The notes beneath the pieces were generated by a model. It searched no databases. It saw only the letters and a program-made list of their open reading frames with translations, and was not told the DNA's origin. The translations under genes and the position numbers were made by a program. Source: Tetradesmus obliquus (Eukaryota; Chlorophyta; Chlorophyceae; Sphaeropleales; Scenedesmaceae). Taken from it: a DNA stretch of 64,000 bases. Location of the stretch: assembly GCA_030272155.1 (NCBI GenBank), contig CP126195.1:1116001-1180000 (forward strand). The letters are read 5' to 3'. Shown here one piece after another: positions 1 through 64,000 of this stretch. How positions within the stretch are numbered: the first letter of the stretch is position 1; the number at the start of each line of letters is the position of its first letter.

Positions 1-1080
1 AACACAGCACGATGTTAGATGTGCAGCTGCTCAAGCAGGACGTAGCAGCAGAGAGGCCGCACCATACCGCAGTCTGTGTGCCATGCACTGCATTGCTGTG
101 TGCCATGCACTGCATTGCTGGTCAGTAAGCTTGCACCATGACGGCAGCGATGTGTGAAAATCTGAATTAATTGTTCCAGTAACTTGCTGTCCAGGAAACC
201 AGAAAACGCCCCCAGTTGAAAGGTCTTGCAGGCCCTGACAGGCCTCACACGCTGTGGCTGAGACAGTGACGGCATCCCAAGCGCTGATGTACAACTGCTG
301 CCAGCTTGAAGCACATGCAACGCGCTGATTCGAAGCTCTTAGTATCCGCGGTGCTTGAGATAGCTTTGGCTTGCTGTCAGCACACAATTGCTGCAACTCA
401 CTGTCTGTTGATGCTGCTGATGTTTTCACCACACGCTTTGACCCCGCCAAGCCATGAAGGCCCGGCCTGCAAGACATGTAGCCACCCGTGTACGTTAGTT
501 CTTACTATTTGTCATCCGAACCACTGGTGATCGCCTGCATGCTGGGATTGGCCCACTCACTTGAGGTGAAGCGCTACCATTTTCAGCTGGCCTCACAGTA
601 TATGTAATCACTCCACTGAGACGTTATAACACTTTATCCGAGTCAGATACGTCAACACCGCAAGGAGAGGAGACCTATCGGCAAGACACGCACCCACTCA
701 CGCAAATACACACACTCTGTCACCCGGCCGAACGGTCGCCTGAGCATTTAAAACAAACGATTTAACAAAAGCACAACTCTTCACGCTGAACATTGAACGA
801 GCCTGTTCGTCACCGACCTGAAGCAAGCCAAATAACACTGTGCGCCCCTGATGAACATACTGTTGCATCAAGACCGCCCATGTGTGTCTTTGGATACTTC
901 ATGGGGTATAAGTGGGCAATGAGGCTTGTATGCGTGACGACCGAAGTTCACACACACGGGCTTGATCAGAAGAGATTGCTATTACCAGACCTGATTGGTT
1001 GATGGTGTAACACACGGACTGAGGCTATGGCTATTGTGCAAGCAACGGCCCCTCCGGGCTGCATGTAAGCCAAGAGTGCC
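1..1080. other. Upstream region of the kinase gene; no supported gene
   Basis: No convincing coding exon was found. A 22-base direct repeat (tgtgccatgcactgcattgc type) lies at about 77-121. A minus-strand open frame at 31-477 begins with an Arg/Ser/Ala-rich stretch that could be an organelle leader of a divergent gene leaving the window, but nothing downstream in it is recognisable. A TATA-like gtataag at 906-912 lies 170 bases before the kinase ATG and is a possible core promoter element. Confidence 0.4.
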
Positions 1081-3312
1081 ATGGCCTTCTGGTGCCTGCT
1101 GTGGTTTCTTGTGCTCTGCAGCAGCGCACGATGCGCGCCACCGCCAGATGCTACTTTTGTGAGCACGTCAGCACAGCTGAGGCAGGCACTGCTTGCGCCA
1201 GGCGTGTCTACTGTCGTGCTGAGCAGGCAGCTGCTGCTTGACCCTCAGCAGTTCGAGCCTTTGGCAGTTGCTCGGCCTGTCACAATCACATCCAGCAATG
1301 GACACACCATTCTGGGCTTTGGCAGCGCAAGTGAGCCGCTCATCAACGTGGCAGCAGGCGGCAAGCTGGTTTTGCAAGGCCTAACGCTCGCAGGCTTCTA
1401 CCCTGCTGAACCGTTGCCTTACACAACAGCTACCAGCATGATGCCACTCTCAGCTGTCAACGTAAGCAGCAGCGGAGCCTCCTTGTCAGTGACCAGCTGC
1501 ACGTTTCTGGCGGTTGGGGCAGCAGCAAAGTTCACAGCAACCATGCCCTTTTGGCAGCTGGCCTGGCAAGAGATCAGCCTTGCAGGAAGCAGCACCAGGG
1601 CACAGCAGCAGCAGCAGCAGGCCACAGCAGTAGCCAGCAGTGGAAGCGGGGCAGGAGTATCGGCAGCGGAGCGCAGCCTTGTAGGCAGTGCTGCAGATGC
1701 ACAGCAGCGGGTGGTGGAGCTGCCTTCCATGCAGCGCAGCTTTTACGGCGGCAACAGCAGCACCAGCTTGCAGGACAGTATCATAGCACTGGACCCCAGC
1801 AGCTGCTACGATGGCAGTAGCGCACTTGCCTGGAACAGCCCCAGCTTGCTGGCAGCACTGCAGGGTGATGCTGCAGGAAGTTTTGCAGGAAGCCTTGCAG
1901 GAAACAGCAGCAGCAGCAGCAGCAGCGTGCTTGTGTTCACAGACATTGCACTGGATCCAGCATTCTTCACGCAGCTGCGCGGAGTGCCGATCTCCAGTGT
2001 GAATGTCAGCGGCTGCAGCAGCAGTCCTGCCAGCCTCAACTTCAACAGGCTGGCACAGGCGGTGACGCTGCAGCAAGGGGCACGCATGGTGCTTGGAGGA
2101 GGGCTGCGGCTGTTGCAAGCAGCACCGCTGGATGAAGTGCGCAGCAGCCGCGGCATTGATACCTCTGCGCTGCTGCTGCTGGGGTCAATAGACGTGTCCG
2201 CAGGCGCGGAGCTGCTGCTTCAAGATGTGGTGGTTGCAGTGTCAAACAGCAGCAGCGTGCAGCAGGCGATGCAGGGCGTGGCGCAGCAGCAGCCAGCAAG
2301 CAGCAGCGCACCTAGCATACAGCAGCTGTCAGCAGCAGAGGCAGCAGCGGCAGCAGTACCAGGCAGCAGCGGGCCTGCCCTGCTGGTCAACTCTTGGAGC
2401 GTTGACTTGGCAGGGAAGGAGCTGCACGAGGGTGCTGCTGCAGCAGCTACAGGTGATTATTATCATGAGCCCGACTCACACCAGCAACATCAGCAATAGC
2501 AGATTGTTGATGTGTCACCAGCAGGGTCGTGCATGCTAAGGGGCTGAGCTGCACGTTGTGATAGTACTTGACTCCACAGCCTGATTGGCAGCGCAGTGAC
2601 CGGAATGTAGGTTGCCTTTGTAGCAGCTTGTTTACATGATGCGTTTATACTGACGTCAATGTGCTGCTGGTGTGCATGCTGCTGCAGGTTCACGGCTTGT
2701 GCTGGACAGTGTGACGCTGCTGCAGGTGCCAGCGCAGCCGTGCTTTCCCAGCAGCGTCAGCAGCAGCAACAGCAGTATCGCAGTGGCCACTGACGACACA
2801 CAGCTCAGCAGGCTGCTTGTCAACAACGCCGTCAGCATGATACAAGTTGCAGGCGACATCAAGCTGTACGCTGAGCGCTGGCAGGTGAGCTTTGCTGCTG
2901 TTGCAGCTACAGCAGTTGCACCGGAGCATTGGATCACCCCAAGTGTGCAGAGGACCGCCGCTAATGTGCGTATGTGTGTTGGTGGGGTGGCATGTGCATG
3001 TAGATACGAGTGCGCCGCGGCATGCACGCGCGTGCAGCTGCTCAGCCTTGTCGCCGCAGATCATGGACGTGTTGCTGCACAGCTGCCCAGTGGCAGAACC
3101 CCCCTTTCTAGTTACCACTGCTCATGCATATGCGCTGTCGTTCTTGCCTCAAGGCTGGCTTATTGGCTGCTGCTGCTGCTGCTGCCAGGCGTCTGGCAAT
3201 GATGTGTTTGAGCTGCAGCGGCCGCTGGAGCTGCGCGGCTGCCACCCGGATGCAGCACAGGGCGCCACATACACACTTGACTTCTCACAGCTGCAGGTGT
3301 GTGCGGCGCAGC

Positions 3313-3364
<52 letters not shown>

Positions 3365-6300
3365 TCGCGACGAAAGATGCTTAGGCTATTCTGTAGCGGT
3401 GGCAGCATATTGCAGCAGCAGCAGCAGCAGCAGCAGCAGGACATGCAGGGCAGGGCTTGCTCATGCTCACTGTGCAGCTGTAGCAATGACACACATGCAA
3501 CCAAACTGTGCTCCAGTAGCTGCAGCAGCAGCAGCAGAAGCAGCAGTGGAGGCAGTGTTAGGAGGCCAACACGGCTGTAGCCTAGGGCAGCACCATGCGC
3601 TCTATAGACTTTCGACACGCCCACACAATGCAAGTGCCAGCCCATGCTTGTGCTGCTGCTGTTGCTGCCTTCTCTCCTGTTTTCACCACTTCACTCTGGT
3701 GTTGGTGCTGCTGCTGCTGCTGCAGGGCGCTGCCTTGATCAGTGTGCACTCCATGCTGCGCTTCTCTGGCGACCTCACACTGTACGGCGTGCTGGACAGG
3801 CCAGGCGTGCCTGGCAGCTGGCCGCTGCTGCCAGTAGCCAACCTGGTTGGCGATGGCTACTTGGAATTCCAGGTGGGTGCAATGGTGTTGCGTGTTGATG
3901 GGTGTGCAGGTGGCGCAGCTTCACGTGCACGTGTGTAGCTCGCGCAGCGTGGTGCGGCGTGTGATGCAATCGATGCTTGGATGCAACCTTTGCGGTGAAG
4001 GTGGTGGATCTTTTGTCTGCGGGTGTGGGCGCGGTCTGCATGCCAGGCAGGACCATTTCTAGTTAGTACTGTTGGCCTGCAATGTGCCGTTTAGCACAAC
4101 TTCCTGGCCTGTTATGTCATGTCGTGTCCTGACACTAGCACTGCTGCTGAGTGAGACTGCATCCGCTCTGCGCATTGTCCTTGCACTTGCAGGATGTGCT
4201 GCTGAAAGGCAGGACACAGTCCCTGCTGATGGATGCTGGCAATGCCGTGTGGACGCAACCTGGGGAGACAAACAGCATGACAGCAGAAAGCAGCCGCGTG
4301 GTGGACGTGCACAGACTGCTGCTGCCACGGTGAGCAGCTGGCAGCTGCAGCTGTATCGAAGCATCGACCGGGCTGGCGTACTGATGTCGCATTGGCAATG
4401 TAATGCTTTGGCGTGTGCTGCTGCTGTTGGAACATGTTGTGCCCCTCTGCATGCTGTGGAGGTGCTGAGATCTCGTGCAGAAAAGGTCCTGGGTATGATG
4501 GGCGTGCCCTGCTGATGCTGTCATGCATTTGCAGGTCACGGGCAGCGCAGCTGTTTCCTGGGTTTGACTCGAGCTCGCAGCAGCAGCAGCAGCAGCCGGC
4601 CAGCAGCAGCAGCTTCTATGGATACATCAACACGCACCTGCAGTGGGATCCTTCACTGCCAGCAGCAGCAACAGCAGCAGCGCCGCGCGGGATGTCGCCC
4701 GGCAGCATGGCAGCAGTAATTCTGGGCACATTGCTTGGAGTGCTGCTGCTGGGCCTTGTGGCAGGCTTGCTGCTGCTGGCATCGCGCAAGCGGCCGCATC
4801 GCAGCGGCAGTGCAGCAGCCGGCAAGGCTGCTGCTGCTGCTGGCGCTGGCGGCTGGTGCTGGCAGCGGCAGCGGCGGCGGCGCGGTCGGGATGGTGATGT
4901 GTGGCATGCTCGTGGCGCAGCAGCAGGCTTGGAATTTGACCGCGGCGGCGGCGGCTCTGATCCGCATATGGCGCTGGTTGCAACAGCAGCAAGCTATGCA
5001 GAGTCTGGCGAAGGAGGCGGTCCATTAGCTGCTGGTGCGCGGGACTCTCTGATGCGATCTTTCATGTCTGCTGGCGGCCGCAACGCGAGCAGCTTGGCGG
5101 CAGCATTGCCTGTGCGCTGTGTGTCTGATGTCGGGCGGCAGCAGCTGGCTGCTGCATTTGCTGCTGGTGCGAGCATGACGGGGCGCGGCACATGGGATAT
5201 GGATGCTGCGATGCACCCGCAGCAGCTCCAGCAGCTGGCGGATGCGACGGCAGCAGAGATCTATGCCCGGCAGGCGTCTGGCAACTGCGAGGTCAGCAGC
5301 AAGGGCAACAACATCAACAACAACAGCTCGCTGCAGCGGCTGCATGGGGCGATTGCAGGTGCTGCTGCTGGCCTCGGGCACAATGAGGGGTTAGGCCACA
5401 CCACAGAAGACGGCACGCAGCAGCAGCAAGGCGCAGCAGCAGCAGCAGCAGCAGCAGGGGATGCTGGGTTGGGCGCGCCGCGGGGCCACCACAAGCAGCA
5501 GGTGTTTGAGGATGCGCGCAAGCGGCTAGGCACCAAGGCGGGTGACCTGGCACGTAGCGATGCGTTGGTGCTGGAGGCGGTTCTTGGGGAAGGCACTTTT
5601 GGCAAGGTGTTCAAAGGTGAGTGTGAGGCAGCACGAGGGTTTATTGTGCGGCATTGGTCCCTCTCAGAGAGCCATTTGCAGGCAGATTGTGCTGAGGATC
5701 TGGTCAAGTGTAGCGTCTTGTCAATGATCAATCCGACGGCTACTGCAGCGGTGCAACTCATGCTGCACGCCTGCATGGCAAACCTTTGCAGACCATGGAC
5801 TGGCCTGCTGACATCGAGCATGCAGTGTGCTGTATATTTGTGTGCTGCTCATCAACTGCTCTGCGTGTGCCACGCGTCTTTCATGTATCACAACAGGCTA
5901 CTGGAAGGGCACGCTGGTGGCTGTGAAGACGATGATGTTCCCGGCTGCCATGAGCGGCAAGGAGAAGCGCGAGAAGACTGACAACCTCTGTGACATGCCT
6001 GCCGGTTGTATGCTTTCTAGGCAGGCTACTGGAAGGGCATGCCGGTTGCCGTTAAGACAATGATGTTCCCGGCCGCCATGAGCGGCAACCTGTCTCCACA
6101 ATGACAACATTGATATCGATAAAGATTTTGTGTCTGTGGTGTGTTGCAGGCTACTGGAAGGGCACGCTGGTTGCTGTGAAGACGATGATGTTCCCTGCCG
6201 CCATGAGCGGCAGAGAGAAGCGCGAGAAGATGGCCATCATGGAGACGGCCATTTCCGCAAGCCTCAGCCACCCCAACATCGTGCAGGTGGGCATGGTGTT

Positions 6301-9300
6301 CGTTTTTTGTTATTGCTGTTATTACTGTCACCACAGGGATTTGATACAGGGAAGATGGCCATCATGGAGACAGCCATTTCTGCAAGCCTCTCCCACCCCA
6401 ACATCGTGCAGGTGGGCGTAGTGTTCAGTTGTGTGTTACTTTTAGTGCTACAGGAAGTACAAAGGAGAATGATCATATTGAACAATCAGCGCCAGACAGA
6501 GCCACACCAACAGATCAAGGACAGCAGACGCGTTGATGGCATGCAACAGGGCGGGGCACTAACCTGGTGTTTCGGTCTCACCTGCTGTAACCTTTTGAAG
6601 TGCTGCCCCCGACCGCAGATTGACACCTACTACCTGCGGCTGGTGCTAACGGCCACAAGGCCACACCTAAGGCTCATGCGGTCGCCCATTGCAGTGCTGA
6701 GCGTGCTGACCTGTGTGTCTCCTGCTTACTTGCAGATGCACATATACCACCTGCAGGCATTGCATGGCTCAGTGTGTTGTCAACCTTTGCCATGTTCTGA
6801 AGTGCCACGGCTGTCCCCAGCCGCAGATGTGCACCTACCACCTGCGCCACTCTCCCATCCGTTGGGTGCCGCGCAAGCTGCCCTGTGTATGTCTTTGCAG
6901 AGCCTAACGTGGACTGCTGTGTTTTTACTATCAACTGCTGCGCACGCAGATGTACACCTACTACCTGCGCCCGGTGCTGGTGGGCCACGAGGCGCAGCTC
7001 ACCCAGCAGGCAGGGGCGCAGCACCGGCTGGAGGGCAGCAGCGTGGGCGACAGCACGCTCAACGCGGCATTTTTGGAGGAGGGCCAAGGCGATGCCGTGC
7101 ACAGGTGCGGCTAGAGCAGTTGCTGCATACTGTGTTATGTTTTTTTTTGGGGGGGGGCAGCGTGGCGGGCAGCAGCGTGGGCGACAGCATCCTCAACGCT
7201 GCGTTCCTGGAGCAGGGCCAAGGGGATGCGGTGCACAGGTGCGTGAGGAGGTGTCAGAAATATATGCTGTGCGGACGCCTGCGTGCTTTGTTGCATGCAG
7301 CTCGTGTGTTGTACGGCAGGGTTGTGGTGCTGCCAGTGAAGTGACAGCTGCCGCATTCTGGCAGCGCGTGTGATGTTGTGTGCGCAGCATGACATCGGTG
7401 CTTGTGCAGTGTGCATTATCTGAGCAGCCGCGTGTCTTGTACTGCAGGGTTGCGGTGCTGCCAGTGAAGTGACAGCTGCCGCATTCTGGCAGCGCTGCTG
7501 GCGCCGTTTGGCTGCTGCATTGTACCAATTCACATCCTCAAGAGGCGACACCCTCATATGATGCGTTGTCTGTGGAGTGCGCAATCCTGTCGACAGCGTC
7601 GCTCAACTCGCTCACATGCTGATGTGTGCTGCTGCCTGCTGTGCTCGGGCTGATGTCATACTACACTGCCCTGCAGCTGGGAGGTGCAGCTGGTGCTGGA
7701 GTACTGCGACCAGGGCAGCCTGCGGCAGCTGCTGAACAAGTCGGGGCCCTTCAAGACGCCAGGTGAGCCTTCTAACCTCCTGCGCAGACGAGTGGACACA
7801 ACAACCTACATTTCACTGCGCTGACAAGGCCATGTTGCACTGTGAACAGCAACAGCTGCCAGCGCCTTTTGTCAAATGCAACGAGGGGTTCAATTGATCA
7901 ACTAGAGTGTGCTGTATGTGTAAATACAAGTGTGTCATGTCCTGCAGCTTGGCCGTGGCCTTTAATCGATTCTCCTGACCTATGCGAGGCTGTGATGCAT
8001 CTGTATGTGTAATTGCTGCTGCTGCTGCAGACGGCGGGCGCGACATGCTGCTGATCCTGGACACTGCGCTGGACGTGGCGCGTGCTATGGTGCACCTGCA
8101 CAGCGAAAACATCATCCACTCGGACCTCAAGGTACGCACGATCTGCCAGGGTATTCGGTTGTTACTTGGGTGGACTTCTGGGGACTTGCGTTACCTGCAT
8201 GCGTTGTCCAACAGAAAGAGACTGGCTCAGCCGTGATGCAAGATGCGTGTGCTGTTGCTGCTGCCTCTGCAGGGGTGCAACACCCTGCTGAAGAGCAGCG
8301 GCGGCGCTGACGGCCGCAAGCACGAGGTTACAGAAACCAATCACTAGGCTCGCCTGTATCATGAACTCTCAGCCACACTTGCAATGTGCTGTATTACATG
8401 CTGCAGGCGCGCAACATCTTGCTGAAGAGCAGCGGCGGCGCTGACGGCCGCAAGTATGTGGCCAAGGTGGCCGACTTTGGGCTCAGCATGCGCATCGACC
8501 CCGCCGCCACGCACGTGTCCAACGTGTTCCAGGTGCGTGACACCCAGCGCTGCACTTGTGTGTGAGACGTGCACTGTGTGTGACACCTATTGTGCATCGA
8601 CCCCACCGCCACGCACGTGTCCAACGTGTTCCAGGTGAGTCTGCTGCATTTGCTGTGAGTTGTGCACTGTGTGCGTGTGAGATGTGCACTGTGTGGGTGT
8701 GAGATGTGCACTGTGTGCGTGTGAGATGTGCACTGTGTGCCTGACCTGTTGTGCATCGACCCCTCGGCCACGCACGTGTCCAATGTGTTCCAGGTGCGTA
8801 ACACCCAGCGCTGCAATTGTGTGTGAGATGTGCACTGTGTGGCACATACTGTGCATCGACCCCGCCGCCACGCACGTGTCCAACGTGTTCCAGGTGCGTA
8901 CAGCCTTTTGCGGCAATCCGTGTGGCAAGCCATTGTGTTCAGGCCAGCTTCTAGTGCTGCCCTCTAAGTCCCGTGTGGCCCTCGAGGTGATGCTGCTGGG
9001 CAAGCTCAGCAGCTCCCTTTTGATGGGTGAAACTTCAACGGTCACAGCCTCCCTTATGTACTGCCATGCTTGTGCTGCAGGGCACCATGACGCACATGGC
9101 CCCGGAGGTCATGCTGTTAGGCAAGCTCAGCCGCGGCAGCGACGTGTACGCCTTTGGTGTGCTGCTGTGGGAGCTGTTCACGGCTGCTCACGCTTTCAAG
9201 GGCATCCCGCGCGCGCTGCTCGGGCATGAGGTGGCGCACCGGCAGCAGCGGCCGCAGTTTCCTGAGGGCAGCCCTTTCGACTACCAGCTGCTGGCCTGCA

Positions 9301-11360
9301 GGTGTGGTTGGTGCTTGTAAATGGTGCCTGTGTGCAGTATCTAGCAAAGTATGCAGCTCCGCGGACGCGCCTGACAGCTGCTGCAGGTGCGGCGGCTGGC
9401 ACCTGTTGCGTGCGGTATGACGCGCAGCTGTCGGAGGTTGTGGGCCTAGTATGGACAGTCGCATGCATCACGCGATCCCAGCACCTGCAGCGCAATGGGG
9501 CTGGCGCAAGGATCTCGGCAGAGTATCTTACGGCATTGTATGCGAATAGTCTGACATGTGTAATGCGTCCCGCAAGTGCTGGGAGAGTGGCGCATCAATC
9601 CGACCCTCCTTCCAGGAGGCCCTGGCAGAGTGTCTTGAAGCATGATACCTAAACTGTCTCTGACCTGTTTCTGAACTGTATGCAATATGTCCGGCAGGTG
9701 CTGCGAGAGCGATGCATCCATCAGGCCATCCTTCCAGGAGATCCTGGCAGAGCCGCTTGCAGTATTGTATCTGGATAATGTGTGGATCGTCTGAAGTATG
9801 TGCAATCTGTCCTGCAGGTGCTGGGAGAGCGTTCTTTCCAGGAGATTCTGGCTGAAACATCTGACACAGAATACCTGCATCGCCTAAACTATTTGATAAT
9901 GGTGCTGCAGGTGTTGGGAGAGTGACGCATCCATCCGGCCCTCCTTCCAGGAAATCCTGGCAGAGTATCTTGCGGCATTATAAGCAGATATTCTGACATA
10001 TGTGCAATGTGTCCCGCAGGTGCTGGGAGAGCGATGCATCCATCAGGCCCTCCTTCCAGGAGATTCTGGCGGAGCTGCAGCGCATGCGGGAGCGCATCGC
10101 AGCAGCAGCAGCCAGCAGCTCAGCAGCCACGTCAGCAGACGCCATCACTAACCCGAGTGCGAGCCTCACAGCAGCACCAGCACCAGCAGCAGCAGCAGCG
10201 GCGGCGGGTGGAGGCTGCCCTCAGCTGCCAGAGGCGCTGCCGGCAGCAGCAGCAGCAGCTACTGCTGCTGCAGTAGTAGATGGTGGTCCTGCTCATGCAG
10301 AGCGGCAGCAGCAGCAGCAGCAGCATGAGGTGATTGCTGAACAGCACCAGCAGCAAGGTGGTGTTGTGAGGTCGCGCAGCCAGCAGCAGCTAACACTCGC
10401 TGCTGCTGGTGCTGGCGCCATCCCTGTTTCAGCAAGCCCTGCAGCCGCCGCTGCGGCAGCAGCCGCGGCCAAAGCACAGGCAGCTGGTGCCGGCGAGCCA
10501 GCTGCAAAAGGCTTATCTGCGAATGGGCTCGAGGTGTCAGGACGCCTGCAGCAGCACCCGCTGCTTTCGACACTGCTGGAGCAGCAGCAGCAGCAGCAGC
10601 AGCAGGAGGAATGTGAGCCTAGCAGGGACAGCGTGGCTATCCCGGAGCATCTGCTGCAGCAGATGAGCATCACTGTCAGCTGCGACGAGCATTGGCTGCG
10701 AACAGAAGGCGCCTTGGAAGCTGTGGCTGCTGCAGACGCTGCTGCTGCCGCTGCTGCCGCCGTGCGGCCATCCTCCGCAGCCACTGCAGCAGCGGCAGCT
10801 GCTGCTGCTGCTGCTGCTGTTGAGGATGTAGAGCCTGACTCTGAGAGTTGCATTGCTGCTGCCAGCATCAGCAAGTCGGGCACTGCAGGCAAAAGTGTCG
10901 ACTTCAAAGACCCTTATAGCTCAACCGATGATGAGCCCGGTGTGAGGGTTTACGGAGGGCTAAACCTCGCAGCAGCAGCCTACCAGTACAAAGCATCCAC
11001 AGACAGCGAAACGATGCTGACTACCACACCTGGCCAGAGCACAGCAGCAACAGCAGCAGCAGCTGGAGCGTTGAGTGGGCCGCCGCAGCAGCAGCAGCAG
11101 GCTGGCGGTCCGGACCCTGCAGCAGCTGCCGCAGACGAACTGCCGCCATCCGCTGCTGCTGCCTCGCAGCAGACCCTCCTGCCTAGTGAAGTGCTCGCAG
11201 TGCACAGCGCCCCAACGGGCAGTACTGGCAGCACTGGCGTTGCACAGGCGTTACAGCAGGAGCAGGCGCTAGTTGCTGGCAGTGCGCTGCTGCAGCTGAG
11301 TGATGTCGTGCCTACAGCGGCTAGCAGCACTGCTGCTGCAGGCTTGCATACAACCAGCAC

Positions 11361-11401
<41 letters not shown>

Positions 11402-11562
11402 GGGAGCTCCAGGACGCACAGGTACAGCTGCTGCCTGCTGCTGGGCAACAGCAGCAGCTGATTGTGCGGCCAACAGGGCAGCAGCAGCAGCAGCAGCTGG
11501 TACATCAGCAGCAAGCTGACGCCCCTGTAGGGCAGGCCCTCTCGTCACCACATTCGGCAGGG

Positions 11563-11603
<41 letters not shown>

Positions 11604-13401
11604 GCAACAGCAGCAGCGACAGCAGCAGCAGCAGCAGCAGCAGCGCGCGTCCGCAGACGCATCCTCTTCCACAGCTGCTGACGAGGACACCGACTTATCT
11701 CAGAGCAACGATGCGCTGTGCCACTCCTCAAGCTCGTCTGCTGCACTGTCGCCAAACTCGGACAGCATCAACAGCAGCACCACGCGCGCCAATGCACACT
11801 CGGGCTCTATGGCAGCCCTTGCAGCAGTCATGTCCCTGAAAGCGTCACTGGCAAAGCGTGCGCTGTCAAATGCAGCTGCTGCTGGCCGGCCGAGCTTCGA
11901 CGCAGCCAGCTCAGCAGCAGCAGCAGCAGCAGCAGGCCATAGAGCAGCAGGTACGGGGCGTGCTGCGGGGCCTAGCACATCTGTTGCGCTGCAGCCCCAT
12001 GCGGCGCATGCATCTCGATTAAGCCCTCTGCGCCACCCATCTGGCTTTGCAGCAGTTGCCGGTGAGGTGCCAGACCACCGCAGCCACTCACAGCCGCTGC
12101 CAATGCATGCTGCATCAGCAGTAGGCTCGCCCGCTGCAGTCGCCGCGGCAGCGGCTGCCGAGGCAGCGGCGGCGGCGCGACGGCATGCGGCAGCAGCAGC
12201 TGGCAGGTACTCTCTAGATGCGCGGCAGGCAGCAGCAGCTGCTGCTGGTGCATGGCCGCGGGGTGTGGATACTACCAGTAGGCCATCGCTGGATATTCGA
12301 GCACCATTCTCATCGGCAGCAGCAGCAGCAGCAGCAGTGCCGTGGTCTGCTGGGGCAGCAGGCATGCCGAAAGTGGCCTTCACAACAGCAGCGCAGGCGC
12401 AGGCAGCAGCAGCAGGCGCGTGGCCGCCTGGCATTGACATCAGCGGCCGGCATGCATTTGACCCCAGGGCTACTGCTTTAACCTTGGACAGCCCCGGCCA
12501 GCAGCAGCAGCAGCAGCATCTGGCGCCGGTACGGGATCGCCAGGTCACTTTTGCCCCTGGCGCTGAGTCAGCAGCAGCGGCAGCAGCAGCTGCGCGCTTC
12601 TCCCTTGACGGCCGCACCACGCAGCTGCACCGGCCAGGAGTGCGCGCTGCAAGTGTACATGGAGGCTTTGCTGGCCTAACTGTCGGCATAAGTGAGGTTG
12701 GAGCACACACGCAGGCTCGATCGCCCCCGGCCTCGCCATCTGCAGGCTTTAGGGGCCGTAGCAGCTACCACCCGGCTGTGCGAAAAGCTGTCAGTGCGTC
12801 GCAGCTGGGCAGCACGGCAGCAGCAGCAGCAGCGATGACCTGGCACCCTGAGTCAGCAGGGCGTGCTCCAAGCGACCCCTTAGGCAGCATCTGCAGCGCG
12901 GCATCAATTGGTGGCAGGGGCAGCGTGGCCAGCGGGCAGCAGCAGTTGGCGCAGCTTCCGGAGATGCTTGCACGGGCTGCTTCTGCAGGGGTGGGTGGTG
13001 CTGGCAGTAGCGGACCTCCTGATGCTGCAGCAATGGATGAGCTATCGAGCTTAAACTGGGACCAGCTGCAGCTGCTGGCGCAGATCGCTGACGCAGCAAA
13101 GGCGCAGGTGACGCTGCCGGTGGCGGGGTTGGCAAGGCCTGGCCGCAGCAGTAGCAGCAGCAGCAGCAGCGCCCTGCTTGCGCCAGCAGCAGCAGCAGCA
13201 GCAGCCACGGCAGGGTTCTCTCCAGGGCTGCTGGCGCAGCCAAGCCCTACAGCAGGAGGGGTGCAGCTGCAGCAGGTGCCAGAGGGAGACTCTGCAGCAG
13301 CGCGGCAGCAGCAGCAGCGGCACAGCTTGCAGCTGCCGCTGCCAAGCCGGCAGCCAGCGCAGCAGACACCACCTCTTCCTGCACAGGGTGTGCAGCAGCA
13401 G

Positions 13402-13442
<41 letters not shown>

Positions 13443-13845
13443 GGCAGTGCCAAGCAGCAGCCATCAACCTGCAGCAGCACCAGCAACGGCAGCTTCAGGA
13501 CATGCCAATGCAAGGGCTGATCCGGCTGACAGCCCTGCAGGCGCTGCTGGTGCTGGCAGCGTGTTGCAGGGCTTTGGGCACTTGCCACTGCCGCCGCTTC
13601 AGGAGCTGCTGCGCTCTGCAGGCCAGCCAAAAGCACGTAGGGCCTCCGCACCCCTTCACCAACAGCAACCTCAGCAGCTGCAGTATGCGCAGTCATCGGC
13701 GGCTGGTGTCGAGATGTCTGACAGTCGCGACAGCGAGCGACAAAAATGGCGGCGGGCATCTGCACCCATGCATCAACAGCATGCAGCGGCTGCTGCTGCG
13801 GCTGCAGCAGCAGCAGCAGAAGCTGAGGCCGGCAGGCAGCACTAA
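1081..13845 (+). CDS. Receptor-like protein kinase (TKL/tyrosine-kinase-like) with Gln/Ala-rich tail, 13 exons
   Basis: Predicted single-pass membrane kinase of about 2,564 residues. Exons that join in phase: 1081-2452, 2688-2884, 3189-3296, 3726-3872, 4193-4329, 4535-5616, 6150-6286, 6950-7104, 7677-7762, 8031-8131, 8407-8532, 9081-9301, 10020-13845. The start gives a signal peptide (MAFWCLLWFLVLCSSARCA). The ectodomain, to about residue 710, is Ser/Gly/Leu-rich with a beta-helix-like feel. One span at about 712-735 (AVILGTLLGVLLLGLVAGLL) is followed by SRKR. Kinase motifs: GEGTFGKV at the end of exon 6, VAVK, HPNIV, HSDLK, DFG, APE, DVYAFG, RPSF. The catalytic HRD is HSD, so it is a non-RD kinase. 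The Gly-rich loop, Lys, catalytic Asp and DFG are intact, so activity is expected. The last exon adds about 1,250 residues of Gln/Ala/Ser low complexity. Ligand and pathway are unknown. Exon choice rests on phase and homology; transcripts could use the duplicated exons. Confidence 0.85.
3299..3440 (+). repeat. CAG trinucleotide tracts inside a kinase-gene intron
   Basis: Two runs of uninterrupted CAG (about 3314-3362 and 3411-3438) lie in the intron between 3296 and 3726. They have the same strand sense as the poly-Gln coding runs of this gene, so the bias is not confined to coding sequence. Confidence 0.85.
5897..6411 (+). repeat. Four copies or part-copies of the kinase VAVK/alpha-C exon
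   Basis: The exon encoding YWKGTLVAVKTMMFPAAMSG appears at 5897-5976, 6025-6089 and 6150-6286, each behind a CAG acceptor. The second half (MAIMETAISASLSHPNIVQ) appears again at 6337-6411, followed by the same gtgggc donor. Only 6150-6286 contains both halves and keeps phase on both sides, so it is taken as the working exon. The others look like in-intron duplicates; copies 1 and 4 keep readable codons. Confidence 0.8.
6619..7238 (+). repeat. Serial part-copies of the kinase YTYYLRP exon
   Basis: Starts of this exon recur after CAG acceptors at about 6619 (IDTYYLRLVL), 6736 (MHIYHLQ), 6830 (MCTYHLR) and 6950 (MYTYYLRPVL). Its end (GSSVGDSTLNAAFLEEGQGDAVHR) recurs at about 7166-7238 with a few substitutions and a gtgcgt donor. 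Only 6950-7104 is complete and in phase. The copies are diverged to different degrees, so they arose at different times. Confidence 0.75.
7308..7494 (+). repeat. Direct repeat of about 55 bp within a kinase intron
   Basis: A block containing gtgctgccagtgaagtgaca occurs at about 7308-7366 and again 128 bases later at 7436-7494, with a single obvious change (gttgtggtg versus gttgcggtg). It is not related to a recognised exon, so duplication in this gene is not limited to coding segments. Confidence 0.8.
8276..8892 (+). repeat. Part-copies of the DFG/activation-segment exon
   Basis: The working exon 8407-8532 encodes ARNILLKSSGGADGRK and then the DFG segment ending THVSNVFQ. A copy of the first part (LLKSSGGADGRK) lies upstream at about 8276-8330. 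Copies of the last part (IDPxATHVSNVFQ, each followed by a gtgag or gtgcg donor) lie downstream at about 8597-8634, 8755-8792 and 8855-8892. The intron between them is a simple gtgcactgtgtg-type repeat. Confidence 0.8.
8976..9010 (+). repeat. Short copy of the APE-region exon start
   Basis: Sequence encoding EVMLLGKLS just before 9010 duplicates the start of the working exon 9081-9301 (APEVMLLGKLS), with upstream bases unlike an acceptor. It probably cannot splice as an exon. Confidence 0.65.
9573..10077 (+). repeat. Five copies of the last kinase-subdomain exon start
   Basis: The segment CWESDASIRPSFQEILAE occurs at about 9576, 9697, 9818, 9909 and 10020, spaced about 121, 121, 91 and 110 bases. 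Most copies sit behind a CAG acceptor. The first has gcaag instead of gcagg, the third has an internal deletion, and others read CRESDA or CWESDASIRPSF. Only the fifth (10020) continues into the long tail. Intron sequence is carried along in each repeat. Confidence 0.85.
11364..11643 (+). repeat. Coding CAG tracts (poly-Gln)
   Basis: Runs at about 11364-11400 and 11562-11643 encode long poly-Gln segments in the kinase tail; similar runs occur at 10306-10323, 10579-10605 and 13394-13440. Mixed CAA/CAG in 11562-11643 suggests older tracts, while the pure runs are probably length-unstable. Confidence 0.9.
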
Positions 13846-16306
13846 TCTGCATTTGGCTTTAGGCGTTGTTTGCCGCGTTGTTTGCCGCATGTGTGCTGCA
13901 CCTGACGCCACAGCTGGTTTTGTGGTGCTGATTCGGGCTGTGCCATGCTTGCTGTGCTGTTGTCATTTGCAAGCATCGTGCTTTGTCGGCGTGCAATATG
14001 CATTGCTGGAAATGCTTGCAAACATTATGGTGTCGTGCTCCTTCCTGTTGCCGCTCCATTGGGGCGCGGGGCCGATGGCTTTGATGCTATGGCTTGGTGG
14101 TGAACATGATGATGATGCATTGCTGGGAAGTGAACATGAGGTGCAGGCCCTCATTGCACCTGCTGGTTATATTTCTTTGCACAGGCTGCAAGCCTGTCGA
14201 GCCAGTGCGCTGCAGTTAGCAGGCACAGCATGGCCTGCGCTTTTTACACATGGTTGAATTTGCAGTGCCTGCACTGCTTTGCTACTGGGCGTTGCTGGCA
14301 CTTGGTAATGCATGCAGTATATGAGTGTTTGTAGTGTGGCTCAGCACATGTTTTTGGCCATGTACTTTTTGTGTGTTGCTCCATGTACATCGTTACTTGC
14401 TTATGTTGATACCGGCCACCGGCGCTACCAGAGCGCAGAGTGAGTGGACTACTGCAGACACACTGAGGGCTGAACCGCTGCTAGTATTGCACTTCGCCAC
14501 AATCTAGTCGGGGGTGCCGCACTGCACTGCTGCTGCCTGCATTTGCGGCCGCAGCTGTGGCGGCTGCAGCGGTGGCTGCGGGTGTGCTGCATCCTTGTGC
14601 TGTGTCTCTTGCCGGCAGTTGCTTTTGAGCTCATATCTGTCAGCTTCAGCTGCCTGTGTGAGGGAGCAGGTGTTGTTGCCACTGATAGCTGCTGCCGCAC
14701 TTCCGAGGGAGGCAGTATTTGGCCATACATACGCTTCCTTCTGCACTTACAGCAGTTGTGTTGTGCCTTGAGTTGGGCTGTAGGTGTTGTGTGGTGCATC
14801 TGCTGCAAGTGCCATGCTGAAATGTGCTTGGCGTGTGCCCCAATTGCCAACCCTGAAAGCTGGCATACTCAGCATTGTTCCTGCTTGAATCGTTGGCTGC
14901 GCTGGACAGCTGTTGTGTGGAGGAGCATCTGCAGTCTGTTTGTGGCTGTACCTGTTGTTTTGCATGTCCGTGCCATGTTTGCAGTGTTGTGCTCGGCCTT
15001 ATCAGGGCTGCTGCCACGCAGGGCAGCAAAGTAAGTCACAAGGCGGCACGGCTGTGTCGACAGCAACACATGTTGTCATGTTGGCAGCAACAGATGACAA
15101 GCAAGCAGGGAGAGTGTGTACAGGGTTGCTTGTCAGCCATCCTCTGCATGTTTCACTGTACAGCGCAGGCACAAGCTGCGGGTATGGTTGCATTTGTGGC
15201 GTGCAATGTTTGGGCTGCACGCACTGAAGGTGTTTGGCCGGGGGCTTGCATCACAACCATATGCAGGTGCTAGCATGCAGCAGCATCGTGCTGGCTGTCA
15301 ATATGCACCTGCAGCACTGCTGCGAGCTTTGCTCCTTGATTCGATCAATGCATGCGGCTAGGGAGGGAGGAGGTCCTGAGATCTTTTCATTTCATTGTGC
15401 TGGGCAGGCGACTCGACATGATCACTTGCCACCAGTGCACCTCTCACAGCACTTGTTTAGTGCAGCATGTGTGCTGCGCTTGTGCCAGTGCAGCATGAGT
15501 GGCTCACCAGTTGCGCTGTGCATTGCAGTACGCTGGGCTGATGCTGTCGCTGCGGCAGTGTGTCCTGCATGCAGCAGCAGCAGCAGCAGCGCCGCTCAGC
15601 TGTTGTGGCAGCTGCGCCAAGACTGTTGTGTGTGCTGCAGTGTGTTGCAGCCGTGTGCCACACTGCCAGGAGGCGTGCTGGCTGCATAGTCAGCACTGCC
15701 AGCTGCATTGTTGGCTTGCCTGCACGTTTGGTTGCTGTTTGCACTGCGATTAGCGTTGCTGATATGCGTTGCATATGACAGGTGGAAACAGCTCGGCCTT
15801 GATGCTTGCGTAAAGTTGCAGTTATCTGTGTAAACCTGTGTGTTGGTGTTCAGGGTGTGTGCTGTGGTTGCTCCCAGACGGCAGAAACGGCAGAAGCAAG
15901 TGTCAAATCTCATGTCAACGCACGGCCCGGCATCGGGCATTGCAGTTCACACCAACCTTGGTTGTTACTGCATGCGACGTGGTCTACTCACTTTGAACGC
16001 CTGCAGCTTGGTTGCTGCTGTTACAGTGGTGTTGCACAGCCGGATAGTGTGGTGTGCAGCTTGTGCACAGCTGCTGTGCCCAGCCTGATGGCACCTTCTG
16101 CTGTCTGCTGCTGCCTGTTGGCAACATCGCTAAAGTTTTACGCATTGGCAAACTGGCGCGTCAGCTGCAGGTGGCACAAGCTGCACCTGCAGACACCAAA
16201 GCACTGATGCCGGTGCTTTGTCTAGACAGGAACACACAATGAGGGTGGAAATTCAACAGTCAAGGAGTGCAGAAAGATCCGCACATGCTGGGGTGCTGCC
16301 GTGCAT

Positions 16307-16401
16307 GTTACCCTGCGTGTGTTACTACCAGCTGTGGGTGTTACCCTGTGCGTGTTACTACGCTAGCTGTGCGAGTTATTCTGTGCGTGTCGCTACCAGC
16401 A
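16307..16401 (+). repeat. Three-copy minisatellite, about 35 bp
   Basis: Three diverged head-to-tail units with the pattern gttacc-ctg-gtgttactac-agctgtg. No coding sense is evident. Confidence 0.65.
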
Positions 16402-18460
16402 CCAGCTCTACACATCGTGGCAACAAGTGTGACCTTGAAAGCATGTTGGTGTGATGGGGCGTGAGGGCAGGCCAAAGGGCACAAGCATGATAGCAGAGCT
16501 CCATGTTTGTACCAGCTGGCGTTTTCTGTTCGCTGGTAGTTGCCGCCGCACGCTACCCTGCAGATGCGGCTAGCGCGGTGCGGCTGGTGCTGCACTGTGC
16601 TGTGTGTATGCGGTGTCTGTGGCAAGGGCTGAGTGAGTGAGTGAGCTACGCGTGGTGTTCACACTGAACACCCGCGTAAGTTAAGGAAGGGGACGTGTGT
16701 GGCGATGAGGATACCTTGCGCCTCCACGCCTCCTACCATCAAGGGCCGAAGAGCTGCCCGCCCTGACCTATGCAAGTGGGCATGTACATAGAGCCCGGCT
16801 GACACACGCATACCGCTGAGAAGTTCGTAGGGGGATTGAGTATGTCCTTGCTCAGTTTCAAAGCACTGACGTTGGGCCGCGGGCTGGCATGCTGCCGCCT
16901 GCGGCATGGGCTGCTGCTGTGCACCTTCAGCAGCAGCCGGCTATGCTTCAATGCTGCAATGCATGTGTGTGCGGCGCCTGCACTGGGTATGGGATTTGTA
17001 GCTGCTGCTCTCGCAGCAGTTACAGGCTGCGGGACTGCTAGTCGTGGGCTGTGCCAAGCAACAGCAGGTTTTGAATTAGGGATGATGGTTGTGGCTGCAA
17101 GCACAGAACAGGTTTTAGCCGCAGCGGCTGCAGGGCATATGCAGTCATTTGCGCAGTAGCTGTGGGTGTAATAGCTTTGACTTCGGAGATGTGTGGGACT
17201 CTGTCTGGTTTGCGGCCGGTAGCTGGGGGTTTGATAGGATGCCACTGCACTGCACAGCTCCACTTACCCATTGCCTTGTATCAGAGGCCCGTTGAAAGGC
17301 ATTTCGAGGTTCAATGTGTCGTGATTGCTTACACGTTGTGGTGTGGTTCAAGTCATAGCTCAGGCTGCGTGTGCCCTGAAAGCACAGCAGCCGATTGGGC
17401 AACCTAGCAGGCAGTGGCCTCCACCACAGTGCACGTGTAGTGTGCGGCTGCTGCTGTCGCAGCTTGCCGTATGGCCTGCTGGCAGCGGCCGCTTGATCCC
17501 ACCATGTGCGCACACTGACTGATGGCAGCAACTCAAGAACGAGTGGGCTCATGGCTGGTATGCAGCCTTTGTTACAGATGGTGTGTGCAACATGATCAGA
17601 AACTACCTATCAAGTGGATAGTAGGCGCTGAAGGAGGGTTGGCTGAAAACTTCAAGTTGGCCAGGTTGGCAAATCCAGCACAGTCGAATGTCGAGCATAG
17701 ATTGCAAACACCAAGCAGCACGAACTGCTTGTCAAACAGGCCGCATCACGAACTGCCACAGAGCCTGCGGCAGGGACACCGTGTCCCTGTGTCCCGGACA
17801 CGCCATCGTCGACCAGCGCCACCAACGCATGTGGCACAAGTCGTGCCAGCACAGCCGCTGCTCATCATCATCATGTTGCCCATCAATCCATAGCATCAAC
17901 CGCTGCTCATGTTGCCACTCTAGGGTGGCCAACTTGGTGCTGGCAGCACAGCAGGCATCAGTAGGGCTCAGCCACCACAGCAGCATGCCAGATCAGCCCC
18001 AATGAGGTTGCAGTCAAATTTTCCTTCGCAAAAATAAGTAGCTCAAGCATAGCCAAGCAGCAGCAGAGTATGATTGAAAGCAGAAGCAGATGACAGCAGA
18101 GGTGTGCGCACAGTTGCAGGCAGCGGGCCTGATTCATTGCAGATCACACCCTATACCCTGTCAACACACAACACTGCTTGCACTTCAAGCGCAACGCTAT
18201 CTTTTACAACACCGCACTCCAGCAGCAGGTGGCAGCAGTGCTAGCACTGGCATAGTTTCTGCCCTGCTACTTGCCAGTGCTGATGATGAGTCACTTGCAG
18301 GACTCAGCATGGCCTTGCATGTGGACACAGCACAAAGAAAAACATGTTCAGCTCAACATAATGCATTCTGGTTTCATCATAACACGTTCTCAGCCATCAT
18401 CACAAGGCACAACACGGTTCCCGCCATTTCTTACGCTGTGTTACTCCACGATCACCGGCT

Positions 18461-18481
18461 GAGCCCGGCTCAGCCGGGCTC
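18461..18481. promoter_or_regulatory. Perfect palindrome upstream of the glycosyltransferase gene
   Basis: GAGCCCGGCT, one base, then its exact reverse complement AGCCGGGCTC. It lies 104 bases before the ATG at 18585. A TATA-like catatttatg lies at about 18537-18546. Role as a regulator site is inferred from position only. Confidence 0.35.
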
Positions 18482-18584
18482 ACTGGCTGGTGGCAAGAAC
18501 GCATCTCACGCACCCGGATAGTGTGGATTGTTTGCGCATATTTATGCAATAAATGGGCGTTTGACAGCACTCCTGGGCAGCAAC

Positions 18585-21500
18585 ATGGATCGACGTGTCG
18601 GTTTGCTGCTCGGCGTGCTGGGACTGTTCGTCAGTGCCTGCAGCTCTGATACAGGAGTAAACCGCAAGCTGCTGCAGCGATCTACTACTAGTTGCAAGGA
18701 CCTACACCAAGAATGCCTCAGCTGCGCAGTGCAAAGCAACAACAGCAGCAACAGCGATGCTTCAATTATGTGCCTCTCCTGCACCTCTCCAGGCTACAGT
18801 GTGACAGCAGACGCGGAGTCATGCGGTAAGATAGACGTATCGAGGCCTTATCACGTCCACAAATGGCTTACCTGGGCAGCAGCATCCAGCCTGGCCTGAG
18901 GCACATAGCAGCAGCAGATTTGCTACCAGCTTGCTGCCTCACTCAGGGCTGCGCCGCACTGCCACCAAATTGTCTTGTTTGCAGAGTGCTCCCCTGGATA
19001 TTACATTGAAAACGCCTCCTGCAAACCATGCGACAAAGACAGTTACAGCGCAGGCGGCAAGAGCAGCAAGTGCACTGGTGGGTTGAGTGCAGCGTAGTCT
19101 GTGCAGGAGCATCCTGCCAGGGCACCGTTGCTGGTCACCAGTTTATGCTGCTATACTGCTAGCAGGACTGCAAATAGTCACGGCGCCGCTTCTGCAGATT
19201 GAACAGCCCTCTGCTTGCATGCCTACTAGCGCAGCTGTGCTACTAGGGCGTGCAGTACGCAGCTCTGCACTTTCCTGCAAGCAGCATCCTGCTTGGTGCC
19301 ACTGCCATGTGGTGCAGCAGCCTGCTGTCAAGCCTTTCTCAGCCACTGCAAGCTTTGTAGCACCCCAGCTCCATCATGCATGCAGCATCTCAGCTGCTGA
19401 TAGAGTGTCCTGCAAGCACCAATGTGCAGGGATGCCCTTCTTGAGATCCAGCTGCAGCAAGTGATACTGCACAGGTCATCCTGCAACTGCACGTCAAACA
19501 TGAAAGGCTTTGCTGTGTTTTGCTTGCTCTCTTGTATCACGCTCTTCCTGCAGAGTGCCCTGGTGGCCTGGTGACAAAAGGCGTGGCTTCTGGAAGTGTG
19601 GAGGCATGTGCTGCTCCACCTGGGCATTTCTGCAAGGTGAGCAATGCAGGTGATGCTATCCTTGTGCTGGCTTGCAAGGTTCTGGGTCTTGCAGGAAGCT
19701 GCAGCTCAACTCAAGCAAGTCGCTGTGCTGGGCAAAACGCAGCATCTTCATCCCTGCAGGAAGCCTTGCCGGGCCCAACATGTTCTGACAACATCACTTG
19801 TGCCTGCTACACAGGCTATGCATGCCCTGTAGCTACGACTGTGGCGGGGCTTGCTCAGCTTCCAACAGCACTCCATGCACAGTGTGTACACGTGTGTTGT
19901 GCGAATGCCTGCAGGACCAGCATGCCGTGCAATGCTCTGTGGGCACCTACCAGGACGGCATCACCAAGAACGCCAGCTGCAAGGTGGACGCTCACTGTTG
20001 ATTGGACTCGGCTATGAGTCCTAGCCATGTCCCACAGCAGTGCGCCTTGTGGGCTTTCATGGCAACAGCAGTGTGCGCTGTGCACACATTTTCTCACAGG
20101 TTGTTGTCGGTGTGTAGCCGGCCAAACAAGTTCTCAAAGCATGCCGGCCGTAACACTTACAATGCGTGTGGACTGATACGCCTTGTTGCTGTCTGCCATT
20201 ATGACAGGCGTGCCCTGTTGGGCTGACCACCAAGGATAAAGGCGGTACCTCTGCTGCTGCTTGCTCAGTCACCCTGGCTGGCTACCGGGCTCTGTATGAC
20301 AGCAAAAAGCATGTGATTGGGGCCGAGCCCTGCCCAGCTGGCACCTTCAGCCCTGCAGGAGCTGCCGTGTGCCGCCCTGCACACACAGACTACCTCCTGG
20401 CTGATGTTGAGCTGCTTCCTGAACATGACTCAGGTGCTGCGACGGCATTGAGGAGTCAGGCAAATTTGCTTCAAAATGAATCAGCTCAGCAGAATATCTG
20501 TTGAACACATGGCTGAGTGCGCGAGCAGCTAAACTTTATAGCAGATCAGCTGTGCCAATCATGAACGAGTTATGCACATGTCAGCAGGTCATCATGCTGG
20601 TGTTGTCATATAAAGGGCCATGCGCATGCAGGGAACGGTACCGGTGCAGGTAGCGAGTGTTTGTGTGAGTGATGGCGATGCACGCTGCCATGAACACGAT
20701 GCTGTTTTACTGCTTTCTGTGCAGGTGTCCCATATGCAGTACTGCAACAGGCTGACCTGGAGAGCCTCGTCAGAGCTCACAGCACGTATCAAACTGAGGT
20801 GCTATCAGGAGACAGCACCATCTCTTCCTCGCCAGCTATTCTCGTCACCGCTAGTGAGCGCGTGGGTCTGGGCAACCGGCTGCCATCCATTGCTACGGCA
20901 TATGTCATGGCTCTATACACGAAGAGGCTGCTGCTCATTGATTCAAAGGCGGTGATGCACCATATGGAACTGCCATTCCCTGTGGACTGGCACCAGCACA
21001 AGCACAGGTACAGCAAACACGAGGACTGCGTCCCACCTGTCCGGTCAGTTGTGGAGCTGCATCCATGTGGAAGCCAAGGCTCTGTTTCACAGGGCAACAG
21101 CACTCCTGCTGGCAACAGCACAGAATTTCCTCTATGGAATGCTGTTGTGCTGAAGTACAGGTCCAATGATTATGACATGCCTTTTCTTCAGATCAACCGT
21201 CAGTTGGGTGATTTATTCTTCAAGTTTTTCCCAGACGGTGAGGTGTTTCATACTGTGGCTAGGCATATCTTCAAGCCAGCACCAGTACTGACGCAAGCAA
21301 TGCAGCCATACTTGCAGAATGCAACTGAATGTGCTGTTGGCATGCATATGCGTCACAAGAAAACCTATGGGAACGGTCAAACAGTGCAGGCAGAGCACTT
21401 TGCAGGCATTGCACGCATGCTTTTAAGGCCAACAGTTGGCAGCATCTTCCTGGCCAGTGATGCTGATGTGTTCAAGCAGATACAGCAGATATTGGGGCCA

Positions 21501-21863
21501 GGTGTGTGGTGGAGCAACTTGACCAGCACAAGTGTTGGAAGCACGCGCAACGATGCTGGGAACCCTGGCACAGAGCTCAGTGCATTTCTTGATATGTTCC
21601 TCTTGTCAAAGTGCAAAGCAATTGTAGCGACTCCTGCATCCTCCTTTGGCATTGCAGCGGCTGGCCTCGCGGGCGTTCGGCCCGTCTTTGCAACTTATGG
21701 CAAACATGAGGTGCCATTTGTGAACACCTGGCTCTGGCAGTCTGTTACGTCAGAGCCCTGCATGTTCAAGGCTGGCAAAACAAATGGCTTTGGGGGAAAG
21801 ATGGCATCAAGGCTGAACGCCAGCCACCCGCTGTACTTGTATCACACACAGTGCCACTGGTGA
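18585..21863 (+). CDS. Secretory Cys-rich repeat protein with C-terminal fucosyltransferase-like domain
   Basis: Seven exons can be joined in phase: 18585-18825, 18985-19077, 19554-19636, 19760-19828, 19915-19983, 20208-20433, 20725-21863, giving about 639 residues. The ATG at 18585 gives a clean signal sequence (MDRRVGLLLGVLGLFVSACS); an upstream ATG at 18528 would bury it. The N-terminal third holds Cys-rich repeats (CSPGYY, CPGG, CSVGTYQDG, CPVGLTT, CPAGTFSPAG) of the GCC2/GCC3, ephrin-receptor-like type. The last exon resembles the GT-B fucosyltransferase superfamily: a GLGNRLPSIATAY loop, GMHMRHKK in place of the usual H-x-R-R motif, IFLASDADVFKQI, and TPASSFGIAAAGLAG. A Golgi or secretory role in glycan synthesis is likely; the acceptor is unknown. 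The 19760-19983 exons are the least certain. Confidence 0.7.
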
Positions 21864-22939
21864 ACAGCAGTGTTTAGGACGTGATGTCGCTGCAAAAATG
21901 CGAAGCACGTTTATCTGTTGTTGGGGTAGCAGCTGTGACGATGAGCGTCAGGTGGAGGAAGAATCCTGGGCAGTTTTTGCCCATATCCAGCTGTGACTCA
22001 GCCAGATCTAATTGTGTGTTCAGATATTTGGGTTGGGTACCGCAACAAATGGAAGTACATGGAAGCAGTATTTGCTATATCTGAGCGCACCACTGATCTG
22101 AACTGTCAGGGAAGGTGCAGCACAGGCCAATGCTGTGCCAGTTTAGAGCTCTTTTGCTACAGTTTGCATGCAGAATGCTGGCAGACTTCAAGTCCATTGC
22201 CAGTGCTGCATTTGCTGCCCGCAATGGTTTGGGCTAAGGCCTTGCTTGCATCTAGCCATGGCACGTCTTAGCGGTTGGCCTGTGCGCCCTGTCGCTATCC
22301 TTGACCTGGCAGCATCTGCACTACTGCCAGTGCAGCTTGCAAAGTGACAAGCTGTCGGTTCAGCTTGTCTGTGCACGGCCGAACATATCTGTTTCTAATT
22401 TTGGTATGTCGTGTACATGTGGTCAATGCAAAAGAACGGCTTGTGTCCTACCGTCTTGATGTGTCAGCCAGTTGATGGTTGCCAAAAGCAGCATGATCGT
22501 GTGTGTGGGGTGTGTGATACAGATTAGACTCACGTAAGGTTTAGATGTTTTAGGGTTGAGCCCAAACCCTAACGCCACAAGCACCAGTTGATTTTTTCCA
22601 GAAGTGCCTGAGAATCCAATATAAACATGTTACCAAGTCAAGTCAATGCGCATGATGGGCACTGCATCATGAATTAGTATAAATGTAGCCTGGCCAGACC
22701 ATCGCCTGATGTTCACAATGACGGGGCACACGCACACAACACGCAGCCTTGGACTGTACTGTGTTACTGTACTGTCACAGTCAGGCATGGCGAGACTCTT
22801 GCCAATGGCACATCCAGCGCACCAACAGCTGCAGCAGAAGAGGACGTGCAGCACAAGGCCTCTCCAGATGCATGCGCTGCGGGTCCATATGTGCAGGTGC
22901 ATCAGTGAGTGCATGGGCAGCTGCAGCATCGGTTGAAGC
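21864..22939. other. Intergenic region between convergent genes; no supported gene
   Basis: Probably the two facing 3' UTRs. The only notable structure is a telomere-like inverted repeat at 22548-22572. No TGTAA was found on the plus strand between 21864 and 22939. Confidence 0.5.
22548..22572. repeat. Telomere-motif inverted repeat
   Basis: TTTTAGGGTT is followed seven bases later by AACCCTAA. TTTTAGGG is the telomere unit of Chlamydomonas-type algae. Only one unit per arm is present, so this is not a telomere; it could be a telobox-like site or chance. Confidence 0.6.
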
Positions 22940-24609
22940 TCAGAGCCAGCGGAGGACCAGCACAAACAACCCAGATACCACCAGGACAACCTTCAATATG
23001 ATGAGCGCGGCAACCGCCATATTTATCCAAACTGAATGTCTGATAGCCCGCGGCACACTACAGACTCATCATGCAGCTCGTGGCGGCTGTATTCAGAGTA
23101 CCACCCATCAAACAGTGCTCAGCGCCACCAGGTGGACGCAACAGCCTGTTGAAGCAGGTGTACATGTGTGTATGTGTTGCTGGCACTGATCACAACAACT
23201 CATCTTGCCAGCTTATGGTGATACCCACACATGCAGCTGCGTACTATGCTGACCAGCAGAACCTGCCGAGCTCATCCACAGTTTGCCGTGTGCGCAACAC
23301 TGGTGTGCCTGTCTGATTCCTCAGCTGCTGAACCAGCAGATGACGCAAGCTCCAGCCTTCAAACATCTGGCCTCATGATCCGTCCAACCACACGCAAAAC
23401 ACCAGCTGACATGCAGCATATCACCTTGCTGCAGCAGCTACCCGCCTACTTGAACAGCGCAAAGCTGGCAACCATGAATCCCATTGACAGCCATGTAACA
23501 AGCCTCACACATGTCACAGCCTCTGCAAAGTTCATGAATAGGCCGGATTCGTAGAACAGCAGCACCAGGTTGTTGAGGCTTGTCACGTTGCTGTTCTGCG
23601 GCAGGATGGTCAGGATGGTGAGCACTGCGTAGATGTAGGGGTTCTTGAACACCAGCAGCGCTGAGAAGGCGCCTGCAGCAGCAGCAGCAGCGGCAGCAGC
23701 AGCAGCGGCGGCGGCAGCGCAGGGGTGAGGCTCCAAGTCCACTGTTCTGCTGCGTAATGAAAACAACATGCTGCAAAGAGCTGGTCAGCCTGCTGAGGCT
23801 GTCCCGCACAGCAATCGTCCCTGACTGACAGACTGGGCGCCCAGAGTAACTGACTGCCAATGACAGCTGTGTGTACCTAATAGCATCCAACCGGTCACTT
23901 GATGATTATGTGCATGTGGCGCACTGCGATCATGTTTGTCTTGTGACACACATCAGGACATTGTATCTTCATGCATTCAACGTAGCAGCTGCAGGCAGCA
24001 GAGTCAGTCAGGCCAGCACTCACCAAAGATTGCCAGGTACACAGGGTTGAACCTTGTGCTGATGCTGCTGCCCGCCTTTGCAGCGCCTGGCTGCTGCCTG
24101 TCATCCGCTGCTCGGCATGTTACTGCTGTCTGCCGGCTGCGCACGCTGCTGCTGCACGCAGCTGGCCTGCTGCTGCTGCTACTCTGCTTTGCAGCCTGCT
24201 GCAGCACCTGCGGTTGTAAGCATGCATGTGGCACACTAAGCTAGGCGTGGCACGCAGTGCATGAGTGCTGGCAGGACAGGAGAAGACCTGACTGGAAGAC
24301 TGGCATGCCAGCAGCAGCTCAGATGCCAGGCCAGAGCATGCAGCACTTTTGCCACAGCAGCAGCACTGAGACACTACTACAGGTGGGAGGCAATCATTTT
24401 CATGCTCTTGCCTCACCTTGGTGCGTGGCTGCAAGCTGCTGGCTCCTAGTCCGCAGCAGGTACTAGATCTATGCACAAGTTGTCTCGTGAGTAATTCGCC
24501 ATTCAAAGCACGTGCTACAGTCTAAGATTTATGTTTGCTTGATCATCAGTCCTCACCTGCGGCATGGCTGCACGGTGGCCACCGGTGCACGACCGAAAGC
24601 GCACTGCAT
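22940..24609 (-). CDS. Small four-span membrane protein with plastid-like leader, unknown function
   Basis: Four exons join in phase on the minus strand: 24609-24557, 24181-24024, 23672-23450, 23039-22940, giving about 177 residues. The N-terminus (MQCAFGRAPVATVQPCR, then a Ser/Arg/Ala-rich run ending near CRAADDRQQPGAAKAG) looks like a chloroplast transit peptide. The mature part reads RFNPVYLAIFG, then a hydrophobic span, NPYIYAVLTILTILPQ, a loop, LLFYESGLFMNFAEAV, WLSMGFMVASFALFK and a last span ending FVLVLRWL. I do not recognise the family. The first intron acceptor is the weakest join. The acceptor of exon 3 sits directly on a CTG run. It is convergent with the glycosyltransferase gene and downstream of the DUF1802 gene on the same strand. 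Confidence 0.6.
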
Positions 24610-24924
24610 GCTGCGTATGCTGCTGCCTACTGTTACAGTAGTTATCGATCCTGCACTGAAAGCGGCGGGACTGCCAATGAGCGGCACGACGTGGCAGCTT
24701 GTCCTTGCTGTAGCTACTGCAGTCGAGTGGGGTGCTAGTTTGTGCAGCACACACACGCAACCAAACGGATGTTCAAGACAGTGCTTTACGAGGATAGCAT
24801 GCACGCGGGGGTACAGACTTCCACCCCCAACTAGTAGGGTCCATGTCCCAGCATAACATGTCAAGCCACATCAGCACACTGCTTCAAGTCAAAGTCTTCA
24901 CTGCTGGAGGCCACGCTCAATACA

Positions 24925-26969
24925 TTACATCACTAGCTCTTGAACGTCAAGCTGTTGCAGTCGCTGCCGCAGCAACGCCTGCTTTTCAGCAAATGCTGCA
25001 TCACTCAGGGCAGGAACCGCCTGCCAGGCTGCACCTGCTGCTGCAACACCCCCAGCATCTGCAGCTGCTGCTGTGCTTCCTGCAAGCCCCATGTCCTCTG
25101 CCAGCAGCTCCACGAACGAAAAGCACCTGCAGGATCATGGCAACAGCAGCAACAGCATGTTTGCAGCGGGTTCGCTGTGCCAGGTGACGTGGCAATAACA
25201 CAGCAGGACCGCAGGTACATGTTCCATGTCAGGCTGACATGGAAAAGGTACCTGTCGAGAGGATGCAGCCACTGCACCTGCTGCTGCACTGGCTACCAGG
25301 TATAAGTCAAACATACTGCAAACACACAAACCTCCCTTCAGATGCTAGCTGAGTCATCTTGCATCCACCACGTGCTAGGACTGGCGGCACCGGTGCCGGA
25401 TGCGGACACCAAAGCCGCAGCCTGCACCTTCGACAAACAACACAGCCGCAGCTCGAATCACCCATGCAAAGCAGCAGAGCCTCACCCAAAGTACTGCTCG
25501 CGGGCTGGCAGCTGCAGCGGCTGCTGCAGCACCCATGCCCGCAGCTCCAGCAGCGTCAGAGGGTCCTTGCTGCGCCACTTGAGCCTGGCACAACAGCAGC
25601 ACACACACAAATGTGACCCCTGCCAGGCATGATGAGCAAGTAAGGAACAGCTGAAGCTCGCTGTTGAGACACTATTAACGCGGCGGCAGGGGCGCGTGCT
25701 GCTGATGGTGACTGGGCTGACTCTGCCAAGAATGTATGAGCTGTGCAGTGCGACAGCTTACTAGCAGCTGAGCTGCAGTTTCGGCTGCTGAGCTGCGTAG
25801 GTGTGAAAGCCACCTTCAGGATGGATGTCACAGCAGGTCTGGCTGCGCTGTGCTGCATGGGCACCTCGATAAGTGCCTGAAAGTGCCACATCACATCACT
25901 AGCAAGCTCTTTTGCCACAATCCAACAAGCAGATCATGCCAGCACGCACCTTGTTTCCAGGAAGCCTTCACTGTGCACGTGCAGCGGGTCCAGCTGCTGC
26001 AGAACCCGCTCATCCTTTGTGGTCCATGCCCCTGTGATGGCCGCAAAGTAGGCCAAGGGTATATGCTGCAGCTGGCGAGGCTCGAGCTGCATCTCCTGTG
26101 AAAAGCATAGAGTTTTGGCAACATTGGCAGCAGTGGCAGCACCAGCAGCAGTGACAGCTGTACTTGGTGCAGGTGAAGCAGCTTGAGCCAGGTGAAGGTG
26201 ACTTTGGTGGCCAGCACAACTCTCAGCTGTGCTGCTTGTCGGCACACCAGCTGTCCATCATTGTTCAGCCATGAAACCGCATGACAGGCTGGTTAGGCGG
26301 TACTGAGTGATGTGACAAAATGACGTTCATGCCCACGGACCTGCTGGTAGCGCTCTGCAATGCCTGGCTTCAGCAGCTGCGCCTCGCTGTGGAAAGCGGT
26401 TGGGAAGAGCAGGAACTGCTGGGCCTTGGGCGTGAAGGTGGGCTCACGGATGCCGCCCTTTCGCAGCAGCACCTGCAGCCAGCAATATCCACACACAGGA
26501 TAAGCTTCCATCACCTGCACAGCTGTCCAGCACTTGCATTTCTGCTGTTGTGGGGCGTTGTAGGTCTGCAGCAGTTTGCAGCAGGCCTGCCGACTTGTGT
26601 TGATAACAGCTGGGCAGAGAGATGCGGCATGTGTCTTGCTGACCACCAGTACAACAAGTCAGCTGTCGCTGACCATACTCTCGAGAAGTCCAAGTCAAAC
26701 ATAAGTTTGCTCACCGTTTGCAAGCCGTCCCCTAGTGCTGCACACACGGGCGCCCATTCCTTGAGGCACTGCACTGGCTGGATATCTGCTAGTCTGATGG
26801 TGGTCACTGCTGCGTCTGCAGCTGCTGCCCTGGGCTTGATGGCTGATGCATTTCTGAGTTGTTGATGAAATAGCTGGTGGGAGCTGGGGCAGTACCCATG
26901 GTGCTGATGATGCAAGCTGCTGGGCCTGCTGGTGCTGTTGGCAGCAGAAGCAGCACTGTGCATAGTCAT
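24925..26969 (-). CDS. DUF1802 family protein
   Basis: Five minus-strand exons join in phase: 26969-26715, 26472-26341, 26095-25950, 25584-25486, 25126-24925, giving 277 residues. The order of conserved blocks fits DUF1802: CLKEWAPVCAALGDGLQT, LLRKGGIREPTF, QQFLLFPTAFHSEAQLLKP, IPLAYFAAITGAWTT, LDPLHVHSEGF, LKWRSKDPLTLLELRAWVL, then FGCFSFVELLAED. DUF1802 proteins occur in cyanobacteria and algae/plants and have no settled function. The first about 45 residues are Ser/His/Ala-rich and could be a leader. A TTACA (minus TGTAA) at 24633-24637 is a candidate poly(A) signal, only 24 bases before the start codon of the next minus gene. Confidence 0.85.
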
Positions 26970-27257
26970 GGCGACCAAGACGCTATAGATACAACGAAAC
27001 AGAAGTTGAAACCATCAAAGTTGAGGTGATCGGGCTCTACTATCAGGCAGATGGACTACGAAGCACGTCAGCGGAGCCAAACCCTTGCGAGTGACTGACC
27101 CGCCTGATCAGCTTCTGGCACTCTTTGGCTTCACAAGCAGCTTAACAATCGCCGTATGTCCTCTCTAGGTACTAATTGCTCATCTCGACATCCAAATAAC
27201 AGCTGTTTTATCGATTGCTGCTACTTCTGCACTTAGCAGCAGCTCCTGCTGCGGCCC
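26970..27257. promoter_or_regulatory. Shared divergent promoter region
   Basis: The 288 bases between the DUF1802 ATG (minus) and the LYR-protein ATG (plus) must contain both 5' UTRs and promoters unless one gene starts further in. No clear TATA box or repeated site was seen. Confidence 0.6.
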
Positions 27258-28079
27258 ATGCAAGCCCACAAGCCGCAAGTGCTGTCCCGATACAGGGAGC
27301 TGCTGAGGCTCATTCAGCGCCTGCCATCTTCCAAGGCAGCAGCAGCTCGAGCAGAAGCCCAGCAAACCATCAGGCAGCGGCAGCACGAGGCAGACCCAGA
27401 GCAGCAGCTGCAGCACTTGAAAGAGCTCGCTGCGAAGATTGGTTTCCTGCGCATAACAACTCCCAGGAGACCTGGGGAGGCGCTTGAATCTGGCAGCTTT
27501 GTTCTGCGTGATGGGCAGCTGGTGAAAGGCAGCGGCGAACAGAAAGGCACCAGGTGGGTGCTGGCTAGAGCAATGGCGGCAGCAGCGGCAAACAGCACAC
27601 CAAAACTAGTGCATCGCTTAAACACATACAGCTATGCAAGCTCATGGAGCACTAGTAATGATGGCAGCAGCTTTCAGAAGTTGCCCTCGGCGTGCTCTGC
27701 ATGCTGACACCCAGCAGCGCTGCATGAAGTTCACGGCGACGAGTGGGCGCAACGCTTTTGTGCAACAGCACAGCCTCTGCCATTTGGGATTTGGGATTGA
27801 TTCACTGCCATGCAGCAGGTTGGAGGCAATGCGGTTGCTGTTGAGGCGACGCATATGACTGAAACTCACTTGTTGCATGAAGGCTTTCTTTGTCAATTGG
27901 CGCTCGTCCTGCAAGCTCTGCTGTGCTGCTGCTGTGCTGCTGGTTTGTCTATCTGCTGCTGCTGTTATTGCTGCAGGGTTGCTGATGGCACCATGACGAT
28001 GGAAGCTGCGCAGCAAAAGAACCGCGAGCATTACAAACGCTTCTACGGCAAGCCAATGGCCAAGGACATGATCTTCTAG
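27258..28079 (+). CDS. LYR-motif (complex-1 LYR-like) small protein
   Basis: Two exons, 27258-27553 and 27977-28079, join in phase (AG/G) to give 132 residues. Near the N-terminus VLSRYRELLRLIQRLP fits the LYR helix pattern (here R-Y-R), followed by a basic/acidic helical stretch and a KIGFLRITTPRR segment like that of LYR proteins. LYR proteins act as mitochondrial assembly factors for respiratory complexes and Fe-S cluster transfer. The C-terminal exon (MTMEAAQQKNREHYKRFYGK) has no feature I recognise. The ATG at 27258 is the first that keeps the whole helix. The next gene starts only 200 bases after the stop. Confidence 0.65.
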
Positions 28080-28278
28080 GCAGTACAACACAACAGGCAG
28101 TACAGCACAACATTCAGGCAGTACACAGCAGCTGCTGCCTGCAGCCACCCTCAGCCTCAGGACTGCCGCTAGCAGCAGCGTGTGCGGCATACAGTCACAC
28201 GAAAGGCGCTAGCAAAGGCGCCAGCAAAAGCGGGCGTAGCGGGTTGTCTGTGCTCTCGCAGCTAGTGCTGCAGGCAAT
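28079..28278 (+). repeat. Short tandem repeats between the LYR and DTW genes
   Basis: AGGCAGTAC recurs three times (about 28079, 28095, 28114), then an aaggcgcyagcaaa-type repeat follows at 28199-28230. No TGTAA lies in this gap; the first one downstream (28626-28630) is already inside the DTW coding region. Confidence 0.6.
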
Positions 28279-28874
28279 ATGGCGCCAGCAGCAGCGGTGT
28301 GTCAGGCAGCAGCAGCAGCATGTCAAGCAGCACCTGCTGCTGATACAGCATGCTCCCTGCATGCAAGCAAGAGCACCCAAGCAGCAGCAGCAGCTGCAGG
28401 TGTGTCACCCAGCACCCCACCTCCTGCAGCAGCAGCAGCAGCAGCAACAACAAACACAGTCCCTCTGCACAAGCTGCAGCTCAGCAGTCACGCTCCGCTG
28501 CAGGCTGCCACGCGCTGCCCCTGCCCAAGCTGCAACAAGCCCCGAGCCTTTTTCTGCTATGATTGCCTCATCCCGCTAATGCAAGGCATGCCGAACTTCA
28601 CAGCCCTGCCTGTTGAAGTTCACATTGTAATGCACGGCGAGAGCAATGCGCAAGCCACCGGCACGCATGCGGCCGTGCTGGCGCCGCAGTGTGTTACTTT
28701 GTGGCGTCATAACGACGGCACGAGTCATCACCGGAGGCAGCCTGCTAGTAAGTTGCTGCTGCCGGATTGGGACCCGGCGACAACAGCAGTGCTGTACCCT
28801 GAGAGCCCAGGGACACCTGTTGTGGGGCTGTGGGGCCGGCTGGAGCTGCATGGCAACAGCATGCAGCAGCAGCT

Positions 28875-28917
<43 letters not shown>

Positions 28918-29496
28918 GAACAGAGTCAGCATGATGAAGAGGTAGACAGTGCAGGGGCTGAGCAGGCAGCTGAGCAGCAGCAGCAGCTGTTAACAGCGCT
29001 GCAGCAGCTGTCCTGCAGCCCTGCAGATGCCGCATCAGCATCAGCAGCAGCAGCAGTGCACAGAGGCTCTGAGGCTTCTGCAGAAAGCTCTGGTACCCTC
29101 ACAGACAGCAGCAGCAGCAGCACCAGTGGCCAGCAGACTAGTCCCTTTCCCTACAAGGCAGTTGTCATTTTGGAGGGCAACTGGGCCAAGGCGCGAACAC
29201 TTCTGAAGCACCCTAAGCTGGCCTCACTACCACGCCTGCAGCTGCCTCAAAATGTGCGCAGCTTGTTCTGGCGCAGAGGCACTGGCAGCTTCAGAGCTGC
29301 AGTGGACTGTGGTGTGTGCACGATAGAGGCGCTGTATCTGCTGTGCCGGCAGCTGCAGCCGCAGCCGCGGGGCTACTGGGATGATCTGCTGTGGCTGTGG
29401 GTGTATCAGCGGCAGCTGGTGCAGCAGCGGGGGTCTCGGCAGACGCGGCAGGAGATGCAGCAGAACTACGAGGCAGCTTGTGGGGCTGCTCAGTGA
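28279..29496 (+). CDS. DTW-domain protein, DTWD1-like tRNA-uridine aminocarboxypropyltransferase homologue
   Basis: Single exon, 405 residues. DTW-domain enzymes transfer the aminocarboxypropyl group of S-adenosylmethionine to a tRNA uridine (acp3U). Residues from about 78 show the Cys-rich start CPCPSCNKPRAFFCYDC, then LPVEVHIVMHG, TAVLYPESPGTP, and the C-terminal half VVILEGNWAKARTLL, FWRRG and CTIEALYLL. The family motif D-x-T-W is E-G-N-W here, and S-T-I-E-A is C-T-I-E-A, so activity is uncertain. A Gln/Ala/Ser insert of about 100 residues, including a poly-Gln run at 28861-28912, splits the catalytic domain. The first about 75 residues are Ala/Pro/Ser low complexity and may be a leader. 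The start at 28279 is the first ATG in frame. Confidence 0.8.
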
Positions 29497-29720
29497 GTGT
29501 GACGTGGCAGAGGTGGCTGGTGTGTGACTGCAATGGCAGATGTTGCGAGGTGGCAAGCTTAGGACCGTGATGTCCGTGAAGCAGCGTGTGGGGCTGCTCA
29601 GTGAGTGTGACGTGGCAGGTGGCGCTGTGGCATACCTTTTAGGTGGTATGCTTAAAACCACGATGCCGCGCGTGGGGCAATCATGAAGTGAACACATGGC
29701 AGGTGCCGCTGTCGCATGCC
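29473..29720 (+). repeat. Degenerate tandem repeat spanning the DTW gene stop codon
   Basis: GTGGGGCTGCTCAGTGAGTG occurs at about 29479 and again at 29588 and continues as tgacgtggcag in both. A weaker third copy begins near 29672 (gtggggcaatcatgaagtga). The stop codon of the DTW gene lies in the first copy. Confidence 0.75.
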
Positions 29721-29989
29721 ATTCTTGATCAATGTTGAGGTGGCATCACTCAAGTTTGCGCCAGATCAGCCTCTGCGGTGGCTTTGCACAGCTGTGACTG
29801 GTACATCTGCAGGCTGGCAAGCCACCATGTTGGCATCTGCTGGTGCTACTTGATGTTACCTGTGGTTCTGGCCATGGCGGGTTCTGCCCTTTTTAGTGTG
29901 GATGTTTCATTGCACCCCTTGGTACGCCTGTGTGCAGGATATTGAGGGAGTGTGTTCTATTGGTCGTATACATAGTATGTTCACCTGTT

Positions 29990-29994
29990 TGTAA
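29990..29994 (+). terminator. Candidate TGTAA poly(A) signal of the DTW gene
   Basis: TGTAA, the usual chlorophyte polyadenylation signal, lies 494 bases after the stop codon and 60 bases before the mobile element begins. Confidence 0.55.
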
Positions 29995-30053
29995 AATCAC
30001 TTTAAACACCCTACCCTGGACTACCCCGGCCCCCTCTAGTGCTGTGCCATTGG

Positions 30054-30690
30054 AATCTGGTGTGTTGCTGTTGGCGTAAAGTATGATTTACTTCTTTTCC
30101 CGTACTCGTAAATACCTACAAACATGCAGCTACCTTCATGCTGCATACTTGTCAGTGTCACAACATGTTTCCCAGTCAAACATGTTGCACACCACCGTCA
30201 AAACAGGTCACCACCCTTATTTCCCTTAGTCAATACGATACACAAAGAACATGCCAACGTACTACTGCATCTGCCTACATGCAGCAGCTTGGGGGAAGTT
30301 GTGCATGGGCTGCTGCTCACAGAGCACTGCTGCTTCACTGCAAGCATGCTATGAGCCACCAGCCCACACTGCACAAAGCCAACAAACCCTGCAGTGCATA
30401 CCAGCACTGCCTCCTCCCCCCAGGTGCATGGCCAATGACACACCTGGGAACATTAGGAGTGGGCGGGTGGGAAAGAAAACAAGTATCTCCGCCACCTCAT
30501 GAATCACGCAATTGTGCATTCATGAATATTTGTGACCTGTGCGTCAGCTGATGAATCCAACAAGACCACACTGTGTCCATGTTAGATGTCAGACAGCCAT
30601 GCCCTAACACTCTCGCTAGCAAGCATGGCTGTTCTGCACCAACTGTTCGCTGCTACCACATTGACAGAAATACACCAGTGCATTTCACGC
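30054..30690. mobile_element. Internally deleted copy of the 5.7-kb element
   Basis: The 637-bp segment consists of 369 bp (30054-30422) that repeat at 30691-31059, 48 unique bases, and 220 bp (30471-30690) that repeat at 36161-36380 with one visible change (30542 g, 36232 a). It therefore has both ends of the downstream long element but none of its interior. Ends contain CTGGTGTGTTGCTGT and, on the opposite strand, CTGGTGTATTTCTGT, an imperfect terminal inverted repeat. Confidence 0.8.
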
Positions 30691-31768
30691 AATCTGGTGT
30701 GTTGCTGTTGGCGTAAAGTATGATTTACTTCTTTTCCCGTACTCGTAAATACCTACAAACATGCAGCTACCTTCATGCTGCATACTTGTCAGTGTCACAA
30801 CATGTTTCCCAGTCAAACATGTTGCACACCACCGTCAAAACAGGTCACCACCCTTATTTCCCTTAGTCAATACGATACACAAAGAACATGCCAACGTACT
30901 ACTGCATCTGCCTACATGCAGCAGCTTGGGGGAAGTTGTGCATGGGCTGCTGCTCACAGAGCACTGCTGCTTCACTGCAAGCATGCTATGAGCCACCAGC
31001 CCACACTGCACAAAGCCAACAAACCCTGCAGTGCATACCAGCACTGCCTCCTCCCCCCACAACCTCCCCCCTATGACCCACCAGCCGGCCAAGCGCGGGT
31101 CGCATGCGCCAGCATGGCAGCCGAGATCCGCAACATGTCGCGCAGGCGCAGGGTGAAGCAGCACTCTGACTTCCAATGACCCTGGAACCGCGTGAAGGAC
31201 GGTGCCAGGCCTGACGCCAGGGCCCATGAGGCATCACCACTCAAGCACAGGCACAAAAACAATGTCACAACGCCGCACAACACGTGCGGCCCTCGACAAA
31301 GTGCCAGGCACCAGGCGTGCCAAACACACACCTGCACCGCGTCAGGCCATGGCAGCCACACCAGGCAAGCAGGCAGGAGCAGCAACCGCGGCAACTGCAC
31401 TGCCACACCAAAGCATAGAGCTGTAGCTGCTGCTGCTGCGTGCGAATTCTAAGAAGGGCAGCGCCAGCCAGCAAAGCAACATTGCTGCCAACTGTGCACT
31501 GAGCCACTGCTGCTGCACGCCGCCGGATACCAACAAGGCCATGACGGTTGCTCCCACCAGCTGAATGACTCACCCCCAATGAAATGCTTGACACCTCCAG
31601 CAGCACCGCAGCTGGGAGCTATATGGCATACAAGTGTGCTGCAACACAAGCTCACGTACCAACTGCAGATTGCTCCTGCAGCAATGCACCATGATTAACA
31701 CGATCAGGCACAACCCAGCCTCAATAGGCTGTGACTGCAAGAACTGCTGCCCAGGCCCACCAAACGGC

Positions 31769-31769
31769 A

Positions 31770-31800
<31 letters not shown>
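31769..31800 (-). repeat. CTG run
   Basis: About ten CTG units on the plus strand (CAG on the minus, coding-sense strand of the element). The copy at about 33280 is shorter, showing length change since duplication. Confidence 0.85.
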
Positions 31801-31801
<1 letters not shown>

Positions 31802-32123
31802 GGAGGTGGTCCTGAGACACAGGCTGCTGCTTGCACAGCAGCAGCCAAGGAGGTGGTGTGGCCGGCGACCAAGGCCACGCATGGCGCAGCAGCGACAGAA
31901 GGGCAACCCTGCACTGCCGCTGCATTGCCGTTGTTGGCAGGGGGTACCACCCTGGGCAGCATGCCGCAGGAGACCACCCCGCCGTAATGGGCCAGCACCG
32001 GAAGTCCCGCATGCTGCCCGGCCCGCCGCCTCATTGCACCCGGGCCAGAAGGTGTGGCTGGCGCCAGGAGCCACACCAGGCAGGCAGGTGACAGCAGCAA
32101 CCGCTGCTGCTGCACCGCCACAC

Positions 32124-32350
32124 CAAAGCACACAGCTGCATCACAGCTGTGGCTGACAAACCAAAGCACACAGCTGCAACACAACTGTGGCTGACAAACC
32201 AAAGCACACAGCTGCAACACAGCTGTGGCCGACGAAATGAGAAGCACACAGCTGCAACACAGCTGTGGCCGACGAAATGAGAAGCACGCAGCTGCAACAC
32301 AGCCGTGGCCGACAGACCAAACAGCACACAGCTGCAAAACACAACGATAA
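32124..32350. repeat. Minisatellite of 38-44 bp units
   Basis: Units starting caaagcacacagctgcaaca at 32124, 32162 and 32200, then variants with cgacgaaatgagaag. Two more units appear at 33613-33682 in the duplicated block. They are related to the 114-bp repeat that follows. Confidence 0.8.
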
Positions 32351-32860
32351 CAAAGCATGCAGCTGACAGAGGCAAATCAGCACGCACACACAACTACAAC
32401 CGCTGCTCTGCCTGGCGTAATAGTCAAAGCGCACAGCTGCAAAACGCCGCTGTGGCCCAAAGATAACAAAGCATGCAGCTGACAGAAGCAAATCAGCACA
32501 CACACAGCTGCAACCGCTGCTCTGCCTGGCATAATAGCCAAAGCGCACAGCTGCAAAACGCCGCTGTGGCCCAAAGATAACAAAGCATGCAGCTGACAGA
32601 AGCAAATCAGCACACACACAGCTGCAACCGCTGCTCTGCCTGGCATAATAGCCAAAGCGCACAGCTGCAAAACGCTGCTGTGGCTCAAAGATAACAAAGC
32701 ATGCAGCTGACATAAGCAAATCAGCACACACACAGCTGCAACTGCTGCTCTGCCTGGCATAACAGCCAAAGCGCACAGCTGCAGAACGCCGCTGTGGCCC
32801 AAAAATCACAAAGCATGCAGCTGCAACAACCGCTACGGCTGACACAAGACCAAACAGCAC
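32351..32860. repeat. 114-bp satellite, four full units
   Basis: The word caaagcatgcagctgaca begins at 32351, 32467, 32581 and 32695, with a diverged start at 32809: spacings 116, 114, 114, 114. Because 114 is divisible by 3 the minus strand stays open as a 38-residue repeat (…AACFVIFGPQRRFAAVRF…), but a second minus frame is also open, so coding is not supported. Confidence 0.85.
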
Positions 32861-33689
32861 ATGGCTGCAACAGCCGCTGTGGCTCCCATGACCAAGGGCA
32901 CGCAGCTACACCGCCGCCCATCAGCCAGCAAAGCAACAGTGTTGCCAACCGTGCACATAAGCCCAAGCGAAACAACCGCCACGCACGGGCTGCGACGGGT
33001 GGTGGGGCTGAGCCACTGCTGCTGCACGCCGCCGGATACCAGCACGGCCATGACGACTGCTCCTACCAGCTCAGCGACTCATTTCAACAAAATGAAAGGT
33101 ACCTCCAGCAGCACCGCAGCCGGCAGCTTGACGGCAGACAAGCGTGCTGCAACACAAGCTCACGCGCCAACTGCGGACACTCTCACAGCCACACGCACCG
33201 TAATCAACATGATCAGGCACGGCCCCAGCCTCAACAGGCTGTGTCTGCAAGAACTGCTGCCCAGGCCCACCAACACTGCTGCTGCTGCGGAGGTGGTCCT
33301 GAGACACAGGCTGCTGCTTGCACAGCAGCAGCCAAGGAGGTGGCGTGGCCGGCGACCAAGGCCACGCATGGCGCAGCAGCGACAGAAGGGCAACCCTGCA
33401 CTGCCGCTGCATTGCCGTTGTTGGCAGGGGGTACCACCCTGGGCAGCATGCCGCAGGAGACCGCCCCGCCGTAATGGGCCAGCACCGGAAGTCCCGCATG
33501 CTGCCCCGGCCCGCCGCCTCATTGCACCCGGGCCAGAAGGTGTGGCTGGCGCCAGGAGCCACACCAGGCAGGCAGGTGACAGCAGCAACCGCTGCTGCTG
33601 CACCGCCACACCAAAGCACACAGCTGCATCACAGCTGTGGCTGACAAACCAAAGCACACAGCTGCACACAGCTGTGGCTGACTAAAGAA

Positions 33690-34678
33690 TCAAATGCTGG
33701 CACCACATGGCCGGGGTGCACAATCGGCACACCATCCTCCAGCCAGCGTACCAGCGCATCGCAGTCCGGGTCCCCGGCAAACAACTGCCGTGCATGAGCT
33801 GCATTGAGGGGCCATCGACTGCGCTGCGCAGCCACCCAGTCCATGAGGCCCGGGCCCCACTGCTGCGGCTCTGGGCGGCTGCCAGACGTAGCGTCTGCTG
33901 GGTCGTCTACTCTGCAGTCCTGACTGCTAGGCGACGGCTGGTGGGGCTGGGCTGCTGCTGCAGTACGCTGCGGCTGCAAATCATCAACAACCCCTGGGCT
34001 GCCACTGCTGTCAGCTGACGGCTCATCACCCCACTCCCAGCGTTCTGCGTACGATGAATCAAGCACCTCCAGCAGCACCGCTGCACGCTGCTTGATGACA
34101 GACAAAGGGTACACTGTCACCAGCTCGCGCACCAGTGGCGGGAACTCCAGCAGCAACGCGCCGTAATCAACATGATCCGGCACATCACCAGCCGCCACGG
34201 GCTGGCACTGCTGCAAAGGCTGCTGCCCTGGCCCTGTCAAACGCTGCTGCTGCAGCTGCTGCTGCTGCGGCTGAGGGGGCGCCGGGCTACAGGCTGCTGC
34301 GCGGATGGCAGCAGCCAAGGAGGTGGCGTGGCTGGCGACCGGAGCCACGCTGGTCGTAGCGGCAGCAGCAACAGGCTGGTCCTGAGCTGCGGCTGCACTG
34401 CTACTAATGTTGGCCGGGGCGCCACCCTGCTTGCAGGCAGGTGGCCGCACCGCCAAGGACGGCACAGCACTGGACATCCCAAGTGCTGCCCTGCCCGTTG
34501 CTACATCGCACCCGGGCGTGGTGGAGCCGGCGCCAAGGCCCACACCAGGCAGGTCAGCATCTGCGACACTGCCAGACTCATCAGGCGCAGCAGCAGCCGC
34601 CGCCGCTGCTGCCCTATAAACTGAAGGTGCAGTGCCAGGCGTGACGGAAGGCACGGCTGGCCAACTGCAAGGACCATA

Positions 34679-34713
<35 letters not shown>

Positions 34714-35496
34714 CGCGGCTGCTGTTGCAGCCGCTGCTGCTGCTGCTGCTACTGCTGCTGCCGCTGCTGCTGCCGCCACAACACTCCGGCACGACCAGAG
34801 GTGGCGCGCGCAGCACAGCCCTGTGGCACGGGCTGGCGTGCGGCAAGGGGCTGCCACAGGACGGGTGCTGCATCTGCAGCGGCACCCTGCTAGACCCCTT
34901 GCCCATGCCGACGCTGCTAAGACTTTGGAAAGGTGCCGGACACCTTGCCACCAGCGCCGGCCTTACCTGGCGCTCCGCCGCCACTGCCCCCGCTGCCTCC
35001 GCTGCCGCTGCCGCCGCTGCCGTGCTGCTGTTGCCGCCACAGCAGGTACGGCATCACCAGGCAGACATCGACCCTGCCACCATCTGCGTCTGGGGGCAGG
35101 CTGCGCTCCCACATGGCCATCCAGACCTTGTGGTTTGCTGCCAGGAAGCCGCCCCAGTTCTTGAGCAGCTGAAACAGCTCTGACAGCGCCTGCCACGCTG
35201 CGAAGTGCACCTGCCAGCGAGGCAGGGTCTCCAGCGTGACCAGGCCCCGCTTGGCCATAGCCCGCAGTGTCTCCAGGAAAGCGCGCTCCCAGACACCCGG
35301 GTGCGGCATCTTCTCCCCCAACTTGGCTGGCTTGTGAGTTACGCCGAGCTTCGCCTCCACACTGATGCCTGCATTGCGCAGGGTCCCATTCGGGCCCTGT
35401 TGCCGCGCCACAGCCAAGGCCGCAGCCTGCTGCTCTACCTCCTGCTGTGGTGCATGCTGTAGCGACACAAGCGGAACAGCACTAGCCCCGTGGTGG

Positions 35497-35527
<31 letters not shown>

Positions 35528-35969
35528 GCTCATGCCATGGCTGGCGACTGGCTTGGCCAGCACCACCAGGAGTTGCACGCTGCTGCAGCCGGGCCAGCAG
35601 TGCGGCACCTGCGCTATGCTGCTGCTGCTGCTGCCTCTGCTGCTGCTCCTGCTCCTGCAGCTGCAGCCCAGGCAGTGCGGCACCTGCGCTATGCTGCTGC
35701 TGCTGCTGCCTCTGCTGCTGCTCCTGCTCCTGCAGCTGCAGCCCAGGCAGCACAGAGCCATCTGCACTGCCGTGGGGGCTGCCATAGTAAGCGTTCGCCG
35801 GAGGCGGGGTGAGATCCACGTCGCCCAGGGCCGCAGAGGCCCCAGGCACACCGCGAGTGTCGGTCAACACTGAATCCGCCAGGCTCCCGGGCAAACGACG
35901 CTGGCGCTGCAGACGGCTGGACGGCACTCCAGCTCCTCCAGCAACTCCAGCAGTAGGCTCTAGCTCCAT
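33690..35969 (-). CDS. Gag-like open frames of the mobile element
   Basis: The first frame begins at ATG 35969 (MELEPTAGVAGGAGVPSS). It has Gln-rich duplicated segments (LPGLQLQEQEQQQRQQQQQ twice) and a globular part with WERAFLETLRAMAKRGL, LPRWQVHFAAWQALSELF and VWMAMWERSLPP. A good donor lies at 34966-34965 (CCAG/GTAAGG), after which a second frame (34900-33690) carries DHVDYGALLLEFPPLVREL and PLNAAHARQLFAGDPDCDAL, VRWLEDGVPIV. The latter reads like the segment preceding reverse transcriptase or recombinase in algal retroelements. I could not find an acceptor that keeps phase, so the two frames may be joined by splicing I missed or broken by a frameshift. No enzyme domain was seen. Confidence 0.45.
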
Positions 35970-36020
35970 GTCGCCTTAGCTAACACTAAGTCTAGGCCGG
36001 TCTGTGCACAGTCAACCGAG

Positions 36021-36215
36021 ATGCCGCGAACAGTCGTGAGCGTCTCAACTAGTGCAACAAGACACGAGATGGCCAGAACAAATGTAGTAAACGACGATCA
36101 CCAATACAAAAAGCACGATCAGCCCACAAGGGCGCTGACTGCTAAGAAAGGCAGGCTGACGAAAGAAAACAAGTATCTCCGCCACCTCATGAATCACGCA
36201 ATTGTGCATTCATGA
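36021..36215 (+). CDS. Small basic ORF in the right end of the element, unknown
   Basis: 64 codons. The C-terminal half is basic and helical (RALTAKKGRLTKENKYLRHL, then MNHAIVHS). Its last about 18 codons lie in the 220-bp terminal block shared with the short element, where the frame upstream is different. It may be a fragment of a lost coding region; translation is unproven. Confidence 0.25.
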   Translation: MPRTVVSVSTSATRHEMARTNVVNDDHQYKKHDQPTRALTAKKGRLTKENKYLRHLMNHAIVHS

Positions 36216-36408
36216 ATATTTGTGACCTGTGCATCAGCTGATGAATCCAACAAGACCACACTGTGTCCATGTTAGATGTCAGACAGCCATGCCCTAACAC
36301 TCTCGCTAGCAAGCATGGCTGTTCTGCACCAACTGTTCGCTGCTACCACATTGACAGAAATACACCAGTGCATTTCACGCCTTCCGAGCCCAGCAGACCA
36401 AGACCAAG

Positions 36409-39400
36409 ATGGTTAGGTTTCATAGGTTCAAACAAACTGCTAGGAAGTCCACAGGACCGATAAGCTCCCCCAAGAAACTGGCACAACGGACAAAGGGGAG
36501 AGGCAGAAAGTGGTCGAAACAGAAAGCGCGGCCTGCTGCGCTGCATTGCTCGTACGAAGACCCACAGGACGAAGTGGACCCGAAGTATGATACACTGCAG
36601 CGCTGCACCATGCAGGAGGCCTGCGCACGCGTGAACATAGAACCCTGCTCATCTGTTGTGCTAGTTCTTGAGGCAACCACACTGCAGGCACTGTCTGGCA
36701 TGCGCTGTGACCCAGCAGCAACAGCAGTGGAGGTGGTCAAGCTGATGGATGCCAGCACGCCACAGCAGATTCAGATGAGCAAGGAGTCGGGCAGGAACTG
36801 CTTCGTGCCAACAGCAGCAGAGAGCTTCAGGCGCGGCCAGCCTGTGGGCTTCTTCTCAGGCATCCTGCAGGAGCAGGTGAGAGTTGGAGATGCACTTGCT
36901 GCAGCATGAACAGTATATGACAATCCTTGCTAAGAACGACTATGAAGCGCTACAATACTCTTACCTCACCCAACCTGATGTGATTGCTGGAAGTCCATGA
37001 TGATTCTCAATGGTTTGGATTGGTGCACAGCTGTCACAGGTGGCATGCCACCCGCACATGATCAAGGTCCTGCAAATGTCACCAGTTGTTGCTGCTACTG
37101 TATTGACATTATCGCCTGCAGGACAAGGCAGACCGTGCGCTGCGGCAGCTGGACGACTCGCGTCACCTGTGGTTCTATGACATCCCAGCCTCTGCGCTGG
37201 CTGGCTATGGCTACACAGGGCCAGATCTGGTGCTAAACATGCTGGACAGGTGCGCGTTTGAATAACAGCGGGCAAACCCATTTAGCATAGCCTTGCCGCC
37301 ATGGGTTCAAACACTGTGCTTCACCCGCACAGGTGCAGCCTGCACATCTGCCTTGTCAATTGCAGCAGCAGGATCAGTTGTGTGCACAGCTTGCACGCAG
37401 TCGTCCTGTGCAGCTGCGATCTTACGCTACAACATACCTTGTGTGGGATGGCAACACATGTTTGACTTCCCCTGCATCTGAGACCTGAGAAACACAAGTA
37501 TTAGAAACACATGTCTTTTGCTGCACAACATGTTGCATGCCACCTGCAGGGGTTCAGAGCTGCGCTTCACACAGGACGCCAAGTGGCACAACCCAAACGG
37601 GGACAACAACATCGCAGCAGTGCTGTGGGTGCTGCCCATGCAGCTGGCTGATGGCAGCAGCCTACCCATTCCACACATCTTCTGCCATGCACAGACAAGG
37701 CAGATCAGAAAGGGTGTAGAGCTGCTGCTGGACTGGGGCGATGAGTGCTGGGGCGCCTACCACCAGGCGCAGGTAATTGTACGTGGCACACTGGTACTAC
37801 ACGGTTGCCGTGCCGCTGTCGCAGCACTGTAGCTACATGTTCCAGAGTTGCAGGAGGGGTCTGCTTTGCTGCCGCGCAGTGTCTATCCGCTGCCCTGTGT
37901 GCACTCACAAACTTGCGCCTCATGTTTGTGTTGCGCTGCGTGACGCGCTGCATCAGCAGTCACCTGGTGCCAGCTGTGCACCTGCAGAGTTGATTCTGAC
38001 TATGCATCGTTGTGCTTGCAGTTTGTAGGTTGCATCATGCCTGTGGTGCTGCCTGCTATTGTGCTGTGTGCTTTCCTGCAAGCAGGTGGTGAAGCAAGGA
38101 GCTGCCATGCACCGGCTGCACTTGAAGCTGGCGCGTGTGCAGCAGCTGGCAGCACAGTATAACATACCCACAGCACACACCCGGCTGCACCAAAGCGGCA
38201 GACTCGACTTCACAGCAGCAGCACTGCCTGCCACGCCAGTGGCAGCAGCGGCCGCGCCAGGGCGAGCAATGACAGAGGGGTTGACAGCATCAGCATCAGC
38301 AGCAGGAGCAAAGCGGCCTGCCTCTGGGGAAGCCAGCAGCAGCCGTGCAGCAAAGCTACAGGTGGTCGCGGGGGCCTATGGCCATGTGCGGCAGCAGCAG
38401 CAGCAGCAGGAGCAGCAGCAGCAGCAGCAGCACGCCAGTGACCCAGCTCCTGATGCTGGCACTGGGACCGGCACCACATCAGATCAGCAAGCAGCTGGTA
38501 GCAGCGGCGGGGATGCAGATGGAGTGCGCTGCATTGTGGTGTTTGACCCTGATACAGAGGAATTCAAGATGCAGCAGATACAGGCAGCAGCAGCAGCAGC
38601 AGTAGTGAAGATGATGGGAGCAGCGAAGAAGAAGAGGAAGAAAGTGGGGAGGAGCACTTCAGTGTCAGGATTGCAGGAGCAGAGGCAGCTGTGGATCGCG
38701 AGGAGAGCGGGTCAGGGGAGCAGCTGCCAGTGCCAGCAGCGCCGCTGCCGCAGGATGCATTTGTGCCGGTGGCAGGCTTGCAGCTGCAGCAGCAGTGCGT
38801 CTGGCAGCTGCCACATGGCTTGCTGGCAGACTATGAAGCAGCTGGAGCAGCGCTGGGCAATCGCATCGGGCGCCTCATTGTGGAGGGTGAGTGCACTGAA
38901 GGCAGAGACGGCACACACTTGCAACTCGCAAAAGATACCATCTGTACCATCTGGTTCTCAAGGGGACCTTACTCAGTTTCTGGCAGGGTCAGGCACACCC
39001 AGTGCTGTTCCTAATTCTGCACATGGTGCTCATCTATAGTGCAGTTGTGCACCAGCATTGAGCAGACGCCAGGCCTGGGCCAAGCATGTGCCTGCAGGGT
39101 GTGCGCTGCAGAGGATGCGTCAAATTGCTGGCTTGCAAGTGTCACTCCTGTGGCACAATCGTGATCACACACAAGTTCACCAACCGCTGATCGTGTTTGG
39201 TGCTTTGCGTGAGGACCTCTCAGCTGTCAGCACAACAGTTGCTTGTGTCAGACATAGTGATTGCATCCATGGGCAAATGTGTGTGACTTGCCATCTGCTG
39301 TGCTGCTCTGCAATGCGCTGTGCTGTGCTGCTGTATGCCGTGCCGTGCTGTGCTTCAGGGCCGCTGGAGGGTGCACCCAAGCTGCGGGTGGTTGATGTGG

Positions 39401-42116
39401 CGTCTCTGCACCACCTGGCAAGGTGCATTCACGCCTTGGCGTAGGCCACCATAACTACAGGCTGGCAGCAGACTGTTGCTGGTAGCCTGCCCAGTAGCTT
39501 CACTGCTGTACACGCTGAATAGCAGACTTCCATGCACTGTCCCAACGTTCAGCAGGGTTGACAGTACCAGAAAATCACGAGACCGTGCGGCAATTGCCAT
39601 GTCTGTTGCTTTTGGTTGGAACAGCAGCTGCTCTGGTGCTGCCTTAAAGTCTCAGCCCAGCGTGCAGCAGTTGCTTCGTATCATGGGCTGCATATACTTT
39701 AATTTGGCATGAACTCAAGGGACACATTGTGCTGCTTGATTGGGTATGCAGGTGGTGCACGCCGCCCAATGTGGCTGCGCGCGGCGCTGTCGCAGCCACA
39801 GTCATTGAGCGCGGGGAGGCCATCACTGACTACGTGGGAGTGGTGCACACAGAAGCCGACTTGAGCAGCAAAAGCAGCGCAGACGATGTGCTGGACCAGG
39901 TGAGAGCAGCAGCAGTGGTGGCAGTTGTAGCACGAGCCATCGCCACGACGACAACAGCAAAGTGGCACAGGTACTGTGGCACCGCCGCCATTGTGGGATT
40001 CCCACCAACAACCACCTTGCACACACCCTGAGCATGACTTCATGCGGAGGGCTGAGAGTTGTGCATTCTCACTCAATGAATTTCAGATGTGCAGTTTCGC
40101 TAGGCTCATGGCAGGGGCAGCTTTTTGTCTCTGCTGACATGCATGAGTACGGTGCTGTCTGTGTGCTTACTGGCTGCCATGTGCTGCTGCTGCAGGCAAA
40201 CTGCTTCACCATACATGCGAAGGACCTGCTGCAAGCGTGCCCGACTCTCTCAGAGACCCGCATCAAGGACCTGGTCATTGACGCGCGTGAGGTGAGCAGA
40301 AAACCTAAGTGTCGCTTTGCTGAAGACGACAACAGCGCTAGCACCGCAAGCACTGCTGTTGTGTGTGGAGTGTGGCACAATGCTGTAGTACGCGGCTGTA
40401 CCAACTGGCCATCCTGCAGTCAACCTGATATGTGGTGATACAACAGCAGGTGCTCCACCTACAGCTTTCAAACTAGCGTGGATGTCGTGGTGCTGCTGCG
40501 GCCTGCTAGCTGCTTGTCAAAACCACACTCTGCGCAATCGGCAATGACTCAAACATGCATGCTGTGATCTTCCCGCCTCATTTGCACGAGTGGTAACATA
40601 GTAACACTCCCGTTAAATCATTCTCTCAGGTGGGCAACGAGTCCCGCTTCATCAACTGCGCGTGGGCGCGCGAGAAGCGGCCAGACGGCAAGCCTCACCG
40701 CAACTGCAGCGCGCGCGTGGTGTGGGTCAAGTCACTGAAGCGGCCGGCTGTGCGCCTGTTTGCAGACAGGTGTGTGCGCGCAGAGCGCAGCGCACAAGCT
40801 ACTGAGGTAGCAAGCCATCCACGAGCTTCCGCTGATGGTTAGCGTGCACGCACGTGCTGATAGGACCTTGGAGGCGTTTGGCCGCCAAAACAGGTGAACA
40901 GTTGATGCCCTGGGCATGCGAGCCCTGCGGCTGTGATCACTGCTGCTAGCATCGATGCTGCTTCTGCACAGTTACGTTTGATTACATATATGCTCCTCCA
41001 TGTTCCATGTTTAAACGGGCCGTCAGCCACTGGGAGCAGCATTACTCCCATTAAGTTGATGGTGGGAGTGCATGCCCCATGTTGCATGCGTGTACTGCCT
41101 TGCACGCTGCATGGCATGATTTTTTGACAAGCAAGCCGTGGGGTATAATATGCCTTGCCATGTACACCGTATCTGGTATGCCTGCATCAAGTGATACGTT
41201 GACATGTGATGTGCAAGACAGCTAGTGAGAGGTGGCGCTGCACATGTGTCTACGCATTTTTGGTGCTCCTGCTCATCTTATGTGTTGTGCATGCCTTGAT
41301 CGTCTCATCTGTTGTGGGTGCTTGTTCTGGCTGTTCTGCAGGCGCATTGAGGAGGGCGAGGAGCTTGTAGCTCACTATGGGGACCCCTACTGGGTGGCCA
41401 TGGGCCGCTCCCTGCAGGTGAGCATGCGCAAGCATTAGCATGTGTGCAACTTTTTGGATTCGGGTTGAGCAGCACCCGTTCAGCCTTAGGAGTGAGCAGT
41501 GCAGAAAGCAGTCAACTGGGTGGCGATGTGCCGCTCCCTTCAGGTGAGCATGCACAAGCAGATGAGCAAGCTCCACAGCGCAAGGCTGAGCAACACAAAT
41601 CGCACACTTCCGTAGTGAAACTCGGCGTCAGCTGCTGTGTGTTGCCTGGGCATGGGTATAGTGCAGTGTGGGGCGTGCTCAGCATCATCTGCCCCCAGCT
41701 AAAAGCCTGGCAGCTTGCATCAAGTGCTGTGCATCAGGCTTCATGCTGCTGCCGCTGCTGGTGTAGGGCCGATGATACTCCATCCTGCGTCCTGCTCATG
41801 ACCTTTTGTGTACGCTTCACCTTTGACCGAAACGTGTTCCGTTCCAATGCTTGTGTACAACTTGCTATACGGCGCCAAGTGACGTGTTTCACCAGCAGAT
41901 TATGCGTGTTGCAGCTTGGCTACTGGACACATGTGCATGTGCCTCCTGCTGCAGGTGCTTCAGATGAAGCACGCAAAAGCAGCGCTGCAGCAGCAGGAGA
42001 AGCTGCTGCGGCTGCTGCGCGCAGCTGCTGCCGAAGGGCGCGTGCCAGCAGATGAGGTGGAAGCAGCTGCTGAGCACAAGCCCGAGCTGAATGCAATCGT
42101 GAAGTTCCAGGCGTGA
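36409..42116 (+). CDS. Protein with two SET domains (putative lysine methyltransferase)
   Basis: Exons in phase: 36409-36876, 37122-37249, 37550-37772, 38086-38886 (see frame problem), 39359-39422, 39752-39899, 40196-40291, 40630-40769, 41342-41417, 41955-42116. The first SET-like domain runs over exons 1-3: FRRGQPVGFFSGIL, KWHNPNGDNNIAAV and IFCHAQTRQIRKGVELLLDWG. A Gln/Ser/Glu-rich linker follows. The second domain runs over exons 6-9: VAARGAVAATVIERGEAITD, YVGVVH, VGNESRFIN, RNCSARVVWVKS, then RIEEGEELVAHYGDPYW. SET enzymes methylate lysines using S-adenosylmethionine. In domain two the usual N-H-x-C after RFI is N-C-A-W, but the closing Tyr-Gly is kept. The last exon is a helical tail. 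The 3' end of the preceding mobile element is 28 bp before the ATG. Confidence 0.8.
38498..38574 (+). other. Frame change in the SET gene linker: short intron or indel
   Basis: Before about 38560 the best frame reads DADGVRCIVVFDPDTEEFK; after it a different frame reads an acidic Ser/Glu run, then EEHFSVRIAGAEAAVD and onwards to the next donor at 38886. A 77-nt GT-AG intron at 38498-38574 (ctg/gtagca … atgcag) would join them in phase, but it removes plausible protein. A one-base length error in a CAG run is the alternative. Confidence 0.4.
41393..41560 (+). repeat. Duplicated exon end and donor in a SET-gene intron
   Basis: The end of exon 41342-41417 plus its donor (ggtggccatgggccgctccc then tgcaggtgagcatgc) is repeated at about 41518-41560 with four or so changes. 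It has no acceptor or upstream exon part. Confidence 0.75.
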
Positions 42117-42130
42117 AGTTCCAGGCGTGA
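42103..42130 (+). repeat. 14-bp tandem duplication at the SET-gene stop codon
   Basis: GTGAAGTTCCAGGC occurs twice head to tail, at 42102-42115 and 42115-42129, with the stop codon TGA at the join. A third partial copy (gtgaacttggcggc) follows. Confidence 0.7.
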
Positions 42131-42929
42131 ACTTGGCGGCGTGAAGCGCTGTGCGTTGATTTGTCGGTCTTGAACACTGACTGTACACTTGCTGGGGTGC
42201 TTGCCCTCAGGGCCCGTGCAGCCGGGTGCGGTGTCACATTGACGAGCTTCTGTGCTTGAAGTCGGGCGTGTGTTGCTGCTGGTGTCTGCATTCAACTGGC
42301 AGCTGCGCTGTGTGCACGGCCGGGCTGGACAGTATAAGCACTGGGGCCGAGGGAGCTGGCTGAGGGACGTATGTAGCGTGCTTGCTTCACTAATGGCAGT
42401 CTTGTTAGTTGCATGTAGGCTTCTGCTCTGCAGGTACATACCTTGCTGCATTGCAACAGGGCGAGAGCCTCGTGCTGGCTTGTCACCATCTGTGTGTGTA
42501 CAGTTATGAAGTGGGCTGTAGCGATGTGTTAGCTGCTGTTGGGCGGCATCGCCAGCCAGTGTGTGCTACAGTCTCGGGCATTTGCTTGTGCTCTTGCTTC
42601 CGCTTACGTTGGCTGCTTTCAGCGTGTCCCTTTGAGGAGCAAGCAGGTTGCAGTTGGTGATGCTTTGCAGTAGTTGTGGCTGGCATTCGATTGAGTGACA
42701 GAGATGTGTGTTGCCATGTAGCTGCGCAACATCTTGTACATGGTGCAGCAGTTTTGTACAGCAGTGCAGCAGTTGTAGGTCATTGTCGCGTCAAACATGG
42801 TTTGAAGCTGCCAGCAAGAAATCGACTTTTGATACTTATGTCACTCACTTGCATAAAACTCATGTTGATTCTATGCGTTTCAAGGCACCTAGGCCATTTT
42901 TGTGTTCAGGTTGTCCTTCACGTGGTATC
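42117..42929. other. Downstream of the SET gene; no supported gene
   Basis: About 800 bases of T/G-rich sequence, presumably 3' UTR and spacer before the inverted-repeat element. No TGTAA and no recognisable exon was found. Confidence 0.5.
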
Positions 42930-43652
42930 CAGCTGGGTATGGTACAAACGTAGCATCTGCATTTTGCAACAAATCAACACAGCTTGCAAGCAGACAGCCA
43001 TGCTGGCATAGCAACCTGCTGTATGTGGCAGGCACAGTAAGGCACAGCTGCCAGTGCTGCTGCTTTGGTTTGCTTGCATCCCAACTGCACAGCAGGGCCC
43101 CCACCTGCCAGCAGCAGCAGCTTCAAACTGCTAGTAATTTTGAGCTCCAGAATTCGCCTTGATCACACAAGAAGGATGTTTGCAGGAAACTGTGTAGAAT
43201 ACTAGTCCTCAACAAACTCTGTGCAGCCACACTAGCTGCACGCGCGCAGCAGCTGCCGGTGGGCCTGAAGCGGTGTTGCGCACTATGTAACAGATATGAC
43301 AGTTGAAACTGTATGTGCAGCGCACAGCGCCAAGCAGCAGAGCGCAACAGCAGCGGCAGGGCACTTGGCACACCAGAACTGCAGTGCCTGATCAGCCAGC
43401 AAGGGAAGCCCAGAAGTATTACATTACACATCAAAACATGTTGCAGGCAGCAGCACCCACAGCAACACTCTACAGCGCAAGTTAACATATGTAACAGTCG
43501 AGTCGGGGCACTTCAGGGCAACGTGTTTTTAGCTCTTTTCTTGCAGCACACTGTGCCACTGCTAACAGCTCAAATTGATTTAGATTCGTCGTTGAAAGCT
43601 TGACATTTATATGTAGGCCACTTGTTCGCTACGTTTGTACCATGCCCAGCTG
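42930..43652. mobile_element. 723-bp segment with 25-bp terminal inverted repeats, copy 1
   Basis: It begins CAGCTGGGTATGGTAC followed by AAACGTAGC and ends with the reverse complement of the same 25 bases with one mismatch (T versus C at position 9). This is a MITE-like structure. No coding region is recognised inside. It is joined without spacer to the first transposase unit; no target-site duplication can be read (left flank ggtatc, right flank agaccg). Confidence 0.75.
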
Positions 43653-43760
43653 AGACCGGTCAAACTCCATGATGCCGCAGGCTGTTGTTTGACCTGACCA
43701 GTTACTTCTGTTCACACTGCTGCTAGAAGCACAGCTAACATATCCATACGTTTTGGATTC

Positions 43761-45964
43761 ATGCCTGCAGGGGGGCTGTCCATGGTGCGCAAGCACCCTT
43801 CAGGATGGAAGAGCAACCGCAGCACCACGGCCATGAGGGTGGCGGCGGTGGTGTGTGTGATAATGGCTTTGACCACAGCTGACGAAAAGTTTACGCCCGC
43901 ATATTATTACAGAGAGCAGTACCCTGACTACGCCAAGGAGGTACACGGGGACCTGAACCGGTTCTGCAAACTTCATCACAAGAACTTCACAGCAAACGGC
44001 ACAGTGGCTACACCCAAGCATGGCGGCAGGCCCTCAAATGTCCCACATGCTGTCGCCTTCCATGCCAGCACAATATTCAAGGCTGGCAAGGTGGTAAAGG
44101 CCTACCCATCGGCAGATTCAAAGAGAAAGGTTGATGTGCACGTGTGGTGGACTTCAATCGAAGTCGCATGTCAGGAAAATGACACACTGCGCCAGCTGTG
44201 CACTGACTACAACATCACACCCAAGAGACTGCTGAAGTACATGAAATGGGCTGACCCCGACCTGGTGCGCAGGAGAATAGATGTGAAGCTGGACTTGACA
44301 AAGATACAGAAACAAAGGCGAAAGGCAGCAGCTGCGGCGCTGTGGCAGAAGTACCAAAGTGACCCCGACATGCTGCAGCGCATATATTTCATTGATGAGT
44401 GCAAATTCTGGATGTCAGACCTGGCAGGCGGCTCCGTCAAGGTCTATTGTGATGCACACAATGAAAACGTGCATGCTGTGCTGCCATGCAAATGGATGCG
44501 CAAGGGCAAGGACGCAGAGCCGGTCAAGTTGCACTTTGTCTGCGCCGTCAACGCTGTGCACGGGCCCGTCTACTGCAATTTTGTCACCGGCACAACAGAC
44601 AACAAGGACCATGCTGGCAACCTCAATGTACCGTACATGGTGAGTGTGCGCTGCTACTGCGCAGGCGCCTGCCATCGAAAGACATGCCAGCCCTGCTGTA
44701 CTGTGTAGTAACAGTCCCGCAGAGCTTTTTTTAGTGCTGTAGTGAAGCTGCAGCGCTGCCCGTCCTCTGCTGTGAACATAACAGCAGAGTAACTTGGTGA
44801 CAGTACAATGACACCACCTGCAGCAGCAAGCTGGAAATTAATGTGCAAGGATTGGTGCATGTCACATCCGCGCGTGCTCACGCGCAGCACACTGACCCCT
44901 GGCTGCAGCCAGTTGTCATATGCTGCAGCGCAGAACTCAAAGTCGCGCTCCAGCACCTGCTGCCTGCTGCTGCTGTAATAACCCTTGTCATGACATGAGC
45001 CATCAGCTTGAATCAGCATGTTGTGCTGTGCATGGAGGAAATCAATCCGCCCATCCCACCAGTCCACTGCTACCTGAGCACACATACTGCTGCTGATGCC
45101 TAACCAATACAGCATGCACACCAGCTGCTCCTCGCTTGTGTGCATGTAGCCCATGCATGTGCCAACCATATCAGCCAGCACACATGCACACATCTTGCAC
45201 TGAAGCGCTGCTGCTGTGGCGACTGCACGCGGCGCGCAGAACTTGAAGTGCTGCACACCTGGCAAGCAGCCAGTCAAGCCCCAGAACAATCTCTGCCCCC
45301 TCATAGACTTGGTGATGTATCTGACCTTGTCTGCACTGAGCCTGATGTAGAAGCGTCCCATCGCATCCATCCACACCGCTGCGTTGCGCTCCTGCGCTGC
45401 TAACAAGGCTGCGCGCTGCCAATCCGGCAATTCTTGCACCTGCAGTTGAAGGACAAACCAACCCAGCAGGCCAAGAGCATGACTCAGCTGGAGTTTGTTC
45501 ACTGCATGATGGAGATCAGAGACATAGCCAACCAACAGCAGGCGCAGCGCGGCACTACGCCGCTGTACATCTTTGACAACCCAAGTGTTCACCTGGGGAA
45601 GGATGGCCTACAGATGTTGGTTGCAGGTGGCATCAATGAAGATCAACTGCTGCACATTGCACCCTACTCCCCAGATTTCAACAAGCCCATTGAACATGCA
45701 TTTGGCAGCCTCAAAGCAGCCTTCCGCAACTACTTGTATAACAGCTGCCAGCTGGGTGGTGCTGATGTGAAGCCGCGAGACCTGCAGCACGGCCTGTACA
45801 ACACCTTTATGAAGATCACAGCTGCATCTGTCATGGCTGATGTATTGAAGCTGCCAGATTTGTGGAACATGGTGCGCAGCCGCAAGAGGAGTCTTTGTGT
45901 GTGCCGAGACGGGAAGCAGCGCCGCGGCACTGCTGGCGACTACCCCAGGAAAGACCAGCGCTGA
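43761..45964 (+). CDS. DDE transposase of Tc1/mariner (DDE_3) type, unit 1
   Basis: Two exons, 43761-44639 and 45446-45964, join in phase 0 to give 465 residues; intron 44640-45445 is GT-AG. The catalytic triad is visible: Asp212 in YFIDECKFW, Asp337 in YIFDNPSVH, and Glu376 in YSPDFNKPIEHAFGSLK. The last two are separated by 38 residues and the usual N-P-I-E reads N-K-P-I-E. The N-terminal half is basic, with a probable helix-turn-helix region (about 90-165: GRPSNVPHAVAF … NITPKRLLKYMKW). An ATG at 43782 is in better context than 43761 and may be the true start; an upstream exon cannot be excluded. All six copies keep intact frames, so the enzyme may be active. Confidence 0.85.
44654..45370 (-). 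CDS. Antisense intron-nested Vsr/DUF559-like endonuclease ORF, unit 1
   Basis: 238 codons from ATG 45370, lying wholly within the transposase intron (44640-45445) on the opposite strand; the open frame continues upstream without an ATG to beyond the intron edge. The fold pattern of Vsr/DUF559 PD-(D/E)XK nucleases is visible in order: a helix TSEEQLVCMLYWLGI (about 78-92), strand GRIDFLHAQHN with Asp110, strand MLIQADGSCH with Asp123 and His127 (the family's usual acidic position before it is Gln121), ERDFEFCAAAYDN (Asp143), and GVSVLRVS (158-165). Residue diversity (Trp, Tyr, Phe, Asp, Lys) is unlike the Gln/Ala/Cys shadows elsewhere. Such enzymes nick or cut DNA. Expression and activity are inferred; similarity was judged by eye. 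Confidence 0.65.
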   Translation of the reverse strand: MDAMGRFYIRLSADKVRYITKSMRGQRLFWGLTGCLPGVQHFKFCAPRAVATAAALQCKMCACVLADMVGTCMGYMHTSEEQLVCMLYWLGISSSMCAQVAVDWWDGRIDFLHAQHNMLIQADGSCHDKGYYSSSRQQVLERDFEFCAAAYDNWLQPGVSVLRVSTRGCDMHQSLHINFQLAAAGGVIVLSPSYSAVMFTAEDGQRCSFTTALKKALRDCYYTVQQGWHVFRWQAPAQ

Positions 45965-47213
45965 GTCTGCTGTTGTGCTGCTGCATGGCATGTAGGGATT
46001 GTGGCTGTCAGCTGCATGCAAGATGGCTGGCCAGCAGTGCACAGGGTGTCACTCAGAGAGCCCTTGAGCTCACCTGTTTGAGGGCACCTGCGCTTGTCGC
46101 CGTCCTGCATGTTCGCACCGCCCGGGGCTTGGGAGGTGCTGGCACCATGCTGCTGTAGGGTGGTTACTTCCTGGTGTTCACCTGAGAGCGAGTGTGGGAA
46201 CAAAATGGCATGTTCAGAAGCTTATTGTATGAGTAAACTACATGTGGATGTTGTGCTTTGGTGCTCAGACTTGTCAGGAGCGGTTCCTGCTTCAAACGAC
46301 TGCTGCAAGGCAGCAAGGCACTTGGTGGCCATTTCACATACAGGCATTTGCAGTCATGCTGAATTGCCGAATGTAATGGTAAAATTCCTGTCATAATTCA
46401 ACTACGCTCGAAGCTCTTGAACATGGCTCCTGCTGCTGTCACTCGCGTTGGTTGTGACGACTGTTGGCCTGCCAAGCGATATGCACGGAGCCTGCAAGAA
46501 ACCTTGCGGTCGATTAACTTTTAAATTTGACGATTGATTTAAGCATGGCTTGAGCCGAAATAAACTGCGATATGGTGAAGAACTTCAAGACGGAAAGGTG
46601 CCCTGAAACAAGCCTGCTCCGAGCCACACAGCTGCCACGCTGCCAACTTATCATCGTCGACACATTATGCAACGTACCTTTGGTTGAAGCAGAAAACCAA
46701 TCCTGACGGGCCCTCGCAAGCCCACGTTGCAGGTGAGCCTGACGGGTCAACACGGATGTCCAGAGCACTGCAGCTCGATCGCGTTGCTGCAGCACCTACA
46801 TACAATTTGTTTTGAACATTGAACGACGTTAAACACAGCGCAGTGCTGAAAGGCTTCGCCAAAAAATTAGGTGGCAGCAGTGAGGCACCTGCTGGCACAT
46901 GCTGCTGCTGTCACGCCCACCAACAACTGCAGTTGAAAAACACATGCCACCGTGATTCACAGCACACATAGCTGTAACGTTTCCTGTTGTCTGCTGCTGC
47001 TGCTGCTCCTGCCCAGGCAGATATCATATATCGCAAACAGTGCTACTGCCGCAGTAAAATCAGCTGCATACCCAGCAGCAGCAGGAGCACATCAGCCATA
47101 GCATAAAAAGGTAGGTGTGCACTTCAGGCACCAAGTCCAGGAACAGCAACAGAAGGGATGCAGTGCAGGCTATGAACTGCTGCAGCAAAGGCTGGCATGC
47201 AATCACAGTCTCA
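45965..47213. other. 3' part of the tandem unit; no supported gene
   Basis: About 1.25 kb. Minus frames at 46514-46795 and 46665-46898 are open but overlap each other and match nothing known. A short CTG run is at about 46994-47008. The unit tail ends gcaatcacagtctca. The same stretch follows in units 2-5. Confidence 0.5.
46372..46376 (+). terminator. Candidate TGTAA poly(A) signal of the transposase
   Basis: TGTAA 408 bases after the transposase stop in unit 1; the same site recurs in each complete unit. A second TGTAA follows at about 46973. Confidence 0.4.
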
Positions 47214-47322
47214 GAGACCGGTCAAACTCCATGATGCCGCAGGCTGTTGTTTGACCTGACCAGTTACTTCTGTTCACACTGCTGCTAGAAGCACAGCTAA
47301 CATATCCATACGTTTTGGATTC

Positions 47323-49526
47323 ATGCCTGCAGGGGGGCTGTCCATGGTGCGCAAGCACCCTTCAGGATGGAAGAGCAACCGCAGCACCACGGCCATGAGG
47401 GTGGCGGCGGTGGTGTGTGTGATAATGGCTTTGACCACAGCTGACGAAAAGTTTACGCCCGCATATTATTACAGAGAGCAGTACCCTGACTACGCCAAGG
47501 AGGTACACGGGGACCTGAACCGGTTCTGCAAACTTCATCACAAGAACTTCACAGCAAACGGCACAGTGGCTACACCCAAGCATGGCGGCAGGCCCTCAAA
47601 TGTCCCACATGCTGTCGCCTTCCATGCCAGCACAATATTCAAGGCTGGCAAGGTGGTAAAGGCCTACCCATCGGCAGATTCAAAGAGAAAGGTTGATGTG
47701 CACGTGTGGTGGACTTCAATCGAAGTCGCATGTCAGGAAAATGACACACTGCGCCAGCTGTGCACTGACTACAACATCACACCCAAGAGACTGCTGAAGT
47801 ACATGAAATGGGCTGACCCCGACCTGGTGCGCAGGAGAATAGATGTGAAGCTGGACTTGACAAAGATACAGAAACAAAGGCGAAAGGCAGCAGCTGCGGC
47901 GCTGTGGCAGAAGTACCAAAGTGACCCCGACATGCTGCAGCGCATATATTTCATTGATGAGTGCAAATTCTGGATGTCAGACCTGGCAGGCGGCTCCGTC
48001 AAGGTCTATTGTGATGCACACAATGAAAACGTGCATGCTGTGCTGCCATGCAAATGGATGCGCAAGGGCAAGGACGCAGAGCCGGTCAAGTTGCACTTTG
48101 TCTGCGCCGTCAACGCTGTGCACGGGCCCGTCTACTGCAATTTTGTCACCGGCACAACAGACAACAAGGACCATGCTGGCAACCTCAATGTACCGTACAT
48201 GGTGAGTGTGCGCTGCTACTGCGCAGGCGCCTGCCATCGAAAGACATGCCAGCCCTGCTGTACTGTGTAGTAACAGTCCCGCAGAGCTTTTTTTAGTGCT
48301 GTAGTGAAGCTGCAGCGCTGCCCGTCCTCTGCTGTGAACATAACAGCAGAGTAACTTGGTGACAGTACAATGACACCACCTGCAGCAGCAAGCTGGAAAT
48401 TAATGTGCAAGGATTGGTGCATGTCACATCCGCGCGTGCTCACGCGCAGCACACTGACCCCTGGCTGCAGCCAGTTGTCATATGCTGCAGCGCAGAACTC
48501 AAAGTCGCGCTCCAGCACCTGCTGCCTGCTGCTGCTGTAATAACCCTTGTCATGACATGAGCCATCAGCTTGAATCAGCATGTTGTGCTGTGCATGGAGG
48601 AAATCAATCCGCCCATCCCACCAGTCCACTGCTACCTGAGCACACATACTGCTGCTGATGCCTAACCAATACAGCATGCACACCAGCTGCTCCTCGCTTG
48701 TGTGCATGTAGCCCATGCATGTGCCAACCATATCAGCCAGCACACATGCACACATCTTGCACTGAAGCGCTGCTGCTGTGGCGACTGCACGCGGCGCGCA
48801 GAACTTGAAGTGCTGCACACCTGGCAAGCAGCCAGTCAAGCCCCAGAACAATCTCTGCCCCCTCATAGACTTGGTGATGTATCTGACCTTGTCTGCACTG
48901 AGCCTGATGTAGAAGCGTCCCATCGCATCCATCCACACCGCTGCGTTGCGCTCCTGCGCTGCTAACAAGGCTGCGCGCTGCCAATCCGGCAATTCTTGCA
49001 CCTGCAGTTGAAGGACAAACCAACCCAGCAGGCCAAGAGCATGACTCAGCTGGAGTTTGTTCACTGCATGATGGAGATCAGAGACATAGCCAACCAACAG
49101 CAGGCGCAGCGCGGCACTACGCCGCTGTACATCTTTGACAACCCAAGTGTTCACCTGGGGAAGGATGGCCTACAGATGTTGGTTGCAGGTGGCATCAATG
49201 AAGATCAACTGCTGCACATTGCACCCTACTCCCCAGATTTCAACAAGCCCATTGAACATGCATTTGGCAGCCTCAAAGCAGCCTTCCGCAACTACTTGTA
49301 TAACAGCTGCCAGCTGGGTGGTGCTGATGTGAAGCCGCGAGACCTGCAGCACGGCCTGTACAACACCTTTATGAAGATCACAGCTGCATCTGTCATGGCT
49401 GATGTATTGAAGCTGCCAGATTTGTGGAACATGGTGCGCAGCCGCAAGAGGAGTCTTTGTGTGTGCCGAGACGGGAAGCAGCGCCGCGGCACTGCTGGCG
49501 ACTACCCCAGGAAAGACCAGCGCTGA
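47323..49526 (+). CDS. DDE transposase, unit 2
   Basis: Exons 47323-48201 and 49008-49526; identical to the unit 1 product. Confidence 0.85.
48216..48932 (-). CDS. Antisense endonuclease-like ORF, unit 2
   Basis: Identical to the unit 1 ORF; nested in intron 48202-49007. Confidence 0.65.
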   Translation of the reverse strand: MDAMGRFYIRLSADKVRYITKSMRGQRLFWGLTGCLPGVQHFKFCAPRAVATAAALQCKMCACVLADMVGTCMGYMHTSEEQLVCMLYWLGISSSMCAQVAVDWWDGRIDFLHAQHNMLIQADGSCHDKGYYSSSRQQVLERDFEFCAAAYDNWLQPGVSVLRVSTRGCDMHQSLHINFQLAAAGGVIVLSPSYSAVMFTAEDGQRCSFTTALKKALRDCYYTVQQGWHVFRWQAPAQ

Positions 49527-50884
49527 GTCTGCTGTTGTGCTGCTGCATGGCATGTAGGGATTGTGGCTGTCAGCTGCATGCAAGATGGCTGGCCAGCAGT
49601 GCACAGGGTGTCACTCAGAGAGCCCTTGAGCTCACCTGTTTGAGGGCACCTGCGCTTGTCGCCGTCCTGCATGTTCGCACCGCCCGGGGCTTGGGAGGTG
49701 CTGGCACCATGCTGCTGTAGGGTGGTTACTTCCTGGTGTTCACCTGAGAGCGAGTGTGGGAACAAAATGGCATGTTCAGAAGCTTATTGTATGAGTAAAC
49801 TACATGTGGATGTTGTGCTTTGGTGCTCAGACTTGTCAGGAGCGGTTCCTGCTTCAAACGACTGCTGCAAGGCAGCAAGGCACTTGGTGGCCATTTCACA
49901 TACAGGCATTTGCAGTCATGCTGAATTGCCGAATGTAATGGTAAAATTCCTGTCATAATTCAACTACGCTCGAAGCTCTTGAACATGGCTCCTGCTGCTG
50001 TCACTCGCGTTGGTTGTGACGACTGTTGGCCTGCCAAGCGATATGCACGGAGCCTGCAAGAAACCTTGCGGTCGATTAACTTTTAAATTTGACGATTGAT
50101 TTAAGCATGGCTTGAGCCGAAATAAACTGCGATATGGTGAAGAACTTCAAGACGGAAAGGTGCCCTGAAACAAGCCTGCTCCGAGCCACACAGCTGCCAC
50201 GCTGCCAACTTATCATCGTCGACACATTATGCAACGTACCTTTGGTTGAAGCAGAAAACCAATCCTGACGGGCCCTCGCAAGCCCACGTTGCAGGTGAGC
50301 CTGACGGGTCAACACGGATGTCCAGAGCACTGCAGCTCGATCGCGTTGCTGCAGCACCTACATACAATTTGTTTTGAACATTGAACGACGTTAAACACAG
50401 CGCAGTGCTGAAAGGCTTCGCCAAAAAATTAGGTGGCAGCAGTGAGGCACCTGCTGGCACATGCTGCTGCTGTCACGCCCACCAACAACTGCAGTTGAAA
50501 AACACATGCCACCGTGATTCACAGCACACATAGCTGTAACGTTTCCTGTTGTCTGCTGCTGCTGCTGCTCCTGCCCAGGCAGATATCATATATCGCAAAC
50601 AGTGCTACTGCCGCAGTAAAATCAGCTGCATACCCAGCAGCAGCAGGAGCACATCAGCCATAGCATAAAAAGGTAGGTGTGCACTTCAGGCACCAAGTCC
50701 AGGAACAGCAACAGAAGGGATGCAGTGCAGGCTATGAACTGCTGCAGCAAAGGCTGGCATGCAATCACAGTCTCAGAGACCGGTCAAACTCCATGATGCC
50801 GCAGGCTGTTGTTTGACCTGACCAGTTACTTCTGTTCACACTGCTGCTAGAAGCACAGCTAACATATCCATACGTTTTGGATTC

Positions 50885-53088
50885 ATGCCTGCAGGGGGGC
50901 TGTCCATGGTGCGCAAGCACCCTTCAGGATGGAAGAGCAACCGCAGCACCACGGCCATGAGGGTGGCGGCGGTGGTGTGTGTGATAATGGCTTTGACCAC
51001 AGCTGACGAAAAGTTTACGCCCGCATATTATTACAGAGAGCAGTACCCTGACTACGCCAAGGAGGTACACGGGGACCTGAACCGGTTCTGCAAACTTCAT
51101 CACAAGAACTTCACAGCAAACGGCACAGTGGCTACACCCAAGCATGGCGGCAGGCCCTCAAATGTCCCACATGCTGTCGCCTTCCATGCCAGCACAATAT
51201 TCAAGGCTGGCAAGGTGGTAAAGGCCTACCCATCGGCAGATTCAAAGAGAAAGGTTGATGTGCACGTGTGGTGGACTTCAATCGAAGTCGCATGTCAGGA
51301 AAATGACACACTGCGCCAGCTGTGCACTGACTACAACATCACACCCAAGAGACTGCTGAAGTACATGAAATGGGCTGACCCCGACCTGGTGCGCAGGAGA
51401 ATAGATGTGAAGCTGGACTTGACAAAGATACAGAAACAAAGGCGAAAGGCAGCAGCTGCGGCGCTGTGGCAGAAGTACCAAAGTGACCCCGACATGCTGC
51501 AGCGCATATATTTCATTGATGAGTGCAAATTCTGGATGTCAGACCTGGCAGGCGGCTCCGTCAAGGTCTATTGTGATGCACACAATGAAAACGTGCATGC
51601 TGTGCTGCCATGCAAATGGATGCGCAAGGGCAAGGACGCAGAGCCGGTCAAGTTGCACTTTGTCTGCGCCGTCAACGCTGTGCACGGGCCCGTCTACTGC
51701 AATTTTGTCACCGGCACAACAGACAACAAGGACCATGCTGGCAACCTCAATGTACCGTACATGGTGAGTGTGCGCTGCTACTGCGCAGGCGCCTGCCATC
51801 GAAAGACATGCCAGCCCTGCTGTACTGTGTAGTAACAGTCCCGCAGAGCTTTTTTTAGTGCTGTAGTGAAGCTGCAGCGCTGCCCGTCCTCTGCTGTGAA
51901 CATAACAGCAGAGTAACTTGGTGACAGTACAATGACACCACCTGCAGCAGCAAGCTGGAAATTAATGTGCAAGGATTGGTGCATGTCACATCCGCGCGTG
52001 CTCACGCGCAGCACACTGACCCCTGGCTGCAGCCAGTTGTCATATGCTGCAGCGCAGAACTCAAAGTCGCGCTCCAGCACCTGCTGCCTGCTGCTGCTGT
52101 AATAACCCTTGTCATGACATGAGCCATCAGCTTGAATCAGCATGTTGTGCTGTGCATGGAGGAAATCAATCCGCCCATCCCACCAGTCCACTGCTACCTG
52201 AGCACACATACTGCTGCTGATGCCTAACCAATACAGCATGCACACCAGCTGCTCCTCGCTTGTGTGCATGTAGCCCATGCATGTGCCAACCATATCAGCC
52301 AGCACACATGCACACATCTTGCACTGAAGCGCTGCTGCTGTGGCGACTGCACGCGGCGCGCAGAACTTGAAGTGCTGCACACCTGGCAAGCAGCCAGTCA
52401 AGCCCCAGAACAATCTCTGCCCCCTCATAGACTTGGTGATGTATCTGACCTTGTCTGCACTGAGCCTGATGTAGAAGCGTCCCATCGCATCCATCCACAC
52501 CGCTGCGTTGCGCTCCTGCGCTGCTAACAAGGCTGCGCGCTGCCAATCCGGCAATTCTTGCACCTGCAGTTGAAGGACAAACCAACCCAGCAGGCCAAGA
52601 GCATGACTCAGCTGGAGTTTGTTCACTGCATGATGGAGATCAGAGACATAGCCAACCAACAGCAGGCGCAGCGCGGCACTACGCCGCTGTACATCTTTGA
52701 CAACCCAAGTGTTCACCTGGGGAAGGATGGCCTACAGATGTTGGTTGCAGGTGGCATCAATGAAGATCAACTGCTGCACATTGCACCCTACTCCCCAGAT
52801 TTCAACAAGCCCATTGAACATGCATTTGGCAGCCTCAAAGCAGCCTTCCGCAACTACTTGTATAACAGCTGCCAGCTGGGTGGTGCTGATGTGAAGCCGC
52901 GAGACCTGCAGCACGGCCTGTACAACACCTTTATGAAGATCACAGCTGCATCTGTCATGGCTGATGTATTGAAGCTGCCAGATTTGTGGAACATGGTGCG
53001 CAGCCGCAAGAGGAGTCTTTGTGTGTGCCGAGACGGGAAGCAGCGCCGCGGCACTGCTGGCGACTACCCCAGGAAAGACCAGCGCTGA
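50885..53088 (+). CDS. DDE transposase, unit 3
   Basis: Exons 50885-51763 and 52570-53088; identical to the unit 1 product. Confidence 0.85.
51778..52494 (-). CDS. Antisense endonuclease-like ORF, unit 3
   Basis: Identical to the unit 1 ORF; nested in intron 51764-52569. Confidence 0.65.
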   Translation of the reverse strand: MDAMGRFYIRLSADKVRYITKSMRGQRLFWGLTGCLPGVQHFKFCAPRAVATAAALQCKMCACVLADMVGTCMGYMHTSEEQLVCMLYWLGISSSMCAQVAVDWWDGRIDFLHAQHNMLIQADGSCHDKGYYSSSRQQVLERDFEFCAAAYDNWLQPGVSVLRVSTRGCDMHQSLHINFQLAAAGGVIVLSPSYSAVMFTAEDGQRCSFTTALKKALRDCYYTVQQGWHVFRWQAPAQ

Positions 53089-54446
53089 GTCTGCTGTTGT
53101 GCTGCTGCATGGCATGTAGGGATTGTGGCTGTCAGCTGCATGCAAGATGGCTGGCCAGCAGTGCACAGGGTGTCACTCAGAGAGCCCTTGAGCTCACCTG
53201 TTTGAGGGCACCTGCGCTTGTCGCCGTCCTGCATGTTCGCACCGCCCGGGGCTTGGGAGGTGCTGGCACCATGCTGCTGTAGGGTGGTTACTTCCTGGTG
53301 TTCACCTGAGAGCGAGTGTGGGAACAAAATGGCATGTTCAGAAGCTTATTGTATGAGTAAACTACATGTGGATGTTGTGCTTTGGTGCTCAGACTTGTCA
53401 GGAGCGGTTCCTGCTTCAAACGACTGCTGCAAGGCAGCAAGGCACTTGGTGGCCATTTCACATACAGGCATTTGCAGTCATGCTGAATTGCCGAATGTAA
53501 TGGTAAAATTCCTGTCATAATTCAACTACGCTCGAAGCTCTTGAACATGGCTCCTGCTGCTGTCACTCGCGTTGGTTGTGACGACTGTTGGCCTGCCAAG
53601 CGATATGCACGGAGCCTGCAAGAAACCTTGCGGTCGATTAACTTTTAAATTTGACGATTGATTTAAGCATGGCTTGAGCCGAAATAAACTGCGATATGGT
53701 GAAGAACTTCAAGACGGAAAGGTGCCCTGAAACAAGCCTGCTCCGAGCCACACAGCTGCCACGCTGCCAACTTATCATCGTCGACACATTATGCAACGTA
53801 CCTTTGGTTGAAGCAGAAAACCAATCCTGACGGGCCCTCGCAAGCCCACGTTGCAGGTGAGCCTGACGGGTCAACACGGATGTCCAGAGCACTGCAGCTC
53901 GATCGCGTTGCTGCAGCACCTACATACAATTTGTTTTGAACATTGAACGACGTTAAACACAGCGCAGTGCTGAAAGGCTTCGCCAAAAAATTAGGTGGCA
54001 GCAGTGAGGCACCTGCTGGCACATGCTGCTGCTGTCACGCCCACCAACAACTGCAGTTGAAAAACACATGCCACCGTGATTCACAGCACACATAGCTGTA
54101 ACGTTTCCTGTTGTCTGCTGCTGCTGCTGCTCCTGCCCAGGCAGATATCATATATCGCAAACAGTGCTACTGCCGCAGTAAAATCAGCTGCATACCCAGC
54201 AGCAGCAGGAGCACATCAGCCATAGCATAAAAAGGTAGGTGTGCACTTCAGGCACCAAGTCCAGGAACAGCAACAGAAGGGATGCAGTGCAGGCTATGAA
54301 CTGCTGCAGCAAAGGCTGGCATGCAATCACAGTCTCAGAGACCGGTCAAACTCCATGATGCCGCAGGCTGTTGTTTGACCTGACCAGTTACTTCTGTTCA
54401 CACTGCTGCTAGAAGCACAGCTAACATATCCATACGTTTTGGATTC

Positions 54447-56650
54447 ATGCCTGCAGGGGGGCTGTCCATGGTGCGCAAGCACCCTTCAGGATGGAAGAGC
54501 AACCGCAGCACCACGGCCATGAGGGTGGCGGCGGTGGTGTGTGTGATAATGGCTTTGACCACAGCTGACGAAAAGTTTACGCCCGCATATTATTACAGAG
54601 AGCAGTACCCTGACTACGCCAAGGAGGTACACGGGGACCTGAACCGGTTCTGCAAACTTCATCACAAGAACTTCACAGCAAACGGCACAGTGGCTACACC
54701 CAAGCATGGCGGCAGGCCCTCAAATGTCCCACATGCTGTCGCCTTCCATGCCAGCACAATATTCAAGGCTGGCAAGGTGGTAAAGGCCTACCCATCGGCA
54801 GATTCAAAGAGAAAGGTTGATGTGCACGTGTGGTGGACTTCAATCGAAGTCGCATGTCAGGAAAATGACACACTGCGCCAGCTGTGCACTGACTACAACA
54901 TCACACCCAAGAGACTGCTGAAGTACATGAAATGGGCTGACCCCGACCTGGTGCGCAGGAGAATAGATGTGAAGCTGGACTTGACAAAGATACAGAAACA
55001 AAGGCGAAAGGCAGCAGCTGCGGCGCTGTGGCAGAAGTACCAAAGTGACCCCGACATGCTGCAGCGCATATATTTCATTGATGAGTGCAAATTCTGGATG
55101 TCAGACCTGGCAGGCGGCTCCGTCAAGGTCTATTGTGATGCACACAATGAAAACGTGCATGCTGTGCTGCCATGCAAATGGATGCGCAAGGGCAAGGACG
55201 CAGAGCCGGTCAAGTTGCACTTTGTCTGCGCCGTCAACGCTGTGCACGGGCCCGTCTACTGCAATTTTGTCACCGGCACAACAGACAACAAGGACCATGC
55301 TGGCAACCTCAATGTACCGTACATGGTGAGTGTGCGCTGCTACTGCGCAGGCGCCTGCCATCGAAAGACATGCCAGCCCTGCTGTACTGTGTAGTAACAG
55401 TCCCGCAGAGCTTTTTTTAGTGCTGTAGTGAAGCTGCAGCGCTGCCCGTCCTCTGCTGTGAACATAACAGCAGAGTAACTTGGTGACAGTACAATGACAC
55501 CACCTGCAGCAGCAAGCTGGAAATTAATGTGCAAGGATTGGTGCATGTCACATCCGCGCGTGCTCACGCGCAGCACACTGACCCCTGGCTGCAGCCAGTT
55601 GTCATATGCTGCAGCGCAGAACTCAAAGTCGCGCTCCAGCACCTGCTGCCTGCTGCTGCTGTAATAACCCTTGTCATGACATGAGCCATCAGCTTGAATC
55701 AGCATGTTGTGCTGTGCATGGAGGAAATCAATCCGCCCATCCCACCAGTCCACTGCTACCTGAGCACACATACTGCTGCTGATGCCTAACCAATACAGCA
55801 TGCACACCAGCTGCTCCTCGCTTGTGTGCATGTAGCCCATGCATGTGCCAACCATATCAGCCAGCACACATGCACACATCTTGCACTGAAGCGCTGCTGC
55901 TGTGGCGACTGCACGCGGCGCGCAGAACTTGAAGTGCTGCACACCTGGCAAGCAGCCAGTCAAGCCCCAGAACAATCTCTGCCCCCTCATAGACTTGGTG
56001 ATGTATCTGACCTTGTCTGCACTGAGCCTGATGTAGAAGCGTCCCATCGCATCCATCCACACCGCTGCGTTGCGCTCCTGCGCTGCTAACAAGGCTGCGC
56101 GCTGCCAATCCGGCAATTCTTGCACCTGCAGTTGAAGGACAAACCAACCCAGCAGGCCAAGAGCATGACTCAGCTGGAGTTTGTTCACTGCATGATGGAG
56201 ATCAGAGACATAGCCAACCAACAGCAGGCGCAGCGCGGCACTACGCCGCTGTACATCTTTGACAACCCAAGTGTTCACCTGGGGAAGGATGGCCTACAGA
56301 TGTTGGTTGCAGGTGGCATCAATGAAGATCAACTGCTGCACATTGCACCCTACTCCCCAGATTTCAACAAGCCCATTGAACATGCATTTGGCAGCCTCAA
56401 AGCAGCCTTCCGCAACTACTTGTATAACAGCTGCCAGCTGGGTGGTGCTGATGTGAAGCCGCGAGACCTGCAGCACGGCCTGTACAACACCTTTATGAAG
56501 ATCACAGCTGCATCTGTCATGGCTGATGTATTGAAGCTGCCAGATTTGTGGAACATGGTGCGCAGCCGCAAGAGGAGTCTTTGTGTGTGCCGAGACGGGA
56601 AGCAGCGCCGCGGCACTGCTGGCGACTACCCCAGGAAAGACCAGCGCTGA
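54447..56650 (+). CDS. DDE transposase, unit 4
   Basis: Exons 54447-55325 and 56132-56650; identical to the unit 1 product. Confidence 0.85.
55340..56056 (-). CDS. Antisense endonuclease-like ORF, unit 4
   Basis: Identical to the unit 1 ORF; nested in intron 55326-56131. Confidence 0.65.
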   Translation of the reverse strand: MDAMGRFYIRLSADKVRYITKSMRGQRLFWGLTGCLPGVQHFKFCAPRAVATAAALQCKMCACVLADMVGTCMGYMHTSEEQLVCMLYWLGISSSMCAQVAVDWWDGRIDFLHAQHNMLIQADGSCHDKGYYSSSRQQVLERDFEFCAAAYDNWLQPGVSVLRVSTRGCDMHQSLHINFQLAAAGGVIVLSPSYSAVMFTAEDGQRCSFTTALKKALRDCYYTVQQGWHVFRWQAPAQ

Positions 56651-57897
56651 GTCTGCTGTTGTGCTGCTGCATGGCATGTAGGGATTGTGGCTGTCAGCTG
56701 CATGCAAGATGGCTGGCCAGCAGTGCACAGGGTGTCACTCAGAGAGCCCTTGAGCTCACCTGTTTGAGGGCACCTGCGCTTGTCGCCGTCCTGCATGTTC
56801 GCACCGCCCGGGGCTTGGGAGGTGCTGGCACCATGCTGCTGTAGGGTGGTTACTTCCTGGTGTTCACCTGAGAGCGAGTGTGGGAACAAAATGGCATGTT
56901 CAGAAGCTTATTGTATGAGTAAACTACATGTGGATGTTGTGCTTTGGTGCTCAGACTTGTCAGGAGCGGTTCCTGCTTCAAACGACTGCTGCAAGGCAGC
57001 AAGGCACTTGGTGGCCATTTCACATACAGGCATTTGCAGTCATGCTGAATTGCCGAATGTAATGGTAAAATTCCTGTCATAATTCAACTACGCTCGAAGC
57101 TCTTGAACATGGCTCCTGCTGCTGTCACTCGCGTTGGTTGTGACGACTGTTGGCCTGCCAAGCGATATGCACGGAGCCTGCAAGAAACCTTGCGGTCGAT
57201 TAACTTTTAAATTTGACGATTGATTTAAGCATGGCTTGAGCCGAAATAAACTGCGATATGGTGAAGAACTTCAAGACGGAAAGGTGCCCTGAAACAAGCC
57301 TGCTCCGAGCCACACAGCTGCCACGCTGCCAACTTATCATCGTCGACACATTATGCAACGTACCTTTGGTTGAAGCAGAAAACCAATCCTGACGGGCCCT
57401 CGCAAGCCCACGTTGCAGGTGAGCCTGACGGGTCAACACGGATGTCCAGAGCACTGCAGCTCGATCGCGTTGCTGCAGCACCTACATACAATTTGTTTTG
57501 AACATTGAACGACGTTAAACACAGCGCAGTGCTGAAAGGCTTCGCCAAAAAATTAGGTGGCAGCAGTGAGGCACCTGCTGGCACATGCTGCTGCTGTCAC
57601 GCCCACCAACAACTGCAGTTGAAAAACACATGCCACCGTGATTCACAGCACACATAGCTGTAACGTTTCCTGTTGTCTGCTGCTGCTGCTGCTCCTGCCC
57701 AGGCAGATATCATATATCGCAAACAGTGCTACTGCCGCAGTAAAATCAGCTGCATACCCAGCAGCAGCAGGAGCACATCAGCCATAGCATAAAAAGGTAG
57801 GTGTGCACTTCAGGCACCAAGTCCAGGAACAGCAACAGAAGGGATGCAGTGCAGGCTATGAACTGCTGCAGCAAAGGCTGGCATGCAATCACAGTCT

Positions 57898-58620
57898 CAG
57901 CTGGGTATGGTACAAACGTAGCATCTGCATTTTGCAACAAATCAACACAGCTTGCAAGCAGACAGCCATGCTGGCATAGCAACCTGCTGTATGTGGCAGG
58001 CACAGTAAGGCACAGCTGCCAGTGCTGCTGCTTTGGTTTGCTTGCATCCCAACTGCACAGCAGGGCCCCCACCTGCCAGCAGCAGCAGCTTCAAACTGCT
58101 AGTAATTTTGAGCTCCAGAATTCGCCTTGATCACACAAGAAGGATGTTTGCAGGAAACTGTGTAGAATACTAGTCCTCAACAAACTCTGTGCAGCCACAC
58201 TAGCTGCACGCGCGCAGCAGCTGCCGGTGGGCCTGAAGCGGTGTTGCGCACTATGTAACAGATATGACAGTTGAAACTGTATGTGCAGCGCACAGCGCCA
58301 AGCAGCAGAGCGCAACAGCAGCGGCAGGGCACTTGGCACACCAGAACTGCAGTGCCTGATCAGCCAGCAAGGGAAGCCCAGAAGTATTACATTACACATC
58401 AAAACATGTTGCAGGCAGCAGCACCCACAGCAACACTCTACAGCGCAAGTTAACATATGTAACAGTCGAGTCGGGGCACTTCAGGGCAACGTGTTTTTAG
58501 CTCTTTTCTTGCAGCACACTGTGCCACTGCTAACAGCTCAAATTGATTTAGATTCGTCGTTGAAAGCTTGACATTTATATGTAGGCCACTTGTTCGCTAC
58601 GTTTGTACCATGCCCAGCTG
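57898..58620. mobile_element. 723-bp segment with terminal inverted repeats, copy 2
   Basis: Matches 42930-43652 at an offset of 14,968 bases, with identical open frames. Here the inverted ends are longer than in copy 1: GTCTCAGCTGGG on the left faces CCCAGCTGAGAC on the right, because unit ends flank both sides. Confidence 0.8.
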
Positions 58621-58728
58621 AGACCGGTCAAACTCCATGATGCCGCAGGCTGTTGTTTGACCTGACCAGTTACTTCTGTTCACACTGCTGCTAGAAGCAC
58701 AGCTAACATATCCATACGTTTTGGATTC

Positions 58729-60932
58729 ATGCCTGCAGGGGGGCTGTCCATGGTGCGCAAGCACCCTTCAGGATGGAAGAGCAACCGCAGCACCACGGCC
58801 ATGAGGGTGGCGGCGGTGGTGTGTGTGATAATGGCTTTGACCACAGCTGACGAAAAGTTTACGCCCGCATATTATTACAGAGAGCAGTACCCTGACTACG
58901 CCAAGGAGGTACACGGGGACCTGAACCGGTTCTGCAAACTTCATCACAAGAACTTCACAGCAAACGGCACAGTGGCTACACCCAAGCATGGCGGCAGGCC
59001 CTCAAATGTCCCACATGCTGTCGCCTTCCATGCCAGCACAATATTCAAGGCTGGCAAGGTGGTAAAGGCCTACCCATCGGCAGATTCAAAGAGAAAGGTT
59101 GATGTGCACGTGTGGTGGACTTCAATCGAAGTCGCATGTCAGGAAAATGACACACTGCGCCAGCTGTGCACTGACTACAACATCACACCCAAGAGACTGC
59201 TGAAGTACATGAAATGGGCTGACCCCGACCTGGTGCGCAGGAGAATAGATGTGAAGCTGGACTTGACAAAGATACAGAAACAAAGGCGAAAGGCAGCAGC
59301 TGCGGCGCTGTGGCAGAAGTACCAAAGTGACCCCGACATGCTGCAGCGCATATATTTCATTGATGAGTGCAAATTCTGGATGTCAGACCTGGCAGGCGGC
59401 TCCGTCAAGGTCTATTGTGATGCACACAATGAAAACGTGCATGCTGTGCTGCCATGCAAATGGATGCGCAAGGGCAAGGACGCAGAGCCGGTCAAGTTGC
59501 ACTTTGTCTGCGCCGTCAACGCTGTGCACGGGCCCGTCTACTGCAATTTTGTCACCGGCACAACAGACAACAAGGACCATGCTGGCAACCTCAATGTACC
59601 GTACATGGTGAGTGTGCGCTGCTACTGCGCAGGCGCCTGCCATCGAAAGACATGCCAGCCCTGCTGTACTGTGTAGTAACAGTCCCGCAGAGCTTTTTTT
59701 AGTGCTGTAGTGAAGCTGCAGCGCTGCCCGTCCTCTGCTGTGAACATAACAGCAGAGTAACTTGGTGACAGTACAATGACACCACCTGCAGCAGCAAGCT
59801 GGAAATTAATGTGCAAGGATTGGTGCATGTCACATCCGCGCGTGCTCACGCGCAGCACACTGACCCCTGGCTGCAGCCAGTTGTCATATGCTGCAGCGCA
59901 GAACTCAAAGTCGCGCTCCAGCACCTGCTGCCTGCTGCTGCTGTAATAACCCTTGTCATGACATGAGCCATCAGCTTGAATCAGCATGTTGTGCTGTGCA
60001 TGGAGGAAATCAATCCGCCCATCCCACCAGTCCACTGCTACCTGAGCACACATACTGCTGCTGATGCCTAACCAATACAGCATGCACACCAGCTGCTCCT
60101 CGCTTGTGTGCATGTAGCCCATGCATGTGCCAACCATATCAGCCAGCACACATGCACACATCTTGCACTGAAGCGCTGCTGCTGTGGCGACTGCACGCGG
60201 CGCGCAGAACTTGAAGTGCTGCACACCTGGCAAGCAGCCAGTCAAGCCCCAGAACAATCTCTGCCCCCTCATAGACTTGGTGATGTATCTGACCTTGTCT
60301 GCACTGAGCCTGATGTAGAAGCGTCCCATCGCATCCATCCACACCGCTGCGTTGCGCTCCTGCGCTGCTAACAAGGCTGCGCGCTGCCAATCCGGCAATT
60401 CTTGCACCTGCAGTTGAAGGACAAACCAACCCAGCAGGCCAAGAGCATGACTCAGCTGGAGTTTGTTCACTGCATGATGGAGATCAGAGACATAGCCAAC
60501 CAACAGCAGGCGCAGCGCGGCACTACGCCGCTGTACATCTTTGACAACCCAAGTGTTCACCTGGGGAAGGATGGCCTACAGATGTTGGTTGCAGGTGGCA
60601 TCAATGAAGATCAACTGCTGCACATTGCACCCTACTCCCCAGATTTCAACAAGCCCATTGAACATGCATTTGGCAGCCTCAAAGCAGCCTTCCGCAACTA
60701 CTTGTATAACAGCTGCCAGCTGGGTGGTGCTGATGTGAAGCCGCGAGACCTGCAGCACGGCCTGTACAACACCTTTATGAAGATCACAGCTGCATCTGTC
60801 ATGGCTGATGTATTGAAGCTGCCAGATTTGTGGAACATGGTGCGCAGCCGCAAGAGGAGTCTTTGTGTGTGCCGAGACGGGAAGCAGCGCCGCGGCACTG
60901 CTGGCGACTACCCCAGGAAAGACCAGCGCTGA
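58729..60932 (+). CDS. DDE transposase, unit 5
   Basis: Exons 58729-59607 and 60414-60932; identical to the unit 1 product. Confidence 0.85.
59622..60338 (-). CDS. Antisense endonuclease-like ORF, unit 5
   Basis: Identical to the unit 1 ORF; nested in intron 59608-60413. Confidence 0.65.
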   Translation of the reverse strand: MDAMGRFYIRLSADKVRYITKSMRGQRLFWGLTGCLPGVQHFKFCAPRAVATAAALQCKMCACVLADMVGTCMGYMHTSEEQLVCMLYWLGISSSMCAQVAVDWWDGRIDFLHAQHNMLIQADGSCHDKGYYSSSRQQVLERDFEFCAAAYDNWLQPGVSVLRVSTRGCDMHQSLHINFQLAAAGGVIVLSPSYSAVMFTAEDGQRCSFTTALKKALRDCYYTVQQGWHVFRWQAPAQ

Positions 60933-62292
60933 GTCTGCTGTTGTGCTGCTGCATGGCATGTAGGGATTGTGGCTGTCAGCTGCATGCAAGATGGCTGGCC
61001 AGCAGTGCACAGGGTGTCACTCAGAGAGCCCTTGAGCTCACCTGTTTGAGGGCACCTGCGCTTGTCGCCGTCCTGCATGTTCGCACCGCCCGGGGCTTGG
61101 GAGGTGCTGGCACCATGCTGCTGTAGGGTGGTTACTTCCTGGTGTTCACCTGAGAGCGAGTGTGGGAACAAAATGGCATGTTCAGAAGCTTATTGTATGA
61201 GTAAACTACATGTGGATGTTGTGCTTTGGTGCTCAGACTTGTCAGGAGCGGTTCCTGCTTCAAACGACTGCTGCAAGGCAGCAAGGCACTTGGTGGCCAT
61301 TTCACATACAGGCATTTGCAGTCATGCTGAATTGCCGAATGTAATGGTAAAATTCCTGTCATAATTCAACTACGCTCGAAGCTCTTGAACATGGCTCCTG
61401 CTGCTGTCACTCGCGTTGGTTGTGACGACTGTTGGCCTGCCAAGCGATATGCACGGAGCCTGCAAGAAACCTTGCGGTCGATTAACTTTTAAATTTGACG
61501 ATTGATTTAAGCATGGCTTGAGCCGAAATAAACTGCGATATGGTGAAGAACTTCAAGACGGAAAGGTGCCCTGAAACAAGCCTGCTCCGAGCCACACAGC
61601 TGCCACGCTGCCAACTTATCATCGTCGACACATTATGCAACGTACCTTTGGTTGAAGCAGAAAACCAATCCTGACGGGCCCTCGCAAGCCCACGTTGCAG
61701 GTGAGCCTGACGGGTCAACACGGATGTCCAGAGCACTGCAGCTCGATCGCGTTGCTGCAGCACCTACATACAATTTGTTTTGAACATTGAACGACGTTAA
61801 ACACAGCGCAGTGCTGAAAGGCTTCGCCAAAAAATTAGGTGGCAGCAGTGAGGCACCTGCTGGCACATGCTGCTGCTGTCACGCCCACCAACAACTGCAG
61901 TTGAAAAACACATGCCACCGTGATTCACAGCACACATAGCTGTAACGTTTCCTGTTGTCTGCTGCTGCTGCTGCTCCTGCCCAGGCAGATATCATATATC
62001 GCAAACAGTGCTACTGCCGCAGTAAAATCAGCTGCATACCCAGCAGCAGCAGGAGCACATCAGCCATAGCATAAAAAGGTAGGTGTGCACTTCAGGCACC
62101 AAGTCCAGGAACAGCAACAGAAGGGATGCAGTGCAGGCTATGAACTGCTGCAGCAAAGGCTGGCATGCAATCACAGTCTCAGTGAGACCGGTCAAACTCC
62201 ATGATGCCGCAGGCTGTTGTTTGACCTGACCAGTTACTTCTGTTCACACTGCTGCTAGAAGCACAGCTAACATATCCATACGTTTTGGATTC

Positions 62293-64000
62293 ATGCCTGC
62301 AGGGGGGCTGTCCATGGTGCGCAAGCACCCTTCAGGATGGAAGAGCAACCGCAGCACCACGGCCATGAGGGTGGCGGCGGTGGTGTGTGTGATAATGGCT
62401 TTGACCACAGCTGACGAAAAGTTTACGCCCGCATATTATTACAGAGAGCAGTACCCTGACTACGCCAAGGAGGTACACGGGGACCTGAACCGGTTCTGCA
62501 AACTTCATCACAAGAACTTCACAGCAAACGGCACAGTGGCTACACCCAAGCATGGCGGCAGGCCCTCAAATGTCCCACATGCTGTCGCCTTCCATGCCAG
62601 CACAATATTCAAGGCTGGCAAGGTGGTAAAGGCCTACCCATCGGCAGATTCAAAGAGAAAGGTTGATGTGCACGTGTGGTGGACTTCAATCGAAGTCGCA
62701 TGTCAGGAAAATGACACACTGCGCCAGCTGTGCACTGACTACAACATCACACCCAAGAGACTGCTGAAGTACATGAAATGGGCTGACCCCGACCTGGTGC
62801 GCAGGAGAATAGATGTGAAGCTGGACTTGACAAAGATACAGAAACAAAGGCGAAAGGCAGCAGCTGCGGCGCTGTGGCAGAAGTACCAAAGTGACCCCGA
62901 CATGCTGCAGCGCATATATTTCATTGATGAGTGCAAATTCTGGATGTCAGACCTGGCAGGCGGCTCCGTCAAGGTCTATTGTGATGCACACAATGAAAAC
63001 GTGCATGCTGTGCTGCCATGCAAATGGATGCGCAAGGGCAAGGACGCAGAGCCGGTCAAGTTGCACTTTGTCTGCGCCGTCAACGCTGTGCACGGGCCCG
63101 TCTACTGCAATTTTGTCACCGGCACAACAGACAACAAGGACCATGCTGGCAACCTCAATGTACCGTACATGGTGAGTGTGCGCTGCTACTGCGCAGGCGC
63201 CTGCCATCGAAAGACATGCCAGCCCTGCTGTACTGTGTAGTAACAGTCCCGCAGAGCTTTTTTTAGTGCTGTAGTGAAGCTGCAGCGCTGCCCGTCCTCT
63301 GCTGTGAACATAACAGCAGAGTAACTTGGTGACAGTACAATGACACCACCTGCAGCAGCAAGCTGGAAATTAATGTGCAAGGATTGGTGCATGTCACATC
63401 CGCGCGTGCTCACGCGCAGCACACTGACCCCTGGCTGCAGCCAGTTGTCATATGCTGCAGCGCAGAACTCAAAGTCGCGCTCCAGCACCTGCTGCCTGCT
63501 GCTGCTGTAATAACCCTTGTCATGACATGAGCCATCAGCTTGAATCAGCATGTTGTGCTGTGCATGGAGGAAATCAATCCGCCCATCCCACCAGTCCACT
63601 GCTACCTGAGCACACATACTGCTGCTGATGCCTAACCAATACAGCATGCACACCAGCTGCTCCTCGCTTGTGTGCATGTAGCCCATGCATGTGCCAACCA
63701 TATCAGCCAGCACACATGCACACATCTTGCACTGAAGCGCTGCTGCTGTGGCGACTGCACGCGGCGCGCAGAACTTGAAGTGCTGCACACCTGGCAAGCA
63801 GCCAGTCAAGCCCCAGAACAATCTCTGCCCCCTCATAGACTTGGTGATGTATCTGACCTTGTCTGCACTGAGCCTGATGTAGAAGCGTCCCATCGCATCC
63901 ATCCACACCGCTGCGTTGCGCTCCTGCGCTGCTAACAAGGCTGCGCGCTGCCAATCCGGCAATTCTTGCACCTGCAGTTGAAGGACAAACCAACCCAGCA
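62293..64000 (+). CDS. DDE transposase, unit 6 (partial, window end)
   Basis: Exon 1 is 62293-63171; exon 2 starts at 63978 and runs off the window. Confidence 0.8.
63186..63902 (-). CDS. Antisense endonuclease-like ORF, unit 6
   Basis: Complete and identical to the unit 1 ORF; intron 63172-63977. Confidence 0.65.
   Translation of the reverse strand: MDAMGRFYIRLSADKVRYITKSMRGQRLFWGLTGCLPGVQHFKFCAPRAVATAAALQCKMCACVLADMVGTCMGYMHTSEEQLVCMLYWLGISSSMCAQVAVDWWDGRIDFLHAQHNMLIQADGSCHDKGYYSSSRQQVLERDFEFCAAAYDNWLQPGVSVLRVSTRGCDMHQSLHINFQLAAAGGVIVLSPSYSAVMFTAEDGQRCSFTTALKKALRDCYYTVQQGWHVFRWQAPAQ

What the first reader, a model, noticed from the sequence alone, without database searches (positions are those of the whole stretch)
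44640..45445. Vsr/DUF559-like endonuclease ORF nested antisense inside the intron of a DDE transposase
Seen: a 238-codon minus-strand ORF fills 717 of the 806 intron bases and lies wholly within it, in every unit. Its order of motifs (helix with E-E, IDF, ADG-x-x-H, R-D, GVSVLRV) matches Vsr/DUF559 PD-(D/E)XK nucleases. Known: homing nucleases of this fold live in introns and target their own insertion sites; Tc1/mariner transposases usually lack introns and accessory nucleases. Inference: the intron may be a mobile insert brought by the nuclease, or the nuclease may help the transposon (excision processing, target choice, tandem amplification).
Basis: partly seen in the sequence, partly recalled or inferred. 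Interest (0 to 1): 0.9.

Follow-up and report, generated by a model that had tools for sequence, protein, structure and literature searches.

The report
Composite transposon with interleaved antisense nuclease
A jumping gene that piles up into long tandem arrays carries, woven back-to-front into an intron of its own transposase gene, a second gene for a probable DNA-cutting enzyme, an arrangement closely parallel to one reported from animals but made here from different parts.

Summary
The antisense ORF encodes a real protein: 43 profile homologs, 0 of 1000 neutral simulations reach its between-family identity, and a confident model (pLDDT 88.8) has Vsr endonuclease as best solved match. Two additions matter. 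(1) It is probably the second exon of a gene whose short first exon lies beyond transposase exon 2, so the genes are mutually nested and share one CTGCAG palindrome as both splice acceptors (predicted; no RNA). (2) The unit belongs to a composite-like DNA transposon: a 3,559-bp interior between 723-bp direct repeats with 25-bp inverted ends, and 3-bp target duplications at 10 of 11 insertions tested, including the window's 111-kb, 27-unit array. That is the anatomy of KolobokP (animals; Kojima & Bao 2022), but with an IS630/DDE_3-like transposase and a Vsr-like nuclease. Most likely the nuclease makes breaks that drive conversion and tandem growth; this is inferred. One conversion tract between two families lies on the nuclease exon, as homing predicts. 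Against a current need: among 25 recent copies the nuclease evolves neutrally while the transposase is constrained. No intronless relative was found, so intron homing is unproven.

The parts
42930..43652 (+). Long terminal direct repeat (LTDR, 723 bp) with its own 25-bp inverted ends CAGCTGGGYATGGTACAAACGTAGC; left end of the array, preceded by the target duplication ATC (42927-42929)
43653..47211 (+). Internal region (INT, 3559 bp) of the first unit; further INTs at 47215-50773, 50777-54335, 54339-57897, 58621-62179 and 62185-64000 (cut by the window)
   Evidence: identical copies and junctions
43761..44639 (+). Transposase exon 1 (first D of the triad probably in FIDE; assignment inferred)
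   Evidence: ORF; nine homologs 57-99% identical over this exon
44640..45445 (+). Transposase intron (GTGAGT...CTGCAG), boundaries conserved in the four element families compared
45446..45964 (+). Transposase exon 2, DDE_3/IS630-like (38 residues between the second D and the E; assignment inferred)
44654..45439 (-). Nuclease exon B: Vsr/DUF559-like PD-(D/E)XK protein, with stop codon
45440..45445 (.). Palindrome CTGCAG, predicted splice acceptor of both genes, one on each strand; same in 25 of 25 F1 copies and in four of four families
46074..46148 (-). Predicted nuclease exon A: 25 codons from ATG, basic in F2-F4, followed by the donor GTGAGC (46073-46068)
45440..46073 (-). Predicted nuclease intron, containing transposase exon 2
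47212..47214 (.). CAG at an INT-INT junction where an LTDR is missing (also 50774-50776 and 54336-54338; CAGTG at 62180-62184)
57898..58620 (+). Second LTDR in the window

Best explanation
The ORF is the main exon of an accessory nuclease gene of a composite-like DNA transposon (LTDR-INT-LTDR). The interior carries a DDE transposase on one strand and a Vsr/DUF559-like PD-(D/E)XK nuclease on the other; each gene's last exon lies in the other's intron (exon A of the nuclease is predicted). The transposase, we infer, inserts the element with a 3-bp target duplication and can also excise single LTDRs. After insertion the element grows in place into arrays. The nuclease most likely makes site-specific breaks in element DNA whose repair from neighbouring or related copies gives gene conversion and unequal exchange, the role proposed for the unrelated nuclease of KolobokP. 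Shown here: a conserved protein, its fold class, the composite anatomy, target duplications, an array bounded by one duplication, one conversion tract. Inferred: expression, cleavage, its site, its causal role in amplification.
Confidence: 0.55

Rival explanations
1. Classical homing: the intron with its nuclease is itself a mobile insert that cuts intronless transposase genes and copies itself in, with co-conversion of flanking exon.
For: F3 equals F4 at 205 of 249 variable intron sites, 13 of 15 in the last 57 bases of exon 1 and 26 of 32 in the first 139 of exon 2, against 44 of 126 farther upstream. Between two F1 subgroups the nuclease exon has 0-3 synonymous changes per about 168 sites, the transposase exons 6-10 per 193 and 7-10 per 111. 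Neutral decay within one genome with long-term conservation fits the homing-gene cycle (recalled).
Against: Nine of nine transposase homologs run on with V-S after the exon end, as a read-through donor would (their DNA was not seen); no contiguous junction among the best 150 of 540 candidates; no Rfam intron family; the nuclease gene probably extends outside the intron; in the F1 subgroups the low-divergence stretch is broader than the intron.
Confidence: 0.17
2. The nuclease is a transposition cofactor, for instance cutting the second strand at the ends as TnsA does beside TnsB (recalled).
Against: If required for transposition it should share the transposase's constraint; among recent copies it does not.
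Confidence: 0.1
3. A decaying passenger: once functional, now without effect in this genome; arrays grow by ordinary unequal crossing over between the long direct repeats.
For: pN/pS 1.25 in F1, and a one-base gap in one of 25 copies; 14 of 150 copies with stops; derived changes at conserved positions in the window's copy; direct repeats alone can give unequal exchange.
Against: 136 of 150 copies have no stop, which youth alone also explains; D135, Q146, G149 and H152 are invariant columns among 39 sequences. Stops are no sign special to the nuclease: three of the 25 copies have one in transposase exon 1.
Confidence: 0.15
4. A chance antisense open frame.
For: Long open frames arise by chance more easily in G+C-rich DNA.
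Against: 1 of 5000 shuffles; homologs and neutral simulation; confident fold.
Confidence: 0.01

Closest known systems
KolobokP composite-like DNA transposons (Kojima & Bao 2022, PMC9587614; 7 animal phyla)
   Same: LTDR-INT-LTDR; LTDRs with own short inverted ends; solo LTDRs; multimers flanked by short target duplications (3-5 bp there, 3 bp here); LTDRs missing between some interiors, with a few bases changed at the junction; transposase on one strand and an accessory nuclease on the other
   Different: transposase is DDE_3/IS630-like; element ends are CA...TG, not RR...YY; nuclease is Vsr/DUF559-like PD-(D/E)XK, not His-Me finger; genes probably mutually nested, nuclease not simply downstream
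Vsr endonuclease and DUF559 (PF04480) PD-(D/E)XK proteins
   Same: fold and order of core motifs; Vsr and 3hrl among the best solved matches
   Different: Q in place of E in the ADG motif; extra N-terminal part with conserved C and H; no relative among bacterial and archaeal contigs at the sensitivity
Intron-encoded homing endonucleases, including antisense ones in nuclear group I introns (recalled) and the Vsr (EDxHD) type (named in PMC5718144, passages read)
   Same: nuclease coded in an intron, antisense; one conversion tract with flanking exon
   Different: GT-AG intron in a transposase without Rfam match; no empty site known
IS630/Tc1/mariner transposases
   Same: DDE_3 region just below the Pfam cut-off; weak NCBIfam IS630 match (25.2 bits, cut-off 100)
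   Different: 3-bp target duplication; composite ends

Membership tests
KolobokP | Interior flanked by long terminal direct repeats that have their own inverted ends | tested here: met
KolobokP | Multimers and solo LTDRs with short target duplications | tested here: met
   window array ATC/ATC, one solo LTDR GGG/GGG; 10 of 11 insertions read
KolobokP | Termini 5'-RR...YY-3' | tested here: not met
   termini CA...TG
KolobokP | Kolobok transposase | tested here: inconclusive
   matches DDE_3 and IS630 models; no Kolobok sequence was at hand for direct comparison
KolobokP | His-Me finger (I-PpoI-like) nuclease | tested here: not met
   DUF559 hit above cut-off in relative P0052; PD-(D/E)XK-type core in the model, Vsr the best match
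Vsr/DUF559 PD-(D/E)XK fold | alpha-beta-beta-beta-alpha-beta core carrying D and the ADG motif | tested here: met
   D135, Q146, D148, H152
DUF559 (PF04480) | Score above the Pfam cut-off | tested here: inconclusive
   window protein 13.7 bits against 20.6; P0052 28.6 bits, the only one of 10 family members scanned to pass; family search of the whole genome: none
Vsr | T:G mismatch nicking (recalled) | not testable with these tools
   needs an enzyme assay
Homing endonuclease in a mobile intron | Intronless alleles or relatives exist | tested here: inconclusive
   none in 9 homologs nor in the best 150 of 540 candidates
Homing endonuclease in a mobile intron | Self-splicing group I or II intron | tested here: inconclusive
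   no Rfam match to E 1 in 42900-47300; GT...AG ends conserved
Homing endonuclease in a mobile intron | Co-conversion of flanking exon | tested here: inconclusive
   one clear tract, F3-F4
Tc1/mariner | TA target duplication (recalled) | tested here: not met
   3-bp duplications of varied sequence
Tc1/mariner / IS630 | DDE_3 domain above cut-off | tested here: inconclusive
   28.5 bits in F2 and F3, 23.5-24.1 in F1, cut-off 28.6

The most novel reading that the evidence does not exclude
A second, independent invention of the KolobokP way of life, from an unrelated transposase and an unrelated nuclease, in which the nuclease gene behaves as a homing gene housed in a spliceosomal intron: it spreads between transposon families by conversion, and the mutual nesting of the two genes (one palindrome serving as both acceptors) ties the two selfish genes together.
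Probability: 0.3. Interest if true: 0.9.

Novelty: new variant of a known kind. Interest (0 to 1): 0.78.

Why it matters
KolobokP's authors wrote that it has long terminal direct repeats 'unlike any other DNA transposons' (passage). A second case with different parts would mean that long direct repeats, a transposase and a break-making nuclease form a recurrent solution, and would make testable how such an element builds an array of over 100 kb from what looks like one insertion. Two protein genes whose exons lie in each other's introns, with one palindrome as both splice acceptors, would also be an unusual gene layout.

Tried and rejected
Viral contigs gave no relative except one short match (query residues 43-67, L057), not followed; bacterial and archaeal contigs gave none. 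Rfam gave nothing. The algal polyadenylation word TGTAA (recalled) showed no shared place near either stop codon. Exon A: conserved ATG, length, frame and donor in four of four families, and the only phase-0 candidate with GTGAG in F1 45965-47213, but nucleotide identity there is 0.69 (F1-F3) and 0.61 (F1-F4) against 0.58-0.64 in the flanks, so base conservation adds little. Four proteins of the 30%-identical clade (P0024, P0034, P0036, P0037) begin with another N terminus, MGS... or MSAG..., unlike exon A. A TnsA-like role was considered and put low. Paper searches found one close system, PMC9587614; the library holds open-licence papers only, so absence of this element from print is not shown. 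The Foldseek searches of 'pdb' and 'viral' did not run; the 'pdb_via' list is the only fold comparison. L078, fetched, was not used; the 25 copies were picked by hand from the 150 rows and include the nine. Insertions of F2, F3 and F4 were not tested for target duplications. A family search with PF04480 found nothing in the genome over the cut-off.

Full report
What was checked. The intron 44640-45445 joins two in-frame transposase exons, and the minus-strand frame is open through it and beyond. The six units in the window are identical over the compared stretch.

The protein is real. Twenty-four homologs were found with the sequence and 43 with a profile, of 8000 candidates scored; the distant ones are 27-34% identical. 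Four element families were compared within the genome: F1 (the window), F2 (C4), F3 (C13), F4 (C6); F2 and F3 are about 98.6% identical. The protein identity between F1 and F3 (0.58) and F4 (0.55) is reached by 0 of 1000 neutral simulations each; simulated copies have 6.4 and 7.1 stops on average, the real ones 1 (F3, which ends a little earlier) and 0 (F4). dN/dS of nuclease exon B is 0.50-0.52 between F1 and the others and 0.56-0.61 between F4 and F2 or F3; of the transposase exons 0.23-0.36 for pairs of similar divergence. Near-identical pairs give unstable ratios: nuclease F2-F3 0.93; exon 1 F1-F1b 1.40 and F2-F3 0.09; exon 2 F2-F3 0.30.

Gene structure. The part shared with relatives starts at about the CTGCAG at 45440-45445, upstream of the first ATG. 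Reading the minus strand further, all four families keep an ATG, 25 in-frame codons and a GTGAGC donor at 46148-46074, in phase with an acceptor at the same CTGCAG. Among 25 F1 copies the acceptor is unchanged in 25; one copy is cut off before exon A, and in the other 24 the ATG context is unchanged in 24 and the donor in 23, the last one keeping GTGAG. If right, transposase exon 2 lies in the nuclease intron and nuclease exon B in the transposase intron. This is a prediction from DNA; base conservation over exon A is weak, and no RNA was available.

The element around it. The unit is part of a composite: a 723-bp direct repeat with 25-bp inverted ends on each side of a 3,559-bp interior. Six isolated pairs of repeats 5 kb apart appear alone (40 of 292 candidates scored). 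Eleven F1 insertions had both flanks read: L050, L052, L053, those six monomers, one solo repeat and the window's array. Ten have exact 3-bp duplications; L053 has TAT against TCT. By the coordinates the window's array holds 27 interiors and 21 repeats over 111 kb, begins and ends with a repeat, and has seven interior-interior junctions; it is bounded by ATC on both sides, which points to growth from one insertion. The four window junctions that lack a repeat keep CAG (three) or CAGTG (one). Paired repeats of a monomer differ by one base in L050 and in L052, but are 95.9% identical in L053.

Comparison with the known. Kojima and Bao (PMC9587614; abstract, Results parts 1 and 2 of 3, Discussion part 1 of 2, and found passages) describe KolobokP: the same architecture, multimers, solo repeats, loss of repeats between interiors, and a transposase and homing-type nuclease on opposite strands. 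They propose transposition plus nuclease-induced unequal crossover. The present element differs in nuclease fold, in its termini, in gene nesting and, as far as the models tell, in transposase (DDE_3 23.5-28.5 bits, cut-off 28.6; IS630 E 9.8e-6, 25.2 bits, cut-off 100). It works like KolobokP in anatomy; it is not a member by the features tested. A 2017 review (PMC5718144, passages only) lists six homing-nuclease types, Vsr (EDxHD) among them, and says that at least two, GIY-YIG and PD-(D/E)XK, are found in eukaryotic transposable elements; it names Vsr for none there.

Mechanism evidence. Among sites variable in F1, F3 and F4 (from 44055 on), F3 equals F4 at 44 of 126 (44055-44402), 21 of 39 (to 44582), 13 of 15 (to 44639), 205 of 249 (intron), 26 of 32 (to 45584), 66 of 113 (to 45964), 57 of 100 (to 46200) and 258 of 508 (to 47213); the best tract is 44709-45546, gain 54.1 against at most 12.9 in 100 shuffles. 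A scan of raw divergence, which does not allow for constraint, gave 44393-46039. So the nuclease exon was exchanged between families with short flanks, once. Against a present need for it, 25 F1 copies show neutral change in the nuclease (pN/pS 1.25) and constraint in the transposase (0.38, 0.28), although three of the 25 also have a stop in transposase exon 1. In two F1 subgroups synonymous change is likewise lower in the nuclease exon than in the transposase exons, but the low stretch is broader than the intron. These patterns suit a homing-like gene that decays between episodes of exchange, or a gene that is now idle.

Verdict. Conserved protein gene and composite element: very likely. Break-making role in conversion and array growth: somewhat more likely than not, untested. 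Intron homing in the strict sense: possible, without the empty site that would show it.

Noticed in passing
L052 (C5:6496501-6502500) and C5:1700389-1713233: The direct repeat can lie in the opposite orientation relative to the interior, on both sides of the same interior in L052; around C5:1.70-1.71 Mb repeats occur on both strands although the interiors listed there lie on one.
   Followed up: partly
C3:7158670-7213596, C13:1053216-1265737, C5:4680837-4710804: Runs of units in both orientations; on C13 they extend over about 210 kb. Whether each is one insertion was not tested.
   Followed up: no
homologs P0001-P0055: 15 of the 55 proteins have a longest contig of 4.17-4.47 kb, about one repeat plus interior, and one of 3563 bp, about one interior: perhaps collapsed tandem arrays in other organisms.
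   Followed up: no
window array, nuclease exon B codons 182 and 201: The window's array has V and N where the other eight F1 copies compared have G.
   Followed up: partly
window 28279-29496 (+): ORF of 405 aa with a DTW domain (Pfam 51.8 bits, cut-off 33.7), probably a host gene.
   Followed up: no
window 32115-32823: Tandem repeats of period 40 and 114.
   Followed up: no
start of transposase exon 2 in F2-F4 (aligned just after window 45445): A lysine-rich stretch is, on the other strand, the pyrimidine tract before the predicted nuclease acceptor: one DNA stretch may serve both genes.
   Followed up: no
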